Source: a virus. From it: a stretch of 31,998 nucleotides of DNA. Both the position numbers and the translations under genes were made by a program. The stretch lies in the IMG/VR virus record IMGVR_UViG_3300037070_001458, positions 1 through 31,998 of that record, one strand, 5' to 3'. Within the stretch, counting starts at the first letter, position 1; the number at the start of each line of letters is the position of its first letter. The notes under the pieces were generated by a model, which worked only from the letters and a program-made list of their open reading frames with translations, did no database searches and had not been told where the DNA came from. Shown here in pieces: positions 1 through 31,998 of this stretch.

Positions 1-1323
1 GATCACCGTGGTCGAGGCCGGGATGGGGATGGTGGCGATCGACTTGGGGGTGGCGTTGGCGGTCGTTGTGGTGACCTCGATCCACGGCCAGGCCATGTCG
101 CCCTGGGGACCCTGCGGGCCTTGGACGCCCTGGATGCCCTGACTTCCGGGGACACCCTGTGCCCCAGCAGGACCCATCGGACCGGAAGGTCCAGCCTCGC
201 CTTGGACACCTTGAGAACCTGGTGACCCCGCCACGCCCTGGGAACCGGCCGGACCCATCGGCCCCGGAGGTCCCGCCTCACCGTGGATCGGCGTGGTCAG
301 GATCACCTGGGTGTTACCACCAGGGGTGAATGCTCTCGGACCGGTGCTGTCGTAGGTGACGCTGAGGATCGCCCAGTCGATGGGGTCGTCCTTCATGTCA
401 GGGACCGCTGTCAGCTTGTAGCGGTTCCAGGTGCTGAGTTGCCCCGACTCGTAGACGTAGACCTCATCCCCCACCGACATCTCGTTGAGGGTGACCAGAG
501 CCTGGCCGTTCTTGTCGTACACCGACGTGTAGATCTCGGTGTACTGCGTGGCGTCGAGGCTGTTGGCCTTGATGTACCCGTGGGCCGGGTTGGTGGCGGT
601 GACGCTCGTCTTCCACTCCAACGGAAAGGCCCCGGTCGAGGCCCCGGCAGCGCCAGTCTCACCCTGTGATCCTTGAGGGCCGATCTCACCCTGAGGACCT
701 GGAGGGCCTCCTGCTCCTTGGGCACCGGCAGGACCGACATCGCCCTGGGGACCCTGTGGTCCGACCTCACCCTGGGGGCCAGGCTCACCTGTCGAGCCTT
801 GAACACCTTCGGGACCCATGGGACCTGCTGGCGGTCGGCTGGTACCCCCACCCTGGCTGATACCCGCCGCCGACAGTCCGGTCGGCCCCGGCGTGAGCGG
901 GTAGGACGCCAACGTCAGGCTGGAGATGGGCAGCATGAAGTGGTCGCCCATGTCCACCGGGTTGTCGCTCAGCATGGCCAGGGCGTACTGGTTCACATCG
1001 CCGGTCTGCTGGAGGACGAGCACAGTGCCAGGCACCCCTGACGCCAGGGCCAGGCGGGCGTTGGCCCCCGTGTCAGTCGCCACCGAAACCATGACGAAGG
1101 TGGCCGCTTCCTGGTCCTCGGTGTCGAGATGGATCTCACCAGAAGGGAACCCCCCCGACGAGCGGGCCATGTCCGTCGTAGGCGAGAAGTTGAACGACAT
1201 GACGGCCCCGTTGGGCTGGCCCTCCAGGACGCCGACCCTCCCCTCCATAGCAACGAGGTAGTTGTTGAGGTCCTCGCCCCACAGAGGTTGACCGGGCTGA
1301 GGGAGAGGGGGAGTATCGGGCAT
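1..1323 (-). CDS. Collagen-like tail fibre or adhesin, C-terminus cut by window edge
   Basis: The frame is open from ATG at 1323 to the left edge (441 residues) with no stop. Residues 1-160 form a globular, probably virion-attaching head. Two Gly-X-Y collagen-like stretches follow (about 165-240 and 350-415), separated by a globular insert of about 110 residues. The sequence resumes as non-collagen Thr-rich sequence at the edge. Such triple-helix segments are common in phage fibres and receptor-binding proteins. The start overlaps the upstream gene stop in TGATG and has a GGAGG ribosome site inside a small hairpin. It is the last visible gene of the fibre block. The receptor is unknown. Fibre class is fairly sure, exact role is not. 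Confidence 0.85.
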   Translation of the reverse strand, partial: MPDTPPLPQPGQPLWGEDLNNYLVAMEGRVGVLEGQPNGAVMSFNFSPTTDMARSSGGFPSGEIHLDTEDQEAATFVMVSVATDTGANARLALASGVPGTVLVLQQTGDVNQYALAMLSDNPVDMGDHFMLPISSLTLASYPLTPGPTGLSAAGISQGGGTSRPPAGPMGPEGVQGSTGEPGPQGEVGPQGPQGDVGPAGAQGAGGPPGPQGEIGPQGSQGETGAAGASTGAFPLEWKTSVTATNPAHGYIKANSLDATQYTEIYTSVYDKNGQALVTLNEMSVGDEVYVYESGQLSTWNRYKLTAVPDMKDDPIDWAILSVTYDSTGPRAFTPGGNTQVILTTPIHGEAGPPGPMGPAGSQGVAGSPGSQGVQGEAGPSGPMGPAGAQGVPGSQGIQGVQGPQGPQGDMAWPWIEVTTTTANATPKSIATIPIPASTTVI

Positions 1324-1898
1324 CACGTACCTCCGTATGGGCCGACGCCGTATGGCCCGACTCCGTAGGACATCAGCATCTCGGGAACCTCGACCACCGT
1401 CCCCGGACTGCGGTCCATGATCATGTCGTCGTTGGGGAACGTCTCGATGCCGGTGATGCCGATGATCACGTCCTCGCCCTTGACCCGGCCTCGGATCTGG
1501 AAGCCCGACACCTCCCAGTACCGGTTGTCGTACCAGTAGATGTCATGCATCCGGTCCTGGCGCCACATGTCGGAGGGGCTGGTGTCGGTCAACTGGTTCC
1601 CATGCACCTCGGTGACGGAGATACCAGCCTCGTACATGTTGCGAGCCGAGACAGCACAGCGCATGCGCTGAGTGGGGCGGCGACCTTCAGGGGCGTAATC
1701 CTCCACGGCCTCCATCTGGTCGATCCACAGGATGGGGATGCGGATGCCCTTGCCATAACGGCGGAACCCCTCGTCGTAGACGCTGTCGTACTCGGAGTTG
1801 GTGGCGTCGAAAACGTGGTACAGCAACGCCTCACCGATGTCCTTCTGGTACCTGGTGAAGTGCTTGAAGACCTGGTTAACCTCGCGACGTGGGTCCAT
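1323..1898 (-). CDS. Virion-associated protein of unknown function with Gly-Pro-Tyr-Gly tail
   Basis: This 191-residue protein is not one I can name. It is rich in aromatic and charged residues (Tyr-Asp-rich N-terminal half, RYGKGIRIPILWID segment near residues 47-60). Its last 12 residues contain two copies of a GVGPYG unit, visible in the DNA as a direct repeat at about 1330-1368. It starts with ATG in a TGATG overlap with the Ig-like gene upstream and ends in a TGATG overlap with the collagen fibre, so the three are probably translationally coupled. The context (fibre block, late strand) suggests a connector, baseplate or fibre-attachment component. I infer only that it is structural. Confidence 0.8.
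   Translation of the reverse strand: MDPRREVNQVFKHFTRYQKDIGEALLYHVFDATNSEYDSVYDEGFRRYGKGIRIPILWIDQMEAVEDYAPEGRRPTQRMRCAVSARNMYEAGISVTEVHGNQLTDTSPSDMWRQDRMHDIYWYDNRYWEVSGFQIRGRVKGEDVIIGITGIETFPNDDMIMDRSPGTVVEVPEMLMSYGVGPYGVGPYGGT
1326..1339 (-). promoter_or_regulatory. Ribosome site in hairpin loop before the collagen-like fibre
   Basis: On the minus strand the sequence reads CATACGGAGGTACG, five bases before ATG at 1323. TAC/GTA arms flank the GGAG core, with one mismatch in the outer pairs. It lies inside the Tyr-Gly-rich 3' end of the upstream gene. It belongs to a recurring hairpin type also seen at 2832 and 15998. Confidence 0.5.
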
Positions 1899-2230
1899 CA
1901 GGTCACCGAGAAGTTCACGGTGTTGGAGAGGGCCTGCCCAGGGTTGCGTACGCCGACCGAGATGGTCCCAGCTCCACCGTCATCACGCATTTTGACGAAC
2001 GCTGTCGTGCTCACCACCGAGGCTGAGGTGAACGTCGTCGGCAGCGGGTTGAAGGCTGCGTAGATCACCGTGGAAGCGGTGAAGCCGGTGCCGTTCACCG
2101 TCAGGGTGATCGGCAGGGTCGCCCTCACCGCTGGTCCAGGGGGGCTGAGGCTGGAGACAGTCGCTGTCGATGCCGAACCGGTGATGTCACCGGCCTGTCC
2201 ACTGCGCCAGCCTCCTCCTACGTACGCCAT
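1898..2230 (-). CDS. Small Ig-like (IPT/TIG-type) domain protein
   Basis: The 110 residues form mainly one beta-sandwich domain. After a 20-residue Gly-rich start, the segment from about residue 28 to the end reads like an IPT/TIG Ig-like fold: a Ser-Leu-Ser-Pro-Pro opening, a TVNGTGF motif, then alternating beta strands ending in VRNPGQ and VNFSV. Such domains decorate phage virions and bind surfaces weakly. Both ends are TGATG stop-start overlaps (2230 and 1898). It could be a decoration or fibre-associated protein. The fold call is by motif only. Confidence 0.75.
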   Translation of the reverse strand: MAYVGGGWRSGQAGDITGSASTATVSSLSPPGPAVRATLPITLTVNGTGFTASTVIYAAFNPLPTTFTSASVVSTTAFVKMRDDGGAGTISVGVRNPGQALSNTVNFSVT

Positions 2231-2829
2231 CAGCGGTAGTCCTTCTCTCGTTGCGCCGCCAACAGGTTCTTGTGGTACTCGACCGGGACGTACATGTTGG
2301 GGTTGAGGTGGTGGGCTGCGGCAACCCGGTGCTGACCCCCCGCCAGCATCGGGCGGGGGTCACCTGTGCGCTTCTCGTATGCCTCCATCCCCAGCGGGAT
2401 GGGGTGCTCGACGCCGTGCTCCTTGATGTGCTCGATCATCGGCTTCTCGTAGCCGGAACGCCCTGGTTGCTGGGCCTCGCGGAGCTTGCGCTCACGCATC
2501 TGGTCGTTCGTCTCGGGCTGGAGGAGTTCACCACGGAGCCGAGTACGGACAGACCGTTTCCACTTGACAGCCAGGCCGTTCTCATCCCAGCGGACAGGAT
2601 TGTTCGGCTCCTGATCGGTACGCCGTAGACGATCGGTCCACTCACCAGCTCGGGGGTCGGTGCCCAGGTCTTCCCTCGGACCCATGCCCTTGCCCATTTG
2701 GTAGTACTGGCCCGGACCACCCTTGTGCAGCATGCGGTCGCCCTCCACCGGGGCGTAGTTCTCCACGATCTCCTGTGGCGTCATGAACAGCTTGAGCTGG
2801 TCAGGATTGATGTTCTGGTGGGCAGACAT
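2230..2829 (-). CDS. ParB-like-fold protein within the fibre operon
   Basis: The C-terminal third (residues about 140-190 of 199) resembles a ParB/sulfiredoxin-type domain: IEHIKEHGVEHPIPLG, then LAGGQHRVAAAHHL, matching the G-x-HR-x-AA signature of ParB-like nuclease domains. The N-terminal part is charged and unrecognised. An earlier in-frame ATG at 2874 would add 15 residues and overlap the neighbour. I chose ATG 2829 because CGAGGT lies seven to eight bases upstream in a hairpin loop. In phages such domains occur in nicking, DNA-modifying or regulatory proteins, and here the gene sits among structural genes. Activity cannot be read from sequence. It may be a capsid-associated or packaged protein. 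Confidence 0.75.
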   Translation of the reverse strand: MSAHQNINPDQLKLFMTPQEIVENYAPVEGDRMLHKGGPGQYYQMGKGMGPREDLGTDPRAGEWTDRLRRTDQEPNNPVRWDENGLAVKWKRSVRTRLRGELLQPETNDQMRERKLREAQQPGRSGYEKPMIEHIKEHGVEHPIPLGMEAYEKRTGDPRPMLAGGQHRVAAAHHLNPNMYVPVEYHKNLLAAQREKDYR

Positions 2830-2831
2830 GG

Positions 2832-2845
2832 CATACCTCGGTATG
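2832..2845 (-). promoter_or_regulatory. Ribosome site in hairpin loop before ParB-like gene
   Basis: Minus-strand CATAC-CGAG-GTATG is a perfect five-base-pair inverted repeat with the ribosome-binding core GAGGT across loop and stem, two bases upstream of ATG at 2829. It supports that start over the ATG at 2874. Confidence 0.55.
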
Positions 2846-2854
2846 GAGCGTAGA

Positions 2855-3196
2855 TCACCCGCCCCTGGTGCCAAGAGTGTTCCAGTTGATGTCCTGGCCG
2901 TTTCGGCCCCACTCCTCGCGGGTGTAATACGCCGTCTCCACCTTGCGTTCGAAGTACGGATTCGGCTCAGAGGGGTGAGTTGACAGTGGGATCGTGTAGT
3001 TCTCGGGGTGGAGCAGTTGCTCGATGGCCGTCCGCTTGGGCTTCCAGGGACTCTGGCTGTAACGGTGGTATGGGTTCTGGCGCAGGTGATAGGCCGGGTT
3101 GTACGTGTCGAGCTGCTGGCTCCACCAGCCGTGGCGCCACTGGTCCCACTCAGGGGTGTGGCTGCTCACCTGGACAGGCCCCCAACCGTCGTTCAT
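2855..3196 (-). CDS. Hypothetical late protein rich in Trp, Tyr and Pro
   Basis: This 113-residue protein is not recognised. It is unusually aromatic (about eight Trp and eight Tyr), with segments such as PEWDQWRHGWW near residues 16-26 and Asn-Pro-Tyr motifs around residues 42-48. There are no membrane segments or cysteines. The start is ATG 3196, giving an ATGA overlap with the stop of the 600-residue repeat protein. GTG at 3202 is possible but would overlap more. It lies in the fibre block and is probably a virion component. Function unknown. Confidence 0.75.
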   Translation of the reverse strand: MNDGWGPVQVSSHTPEWDQWRHGWWSQQLDTYNPAYHLRQNPYHRYSQSPWKPKRTAIEQLLHPENYTIPLSTHPSEPNPYFERKVETAYYTREEWGRNGQDINWNTLGTRGG

Positions 3197-4995
3197 GGCC
3201 ACACCAGTTCGGCGCCGCAGTAGACACGGTCGACAAGCTGTGAGCCGAGGTACAAGGCATCGGCGTAGTTGAGCACGGTGATACCAGCCGCAGGTTGGAA
3301 GTCCTCCACCCTGACCACGGCCATGATGGGGACCGTTCGCTCAGGCTCAAAGCCCTTCCTCCGGTTGACGGGCATCGTCACCCCGGTCACAGCGGTGGGA
3401 ACAACCAGGTCGTCGTGATAGCCGAACTTGTTGATGACCTGGGTCATGTCGGCCACCGCGGGCACGGTCAGCGCGAGTTCCTTGCGGTGGATGAGCGATG
3501 TCAGGGTGACCACGGCTATGGCGGGGACGACCAGTGTCGCCTGGTGGATGCCGAGCGATGCGGTGGGGACCGTGGCGTCCCCGATGGCGGGGACGACGTT
3601 GATGAGGTTGTGATAGTCGGCCTGGTTGGTGGGGGTGCTGACGAGCGCCACGATCGGGACGGTCTTGACCGTCTCGTCGTAGTGCCCTGCCGTCGTTTGG
3701 CTGTCGGTGTGGTCGATGTACGCCACGATCGGCACCGTGAGCTGGAACGCTGGCGCTATCTCTTTGAACTTGGCCTGCTGAGTTGGTGCTGAGACAACGG
3801 CGATGCCAGGAACAGCGACCAGGACAAGCTCGCGGACCTTCCGGCTCTCGGTGGGAGCTGTGACATCAGCGACGGCAGGGATGGTGAGGCCGGTGTTGCT
3901 CTTCCAATCGACCTGCTGAGTGGGTGCTGTGGCATCAGCGAGGGCTGGAACAGTGAGGGAGAGTTCTCGGCTCTTCCGAGAGTCGGTCGGTACTGTGACA
4001 CCAGCAACGGCGGGTATCACCAGGCCCGTCTCGTTGTAGTTGGTGATGGGAGCGCCGGGAACATTGACGTTGTCGATGTAGGCATCGGATGCCGATTCGG
4101 CACCGAAGTACCCGGCCGAGAAGTGGACCGCTACAGCGCTGATGCTCCAATTGGGAATGGCTGTCGTGGCGAAGTTCGTCCACGTCACACCGTCGGGTGA
4201 CGTGTCGTAGAAGATCGTCCCGCCCGACTCACGGAAACGCCACCATGCATGAGTCGTCGGGCTGTAGGTAGTCGAACCTGCATTGACGACCCCGCCGACA
4301 GTCTCCTCCTTGACGGCGTACAAGGATGTCCCCGATGTCTGGATCTCAAGGGTGTCGAAGGAGCCGGGAGGAGCCTGACGAATGATCTTGAAGAACACCT
4401 CACGGGTGGTCCCGGCAATGGTGGGACAGGTCACCTTGGCGTAGACCGACGAGCCGGTGAGGTCATATGCCTGCCCTGTCTCCAGACCGGTCTGAAACTC
4501 CGGGTAGGCCGAGGTGACCGGGATCTTGACCCGACCACCGGAACCCGAGTCCCACACCACCGCTGCCGCCGAGTCCTTCCACACCACCGTCTTGTCGACT
4601 GATGTGTCGAACGAGTCGACCAAGGTGGCGACCTTGGGATTGGTGTGGGTGTACGTCTGAGTGGGAGCCGTGACGCCAGCAGTGATCGGAACGACTGTCG
4701 CTGTCAGCTCACGGAACTTGAGCAGGTTGGTCGCCGTGGCATCAGCAATGGCCGGTATCGAGAGCGCAGTGTTGCTCTTCCAATTAGCCCGGTTAGTCGG
4801 TGCGGTGGCATCGGCAACAGCCGGTATCGAAAGTGCAGTGTTGCTCTTGTAGTTGGCCTGTTGTGTAGGCGCTGTGGCATCGGCAACAGCCGGGACAACG
4901 AGGCCCGTCTCGTTGTAGTTGGTACCGGCCGCAGCCGGAAGGACCGCCTTGGGGAGGTGTGGTGCGACCGGGAAGCCGCGTCCCAGGATCGCCAC
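3193..4995 (-). CDS. Large repeat-containing virion adhesin with central lectin-like domain
   Basis: This 600-residue protein begins with GTG at 4995, preceded by AGGTAGGT. About 15 short degenerate repeats of 20-27 residues follow a pattern like VPAVADATAPT plus a polar linker. Four lie in residues 26-116 and about eleven in 319-565. Between them residues about 125-315 form a concanavalin/LamG-like beta-sandwich: a DSFDTS start, WWRFRESGGTIFYDTSPDG strand-turn motifs and an AYIDNV end. The C-terminus has the LYLGS..VDRVYCG..LVWP motif common at the end of phage tail proteins. It is probably a tail or fibre protein that displays a sugar-binding domain on repeat stalks. Carbohydrate binding is inferred from the fold only. 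Confidence 0.85.
   Translation of the reverse strand: MAILGRGFPVAPHLPKAVLPAAAGTNYNETGLVVPAVADATAPTQQANYKSNTALSIPAVADATAPTNRANWKSNTALSIPAIADATATNLLKFRELTATVVPITAGVTAPTQTYTHTNPKVATLVDSFDTSVDKTVVWKDSAAAVVWDSGSGGRVKIPVTSAYPEFQTGLETGQAYDLTGSSVYAKVTCPTIAGTTREVFFKIIRQAPPGSFDTLEIQTSGTSLYAVKEETVGGVVNAGSTTYSPTTHAWWRFRESGGTIFYDTSPDGVTWTNFATTAIPNWSISAVAVHFSAGYFGAESASDAYIDNVNVPGAPITNYNETGLVIPAVAGVTVPTDSRKSRELSLTVPALADATAPTQQVDWKSNTGLTIPAVADVTAPTESRKVRELVLVAVPGIAVVSAPTQQAKFKEIAPAFQLTVPIVAYIDHTDSQTTAGHYDETVKTVPIVALVSTPTNQADYHNLINVVPAIGDATVPTASLGIHQATLVVPAIAVVTLTSLIHRKELALTVPAVADMTQVINKFGYHDDLVVPTAVTGVTMPVNRRKGFEPERTVPIMAVVRVEDFQPAAGITVLNYADALYLGSQLVDRVYCGAELVWP
3301..4041 (-). repeat. Degenerate tandem repeats, C-terminal block of the 600-aa protein
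   Basis: This stretch encodes about eleven units of 20-27 residues built on a hydrophobic VVPAIA-V(T/S)-APT core and a basic/polar spacer ending in Arg-Glu-Leu or similar. The same unit occurs four times at 4648-4920. Units differ at many positions, so this is old protein-level repetition rather than recent slippage. Confidence 0.8.
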
Positions 4996-5030
4996 GGGAA
5001 CCTACCTAGCTCGTCCTATCTGACCCACAC

Positions 5031-5531
5031 CTATTCCTCCCAACATATCCAGCACAGGGCGTTGACCGCTGCTGCTGCTGTCACCCTGATACGCACGATC
5101 GTGGAGATCGGGATCTGCGGCTCCTGGCCGAGAGGGAACTGGTAGACGTACGCCCCGGTCGGCTGGAGAAAGAGGGTGTCGTACATCTTGACGGCGGCGA
5201 CCGAGCCTTCACCGGTCGAGGTGTAGCCAGTGCCAGTCGTGCCGAGGGAGAGTTGGGAGGCCAGACCCTCACCTTCGGCGTTCTGGGGGACGAGGCCCGC
5301 GGCGACGTGGGCGGTGACGGTGGCGGCGATGGCGGCGGTCGAACACAGTTCCCACTGGGGACCGGCCGCAGCCGCAGCGCCGTTGGTCGACACGCCCCAG
5401 GCGATCAGCTTGATCCGCTGTGTCGCCGGGGTCTGCAACTGGAGCATCGTCTTGATGGCCGTGCCGGTGGTGACAGCCAACTGGGCGGCGGTCGTGGGCA
5501 TCGGCCCGTTGTGGGCCTTGTACTGCCTCAT
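5031..5531 (-). CDS. Conserved-type phage structural protein (beta-rich)
   Basis: The protein is 166 residues. Its layout matches a family I recall from actinobacteriophage virion gene clusters: an N-terminal TGTAIKTMLQLQTPATQRIKLIAWGVS segment, an Ala-rich centre, then YQFPLGQEPQIPI and an R-I-R-V beta strand before Trp-Cys-Trp-Glu-Glu. The family has no firmly known role to me. A minor tail, decoration or fibre function fits. ATG 5531 has only a weak ribosome site. A 35-base gap separates its stop from the GTG start of the repeat protein, and no signal was seen there. Recognition is from memory of conserved motifs. Confidence 0.8.
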   Translation of the reverse strand: MRQYKAHNGPMPTTAAQLAVTTGTAIKTMLQLQTPATQRIKLIAWGVSTNGAAAAAGPQWELCSTAAIAATVTAHVAAGLVPQNAEGEGLASQLSLGTTGTGYTSTGEGSVAAVKMYDTLFLQPTGAYVYQFPLGQEPQIPISTIVRIRVTAAAAVNALCWICWEE

Positions 5532-5548
5532 GTTCGATCACACTACTT

Positions 5549-5758
5549 TCACCATTGAGATGCACGCTGGATGGCTTGGCTGACGACGAAGGGAACACCA
5601 GCAGCGAAGGCCGCTACGACCGTCACCGTCAGTTGTGGAGTGACGGCATACGTGTCGAGCGGGGTCGAGCCGTCGTAAACCCGGAACTCGTAGATGTCGC
5701 TACCAGCAGCCGGGGACTGGAGTCTCAGATCCCACTCAAGCTCGGTGTAGCCAGCCAT
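5549..5758 (-). CDS. Small beta-rich virion-associated protein
   Basis: The protein is 69 residues, opening with YTELEWDLRLQSPAAGSDIYEFRVYDG, a pattern seen as a short beta-domain beside lectin-like phage proteins. A 13-residue hydrophobic stretch (TVTVVAAFAAGVPFVV) lies near residues 44-59 and is too weak for a confident membrane call. It starts three bases after the stop of the 559-residue lectin-like gene, with a GGGGT ribosome site inside that gene, so the two are very likely coupled. It may be an accessory subunit of that protein. Function unknown. Confidence 0.7.
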   Translation of the reverse strand: MAGYTELEWDLRLQSPAAGSDIYEFRVYDGSTPLDTYAVTPQLTVTVVAAFAAGVPFVVSQAIQRASQW

Positions 5759-5761
5759 CGC

Positions 5762-7441
5762 TCACAGACCCCATTTGCGGGCGAGGTACGTCTCGACATT
5801 GATCCGGTCAGCCGTCACGGCCGACCCCCACCAGACGATCTCGGCGATCGCCCCCTGCCACGAGTAGTCCGCGGCTCCACCGGGGCTGAATCCACAGTTG
5901 TAACCGATCCTGATGTCATTGATGCTGAAGGTGCCGGTAGCTGCACTTCCCGAGACTCCGGTCCCGCTCGATGTCGTGATGGAGGAAGCCTCTACGCCAC
6001 CGACGAACAACCGCACATTGGGATCGAACACCGCCGTGACGACACACCATGTGCTCATGTGCTGAGCGCTGTAACTGGGCATACCGGCGATGACGCCGTT
6101 GTGGAATGCGCCGACCGGCGGTCCTATATTGCTGCCGTGGGCCATCTCGACGGCGAAACCGTCAGCGGAGTAGTCCCACGCACCAGTGTTGCGGGCCGAG
6201 AAGGAAGTTCTTGTTCCCCAGCCATCAGCGTCGGTGTTCTTCATCACGAAGCTCACCGAGGCTGTGGTGCCGGTGAAGAACGCTGACCCGACGGTGTAGT
6301 CGAAGTGCGGCGTCGTAGAGGTCGAGTCGAACGAGTACACCGACATCCCGTTCAATGTCTCGGTACCGAGAGTGGGCCGGTAGGTCGATGTGGACTGAGT
6401 GCCGTGACGGCTGTTGCCCGACGAGTCGTTCCATTGGGCCGTGGTGTTGCCTGCGCTATCGCTCTTCCACCAGCCGAGCAGGCCAGTGAGACTGGCCGGG
6501 GTGAAGGAGCCAACACTGGGGAGGGCGGCGGCGGAGAAGTTGTCGAACGTCGATGTGTCCGTGTTGCAGTACAGCCCGGCGTAGCTCTGGGTGGTGAACG
6601 TCGAGTCGCCACTCGCCGTCACTCGCAGCGTGCCACCGACGTAGAGACGCAGGGTCGTGCCTTCTGCTTCAAGCCGAATCGTGCCGGTGAACGGCGGGGA
6701 CAACGATCCGCCCGTGTTCAGCGACGTGAAACTGCCTGACACGAACTTGCCGATCGTGAACCAACTGTTGTTGGCGTCGAAGAAACCGACGTAGCAGTTG
6801 GCTGAGTTGTCGCCCGCACCGCGCACTGTGACGGCCGAGTAGTTGCCGCCGGTCTGACCAATGACATCGACCTGGCTGTAGTGGTCGGCCGAACCGAGGT
6901 CGGTGAGTGCTGTGGCGAACTCGTTGCCCGACGAATCGTGTACGGCCTTGTTCGATGTGATGTGCCAGTTGGGGCCGGTCCAGTTGGAACCGAGACCGGG
7001 CGACGACGTATTCGTCCGATTGAAGTCGTCGGTGAATACAACAGGACCAACAGGAGCGGCAGCAATGGCGACGGCGTCAGAGCCGTTCTCGTCGTCCCAC
7101 ATCCGCCCCACCGAGAAGTCGGCCGTCGTCTTGCCTGACGGAGCAGTCAGCAGCGCCGTCGTCGGCTCACCCCCGGCGGCGATGTTGGACGACGTGGCGA
7201 CGTAGACCGGATCGCCACCGCCGGAACCGACAGCGACGGGCAGCCACGTCGAGTCGGTGCTCTTCTTGTAGTACAGCTTCGGCGTGATCGTCACGTCGGC
7301 GGTCGTGTCGATGACCGTCCGTAGTCGGGCATTCGTGGCGAGAGCGAGAGAGGCGTTGGTGTCCTGGGCGGCGAGCCAAGTGGCTGTTGTCTCACTGCCG
7401 TCGTCGTTGCGCCAACGGAAGCCTTCTTGGGTGACCGCCAT
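5762..7441 (-). CDS. Tail fibre-like protein with two LamG/concanavalin-type lectin domains
   Basis: In this 559-residue protein residues 1-70 carry GFRWRNDDGSETTATWLAAQDTN, a module I recognise at the N-terminus of many phage surface proteins and likely used for virion attachment. Residues about 135-310 form a first beta-sandwich (FTDDFNRTNTSS start, STFDNFSAA end) resembling glycoside-binding LamG/DUF1349-like folds. Residues about 315-559 form a second LamG-type domain (LTGLLGWWKSDSAGN, WNDSSGN, GAIAEIVWW, ETYLARKWGL). Both are expected on the virion surface binding host glycans. ATG 7441 follows the upstream stop by four bases. Lectin folds are assigned by motif; the ligand is unknown. 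Confidence 0.85.
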   Translation of the reverse strand: MAVTQEGFRWRNDDGSETTATWLAAQDTNASLALATNARLRTVIDTTADVTITPKLYYKKSTDSTWLPVAVGSGGGDPVYVATSSNIAAGGEPTTALLTAPSGKTTADFSVGRMWDDENGSDAVAIAAAPVGPVVFTDDFNRTNTSSPGLGSNWTGPNWHITSNKAVHDSSGNEFATALTDLGSADHYSQVDVIGQTGGNYSAVTVRGAGDNSANCYVGFFDANNSWFTIGKFVSGSFTSLNTGGSLSPPFTGTIRLEAEGTTLRLYVGGTLRVTASGDSTFTTQSYAGLYCNTDTSTFDNFSAAALPSVGSFTPASLTGLLGWWKSDSAGNTTAQWNDSSGNSRHGTQSTSTYRPTLGTETLNGMSVYSFDSTSTTPHFDYTVGSAFFTGTTASVSFVMKNTDADGWGTRTSFSARNTGAWDYSADGFAVEMAHGSNIGPPVGAFHNGVIAGMPSYSAQHMSTWCVVTAVFDPNVRLFVGGVEASSITTSSGTGVSGSAATGTFSINDIRIGYNCGFSPGGAADYSWQGAIAEIVWWGSAVTADRINVETYLARKWGL

Positions 7442-7445
7442 CTAC

Positions 7446-8015
7446 TCAGGTGATCTTGACGGCGATCGAAACGTCGAGGGTGTCGGTGGCGACCAGAGTG
7501 CGAGGCGTCGACAGGGCGACGAAGGCGACGAACTTGCCTGACGTGGTGTTGTTGGTCGACGTGGCCAGGACGAGGTTGGACACTGGCGCCCAGGTGCCGC
7601 CGGTAGCCGAGAACGTCTTCGTCGTGGAGAGCGTCTGCTGGGAACCGGAGGCATCGGCCGGGGCGCCGAAGTCGGTGTTGCCCACCGTCCACGTCACCGC
7701 CGAATAGTTGAAGGTGGCGGTCAACTCAGTGATCCCTGGAGTCGTCAGGGAGGCCGTCTCCGTGGGGGTCCCGGCGCCGTACAGGCGCCCGTAGAGGGTG
7801 ACCTGCTTGGTCTGGGCACGGAAGTACGTGTTGAGCAGTTCGTCTTCGCCCTCGTTGACGAGGTCGTTGTCCGACCAGATGCGGTCGTTGAGGGCCTGGA
7901 TGTAGTCGGGTGAGGCGACAGGGATCAGCAACTCCCCGATCCCATTGCCCCAGATGAGGCACCGCTCGTCATCGACCGTGCGATGATGAGCGAAGCGGTA
8001 GGTGGTTGCCTTCAT
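7446..8015 (-). CDS. Beta-rich structural protein, possible tail or fibre component
   Basis: This is a 189-residue protein. The N-terminus (RFAHHRTVDDERCLIWGNG) is followed by a helical section containing DRIWSDNDLVNEGEDELLN, then a long Thr/Ser-rich beta region to the C-terminus (TLDVSIAVKIT). I recall similar proteins from actinophage structural clusters but no defined role. The start is ATG 8015 with AAGGAG about ten bases upstream, and the ribosome site overlaps the stop of the 57-residue gene upstream. It lies between the small collagen-bearing protein and the lectin-like protein, so a fibre or baseplate role is likely. Confidence 0.8.
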   Translation of the reverse strand: MKATTYRFAHHRTVDDERCLIWGNGIGELLIPVASPDYIQALNDRIWSDNDLVNEGEDELLNTYFRAQTKQVTLYGRLYGAGTPTETASLTTPGITELTATFNYSAVTWTVGNTDFGAPADASGSQQTLSTTKTFSATGGTWAPVSNLVLATSTNNTTSGKFVAFVALSTPRTLVATDTLDVSIAVKIT

Positions 8016-8020
8016 GGCCT

Positions 8021-8034
8021 GATATCTCCTTATC
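8021..8034 (-). promoter_or_regulatory. Ribosome site between GATA/TATC arms
   Basis: Minus-strand GATA-AGGAGA-TATC places the AGGAG core in the loop of a four-base-pair inverted repeat, five bases before ATG 8015. It includes the TAA stop of the upstream small gene. The weak stem makes this the least certain of the hairpin-type sites. Confidence 0.4.
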
Positions 8035-16063: not shown

Positions 16064-17452
16064 TCAGTTCGTGACGATCTTGACGACCGAGGACTCGGTC
16101 ACGACGCCCCAGCCCCAGATCGAGTACCACGCCAGCGCGTGCTCACGACCGAAGTCCAGGACACCGCCGTCACGAAGCTCGACGGGGAGGGAGATGGCGT
16201 GCCCGAAGGCATTGTCTCCCAGCATGAGGGCCTCGTAGGCCACACCAGCGGCCGGTCCCCACGGAGCACCCCAGGACGGGGTGAGTGTGGCAGCCGGGTA
16301 GGTGTTGATGGAGCCAGCGGGGTAGTCGGCCGCAGCGGTACCAGCGCCCAGGAGCGTGCCGTCCGCTCCAGGGGTGCCCTGCGTCTCCGAAGGCCAGCCC
16401 AGGTTGGGGTACGGGTCGTTGGGGGTCGTCGCCTCACCGAGCATGTTGCCACGCCAATCCGGGTTGAGCGGGTTGGTCGACGTGGTGTTGCCACCGGGGA
16501 GGATGGCGTAGAGGTCAGCGGCGTCGACACCGACCGGCGCACCGATCTGCGTCGTCTCAATGAAGACCACGTCATTCAGGCGACCAATCTCACCGAGCAT
16601 AAAGTTTCCCGGTGCAGCGTACTTTGTCACCTCTATCCACTCCGGAGTATCCCTCAACCTACGGCTTTGGTGCGGGTGGATGAAGCAGACGTACGTTTCC
16701 CCCAGTCGAGGAACGTTCTTGCTTGCCAACACTTCCACAGCGTCCTTGATGGCGTGTGGGGTCAGCCAGTACGGGGTGGCCGGGAGGGTGCCCGAGTTGG
16801 TCACGGCGGCAACCGTGGCCGCTGCGGTACCAGGCTCGTACACGCCGTAGCCCACGTTGATGGCGGTCGGCTTGGCGTAGCCGAAGACCACGGACGTAGC
16901 ACGCTGGAGGGTGGCCCTCGCCTGCCCATCCATGTACAGCGCCATGTTCCGCCCGAGCAGGCGTGAGGCCGACGCCATGATGTCATCGAAGCTGGCGTTG
17001 AGCAACAGCTCCGACACAGCAACCGCGAACCCCTCTTCGGCCACCGTGATGGCGTACTGCTGGGCCGAGATGGCGTGGGTCTTCATGCGAACACCTTCGA
17101 CCAGTGACCCTGAGGGTATAGGCAAGTTGTTATAACGCATGAAATTGACTGTCAAACCGGGCATAGTGCCCAATTCCGTCTTCTTCGCTGCAAACTGTTC
17201 AAAACGAAGAACAGGCATGCTCTGGAACAGGATCTCCTTCGACCAGATCGTCTGGATCGCAGGTCCCATCATCGTGGTGCCTGTGGTGGCTCCCGCCAGA
17301 TAACCGGTCCCGGTGTTGTCCAGCCCAGTGGTCGCCGTATAGCCGAGGGCCGGGGCGTACTGGGAGAAGGACCCACCCGTGGCTACACGGGTGGTACCGG
17401 TAATTCCGGACGTGGTAGGGAGTTGACCACCGAGGCCGTCACCGACTGCCAT
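16064..17452 (-). CDS. Major capsid protein
   Basis: The 462-residue product forms the head shell. Features resemble the N4 gp56-type branch of HK97-fold capsid proteins: a Gly/Thr-rich N-terminus, TVNFMRYNNLPIPSGSLVEG (about 115-134), then TVAEEGFAVAVSELLLN and a helical run containing LLGRNMALYMDGQ that corresponds to the long spine helix. Later segments include VCFIHPHQSRRL and the Trp-Gly-x-Gly end strand. Position after a coiled-coil scaffold gene supports the call. ATG 17452 has AAGGAG upstream with good spacing, 19 bases from the scaffold stop. A strong hairpin follows the stop. No protease gene or long N-terminal delta domain was seen. Confidence 0.88.
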   Translation of the reverse strand: MAVGDGLGGQLPTTSGITGTTRVATGGSFSQYAPALGYTATTGLDNTGTGYLAGATTGTTMMGPAIQTIWSKEILFQSMPVLRFEQFAAKKTELGTMPGLTVNFMRYNNLPIPSGSLVEGVRMKTHAISAQQYAITVAEEGFAVAVSELLLNASFDDIMASASRLLGRNMALYMDGQARATLQRATSVVFGYAKPTAINVGYGVYEPGTAAATVAAVTNSGTLPATPYWLTPHAIKDAVEVLASKNVPRLGETYVCFIHPHQSRRLRDTPEWIEVTKYAAPGNFMLGEIGRLNDVVFIETTQIGAPVGVDAADLYAILPGGNTTSTNPLNPDWRGNMLGEATTPNDPYPNLGWPSETQGTPGADGTLLGAGTAAADYPAGSINTYPAATLTPSWGAPWGPAAGVAYEALMLGDNAFGHAISLPVELRDGGVLDFGREHALAWYSIWGWGVVTESSVVKIVTN

Positions 17453-17470
17453 GGTTAAGTCTCCTTGGGG

Positions 17471-18295
17471 CTATCGACCCCGTCGTTGTTGGGATGACGC
17501 TCGTAGGAGTTGTTCACGGTGTCTCTTGTAATCATCCATGCTCATCGTGCGGATGTCCTCCGCAGACAACGACTCGTATGACGGCATTTGCTCCATCGGT
17601 CCTACCGGTGGGACTGACGGCATCGCCACTCCCCGGAACGGCTGCGGCTGTTGGGCCGCAGTCATGTTGTTGAAGATCGCCTCGGATCTGAGCTTCATCT
17701 CCTCGATCGACGCATCAACTTGCTCAGGGGTGTCTCCCCTGATCAGATCCCGCAACTCAGGCAGGATGAACTCCGACTCTTGCTCGATGCGCTGGAGGCG
17801 GTACTGCTGGGCTTCGTGGAGCGTGCGCTCCCGTTCGAAGACTGCCCTGTCCGTCTCGTAACGCTGGTTCAACTGGTCGATCTGGGCCTGGAACTCGGAC
17901 TCACGGCGAGCCATGAGGTCCTTGATCTCCATGTCCTTCTCTTCTTCGGCCCTGCGGAGGGCTTCAGCTTCCTCGGCCAGCCGCGTGCGTTCGGCCTGCT
18001 CGGCCTGGCGCTCCTCGGCCAACTGACGGAGTTGCTGCTGCATCTCATCGATACGGGGGTACAGCTTCTCCTTCTCCTGCTGCCGTGCTCGCTCGATGTC
18101 CTCGGCCGTGAAACGGGCGTTGGTAACAGCTTGCTGTTGAGGTGGCAGATCAGTGACCTGGATCGGCTGGCTCACCGCTTGATCGGGTCGCAACTGCTGT
18201 ACTACGGCCGGTTGGGGGTTCGCCGGATCGAGTCCGACGATGACGCCCTGTCCGTCCGAAGAGATGTAGTTGCTATTGCTGGGTGCGTTTGACAT
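17471..18295 (-). CDS. Capsid scaffolding protein
   Basis: The protein is 274 residues. The N-terminal 60 residues are Gln/Pro-rich and probably disordered. Residues about 63-175 form a long highly charged coiled coil (Glu, Arg, Gln heptads, for example RLAEEAEALRRAEEEKD), and residues about 175-215 add further helices. A Pro-rich linker (PFRGVAMPSVPPVGP) precedes a short helical basic C-terminus ending SSQQRRGR, typical of the capsid-binding end of scaffolds. Location between portal and major capsid genes fits exactly. ATG 18295 follows GGGGA. No protease-like Ser-His motif is visible, so it is a plain scaffold. Confidence 0.87.
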   Translation of the reverse strand: MSNAPSNSNYISSDGQGVIVGLDPANPQPAVVQQLRPDQAVSQPIQVTDLPPQQQAVTNARFTAEDIERARQQEKEKLYPRIDEMQQQLRQLAEERQAEQAERTRLAEEAEALRRAEEEKDMEIKDLMARRESEFQAQIDQLNQRYETDRAVFERERTLHEAQQYRLQRIEQESEFILPELRDLIRGDTPEQVDASIEEMKLRSEAIFNNMTAAQQPQPFRGVAMPSVPPVGPMEQMPSYESLSAEDIRTMSMDDYKRHREQLLRASSQQRRGR

Positions 18296-18344
18296 TCATG
18301 TCCCCAATGGGTTCAACGACGGGGTTCTACGACATGCAGGGCAC

Positions 18345-18356
18345 CAGTCTTACCAC
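18345..18356 (-). promoter_or_regulatory. Possible late promoter core upstream of scaffold and capsid genes
   Basis: Minus-strand GTGGTAAGACTG contains an extended -10-like TGG-TAAGAC. It matches the 12-mer before the terminase gene (25104-25115) at 11 of 12 positions. It lies in the 105-base non-coding gap between portal and scaffold genes, about 50 bases before the scaffold start. No clear -35 box is seen. Confidence 0.45.
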
Positions 18357-18367
18357 AGACCAGGGCC

Positions 18368-18381
18368 GATACACGAGTATC
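18368..18381 (-). promoter_or_regulatory. Perfect GATAC-N4-GTATC palindrome upstream of scaffold promoter
   Basis: GATAC-ACGA-GTATC on the plus strand is a perfect inverted repeat with the same arms as the ribosome-site hairpin at 15998, but here no start codon or ribosome core is present. It sits about 12 bases upstream of the promoter-like GTGGTAAGACTG, near where an activator or repressor would bind. Confidence 0.45.
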
Positions 18382-18400
18382 TCAGTCTCTTAGGGCCGTA

Positions 18401-20059
18401 TCAGCGAGTCTCATCATCGTTGAAGTCGCTCGTCTCCGGCGGATACGGCGCGTAGGCCAGCATCTGGATCTCCTGGGCCAGGGCTGGGTCGACGGGCGGC
18501 GTGGCGGGCATCGGATTGCCCTCGGCGTCGGCCGTCATCATCGGCTGGCCGTCTGGTGTCATGCCCGTGGCCATCAGGTTGAAGGCGGCGATCTGGCTGC
18601 GGATGAGGTCGAGGGCGCCCTGCTCCTTGGTGTCCTCGACCACCTCTTCGAAGATCTCGCGGACCTTCTGATCGGGGAACTGGGTACCGAGGTCACGGAG
18701 GGCGCCACGGCGAGATTCCAGGTTCATGGCCATCTTGGCCTGGATCTCGTTGATCTTGATCAGGTTGTCCATCGGCATCGGGCTGGGCCAGTCCACGTAG
18801 TTGCGGTAGGACACCGGATCGGCCGGGTCGAGCTGGGGCACCTGGGTGGGCTTGAGCATCGTGGACGAGATCATCGGGTTGTAGACGGTCAGCTCGGGGG
18901 CGAACAGGAAGGCGTGCTTGAGGATCAGCTCGTTGATGTGCTGGAACATCGGGATGTACTGGACCTTCTTGCGCTCATGCTTGAGCATCAGAGGCTGGTA
19001 CTGCATAGCCAGGGCCACGCCCGACGTGTTGCTAATCGGCTGCATCGTGCCCAGGGCGGCGGCAGGGACGCCCATGAACTCGTGCATCGACTGCTTGAGC
19101 AACTCCATGTAGCCGAGGGGGCCGGTGAAGTTGGTCTGAAGCTCCAGGTTCTGGACCTTGGCGTCCTTGTTGCCGATGGCCCACACCTTGCGGGCACCCT
19201 TCTCCAGGTTGGACGCCTTGGCCCCTGTTATCACAGTGACCGGGGCGACGTGGTAGTTGATGATGTCCGAGATCTCGGTGGCCTTCTCGTTGTACTCCCG
19301 ATTCAACGAGATGATGTCGTTGATGTCGGCCAGGCCCCAGGGGGAGGAGGCGACCGAGTAGTTCGGGCAGAAGGCCACCGGGATCTCTCCCAGCGTGTTG
19401 GGACGCTGGTCGATGAGTTCATCGTTGATGTACTCCTCGATGGTGTCTTCGGTCATGAGTTCCACGTACGTCATGACCATGCGAGAACCGTCCTGGGCCG
19501 TACCCCAGAACTTGTACTTGAGCTTGAACCGGATCATCCGGGTGCGGTCATGCGGATGCCACTCGGGGAAGCAGAAGGCCGGGTTCAGGGGCAGTACCCG
19601 GATACGGCCGTTGTGGGGCACGCCCGCCGTATCCACGTATGGCGGCTCATACGCGACTTTGACGAACACGTCGCCCGAGATCGATCCCAACTGGCCGATC
19701 TCCATCAGGATGGCGTGCTTGTTGTTGTGGACCTCCCACACCTCCTTGAGGGTGTAGGGCACGATGGCCCCGGTGGCCTCGGGGGAGTGGAAGTTGATGC
19801 CCTTGCCGAAGGAGAAGTTGACTATGAAGTCGGAGAAGGCCCTGACCCAGTTGAAGGTGAGCTGGGGTTCTCCGATTTCTCGTCGGTAGGCCCAGTGGTG
19901 GCCGAGGAACCAGGCCCAGTTGTTGGCGTAGCGGTTGAGGCGGGGTCCGTGGACTTCGAACTCTTCGTCAGCGAGTTCCACCAGGCCGAGAGGCGAGATC
20001 GCAATGGTGAGGTCGGAGGCTGCGGCACGGTAACTCCCTGGGTAGAAGGCGACGCTCAT
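18401..20059 (-). CDS. Portal protein
   Basis: The 552-residue product would form the dodecameric DNA channel at the capsid vertex and dock the terminase. The layout matches phage portals of the SPP1/gp6-like type: an N-terminal helical section (NRYANNWAWFLGHHWAYRRE), a beta-rich wing (GSISGDVFVKVAYEPPYVD, RIRVLPLNPAFCFPEW), PVAFCPNYSVASSPWGLADIN before the stem helices, the NREYNEKATEISDIINYHV helix, and a conserved SNTSGVALAMQYQPLM segment followed by long C-terminal helices. ATG 20059 follows AGAGGT and overlaps the upstream stop as ATGA. Its place before scaffold and capsid genes supports the call. Confidence 0.92.
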   Translation of the reverse strand: MSVAFYPGSYRAAASDLTIAISPLGLVELADEEFEVHGPRLNRYANNWAWFLGHHWAYRREIGEPQLTFNWVRAFSDFIVNFSFGKGINFHSPEATGAIVPYTLKEVWEVHNNKHAILMEIGQLGSISGDVFVKVAYEPPYVDTAGVPHNGRIRVLPLNPAFCFPEWHPHDRTRMIRFKLKYKFWGTAQDGSRMVMTYVELMTEDTIEEYINDELIDQRPNTLGEIPVAFCPNYSVASSPWGLADINDIISLNREYNEKATEISDIINYHVAPVTVITGAKASNLEKGARKVWAIGNKDAKVQNLELQTNFTGPLGYMELLKQSMHEFMGVPAAALGTMQPISNTSGVALAMQYQPLMLKHERKKVQYIPMFQHINELILKHAFLFAPELTVYNPMISSTMLKPTQVPQLDPADPVSYRNYVDWPSPMPMDNLIKINEIQAKMAMNLESRRGALRDLGTQFPDQKVREIFEEVVEDTKEQGALDLIRSQIAAFNLMATGMTPDGQPMMTADAEGNPMPATPPVDPALAQEIQMLAYAPYPPETSDFNDDETR

Positions 20060-20274
20060 CGTGACCTCTGCTGGTAGATCGACTTGGAGCGCATGTAGCT
20101 GCGGTACACGTTCTTGATCGGGTTACGGACGTACATGGCTGGGAACTGCTTGCTGCTGAGGGGCGGGAACGGGTCGTTGACCGGGAGCGTGCTGTGGGTG
20201 GCCGAGGAGATGGTGATGTTGTGGCGCGACGGCCGACGCCGTGGCCGCGACTCTCCTCGGTACCCGCTCGACAT
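20056..20274 (-). CDS. Small basic protein of unknown function before the portal gene
   Basis: This 72-residue product is strongly basic (many Arg and Lys). It contains an Arg-rich stretch near residues 8-16 and a C-terminal IKNVYRSYMRSKSIYQQRSR. No known domain is recognised. ATG 20274 lies in a TGATG overlap with the gene upstream, and the stop makes an ATGA overlap with the portal gene, so it is probably made together with the portal. A DNA-binding or head-assembly role is possible from charge and position only. Confidence 0.75.
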   Translation of the reverse strand: MSSGYRGESRPRRRPSRHNITISSATHSTLPVNDPFPPLSSKQFPAMYVRNPIKNVYRSYMRSKSIYQQRSR

Positions 20275-20765
20275 CAGGAGTCCGTCATCGGGGGATCGGT
20301 CATCAGCATGAGGTCGTCCATGTGGTAGTTGTAGTTTGGCCCTGGAGCAGGGTCCCATGCCCCGCTCGACCCACTACCGCTGCCGCTGCCGGTGTCGATG
20401 GCCCCGGCACTACCAACACCGGTATTGCGGTGGTAATCGGGGAGAGCGGCCATCTCCTGGTTCCGCCACTTGTAGGCGGGCTGCTCATGGACCAACTGGG
20501 TGGACAGGACACCGCTGACGCCCAGGTCCCGCAGACCTTCGAAGGCGTGCTGCTCAGCACTGTCGGAGGCATTGGGATTCTGGAGCGGGAGCAGGACGGC
20601 TCCAGCGGGCGACGGCATGCCCGAAGGCATGCCCAACGTGTAATCGGGGCTGGTGATCGGGTTGGGGGGACCCGTGGTCCCGTTGTCGGGCGGTGGAGGA
20701 CCGACCTGACGTGCAGGACTGCCCCCTGTGTCGGTCCCGTAGTGGCCTTCAATTCCTCTGGCCAT
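20274..20765 (-). CDS. Pro/Gly-rich protein of unknown function, head-gene cluster
   Basis: The protein is 163 residues with a low-complexity composition: Pro/Gly-rich N-terminal 60 residues, a compact central part (FEGLRDLGVSGVLSTQLV, then YKWRNQEMAALPDYH), a Gly-Ser repeat linker near residues 127-134, and a Met/Asp-rich end. No family recognised. ATG 20765 lies three bases after the stop of a small basic gene. The position just before the portal suggests a minor head protein, which remains an inference. Confidence 0.7.
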   Translation of the reverse strand: MARGIEGHYGTDTGGSPARQVGPPPPDNGTTGPPNPITSPDYTLGMPSGMPSPAGAVLLPLQNPNASDSAEQHAFEGLRDLGVSGVLSTQLVHEQPAYKWRNQEMAALPDYHRNTGVGSAGAIDTGSGSGSGSSGAWDPAPGPNYNYHMDDLMLMTDPPMTDS

Positions 20766-20768
20766 GAC

Positions 20769-20921
20769 CTACTTCTTCGCTTCCTTCTTGAGGACGCCTG
20801 ACGCCTTCTTGATGGCCTTGCCCGGTGAGTCACCCTGGGCCTCGGCCGAGTCGCGGACGTGCTGCCACTGACGACTCTTCTTCGCCGTGTTGGCCTTCTT
20901 GGTGTGCTCGCTGGCAGGCAT
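20769..20921 (-). CDS. 50-residue Lys-rich basic protein
   Basis: A small gene starting at ATG 20921, with AGGAG ten bases upstream, and ending with TAG at 20769. The product is Lys/Ala-rich with Lys-Lys pairs at both ends (HTKKANTAKKSRQWQ; KAIKKASGVLKKEAKK) and a short acidic centre, consistent with a small nucleic-acid-binding or head-internal protein. Good ribosome site, close spacing to the next gene and codon usage similar to neighbours support it. Family unknown. Confidence 0.65.
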   Translation of the reverse strand: MPASEHTKKANTAKKSRQWQHVRDSAEAQGDSPGKAIKKASGVLKKEAKK

Positions 20922-20941
20922 CAGTGTGATACTCCTGTGCT

Positions 20942-21175
20942 ATGACCACCATCAACTTCAAGGGCTGGAGCAGGCATTTCAAGAAGGACCCGCGAAGTAC
21001 CGAGATGGTGATGATGCCCCGTGACGTATTCGACTTCATCCTGGAGACGAACGAGGCTTACGTCTCTATGGAGGACGAGACAGGCACGCCAACCATCGTG
21101 GCGTGTCAACTGCTCGCCCTTGAGCTGCTCCAGGAGGTGGCCGCTCACAACCGACCTCCGGTGGGGGACATATAG
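20942..21175 (+). CDS. 77-residue orphan gene on the plus strand inside the late minus-strand block
   Basis: The product begins MTTINFKGWSRHFKKD and looks like a real globular protein, with balanced hydrophobic residues: EMVMMPRDVFDFILETNE, an acidic turn, then a helix TIVACQLLALELLQEVA. No ribosome site precedes ATG, but TGT-GATACT eight bases upstream resembles an extended -10, so a leaderless transcript is possible. It starts 20 bases from a minus gene start and its last 31 bases overlap the end of the 318-residue minus gene. Function unknown. Its odd orientation suggests a separately acquired or separately regulated gene. Confidence 0.6.
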   Translation: MTTINFKGWSRHFKKDPRSTEMVMMPRDVFDFILETNEAYVSMEDETGTPTIVACQLLALELLQEVAAHNRPPVGDI

Positions 21176-22101
21176 CGCTGGCCCTTGCGGACAGGCCCGG
21201 AGAACGCCTCACCAGGGTTCTGCTGGCTCATCTTGCGCTCGGGGTGGCCCAGTTCGTAGTTCTTGGCGATGTTCCACAGATACGACTGGGCACCCAGGGG
21301 CTGGCGGAAGGCCGCGAAGCTGCGCCCACCCTTCTGGGCCATCGCCTGACCGGCCATGGCGATGGTGTCTTCGTAGTGCTGGTAGTTGGTCTTCCCCCGG
21401 CTCGCCTGCTTGTAGTAGCCCTTGCCCAAAGCCCGGTATGCCGCTGGGGCCTGCATCGAGTTGTTGGTGAGATCAGCCATCTTGTAGTCGACAGCCAGAT
21501 GGCTCTCCTGATGGGTGGGGTCGAGCAGGCCGTGGAAGAAGGCGTTGGTCTTGGGGTTGTCGTAGCGGGTCATGACCTCTTCGGGGTCAGCCCCACGCAG
21601 CATCGAGTGGGCCTTGAGCAGCATCGGGTCAGAGTTCCCCGACAGGTGGGGAGCCTTCTCGGCCAACATCGCCGCCACCTCGGGGTGGCGGTTGGGCAGG
21701 GAGGGCACGCCCTTCTCACCTCGGGCACGACGGCCCCGCAGAGCGTCGATGCCCCCGGCGTAGGTGCGCTGGATCATCTCCCAGTCGTTGGTGTCCAGCA
21801 CCTGGGACTCACCGATCGAGGGGATGTTGCGCTTCGACCAGTCCTGACCTGGTGAGAGGGCCGCGGCGATGCCGGTCGCCGTCCGCAAGGAGAGATCTCC
21901 CTGGTTGGCCCGCACGGCCTCATGGCCCATCCCATACCACTCTTTGCCCTGGCGGCGCTCTTGAGGGGTGCCCTCCAGGCCCCACTTCGTCAGCCTGGCC
22001 ACGGCTCGGGCCTGGTGACGGGGGTCGTTGATCTGGAACGTCTCCCGCATGGTCGGCATGGCCAAGCCAGAACTTGAGCCGCGTCCTGTCAAGTTCGGCA
22101 T
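21145..22101 (-). CDS. Conserved-type hypothetical protein, head or packaging region
   Basis: In this 318-residue helical protein the N-terminal part has GLEGTPQERRQGKEWYGMGH, then RTATGIAAALSPGQDWSKRN, a pattern I recall from uncharacterised phage and actinobacterial proteins (Ala-x-Ser-Pro...Trp...Asn). Later segments include YDNPKTNAFFHGLLDP, HLAVDYKMADL and YRALGKGYYKQ, with NYQHYEDTIAMAGQAMAQ helices. This looks like an enzyme or DNA-binding fold, but no catalytic set can be named. ATG 22101 has a weak ribosome site; ATG at 22059 (MPTMRETF) is an alternative start. It lies between the terminase and portal genes, where minor head or DNA-handling proteins often lie. Confidence 0.75.
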   Translation of the reverse strand: MPNLTGRGSSSGLAMPTMRETFQINDPRHQARAVARLTKWGLEGTPQERRQGKEWYGMGHEAVRANQGDLSLRTATGIAAALSPGQDWSKRNIPSIGESQVLDTNDWEMIQRTYAGGIDALRGRRARGEKGVPSLPNRHPEVAAMLAEKAPHLSGNSDPMLLKAHSMLRGADPEEVMTRYDNPKTNAFFHGLLDPTHQESHLAVDYKMADLTNNSMQAPAAYRALGKGYYKQASRGKTNYQHYEDTIAMAGQAMAQKGGRSFAAFRQPLGAQSYLWNIAKNYELGHPERKMSQQNPGEAFSGPVRKGQRYMSPTGGRL

Positions 22102-22108
22102 CGGGCGA

Positions 22109-22513
22109 TCACTTGTGCGTCATCCCACGACTGATGTTTTTGGACCGGGTGGTCTTCAACGCCTGGGGCTTGTACAGCTTGGGCCGCAGGTTCTTGGGCA
22201 TCCCCACCGCCTCAAGGTTGTCCTCGACCGCCTTGAGAACGTCGGGCTTGGTGTTCCGCATCTCGTAGCCAGTGTCCGTGTTCCCGCTGGGCCTGATCAG
22301 GAACTTGCCGTTGTCCTCAGGTGGCCTGCCAGCCGGGGCGTTGCCGACCGGCACCGTCGAGGTGGTCACCGCCCCAGCCCCAGGGGTGGGGCTGACCACT
22401 ACGGACGGCTTCGGTGGCTTGGGAGCCTGGTACGGCTTGGCCCCCTCAGCTTGCTTGAGGCGCTGTGGCCGAGTGCCGAAGCCCACCGTGAGGTAGGGCA
22501 CGGCCCTTCGCAT
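22109..22513 (-). CDS. Hypothetical Pro/Ala-rich basic protein
   Basis: The 134-residue product has a Pro/Val/Ala-rich flexible section between residues about 25 and 65 (KPPKPSVVVSPTPGAG). A basic, more ordered C-terminus follows (VLKAVEDNLEAVGMPKNLRPKLYK) and ends in Thr-Thr-Arg-Ser-Lys residues. ATG 22513 is preceded by AGGA and follows the upstream stop by three bases. No family is recognised. The basic character and position between terminase and portal suggest a minor virion or DNA-associated protein. Confidence 0.65.
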   Translation of the reverse strand: MRRAVPYLTVGFGTRPQRLKQAEGAKPYQAPKPPKPSVVVSPTPGAGAVTTSTVPVGNAPAGRPPEDNGKFLIRPSGNTDTGYEMRNTKPDVLKAVEDNLEAVGMPKNLRPKLYKPQALKTTRSKNISRGMTHK

Positions 22514-22516
22514 GGG

Positions 22517-22882
22517 TCAGTCCTGGACCATCGCCGGGTTGATGCGGATCAGCCGACGCTCGGAACCCATCTCCATCTCGAAACTGGAGGGTCCCTGGCC
22601 GATCGATGCCCCGATGACGAAGTCCTGGAGCATGGTGGGGGCCTCGATCCAGGTGGCCGAGCCGACGTGGGCACGCTCACGCATGGTCGTGGCCGGGTCC
22701 TTGATCACCGTGAACGGACGACCACGGCCGTCACCCTGAGTATCACCGTAGGCACCGAGGCCGAAATCATTCGGGATGTCGGTGTCTGTCGCTATTCCCT
22801 CTTCGAAGCGCAACGGTCCGCGCCGCACGTTGTTGACGGCGATGGCTCGCTCATACTGGACTTCCGGGTCTGGGTAACCCAT
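22517..22882 (-). CDS. Hypothetical virion-region protein
   Basis: This 121-residue product starts at ATG 22882, five bases after an excellent AAGGAGG site. The in-frame GTG six bases earlier lies within that site and is unlikely. It has mixed alpha/beta character: YERAIAVNNVRRGPLRFEEG, a Gly-Asp-rich loop near residues 40-55, then RPFTVIKDPATTMRERAHVG and a final ERRLIRINPAMVQD strand. No family is recognised. It is the first gene of the head block after the HNH endonuclease-like gene, separated from it by 62 bases with no gene. Confidence 0.7.
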   Translation of the reverse strand: MGYPDPEVQYERAIAVNNVRRGPLRFEEGIATDTDIPNDFGLGAYGDTQGDGRGRPFTVIKDPATTMRERAHVGSATWIEAPTMLQDFVIGASIGQGPSSFEMEMGSERRLIRINPAMVQD

Positions 22883-22944
22883 GGGCACCTCCTTATCGGG
22901 GTATCAGGGCGAGCTTAGACCACTATCCCCCTCGGAAGTCCGGT

Positions 22945-23487
22945 TCATCGGTAGAACGGGATGCGGCCCCGGAGTGGCTTCCTTCCCGGCAGCAACTGGC
23001 CCTTCCAGTTGTGGGCCTGAAAGCTCTTCGCGCCCTTCGGGGCCGTGACAGCGTCCTCCAACGGCCAGCCTCGCTGGATGCGGTTGCGGAGAGCGTTGTA
23101 GTTGACAGCACAACGTGGGTCCTCGGACCACTCCACCAGTGTCTTGGACTCCCCGAAGATCTCGTAGACCGTGTAGATCTTGCGGATGTTCTTCTTGGCG
23201 GTGGTCCACTCGCAGTTCTCAGGGGAGTAGTCGCCGCTGGAGTCGATGCGGTCAATCCACAACGGGTTCCGGCCAGGCCCGTCGTGGTCGATGTAGCCGT
23301 TGGCATACGACCAGTCACGGAAGGCGGCGTAGTCATCCCACTCCTCACAGACCCGGATGTTCTTGGCTCCGTAGTTCTTGTAGGAGATGTGGTTCGGATC
23401 GTTGCACCTCGCTCGCATGCCTACCCACACCTGGTAGAGCTTCGTGCGCTTCCCCGTGATGTTGTCACCGTGCTTGACCTTGGTCAT
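22945..23487 (-). CDS. HNH homing-endonuclease-like protein next to the terminase gene
   Basis: The 180-residue protein closely fits the free-standing phage HNH/AP2-type family: YQVWVGMRARCNDPNHISYKNYGAKNIRVCEEW (residues 18-50, split here by a loop), then IDRIDSSGDYSPENCEWTTAKKN (78-100). In this family Arg commonly replaces the first His of the HNH triad. A C-terminal helix-turn-helix-like segment follows (KTLVEWSEDPR, LRNRIQRGWPLEDAVTAP). Such proteins cut at a specific site and promote their own spread. It has its own TATCAT-N6-ATG leaderless-type start and no ribosome site, unlike neighbours, which suits an inserted element. Its last residues resemble the terminase C-terminus. Confidence 0.88.
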   Translation of the reverse strand: MTKVKHGDNITGKRTKLYQVWVGMRARCNDPNHISYKNYGAKNIRVCEEWDDYAAFRDWSYANGYIDHDGPGRNPLWIDRIDSSGDYSPENCEWTTAKKNIRKIYTVYEIFGESKTLVEWSEDPRCAVNYNALRNRIQRGWPLEDAVTAPKGAKSFQAHNWKGQLLPGRKPLRGRIPFYR

Positions 23488-23493
23488 TGCACG

Positions 23494-23499
23494 ATGATA
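23494..23499 (-). promoter_or_regulatory. Leaderless-type -10 box (TATCAT) before HNH gene
   Basis: Minus-strand TATCAT lies exactly six bases before ATG 23487, so transcription would begin at the start codon. No Shine-Dalgarno sequence is present. The gap to the terminase stop is only 29 bases. Confidence 0.5.
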
Positions 23500-23516
23500 T
23501 CGTACGTCGCAGTAGC

Positions 23517-25097
23517 CTACCGATAGAACGGTGAATCGATTGACTCCACGATCGGCACCGTCTCCAACATCGAGCAGGCGCAGGCCAGTGCCGCAGAATC
23601 AACGTAGTCGTCGTGGGCCTCACGCTCTTCGGGGGCCTGGATGAGCAGATACTGCCCACGCATGACTTTTTCGGCGTCGACCATCTGCTGGCGGAACCGG
23701 CGCCATACACGGGTACGGCGGGCCTTGGAGTGGCCGGGGTAGACGAGCATCTGGCGCTGGATGAGCTGAATCAGGTGCTTCCAGCGTTCGCTCTGGTTCT
23801 TGGAGTCGCTGGAGAACGGGATCACCTCACAGCGGGACCCCATCAGGCGCTGCATCCGGTCGGCCACCGCACTGCCCATGCCCTGAGCGTCGACTCCGCA
23901 GAAGGCGATGTCGTAGGGGTCGAGGAAGTCCATCATCTGGAAGTACTGCTCCTCCCAGGCTGTGTTACCGATCTCCTGCCAGTTCAGGATTCGGTGTTCT
24001 CGGTATCCGGCGGCGTCGGGGAAGTCCCAGTCGACCCACATGACGGTGACGACGGTGGAGTCTTTGACTCGGGCTGGGTCGATACCAACCACACAGGGCG
24101 TGCGGTGCCATCCTCGGACCAACTGCATTGATGGGTCTGCCAGGTAGTCAAGCTCGTCCTCCGTGACGAGCATGCCTCGTTCCAGCATCCACTTCAAGGC
24201 GTATGACATCTGGAACTCTTCGGAGTCCTCGCCCAGGCGGATCTTCTCCTTGGCGATGAACTTGGCGTAGTTCGCGTTGTACCTCGATACCACCTTGTAG
24301 TCGTACTCAAAGTGGTTCTGACGGGCACGCCGGTTGCTCTGGCGCCGCTTGTTGACGTTGATCGCCTTGTAGAAGTCGCCCTTGTGATACCCAGGGGTGC
24401 CGATCTTGGCGATGGTGCCCGCATAGGCGGCGAGCATCGGGTGGATGCTCTTGCGGATCACCGTGTCGTCGGCGTCCTGACACTCATCGATGACGATGAT
24501 GTGATAGCTGGAGCCTTCGATCTTGGCCCTCGGGTTGGCCGTCTGACGACGGCAGAAGGAGCCACTACGGAGGCGCACGATCTTGGACTTGCCCTCCACC
24601 CGGTCATCGATCTCGGGGTCGAACATGATCTCTTCGGCGGCGTCGCTGGTGAGGCGACTGACGATGCGGCTGAACACGATGTCGCTCTGCTCGTCAGTGG
24701 GGGCGAAGATGCCGATCATCAGGCCCCGCTTGAACCGCTCCATGATGGGGAAGGTCTTGGCCAGCTTGGGGAACAGCACCATGCACCCGGCCAGGGTGGT
24801 GGCCAAGGACTCGGACTTGCCCGCCTGGCGGGCCATCAACGCCGTGATCTCCTCGGCGTCAGCCAGGATCATCGACTCGATGACCCGGTATGCCACGGCC
24901 CGCTGGTAGGGGTACATCGGGAAGCCCGACAGCTCTTCGCAGAACAGCACGATCCGGCTGATCAGGTCATCGAGGAACCCCTGCATCGTGGGGTCGAGAT
25001 CCTGGATCTCGTCTTCCACTACCTCGTCGGGAGAAGGGTGCTCCTCTTCCAGGAGGTCTTCGGGGTCAGGCCCGTAGCCCAGATCCGTGATCGACAT
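23517..25097 (-). CDS. terL: Terminase large subunit
   Basis: This is the 526-residue ATP-driven packaging motor. Walker A is ARQAGKS (89-95) and Walker B IIVIDECQ (200-207), with the catalytic Glu next to Asp. A KIGTPG coupling motif (231-236) follows. The nuclease domain shows VVGIDPARVKDST with Asp340, a second acidic site GVDAQG with Asp403, and HDDYVDSAALA with Asp496/497 and Asp500. The length is normal for the family. The first 40 residues are acidic and variable. ATG 25097 lacks a good ribosome site but follows TGGTATGAC by eight bases, so a near-leaderless transcript is possible. No small-subunit gene was recognised in the window. Confidence 0.96.
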   Translation of the reverse strand: MSITDLGYGPDPEDLLEEEHPSPDEVVEDEIQDLDPTMQGFLDDLISRIVLFCEELSGFPMYPYQRAVAYRVIESMILADAEEITALMARQAGKSESLATTLAGCMVLFPKLAKTFPIMERFKRGLMIGIFAPTDEQSDIVFSRIVSRLTSDAAEEIMFDPEIDDRVEGKSKIVRLRSGSFCRRQTANPRAKIEGSSYHIIVIDECQDADDTVIRKSIHPMLAAYAGTIAKIGTPGYHKGDFYKAINVNKRRQSNRRARQNHFEYDYKVVSRYNANYAKFIAKEKIRLGEDSEEFQMSYALKWMLERGMLVTEDELDYLADPSMQLVRGWHRTPCVVGIDPARVKDSTVVTVMWVDWDFPDAAGYREHRILNWQEIGNTAWEEQYFQMMDFLDPYDIAFCGVDAQGMGSAVADRMQRLMGSRCEVIPFSSDSKNQSERWKHLIQLIQRQMLVYPGHSKARRTRVWRRFRQQMVDAEKVMRGQYLLIQAPEEREAHDDYVDSAALACACSMLETVPIVESIDSPFYR

Positions 25098-25103
25098 GCA
25101 CCA

Positions 25104-25115
25104 CAGTCATACCAC
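25104..25115 (-). promoter_or_regulatory. Possible promoter core before terminase gene
   Basis: Minus-strand GTGGTATGACTG carries an extended -10-like TGG-TATGAC, 6 bases upstream of ATG 25097 counted from the end of the 12-mer. It differs at one base from the element before the scaffold gene at 18345-18356. It overlaps the stop codon of the preceding small gene. Confidence 0.5.
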
Positions 25116-25366
25116 TACGGCGCTTCCTTGCTCCGGTAGTTGGCCCAGTAGGCCGTGCTGATGTTCGTGCAGGCGGTGCCCTTGCACCCCTTCTGACGGC
25201 GGTAGAGGGAGGCGTCCTCGCAGGACGCCGAGTCACGATCGGGGTCGATGCCGCAGACCCCGGCCTCGGAGACGACGATGGGGAGGCTCTTGCGACCGGG
25301 TCGCTTGGCCTCGACGGTGCTCATGCGCTGCTCCAGGGCAGCGACACGCTCTTCCAGGCTGGGCAT
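25115..25366 (-). CDS. Small protein with N-terminal coiled coil and Cys4 cluster
   Basis: The 83-residue product starts at ATG 25366, five bases after GGAG; the GTG six bases earlier would overlap the ribosome site. Residues 1-20 form a short coiled coil (LEERVAALEQRMSTVEA). Then GVCGIDPDRDSASCEDASLY and RRQKGCKGTAC place four cysteines in a probable zinc- or iron-sulfur-binding module (C-x10-C, C-x4-C), followed by an aromatic-basic end. I recall this Cys pattern from uncharacterised actinophage proteins. It sits directly upstream of the terminase. A regulatory or packaging-accessory role is an inference. Confidence 0.75.
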   Translation of the reverse strand: MPSLEERVAALEQRMSTVEAKRPGRKSLPIVVSEAGVCGIDPDRDSASCEDASLYRRQKGCKGTACTNISTAYWANYRSKEAP

Positions 25367-25368
25367 GG

Positions 25369-25623
25369 TCACTCCGGGAGGGCGCCGAGGGGCGGGGTCA
25401 CCTTGAGTTGCCAGGGGACGAGGTCGTAACCGACTCCCGGCAATCGCCCGGATTCATCGACCTCGTCACTGTCCCAGGTCACGTTGTTGCGCTGCCGATA
25501 GGACTCGCGGAGGCCGTCGAGGAGGCTCAGGGCATCGACGGTGTTCGCCGCCGTGTGGCTGCGGACCCGTTCGGTGTCCCTGTACACCTCGATCGTGTAG
25601 TGATCGGTGGTTATATCAGTCAT
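25369..25623 (-). CDS. Small hypothetical protein with leaderless-type start
   Basis: The 84-residue product has a beta-alpha pattern: an HYTIEVYRDTERV strand, TVDALSLLDGLRESYRQRN helix, then an acidic linker and GYDLVPWQLKV near the end. No family is recognised. ATG 25623 has no ribosome site but is preceded by TGG-TATCCT and exactly six bases, so leaderless translation is likely. A TTG six bases earlier is less likely. Its stop overlaps the ribosome site of the Cys-cluster gene, so it probably heads the transcript leading to the terminase. Confidence 0.75.
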   Translation of the reverse strand: MTDITTDHYTIEVYRDTERVRSHTAANTVDALSLLDGLRESYRQRNNVTWDSDEVDESGRLPGVGYDLVPWQLKVTPPLGALPE

Positions 25624-25625
25624 GA

Positions 25626-25648
25626 GCAAAGGATACCATTTCCTTTGC
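25626..25648 (-). promoter_or_regulatory. CAAAGG-N3-TGGTATC element and eight-base inverted repeat
   Basis: Perfect arms GCAAAGGA and TCCTTTGC flank seven bases. On the minus strand the element includes extended -10 TGG-TATCCT at the correct distance for a leaderless ATG 25623. Related copies lie at 26622-26640 and 29899-29922. It could be a promoter with an overlapping operator, and it also follows the stop of the upstream gene. Confidence 0.6.
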
Positions 25649-25899
25649 TAATCCGCAACGCGAGCGTGCTTCCTCCGCAGGGCCTGGCACGACTGGAGGG
25701 TGGTGAGGGCCTCAGTCTCCAGCAGGGCCAAAATCTGTGCCCTGTTGTCCCGTTCCGACCGGTACCGGTCGGCCAGGTGGGTCGAGTTGGCCAGCGCCGT
25801 CTCCATCGCCAGGTAGAGATCCTCGCTCGTCAGCCGGTCCAGCCTCGTCGGCTCCAGAGGGGGAGGGGGCAGTTTGCGCCCCACCAGTCTGAACACCAT
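25648..25899 (-). CDS. Small helical hypothetical protein
   Basis: The 83-residue product begins MVFRLVGRKLPPPPLEP, then has a long helical section (LTSEDLYLAMETALANSTHLADRYRSERDNRAQILALLE, split here by loops) and a basic end. It looks natural in composition. ATG 25899 follows GGAGG with seven bases, an excellent site. The first 188 bases overlap, in another frame, the 3' part of the gene at 25712-26161. Function unknown. The helical, charged character suggests a small binding protein. Confidence 0.75.
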   Translation of the reverse strand: MVFRLVGRKLPPPPLEPTRLDRLTSEDLYLAMETALANSTHLADRYRSERDNRAQILALLETEALTTLQSCQALRRKHARVAD

Positions 25900-26161
25900 G
25901 AGGACGCCTCCATTCGCTGATCTCGTCCACCTGGGCGATGTCACGACGGTACGGGTCCTCGCCCCGGTTGCAGAGGCCCAGGTGGAGGGCTTGACGACCA
26001 AGCCGAAGCCGCATCCCCCACCTGGACCGTCTGAATGGTGGCATATCTTCGACCAGCCAGGCATACGAGATGTACTTGCGGTCCTCAGATAGGACCTCGT
26101 GGTCCATACCCCAGTACACCTCGATACCCAGGTATGGCCCGACCGAATGTACAACGATCAA
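25712..26161 (-). CDS. Hypothetical protein with long out-of-frame overlap; C-terminal part uncertain
   Basis: The 149-residue frame starts at TTG 26161 (TTGA overlap with the KTSC gene); ATG 26107 is a shorter alternative. The first 90 residues look real: HSVGPYLGIEVYWGMDHEVL, YISYAWLVEDMPPFRRSRWG, LHLGLCNRGEDPYRRDIAQV. The remaining 60 residues are Gly/Pro/Asp-rich and overlap the start of the next gene in another frame. They may be translated, or the natural gene may end near 25900 with a frameshift. No stop lies between. No family recognised. Confidence 0.55.
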   Translation of the reverse strand: MIVVHSVGPYLGIEVYWGMDHEVLSEDRKYISYAWLVEDMPPFRRSRWGMRLRLGRQALHLGLCNRGEDPYRRDIAQVDEISEWRRPHGVQTGGAQTAPSPSGADEAGPADERGSLPGDGDGAGQLDPPGRPVPVGTGQQGTDFGPAGD

Positions 26162-26607
26162 GCCCGCGTCCGGCTCGTCAGGCCCCGGCTGATGTTGCTC
26201 GGGGCGTCCACCTCGTCCACCGTCATCACCCGGTAGTCGTAGTCGTTGAGGTCGGTGTTGATGCGTCGGCCCTTGGACACGACTCTGGCGAAGTTCCGGT
26301 ACGTCTCGTAGGGGACTTCCAGGTAGATGTAGCCCCGGTTCTTGTTGTTGCGCCACTGGACCTGGAGGGCCTTGTTGAGATGGTCGTAGCGGTACCGGCT
26401 GACCCGCGTGCTCTGGGGCGTCTCGGCCCACGGTGAGAGGTCGTGCTGGTCGATGTTGTACGCCTCGTCGTGGACGTACGTACCGGCGTGGACCTTCTTC
26501 TTGACCGAGCCGCCCTTGTTGTTCTCAGCGGCGGCGATCGCTTCGGAGATGTTCTGGCGGGAGCGGGCCAAGCCCTTCGCTCCCAAACCGGCTTTACGCT
26601 CTGCCAT
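26158..26607 (-). CDS. KTSC-domain protein
   Basis: This 149-residue protein has a basic N-terminal 60 residues. Residues about 66-122 match the KTSC domain: STRVSRYRYDHLNKALQVQW, GYIYLEVPYETYRNF, and VVSKGRRINTDL, the usual beta-sheet pattern ending in Ser-x-Gly. The domain is small and widespread beside phage and mobile-element genes. Its role is not established (single-strand nucleic-acid or protein binding has been suggested). ATG 26607 is preceded by TAGACT and exactly six bases, a leaderless-type start. The downstream gene overlaps its stop as TTGA. Divergent gene on the other side is at 26641. Confidence 0.8.
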   Translation of the reverse strand: MAERKAGLGAKGLARSRQNISEAIAAAENNKGGSVKKKVHAGTYVHDEAYNIDQHDLSPWAETPQSTRVSRYRYDHLNKALQVQWRNNKNRGYIYLEVPYETYRNFARVVSKGRRINTDLNDYDYRVMTVDEVDAPSNISRGLTSRTRA

Positions 26608-26613
26608 AGCTCC

Positions 26614-26619
26614 AGTCTA
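26614..26619 (-). promoter_or_regulatory. Leaderless-type -10 box (TAGACT) before KTSC gene
   Basis: Minus-strand TAGACT stands exactly six bases before ATG 26607. The GGAGCT between them is too close to the codon to act as a normal ribosome site, which favours transcription starting at the ATG. Confidence 0.5.
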
Positions 26620-26621
26620 CT

Positions 26622-26640
26622 ACAAAGGAACTGGTATCAT
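26622..26640 (+). promoter_or_regulatory. CAAAGG-N3-TGGTATC element with TATCAT box before plus-strand gene
   Basis: The plus strand reads ACAAAGGAACTGGTATCAT, an extended -10 TGG-TATCAT directly abutting ATG 26641, with GTG 26647 exactly six bases away. The CAAAGG half matches the copies at 25626 and 29899. It lies in the 33-base gap between divergent genes. Confidence 0.6.
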
Positions 26641-26919
26641 ATGAATGTGATCTGCAAAGGCGTCGGCATCGGCCTCACCATCAAGCCCGAGAACTACAAG
26701 GCGGGCGTGATCCTCTCCCTCCATGAGGAAGAGGGGGACGACGACGCGGCGAGCTTCATCGTGCTGCCTGCTGACAAGGCCCGTGACATCGCCACCACGA
26801 TGATGGCTCGGGCCATCGAGGCCCAGGCGATGGAGGACGAGCTGGAGGCCGTGCCCCTCGATGACCGGGATGCGGCGATGGACAAGATCATCACCCGCAT
26901 CCACGGTCACCTGAACTAG
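26641..26919 (+). CDS. Small acidic hypothetical protein
   Basis: The 92-residue product is acidic, with strand-like GVGIGLTIKPENYKAGVILSL (broken here), a Glu/Asp-rich turn near residues 29-35, then helices (LPADKARDIATTMMARA, a Glu-rich middle, and AAMDKIITRIHGHLN). No family is recognised. Start choice is open: ATG 26641 has AAAGGA 11 bases upstream, while GTG 26647 fits a leaderless TATCAT-N6 start. It ends 89 bases before the opposing Cys-rich gene, with no clear terminator in that gap. Confidence 0.75.
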   Translation: MNVICKGVGIGLTIKPENYKAGVILSLHEEEGDDDAASFIVLPADKARDIATTMMARAIEAQAMEDELEAVPLDDRDAAMDKIITRIHGHLN

Positions 26920-27008
26920 CCCGCCTGTCGCCCCGTAGACGAGGGAGGAAGAGGCACAAGGGAAAGAACTCCCTGAGGAGAAGACCAAGGCCAGCGGGCA
27001 TCTCTTCC

Positions 27009-27296
27009 TTACGACGAACACTCCTCTTCATGAGCATCGAGATCATCGGCGTCAGCACAGGCCCTGCCGCACCAGATGCAGAGCAGGGCCTCTTTGGCCG
27101 CTTTCTCCAACGCCGCCATCTCGTCGGTGATCTCGGTGATCTGGGCTTTGGTGGTGAGGGTGCCGGTCCACTGCGGGATGACGGTGGCAGTGGTGTTGTA
27201 GGTGATCTGCTGACCCTGGGTGGTACGGGTCAACCCGCAACGGGCGCACTCCATCGCTGACGAGGAGAATGCCGGGACCCACTTGTGGCCCAGCAT
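27009..27296 (-). CDS. Small protein with two Cys clusters, probable zinc binding
   Basis: The 95-residue product starts at ATG 27296, after GGAGG 11 bases upstream and eight bases past the preceding stop. Residues 17-20 (CARC) and the C-terminal CIWCGRACADADDLDAHEEEC segment (73-93) give a C2H2/treble-clef-like set of ligands. Between them lie a Thr/Gln-rich strand region and an acidic helix (ITEITDEMAALEKAAKEA). It is probably a small DNA-binding or protein-binding regulator. No specific family is recognised. It is the last gene of the minus-strand cluster, facing the acidic plus gene tail to tail. Confidence 0.75.
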   Translation of the reverse strand: MLGHKWVPAFSSSAMECARCGLTRTTQGQQITYNTTATVIPQWTGTLTTKAQITEITDEMAALEKAAKEALLCIWCGRACADADDLDAHEEECSS

Positions 27297-27304
27297 CGAG
27301 CAAC

Positions 27305-27718
27305 TCACCTCCGGGCCTGTTTGAACCCACTTCGGAACGCCGAGGCTGCGGAGGCCGTCTTCGGCGCTCGGACCGTGGAGGCCCTGCTGGTAGTGGTTCC
27401 CTTGCTGGGGGCCGGAGTCTTGGAAGAGCTGGCGCTGGTGGGAGAGGCGGCTTTCTTTGCGGAGGATCGCTTCCGTGGCGCGGCGGATCTCTTCAAAGCT
27501 ACGGCTGCGGTGAGGGTCACTACCTGGTGTTTCAGCCACTGGTTCTCCTCCTGCAACTGGTTGACGACTTGAAGATGGTTGACGAAGTACGGGTCGTTCA
27601 TCAGGGTCGCGATGGCCCTGCATGTGGCTTCGAAGACGGCCTTGGCGTGTTCTTGGGGGACCACGCTAGTGACATACTCGGCTATCCGAGCGGCGAGTAT
27701 GTCACCAGGTGTGGGCAT
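27305..27718 (-). CDS. Helical protein with basic Ala/Ser/Lys-rich tail
   Basis: In this 137-residue protein the N-terminal 70 residues are helical (GDILAARIAEYVTSVVPQEHA, broken here, then a Gln/Glu coiled coil HLQVVNQLQEENQWLKH). The C-terminal 60 residues are low-complexity Ser/Ala/Lys/Pro, like histone-type tails (KRSSAKKAASPTSASSSK). This suggests a nucleoid- or nucleic-acid-associated protein. Start ATG 27718 lies in a TGATG overlap with the gene upstream. Charge pattern only, no family match. Confidence 0.72.
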   Translation of the reverse strand: MPTPGDILAARIAEYVTSVVPQEHAKAVFEATCRAIATLMNDPYFVNHLQVVNQLQEENQWLKHQVVTLTAAVALKRSAAPRKRSSAKKAASPTSASSSKTPAPSKGTTTSRASTVRAPKTASAASAFRSGFKQARR

Positions 27719-27855
27719 CAGCCCTCCAGCACGACCCAGCCGTCGTCAGCCACCTCGACGGTGAACTCCTGGGCTTCGGCCAGACCGATCGCCAGACTGA
27801 CGCTGGCGTCAGCAGGCAGGTCACCCAGGGCTGTGATCAGTTCCTCAACGGTCAT
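27718..27855 (-). CDS. 45-residue acidic hypothetical protein
   Basis: The short product reads TVEELITALGDLPADASVSLAI and ends EVADDGWVVLEG, a compact alpha-beta pattern like small proteins with a DUF-type Asp-x-x-Val-x-Leu fold. ATG 27855 follows GAGGT seven to eight bases upstream and overlaps the upstream gene by 11 bases. It ends in a TGATG overlap with the next gene. Function unknown. The composition is clearly coding. Confidence 0.72.
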   Translation of the reverse strand: MTVEELITALGDLPADASVSLAIGLAEAQEFTVEVADDGWVVLEG

Positions 27856-28060
27856 CGGGAACCTCTTCGGGGAGTTGTCCGGGGAGGGCGACCATCTCTC
27901 GGGGGAACCATCCTGCACCGGACCCACCGTAGACCAGGGGATCATCGAAGACCACCTTGTACGACCTCTCCCTGGTGCGGACGAACTTGGTGATCCGACC
28001 GGGGAGGATGGTCTGTCCGAAGTGGACATCCACCCTCATGTCGGGTTCTAACTGGATCAT
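27845..28060 (-). CDS. Small SH3/KOW-like hypothetical protein
   Basis: The 71-residue product is beta-rich (MRVDVHFGQTILPGRITKFV, SYKVVFDDPLVYGG, WFPREMVALP), resembling small SH3-like barrels that bind nucleic acid or protein. ATG 28060 has a GGGGGG ribosome site and overlaps the preceding stop as ATGA. Its acidic end overlaps the next gene. Role unknown. The fold suggestion is from the strand pattern only. Confidence 0.72.
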   Translation of the reverse strand: MIQLEPDMRVDVHFGQTILPGRITKFVRTRERSYKVVFDDPLVYGGSGAGWFPREMVALPGQLPEEVPDDR

Positions 28061-28272
28061 GTTCCCCCCTTGTAGGGTCGATGGCCGACGTGTAAGCAGC
28101 GGCAGACGTGACAGGTGTACATCTCCATGGCCGGGTTCTCGGTCAGGAGTGCCTGGGCCTGCTGGATGGTCAGGGGCTTCTTCGGCAATCCCGCCTTGTT
28201 GTAGTGGGAGCGGTGCTTAAAGCCGATGGGCATGGTAGGTGGTTGGGGCATAACCCCAGCGTACAGGCCCAT
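28057..28272 (-). CDS. Small Cys/His-cluster protein
   Basis: The product is about 71 residues when started at ATG 28272; ATG 28314 (85 residues, overlapping the upstream gene), GTG 28284 or ATG 28251 are alternatives. The middle is basic (GFKHRSHYNKAGLPKKPLT) with a helix IQQAQALLTENPAME. The end YTCHVCRCLHVGHRP holds three Cys and two His within 12 residues, a likely zinc site. No family is recognised. It ends in an ATGA overlap with the SH3-like gene. Start uncertain, gene itself likely real. Confidence 0.65.
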   Translation of the reverse strand: MGLYAGVMPQPPTMPIGFKHRSHYNKAGLPKKPLTIQQAQALLTENPAMEMYTCHVCRCLHVGHRPYKGGT

Positions 28273-28288
28273 TGCTGGTAACACAACC

Positions 28289-28579
28289 TCAGTCTGGGAG
28301 CTTGTGGCCTTCATCAGCCGCGGCCCTGGCCTGGTCCTCGAAATAGTCGGCCACCTTGAGGAGGCCCTTACGGGCCTCCTCGTCGGTGGTGAGGCTGGCG
28401 GCGATGGCGATCATGCTGGCGTAGGTGGCCAGGGCGGGGGAGGCGATCTTGTCCTGGCGCCTGATCACCACAGCGTCCTTGACAACGAGATGTTGGAACC
28501 CTGAGGCGTTGCCCAGGTGCTCCAGGAACTCGTCACGGTGGAACACGATGTACTTGTCGTCACGGATCGGCTCGGTCAT
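28289..28579 (-). CDS. Small alpha-helical hypothetical protein
   Basis: The 96-residue product starts at ATG 28579 in an ATGA overlap, with GAGAGGA upstream. Its N-terminal half is alpha-beta (KYIVFHRDEFLEHLG, HLVVKDAVVIRRQD). Its C-terminal half is helical, with SMIAIAASLTTDEEARKGLL and an acidic YFEDQARAAADEG end. No membrane span is certain. Function unknown; it is part of the tightly packed small-gene cluster. Confidence 0.75.
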   Translation of the reverse strand: MTEPIRDDKYIVFHRDEFLEHLGNASGFQHLVVKDAVVIRRQDKIASPALATYASMIAIAASLTTDEEARKGLLKVADYFEDQARAAADEGHKLPD

Positions 28580-28767
28580 GATCGGGGGTCCTCTCGTTCG
28601 AAGTCGGCAGGCATGGGACGGGGCTGCCACATTGCCACGTAGTCCTTGGCCCGGTCGACGTATCGACGGATGGCCCGGATCTGTTCCAGGCTGGCAGCCT
28701 GGATGTCATCGATAGGGGCGTTGATGTCCACCAGTTGGGTGACGGGCAATTGGGGCATGAGCTTCAC
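28576..28767 (-). CDS. Small hypothetical protein
   Basis: The 63-residue product contains IDDIQAASLEQIRAIRRYVD, a clear helix, and a Trp-Gln-Pro-Arg-Pro-rich end. Start GTG 28767 has GGGGAG ten bases upstream. ATG 28758 is a shorter choice and has TACTGT seven bases before it, close to leaderless geometry. It follows the 368-residue gene by six bases and ends in an ATGA overlap. Function unknown. Confidence 0.7.
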   Translation of the reverse strand: MKLMPQLPVTQLVDINAPIDDIQAASLEQIRAIRRYVDRAKDYVAMWQPRPMPADFEREDPRS

Positions 28768-28773
28768 AGTATC

Positions 28774-29880
28774 TCAGCTCCCCTGCGTCTCGTTGATCAG
28801 ATCACGCAGGGCCTGGACGTAGCCCTCGGCCTTGGAGGCCCGCTCGTTGGCCGCATCCAGCGCGTCCTGCATGGTGTCACGGACGTGGTCACGCTCATCG
28901 ATGTAGCCGTCGACCTGGCGCTGGAGGATGTCGACCTGCTCACGCAGCACCTTGCCACGGCCACGGTCGACCAGGGCGGCGATCTTGTCGAGGATCTCCT
29001 CGGTGGACAGAGGCTCGGCCGGTACCGGGGTATCGGAGGGCAGGGCCTCGATGCGGTGGTCGATGATCCACTGGGCCAGCCAGTCCGGGTCCAGGGCGAT
29101 TCCCTCCGAGAAGGCGGCACCGAAGGCACCGTCGATCTCACGGGCCAGGTTGCGGATGCGGGTGGCACGCCGGGGGTTGGTCACCCACGTCGGGTCGATG
29201 CCGTCCACCTCGGCCTGGGGCTGGATGCCCTCACCGTGACGGTGGGCGGGGCCGTAGTGAGCGGCCACCGAACGGGGAGAGTCGTCGGTGAAGTCGCACC
29301 CCTCCCAGCGGCAGGCGTAGTCGGTGGTGTCGTTGGACCAGACACGCTCCATCACGGCCTCGGAGGGGTACGTCTCGCCCTTGGCGTTACGGTGGGCGCT
29401 CCACGGCTCCTCCTTGGTGACGCGGACCTTGCGGCGCGTCGGCGCCGCTGCCACTGGAACCGACTCCGGCTCATGGTTCCCGCCACTGATGGGAGCCGGA
29501 GTCGATTCCACTGGGAGCGCCGAAGCTACAGCCTCCCGAAGTACCCGAGCACGGTCCGGATCAACCTTGAAGTTGGGGTGGGCGATGATCTGCTCGACGG
29601 CGCTGTGGAGGTCGGACTTGGGGTCGCGGTGGCGTACCAGGGTGTTGACCCGGCTGCGGAACACCTTGGCGTTGAGGGCCGTGTTGGTGGGGATGTCCAC
29701 CTTGATCCCGTCGTGGGAGATGAAGTGGAACGCCTTGGCCCGCTGCCAGTGCCAGCCCAGCCCTACGGCCACGCCGATCAGGATCTTGGCGTCGAGATAG
29801 CGCATGCTGCGGATCTCGGCCATGACCTCCTCGCCAACGAGGTTCTCGTCAAACAGGATCTCATTGAGGTCGTCGTTCAT
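28774..29880 (-). CDS. Multi-domain protein with C2H2-type zinc finger and coiled coil, possible regulator
   Basis: The protein is 368 residues. Residues about 35-85 (LIGVAVGLGWHWQRAKAFHFISHDGIKVDIP, broken by a turn) resemble a small alpha-beta domain of HicA/double-strand-RNA-binding type, but the match is weak. Residues 130-185 are a Pro/Ala linker and basic strand. Residues 190-213 form C-x4-C-x12-H-x4-H, a C2H2-like zinc finger (Cys190, Cys195, His208, His213). Residues 290-360 form a long coiled coil. It heads the minus-strand cluster, with promoter motifs just upstream and TAGTAT-N6-ATG. DNA binding and regulation are inferred from the zinc finger and position. Confidence 0.8.
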   Translation of the reverse strand: MNDDLNEILFDENLVGEEVMAEIRSMRYLDAKILIGVAVGLGWHWQRAKAFHFISHDGIKVDIPTNTALNAKVFRSRVNTLVRHRDPKSDLHSAVEQIIAHPNFKVDPDRARVLREAVASALPVESTPAPISGGNHEPESVPVAAAPTRRKVRVTKEEPWSAHRNAKGETYPSEAVMERVWSNDTTDYACRWEGCDFTDDSPRSVAAHYGPAHRHGEGIQPQAEVDGIDPTWVTNPRRATRIRNLAREIDGAFGAAFSEGIALDPDWLAQWIIDHRIEALPSDTPVPAEPLSTEEILDKIAALVDRGRGKVLREQVDILQRQVDGYIDERDHVRDTMQDALDAANERASKAEGYVQALRDLINETQGS

Positions 29881-29886
29881 GTTGAC

Positions 29887-29922
29887 ATACTACCACACTG
29901 CAAGAGATACCACACCCTTTGC
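29887..29922 (-). promoter_or_regulatory. Two promoter-like boxes upstream of the zinc-finger gene
   Basis: Minus strand holds CAAAGG-GTG-TGGTATCTC (within 29899-29922) and then GTGTGG-TAGTAT (29887-29892 is the TAGTAT box) exactly six bases before ATG 29880. The two GTGTGGTA repeats are 21 bases apart. The upstream copy matches elements at 25626 and 26622. On the plus strand a separate TGCTAGGGT (29933-29941) may serve the divergent secreted protein gene. Confidence 0.55.
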
Positions 29923-29973
29923 AGGTGATTTCTGCTAGGGTTCCGACTTTCACAACACAGGTAGGAGGCGGAG

Positions 29974-31440
29974 ATGCGGGTGGCCAAGTTCACCGCAGCG
30001 CTAGCAACAGCACTCACGTTGGGAGTCGTCATCGCGACTGCTGTTGGGGCTGAGGGTGGCGGGAGCTATGGCACCACCACGACCACGCATCGGGCCTACA
30101 CGACGACGACAGGGGCGGCGACATCAACAACGAGCGGTACCTCCACATCTACAACCACACCTACTACGACATCGTCACCCACGTCTTCCACGACTATGTC
30201 GACATCCCCCTCGACAACTACGACGACCGAGGTGGGGACCACGACGGTGGTGGGGACGACACCCCAAGGGGTGACGACTACCACCCTCCCAGGTACCACG
30301 ACTACGACCTCGACCACTATTCCGACCACCACGACGACGGAGGCGCCGAAGAAGGTCTTCGTCTGCAAGTTCGTGGGGACGCCGGGGGTTGACGAGCGGC
30401 TCCAGACCGGCCAGAACCCGATCTCGGTCAGCGTCAACGCGATCCCCAACTGGTCAGGGACCATCGGGGAGTTCTTCGCTGACGCCCAGGGCCGCTCATT
30501 GGTCATCGCCTTCGATGTGGGCCAGCCTGAGCCGAGCGTGTCGGAGTGCCTGCCGCAAACGGGTACAACGACGACATCGACTACATCGACTACCGCTCCC
30601 TCTACGACGACCTCCACCGTGCCGCCTACAAGCACGTCTACGACAGGGGTGACGACATCAACGAGCACGACAACGACGACATGCCCGGACTGCGTCCCGG
30701 ACACCCAGGCCCCGAGCACGACCACGACTGTCCCGCCGTCGACCACTACCACCTCCGCACCACCCACGACGACGACGGCACCCACTACGAGTACGTCGAC
30801 CACCGTCGCCCCAACTACGGTCCCCGAGTCCTCAACGACGACGACCGTCGCACCATCCACCACGTCTACGACTACGACGACAACTACCCCTACAACGACG
30901 ACATCGGGGCCAAGCACGTCCACGTCGAGCACGTCGTCCACGACCCCCTCTACGACAACTACTTCGTCATCGACATCGACAACGACGAGCACCCTGCCTG
31001 AGACGTTCACGTTCGGGGCGGCGGGCACGGTCTGCGTGCGTGAGGTGCCAGTGATCCGGATCACGTTCCAGACCCCCGGCTTCCCCAGTCTGGCCGGTGT
31101 CACTGGTACTCTCACCATGCGTGACATCAACGGAAATCTGGTTTCGACCCAACCTCTGGTCTACCAACCCGGAGCAACCGTGGACGTTCTCTATCCGGGC
31201 ACCTCGGTCAATCCCGATGGTTCGATTGACGACGTACCGGGATGGATTCTCACTGACGACGGCTTCTGGATTCAAGACCCGAGTGATGCTTTCCTCCGAG
31301 ACGGCATCTTCCTGACCTTTGAGGTGAACCCGACAGCGGGGCCGGTGCTCGTCACGTATCCGCCCGAGAGTTCGGCCTGCGCCAACCCAGACGGTCCGTT
31401 CCCGCCGATCGGCCCCGGAATCCTCCCCGCCACGGCATGA
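29974..31440 (+). CDS. Secreted Thr-rich mucin-like protein
   Basis: This 488-residue product has a signal peptide (MRVAKF, hydrophobic 7-24, cleavage near Ala26). Residues 34-124 and 197-340 are Thr/Ser/Pro low complexity, with LPQTG at 193-197. Globular part one (127-192) begins VFVCKFVGTPGVDERLQTGQNP, a motif I recall from actinobacterial secreted proteins. Globular part two (343-488) is a Cys-containing beta domain and ends LPATA, sortase-like but with no membrane anchor after it. The strong ribosome site AGGAGG is five bases before ATG. Likely exported, possibly glycosylated, and acting at the host surface, perhaps in exclusion or biofilm. Function inferred only. Confidence 0.8.
   Translation: MRVAKFTAALATALTLGVVIATAVGAEGGGSYGTTTTTHRAYTTTTGAATSTTSGTSTSTTTPTTTSSPTSSTTMSTSPSTTTTTEVGTTTVVGTTPQGVTTTTLPGTTTTTSTTIPTTTTTEAPKKVFVCKFVGTPGVDERLQTGQNPISVSVNAIPNWSGTIGEFFADAQGRSLVIAFDVGQPEPSVSECLPQTGTTTTSTTSTTAPSTTTSTVPPTSTSTTGVTTSTSTTTTTCPDCVPDTQAPSTTTTVPPSTTTTSAPPTTTTAPTTSTSTTVAPTTVPESSTTTTVAPSTTSTTTTTTTPTTTTSGPSTSTSSTSSTTPSTTTTSSSTSTTTSTLPETFTFGAAGTVCVREVPVIRITFQTPGFPSLAGVTGTLTMRDINGNLVSTQPLVYQPGATVDVLYPGTSVNPDGSIDDVPGWILTDDGFWIQDPSDAFLRDGIFLTFEVNPTAGPVLVTYPPESSACANPDGPFPPIGPGILPATA
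30073..30996 (+). repeat. ACN-rich low-complexity DNA coding the Thr blocks
   Basis: The stretch (about 30073-30345 and 30562-30996, around a normal-complexity gap) is dominated by ACC, ACG and ACT codons with Ser and Pro. Because of the triplet bias, other frames on both strands also stay open (a Val-rich minus frame and an Asp/His-rich plus frame). Confidence 0.8.
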
Positions 31441-31598
31441 GCGACCCGCTGGTGTGTGACCAGTGCGGTCACCGGATGGAGGACCATGACGTGGAGGACC
31501 GCGAGGCCCCCTCACACGGCCGCATACATGGATCGTTCGACGGTGAGACATGGTTGGGCCTGCTGTGCCCAGAAGACGACGACCTGTTACCCGCCTAA
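31437..31598 (+). CDS. 53-residue acidic protein with Cys/His cluster
   Basis: The product starts MSDPLVCDQCGHRMEDHDVE. CDQC plus the following His residues (H12, H17) and a later Cys (C44) give a possible zinc site; the rest is acidic. ATG 31437 overlaps the secreted gene stop as ATGA, so it is probably coupled to it. TAA ends at 31598, overlapping the opposite-strand small gene by four bases. Too short for a family call; the Cys spacing and coupling support it. Confidence 0.65.
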   Translation: MSDPLVCDQCGHRMEDHDVEDREAPSHGRIHGSFDGETWLGLLCPEDDDLLPA

Positions 31599-31693
31599 CG
31601 GCGGAACCACTCCCACAACACGTCGATGAGGGCCAGACCGGCCAGGATGGTGACGGCCAGCACGCGGGCGCCGTCCGTTCCGAGGAAGTCCAT
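31595..31693 (-). CDS. 32-residue single-span membrane peptide
   Basis: Minus-strand ATG 31693 is preceded by GGAG five bases upstream and ends with TAG at 31595. The product is MDFLGTDGARV, then a hydrophobic segment LAVTILAGLALIDVLW, then EWFRR, the charge pattern of a single-span membrane peptide with its C-terminus inside. It overlaps the end of the plus gene by four bases. It could be a small holin-like, spanin-like or membrane-regulatory peptide, but nothing nearby shows lysis genes. It is short, so confidence rests on ribosome site and hydrophobic pattern. Confidence 0.5.
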   Translation of the reverse strand: MDFLGTDGARVLAVTILAGLALIDVLWEWFRR

Positions 31694-31728
31694 GAGTGCT
31701 CCAGTACGTATCACAACAAGTCGCTCAG

Positions 31729-31740
31729 AGAAGATACCAT
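31729..31740. promoter_or_regulatory. Divergent promoter region with overlapping boxes
   Basis: On the plus strand TACCAT (31735-31740) stands exactly six bases before ATG 31747. On the minus strand the same site reads TGG-TATCTT (31729-31737), about 36 bases before the small membrane gene start at 31693. Opposed -10-like boxes in one short gap suggest shared control. Confidence 0.45.
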
Positions 31741-31746
31741 GTCACC

Positions 31747-31941
31747 ATGAACCTCTCTGAGATGATCGACTCAGTGATCGACACGGACGGCGACGGCCGA
31801 GCCGTCGTCAAGATGCTGATCTCCTACGGACACCTGCCACCAGACGCCGACGACCGCCCCGCGGGCCTGACGGCCCGCCAGTGCGCCCTGGCCGAACAGT
31901 TCACCACCAAGTTCCTCGCCTTGGAGAAGGAGGGGTTGTGA
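31747..31941 (+). CDS. 64-residue hypothetical protein
   Basis: The acidic helical product starts MNLSEMIDSVIDTDGDGRAV and ends CALAEQFTTKFLALEKEGL. No family is recognised. ATG 31747 has a leaderless-type TACCAT-N6 spacing and only a weak ribosome site. It ends in a GTGA overlap with a further gene that runs off the right edge, so the two form an operon. Confidence 0.7.
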   Translation: MNLSEMIDSVIDTDGDGRAVVKMLISYGHLPPDADDRPAGLTARQCALAEQFTTKFLALEKEGL

Positions 31942-31998
31942 AGTACCTGGTCGGCTACATCCTCCAGGGCAGCGTGATCGTGGAGGCCGAGAACGAGG
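31938..31998 (+). CDS. Start of a gene cut by the right window edge
   Basis: GTG at 31938 overlaps the preceding stop (GTGA) and follows AAGGAGG. The 20 visible residues (MKYLVGYILQGSVIVEAENE) show a beta-strand start and no signal peptide. Product unknown. Confidence 0.65.
   Translation, partial: MKYLVGYILQGSVIVEAENE

Follow-up and report, generated by a model that had tools for sequence, protein, structure and literature searches.

The cI gene of phage lambda is the classic leaderless phage gene. In Actinobacteria and Deinococcus-Thermus, TA-led leaderless genes are described as carrying a TANNNT whose first T lies ~12 bases upstream of the start codon (PMC3160421, PMC12340547), and one of these sources gives an actinobacterial average of 19.2% leaderless genes (PMC3160421). 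Accounts from mycobacteriophages include a putative promoter predicting a leaderless transcript for Adephagia gene 90 (PMC11373665) and the cluster O promoters PL1/PR2 and PL2, predicted one by one (PMC4351075). The same cluster O account describes 17-bp palindromes, 34 of them in Corndog, mostly away from the predicted promoters (PMC4351075). Here we analysed a 31,998-nt stretch of viral DNA (the window) from a phage group represented by at least 80 IMG/VR loci (Table 1).

Table 1. Coordinates of genes, promoter elements and palindromes in the window.
Feature	Position	Strand	Basis or remark
HNH endonuclease gene, 180 aa	22945..23487	−	PHROG 3377 HNH endonuclease, E 2.4e-40
Start ATG 23487; −10 TATCAT	23499-23494	−	HNH endonuclease gene promoter, read from sequence
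Terminase large subunit	23517..25097	−	PHROG 2, Pfam Terminase_6C
Small gene between the 25369 gene and terminase	25115-25372	−	Position
84-aa protein, function unassigned	25369..25623	−	First gene of the run 25369 -> 25115 -> terminase
Palindrome AGCAAAGGA-aatggta-TCCTTTGCT around extended −10; proposed operator	25625..25649	−	Sequence symmetry
−10 hexamer TATCCT, six bases before ATG 25623	25630..25635	−	Read from sequence
−35 element TTGCGG of the 25623 promoter, 17-bp spacer to the −10	25653..25658	−	Read from sequence
KTSC-domain protein, 149 aa	26158..26607	−	Domain match; start ATG 26607, −10 TAGACT at 26619-26614
Weak operator-like site TACAAAGGAACTGGTATCATATGAA over start of plus-strand gene, beside divergent 26607 promoter	26621..26645	+	12/18 arm matches to 25625 site
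90-aa protein	26647..26919	+	Start GTG 26647, −10 TATCAT at 26635-26640; divergent from 26607
64-aa frame, extra d = 6 start	28057..28251	−	TACGCT-GGGGTT-ATG 28251
Extra d = 7 candidate, 60 aa	28576..28758	−	TACTGT-GAAGCTC-ATG 28758
368-aa protein	28774..29880	−	Start ATG 29880, −10 TAGTAT at 29892-29887
Second palindrome TGCAAAGGGTGTGGTATCTCTTGCA just upstream of 29880 −10	29899..29923	−	13/18 arm matches to 25625 site
−10 hexamer TACCAT, six bases before ATG 31747	31735..31740	+	Read from sequence
64-aa gene, start ATG 31747	31747..31941	+	Open frame

We defined d as the number of bases between a TANNNT hexamer and an RTG (ATG/GTG) start codon. A first-pass annotation had listed six window starts with d = 6, and we observed the exact gap and the listed hexamers at all six. 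Across both strands of the whole window, d = 6 occurred at 11 of 2207 RTG codons, compared to 0-4 matches at each other spacing from 0 to 20. Besides the six, the matches were 28251(−), 23492(−) (overlapping the 23487 site) and, within minus-strand genes, three plus-strand matches (1889, 6137 and 16612). When starts were called from codon usage only, blind to the motif, d = 6 was found in 5 of 40 window genes (P = 2e-10 against a control rate of ~0.96 per 1207); 26647 is absent from this set because the caller took ATG 26641. Contig G001 is the same phage, being 100% identical to the window over 20769-31998. Its 32.7 kb outside the window carry 46 genes, which showed one match each at d = 5, 6 and 8, so the window is richer in d = 6 starts than the remainder of the phage. 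The annotation had also held that these starts have no normally spaced ribosome site and that structural genes have strong ones. By a crude pattern test, the former was borne out for the five motif-blind cases and the latter in part, with 10 of the 26 called genes ending before 22900 passing the same test. The 26607 gene has a GGAG only two bases from its ATG.

For the 90-aa gene, GTG 26647 is more likely to be the start than ATG 26641. Several proteins of relatives begin at the residue equivalent to 26647 (VICKGVGIG in the window, MLCKGVGVG in L136, MICNGVGVG in L144), and homologues in L096 and L028 are a few residues longer; on these N termini, ATG 26641 was set aside. The 28251 frame has a single homologue in another phage (L081), which shares the geometry, within a palindrome. 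The geometry at 28758 was absent from seven matches in other contigs, and the 31747 gene had no homologue among the loci searched.

We then counted the geometry in 15 related IMG/VR contigs (1207 genes, starts called blind to the motif), using internal RTG codons as the control. TANNNT stood at d = 6 before 62 starts (0.96 expected) and at d = 7 before 43 (1.46 expected); other spacings gave 1 (d = 4), 1 (d = 5), 13 (d = 8), 14 (d = 9) and 0-4 (d = 10-16). After removal of the near-duplicate contig G011 and identical starts, 61 (d = 6) and 36 (d = 7) remained among 1158 genes. Scoring every in-frame RTG start candidate (5555) gave 87 and 53, versus 1-16 at the remaining spacings. The enrichment of TANNNT-N6-RTG over background RTG codons, which the first-pass annotation had proposed as a check, was found in the window and in the 15 related contigs. 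Judged from this spacing, roughly one gene in twelve in this phage family would have a promoter placed so that the mRNA begins exactly at the start codon, with a leaderless-type share of 2.3-17.9% per contig. A transcription start 6-7 bases after the −10, with the start codon at the 5' end, predicts the edge seen between d = 5 and d = 6.

These starts carry features of SigA-type promoters, with a −35 at ~17 bp and an extended −10 (T-15/G-14 at d = 6-7 starts). TTG at a 17-bp spacer was found in 16 of 102, versus 0-3 at other spacers, so the −35 is weak in most promoters. C at −1 was present at 80 of 110 leaderless-type starts versus 465 of 1128 others, and an opposite-strand gene lay upstream of 30 of 110 versus 56 of 1128. 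Shine-Dalgarno-like sequences preceded 8% of leaderless-type starts versus 52% of others, with the core within −10 to −1 at 4 of 110; this depletion is partly forced, because a Shine-Dalgarno site hardly fits where the −10 hexamer sits. A purine at +1 together with C at −1 is consistent with an mRNA 5' end on the start codon. The most likely reading of these starts is a SigA-type promoter from which leaderless mRNA is made. Across the phage family, sequence statistics give strong support to the proposal of a leaderless gene set and of two classes of start, leaderless and Shine-Dalgarno.

Of the leaderless starts, 25623 was the most conserved: 28 of the 32 distinct copies found (window included) showed the geometry. 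TTG stood at spacer 17 in 25 of the 28 promoters of this 25369 family, compared to 0-1 at spacers 14-16 and 18-20. A palindrome encloses the −10, and its arms covary from phage to phage (159 pairs versus 116.5 ± 6.1 in shuffles). Fixed-register arm pairing in the 28 copies exceeded all 5000 arm-swap shuffles, a test inflated by the kinship of the phages, and at least 6 of 8 arm pairs were formed in 20 of the 28. The idea that every leaderless promoter carries such a palindrome was rejected: of 102 distinct promoters, 11 had at least 6 of 8 pairs (~3.8 expected), of which eight belong to the 25369 family, one to the 28774 family and two to others.

To locate further operator-like sites, ten genomes were scanned, each with its own arms, and the six best non-seed sites per genome were retained. 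Eight of the 60 top sites lay at leaderless-type starts (d = 5-7 rule) versus 44 of 4000 random positions (P = 3e-7), and the remaining 52 lay away from such starts. No non-seed site in the ten genomes matched all arm positions, and few reached at least 14/20. Recurrence at other promoters of one genome was clear in G014 and weak or absent in several others; none of the six best sites was at a leaderless-type start in G003, G009, G010, G012 or G013. In G012, a 13/18 site at its 28774 orthologue was tied with others, and the best site in G013 (17/20) precedes a 59-codon frame at d = 8. The 29899 site was the best non-seed site in ~65 kb by the 18-position arm score; by the 20-position score it reached 13, tied with three sites not at leaderless starts. 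Sites with arms of this kind thus occur at other leaderless starts more often than background predicts, which suggests that a few leaderless promoters share similar sites and may form a small regulon.

No DNA-binding protein was recognised in PHROG/Pfam and family scans. The 25369 product had no PHROG match, and Pfam matches in its family (30 members) were sub-threshold only. A search of BFVD with its model returned two matches, one uncharacterised and one unnamed; its best VIA-align match was 2mcf (Z 5.1, rmsd 2.6, 70 aligned), in an uninformative score range. The 28774 product has a C2H2-like finger, a C-terminal coiled coil and an N-terminal domain with a weak HicA-like fold match; its predicted structure is of poor quality (pLDDT 64). 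Its six-member family yielded nothing reliable in Pfam and PHROG scans, and neither model had a PDB match in Foldseek at E <= 0.001. In the 28774 family, the geometry is present in three members, in one of them at d = 5; the G007 and G010 members have Shine-Dalgarno leaders, and in the G008 member neither was seen. Of 22 records, mostly fragments, 6 had a match to the gene, and the 107-110 kb contigs G013 and G015 had none; the 28774 product is therefore unlikely to be the general regulator.

We consider it very likely, on the sequence evidence, that the phage combines host-type leaderless promoters with a dimeric regulator that gates a subset of them through the palindrome. A SigA/sigma-70-like promoter would place its −10 so near the gene that the first base of the start codon is also the first base transcribed. 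The first cistron would then be translated from a leaderless mRNA, many other phage genes using Shine-Dalgarno sites. A dimeric DNA-binding protein, probably phage-encoded, would control a subset of leaderless promoters, above all that of the 25369 run, by binding the palindrome overlapping the extended −10 and so gating RNA polymerase. Regulator and site would drift together from phage to phage. A more specific version, which we regard as possible but doubtful, is a switch of the phage family's own. A small dimeric regulator, possibly the 25369 product regulating itself, would act on leaderless-promoter palindromes at the head of the terminase run, the C2H2-finger gene and two further G014 genes, having diverged like temperate-phage immunity groups. 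If so, leader loss would set the operator against the start codon and bring repression and translation start within some 40 bp.

Chance, the composition of AT-rich upstream regions or a start-calling artefact has a negligible probability of explaining the TANNNT excess. TANNNT is a loose motif and pre-gene regions may be AT-richer, but the count falls to background at spacings 10-16; this spacing profile and the internal-RTG controls ruled out chance and composition, and start-calling bias was ruled out because starts were called without the motif and the excess persists with all candidate starts. A second reading accepts the promoters but holds that the genes are near-leaderless or mostly read from upstream transcripts, the spacing reflecting compact intergenic regions. 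Thirty-four of 110 leaderless-type starts lie <30 bases from a same-strand upstream gene, so that read-through transcripts are likely, and the smaller excess at d = 8-9 also fits. This reading is nevertheless improbable, since compactness alone leaves the peak at 6-7 unexplained, with background counts at 2-5 and 10-16, and since these starts show Shine-Dalgarno depletion and an excess of C at −1.

It is unlikely that the 25625-25649 palindrome and its relatives, instead of being DNA operators, act as RNA hairpins that control translation or take part in processing read-through mRNA. Covarying arms around a short centre suit a hairpin as well as a dimer site, and the co-directional upstream gene 26158 could supply read-through RNA. 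However, a promoter inside the palindrome would start the RNA after nearly the whole element, no T run follows the palindrome, and similar palindromes occur at unlinked leaderless promoters of one genome, such as G014. The first-pass annotation had further suggested that leaderless starts let the phage exploit conditions favouring leaderless mRNAs. Leaderless translation is described as similarly robust in mycobacteria (PMC4633059) and as holding up well under stress (PMC8485053), but the leaderless share of the contigs does not exceed the share published for actinobacterial genomes (PMC3160421). A phage matching its host is therefore a sufficient reading, and we hold a strategy of exploiting such conditions to be quite improbable. 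No relative that would point to a mycobacterial setting came from a scan of GTDB genomes for proviruses, which gave 101 pattern matches.

A gene caller relying on Shine-Dalgarno sites would see no support for the 105 of 1207 called starts at d = 6-7. From sequence alone, the spacing test allows transcript starts to be proposed for uncultured phages, and the covariation of the palindrome arms points towards a so far unrecognised regulator close to the terminase in this phage group.

We compared these results with a small control set consisting of BRock (100 of 112.5 kb), Giles (50 of 53.7 kb), phiC31, lambda, Bxb1 (50 of 50.6 kb), D3112 and 14 more distant IMG/VR loci. Streptomyces phage BRock, from the nearest named group, showed no peak (5 observed, 2.9 expected). 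Mycobacteriophage Giles belongs to another phage family and shares leaderless-type starts by the same test, which placed TANNNT at d = 5-7 before 4 of 65 genes (0.06 expected). In lambda, the only match at d = 6-7 was cI; with 0.81 expected at d = 5-7 in lambda and 0.08 (d = 6-7) in D3112, single matches or zeros there mean little alone. Lambda cI is one repressor gene of a temperate phage, whereas here several genes per genome have the geometry and no repressor was recognised. As described, TA-led genes resemble the phage starts in TANNNT position, high-GC pattern and uninformative middle bases, and the phage starts have TANNNT ~12 bases upstream (first T) above chance with Shine-Dalgarno sites depleted. 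The described TA-led genes are cellular, whereas ours belong to an uncultured phage family in which some sites have a palindrome over the −10. The Adephagia account concerns one gene, discussed under a HicA/B-like toxin-antitoxin system (PMC11373665). Among the open-licence literature matches listed, we found individual predicted genes only and no genome-wide leaderless test in phages. The cluster O account proceeds promoter by promoter and describes dispersed palindromes in tens of identical copies (PMC4351075), a pattern that the ten genomes scanned with their own arms did not show; here the test is statistical and family-wide, and the palindromes are few and promoter-bound. Leaderless phage genes have thus been predicted before, and what is added here is the family-wide test and a putative operator.

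The first-pass annotation had proposed six leaderless genes in the window (31,998 bases, an IMG/VR virus record, 63.6% GC), each with TANNNT six bases before an ATG or GTG. We observed hexamer, spacing and start codon at all six starts. TANNNT at this distance (d = 6) occurs 11 times among the 2207 RTG (ATG or GTG) codons of the window. Besides the six, these are 28251 (−), a plausible gene start, 23492 (−), which overlaps the 23487 site, and three occurrences antisense within minus-strand genes; 28758 (−) is a candidate start with d = 7.

Features of the window and inverted-repeat arms of the 25369-family promoter
Feature	Coordinates (strand)	Leaderless-type start	Arms (left/right)
HNH endonuclease	22945-23487 (−)	23487
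Terminase	23517-25097
25369 family, 84 aa	25369-25623 (−)	25623
KTSC-domain protein		26607
26641 family	(+)	26647
28774 family, 368 aa	28774-29880 (−)	29880
Sixth proposed start	(+)	31747
Arms, window			AGCAAAGGA/TCCTTTGCT
Arms, G007 (related contig)			GTCAAAGA/TCTTTGAC
Arms, G008 (related contig)			GCCAAACA/TGTTTGGC
Arms, L040 (IMG/VR locus)			CTGCAAACTAT/ATAGTTTGCAG

Genes were called with a simple, codon-usage-trained caller blind to promoters and Shine-Dalgarno (SD) sites, and TANNNT was tallied at each distance upstream of called starts. The caller was run on the window, on 32.7 kb of the same phage past its right end (from contig G001, identical to the window over 20769-31998) and on 15 other related contigs recruited via terminase. 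The window had d = 6 in 5 of 40 genes, and the 46 genes past it had single cases at d = 5, 6 and 8. Among 1207 genes in the relatives, 62 were at d = 6 (binomial P = 2e-88), 43 at d = 7, 13 at d = 8 and 14 at d = 9, against a background of ~1-2 expected from internal RTG codons; this bears out the enrichment that the annotation had offered as a check. Each spacing from 2 to 5 gave a single case and each from 10 to 16 gave 0-4; counts climbed again from d ~27 upward, as expected of leadered promoters. Removing identical starts and contig G011 (a near-copy of G019) left 61 at d = 6 and 36 at d = 7 in 1158 genes. Across all 5555 in-frame RTG candidates there were 87 at d = 6 and 53 at d = 7, compared to 1-16 at other spacings. 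What argues most strongly for leaderless starts is that the spacing has a lower limit of d = 6, because RNA beginning 6-7 bases past the hexamer puts the codon at the 5' end and an earlier codon would be lost.

Promoter anatomy was compared between 110 starts with d = 6 or 7 and 1128 without a hexamer at d = 5-9, excluding 30 with d = 5, 8 or 9 only (1293 called genes, 60 upstream bases present for 1268). The 110 starts showed an extended −10 (T at −15, G at −14), and, of 102 distinct d = 6-7 starts, 16 had TTG separated by a 17-bp spacer (0-3 for other spacer lengths). Transcription usually starts at a purine preceded by a pyrimidine; C at −1 was found in 80/110 starts compared to 465/1128. 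The upstream gene was on the other strand in 30/110 compared to 56/1128. SD-like sequence preceded 8% compared to 52%, although the position of the hexamer makes an SD site hard to accommodate.

Control phages were counted with the same script. Lambda had one of 43 genes at d = 6-7 (0.81 expected at d = 5-7), by annotation cI, the textbook leaderless gene. The geometry was present in 4/65 genes of Giles (0.06 expected), 1/69 of Bxb1 (0.09) and 0/52 of Pseudomonas phage D3112 (64% GC; 0.08). In phiC31 (46 genes), d = 6-7 was absent and d = 5 occurred once. Streptomyces phage BRock, among the six named phages closest by terminase (45.7-47.1% identity), showed no peak (5/139 at d = 5-7, 2.9 expected). 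Of 14 more distant IMG/VR loci, which include near-copies of one another, L051-L054 had 3-4 at d = 6 among 15-24 genes and the other ten 0-2.

The geometry was most often seen in the 25369 family, which heads a run of one small gene and then terminase. An in-frame RTG at the geometry was found in 28 of the 32 distinct copies among the loci covered, window included, when sought among in-frame starts (blind caller, 9/12); it was not found among in-frame starts in L144, L013 and L015, and the L034 copy is truncated. TTG lay at spacer 17 in 25 of these 28 promoters, with at most one at any other spacer from 14 to 20. The blind caller gave 8/15 for the KTSC family, 4/9 for the 26641 family and 3/16 for terminase; in G013 a helicase and a topoisomerase-like protein also had the geometry. 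Among six members of the 28774 family it was present in the window, G012 and G014 (GTG, d = 5), an SD leader was found instead in G007 and G010, and no geometry was seen in G008. Start mode thus differs among orthologues.

The gene immediately following terminase, which encodes the HNH endonuclease, had one homologue (L014) among the loci searched, with similar start geometry, and may be a mobile gene with its own minimal promoter. A frame at 25648-26154 (−), between 26158 and 25623, was left uncalled by the script; it had 30 matches among locus frames (window and duplicate loci counted), so it probably contains a genuine gene over part of its length. A 488-aa ORF (29974-31440), with a good ribosome site (AGGAGG) ahead of its ATG, contains a long Thr/Ser-rich low-complexity stretch (30069-30990, +) with similar DNA in several relatives. 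Collagen-like Gly-Pro-rich repeats, as carried by some phage tail fibres, were noted by eye at the left window end (1-900, −).

When the 28 leaderless-type 25369 promoters were aligned on the hexamer, inverted repeats flanked a 5-7-base centre containing the extended −10. At least 6 of 8 arm pairs matched in 20/28 (best of seven registers, 7-base centre). In a fixed register (5-base centre, same axis), 159 of 252 possible pairs formed compared to 116.5 ± 6.1 (maximum 139) after right arms were exchanged between phages 5000 times, a shuffle that gives no clean probability because the phages are related. Ten genomes were each searched with their own arms for operator-like sites. By an 18-position score, the window phage had its top site beyond the seed palindrome at 29899, ahead of the 29880 start; next came 26621 (divergent starts) and 20917 (away from leaderless-type starts). 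By a 20-position score, 8 of 60 sites (six best non-seed per genome) lay at leaderless-type starts compared to 44/4000 random positions (P = 3e-7), several tied in score with sites elsewhere. These were three in G014, two in G007 and one each in the window phage, G008 and G004; G003, G009, G010, G012 and G013 had none among their six. G014 stands out as clear: leaderless-type starts are where its two top-scoring sites (17 and 16 of 20) lie, and also a third one (14). The 28774 orthologue of G012 had a 13/18 site, equal in score to others, and the leadered orthologue in G007 had one as well. In G013 the best site (17/20) stands ahead of a 59-codon frame whose spacing, d = 8, falls outside the rule applied, and the L081 homologue of 28251 carries a similar palindrome. 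At L119:10119 (+), on contig G014, a leaderless-type start (TATCTT-TGAGGC-ATG) within a palindrome opens 213 codons; by eye the protein may resemble a sliding clamp, and residues 2-127 had no PHROG match.

Most likely, a SigA-type host polymerase would begin RNA on the start codon and ribosomes would translate such RNAs directly; a 5'-terminal ATG or GTG is reported as necessary and sufficient in mycobacteria (PMC4633059). At a few promoters, access of polymerase to the −10 would be contested by a putative dimeric protein. A beta-beta-alpha-beta-beta fold is predicted for the 25369 product (pLDDT 85.6), and structure comparisons of the model gave no informative match. Two structures, both HicA-type, align with the N-terminal part (residues 29-98) of the 28774-29880 protein: 1whz (Z 5.7, rmsd 3.0, 63 aligned) and the toxin-antitoxin chain 5yrz_B (Z 5.5, rmsd 2.1, 54 aligned), both Z in the uninformative range. 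HicA was absent from the protein's Pfam matches. The protein also has a C2H2-like finger (C190, C195, H208 and H213, invariant in six), then a C-terminal coiled coil.

The annotation had also suggested that leaderless starts may allow the phage to exploit host conditions favouring leaderless mRNAs. The leaderless share per contig (2.3-17.9% of genes) is not above the actinobacterial average given in PMC3160421, so this proposal stays a hypothesis. TANNNT leaderless genes are well described in Actinobacteria and Deinococcus-Thermus (PMC3160421, PMC12340547). Three such promoters, two divergent, are predicted in cluster O mycobacteriophages (PMC4351075) and one at Adephagia gene 90 (PMC11373665); the kind was therefore already known in phages. 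Our data add a family-wide demonstration, conservation at one locus and a covarying palindrome.
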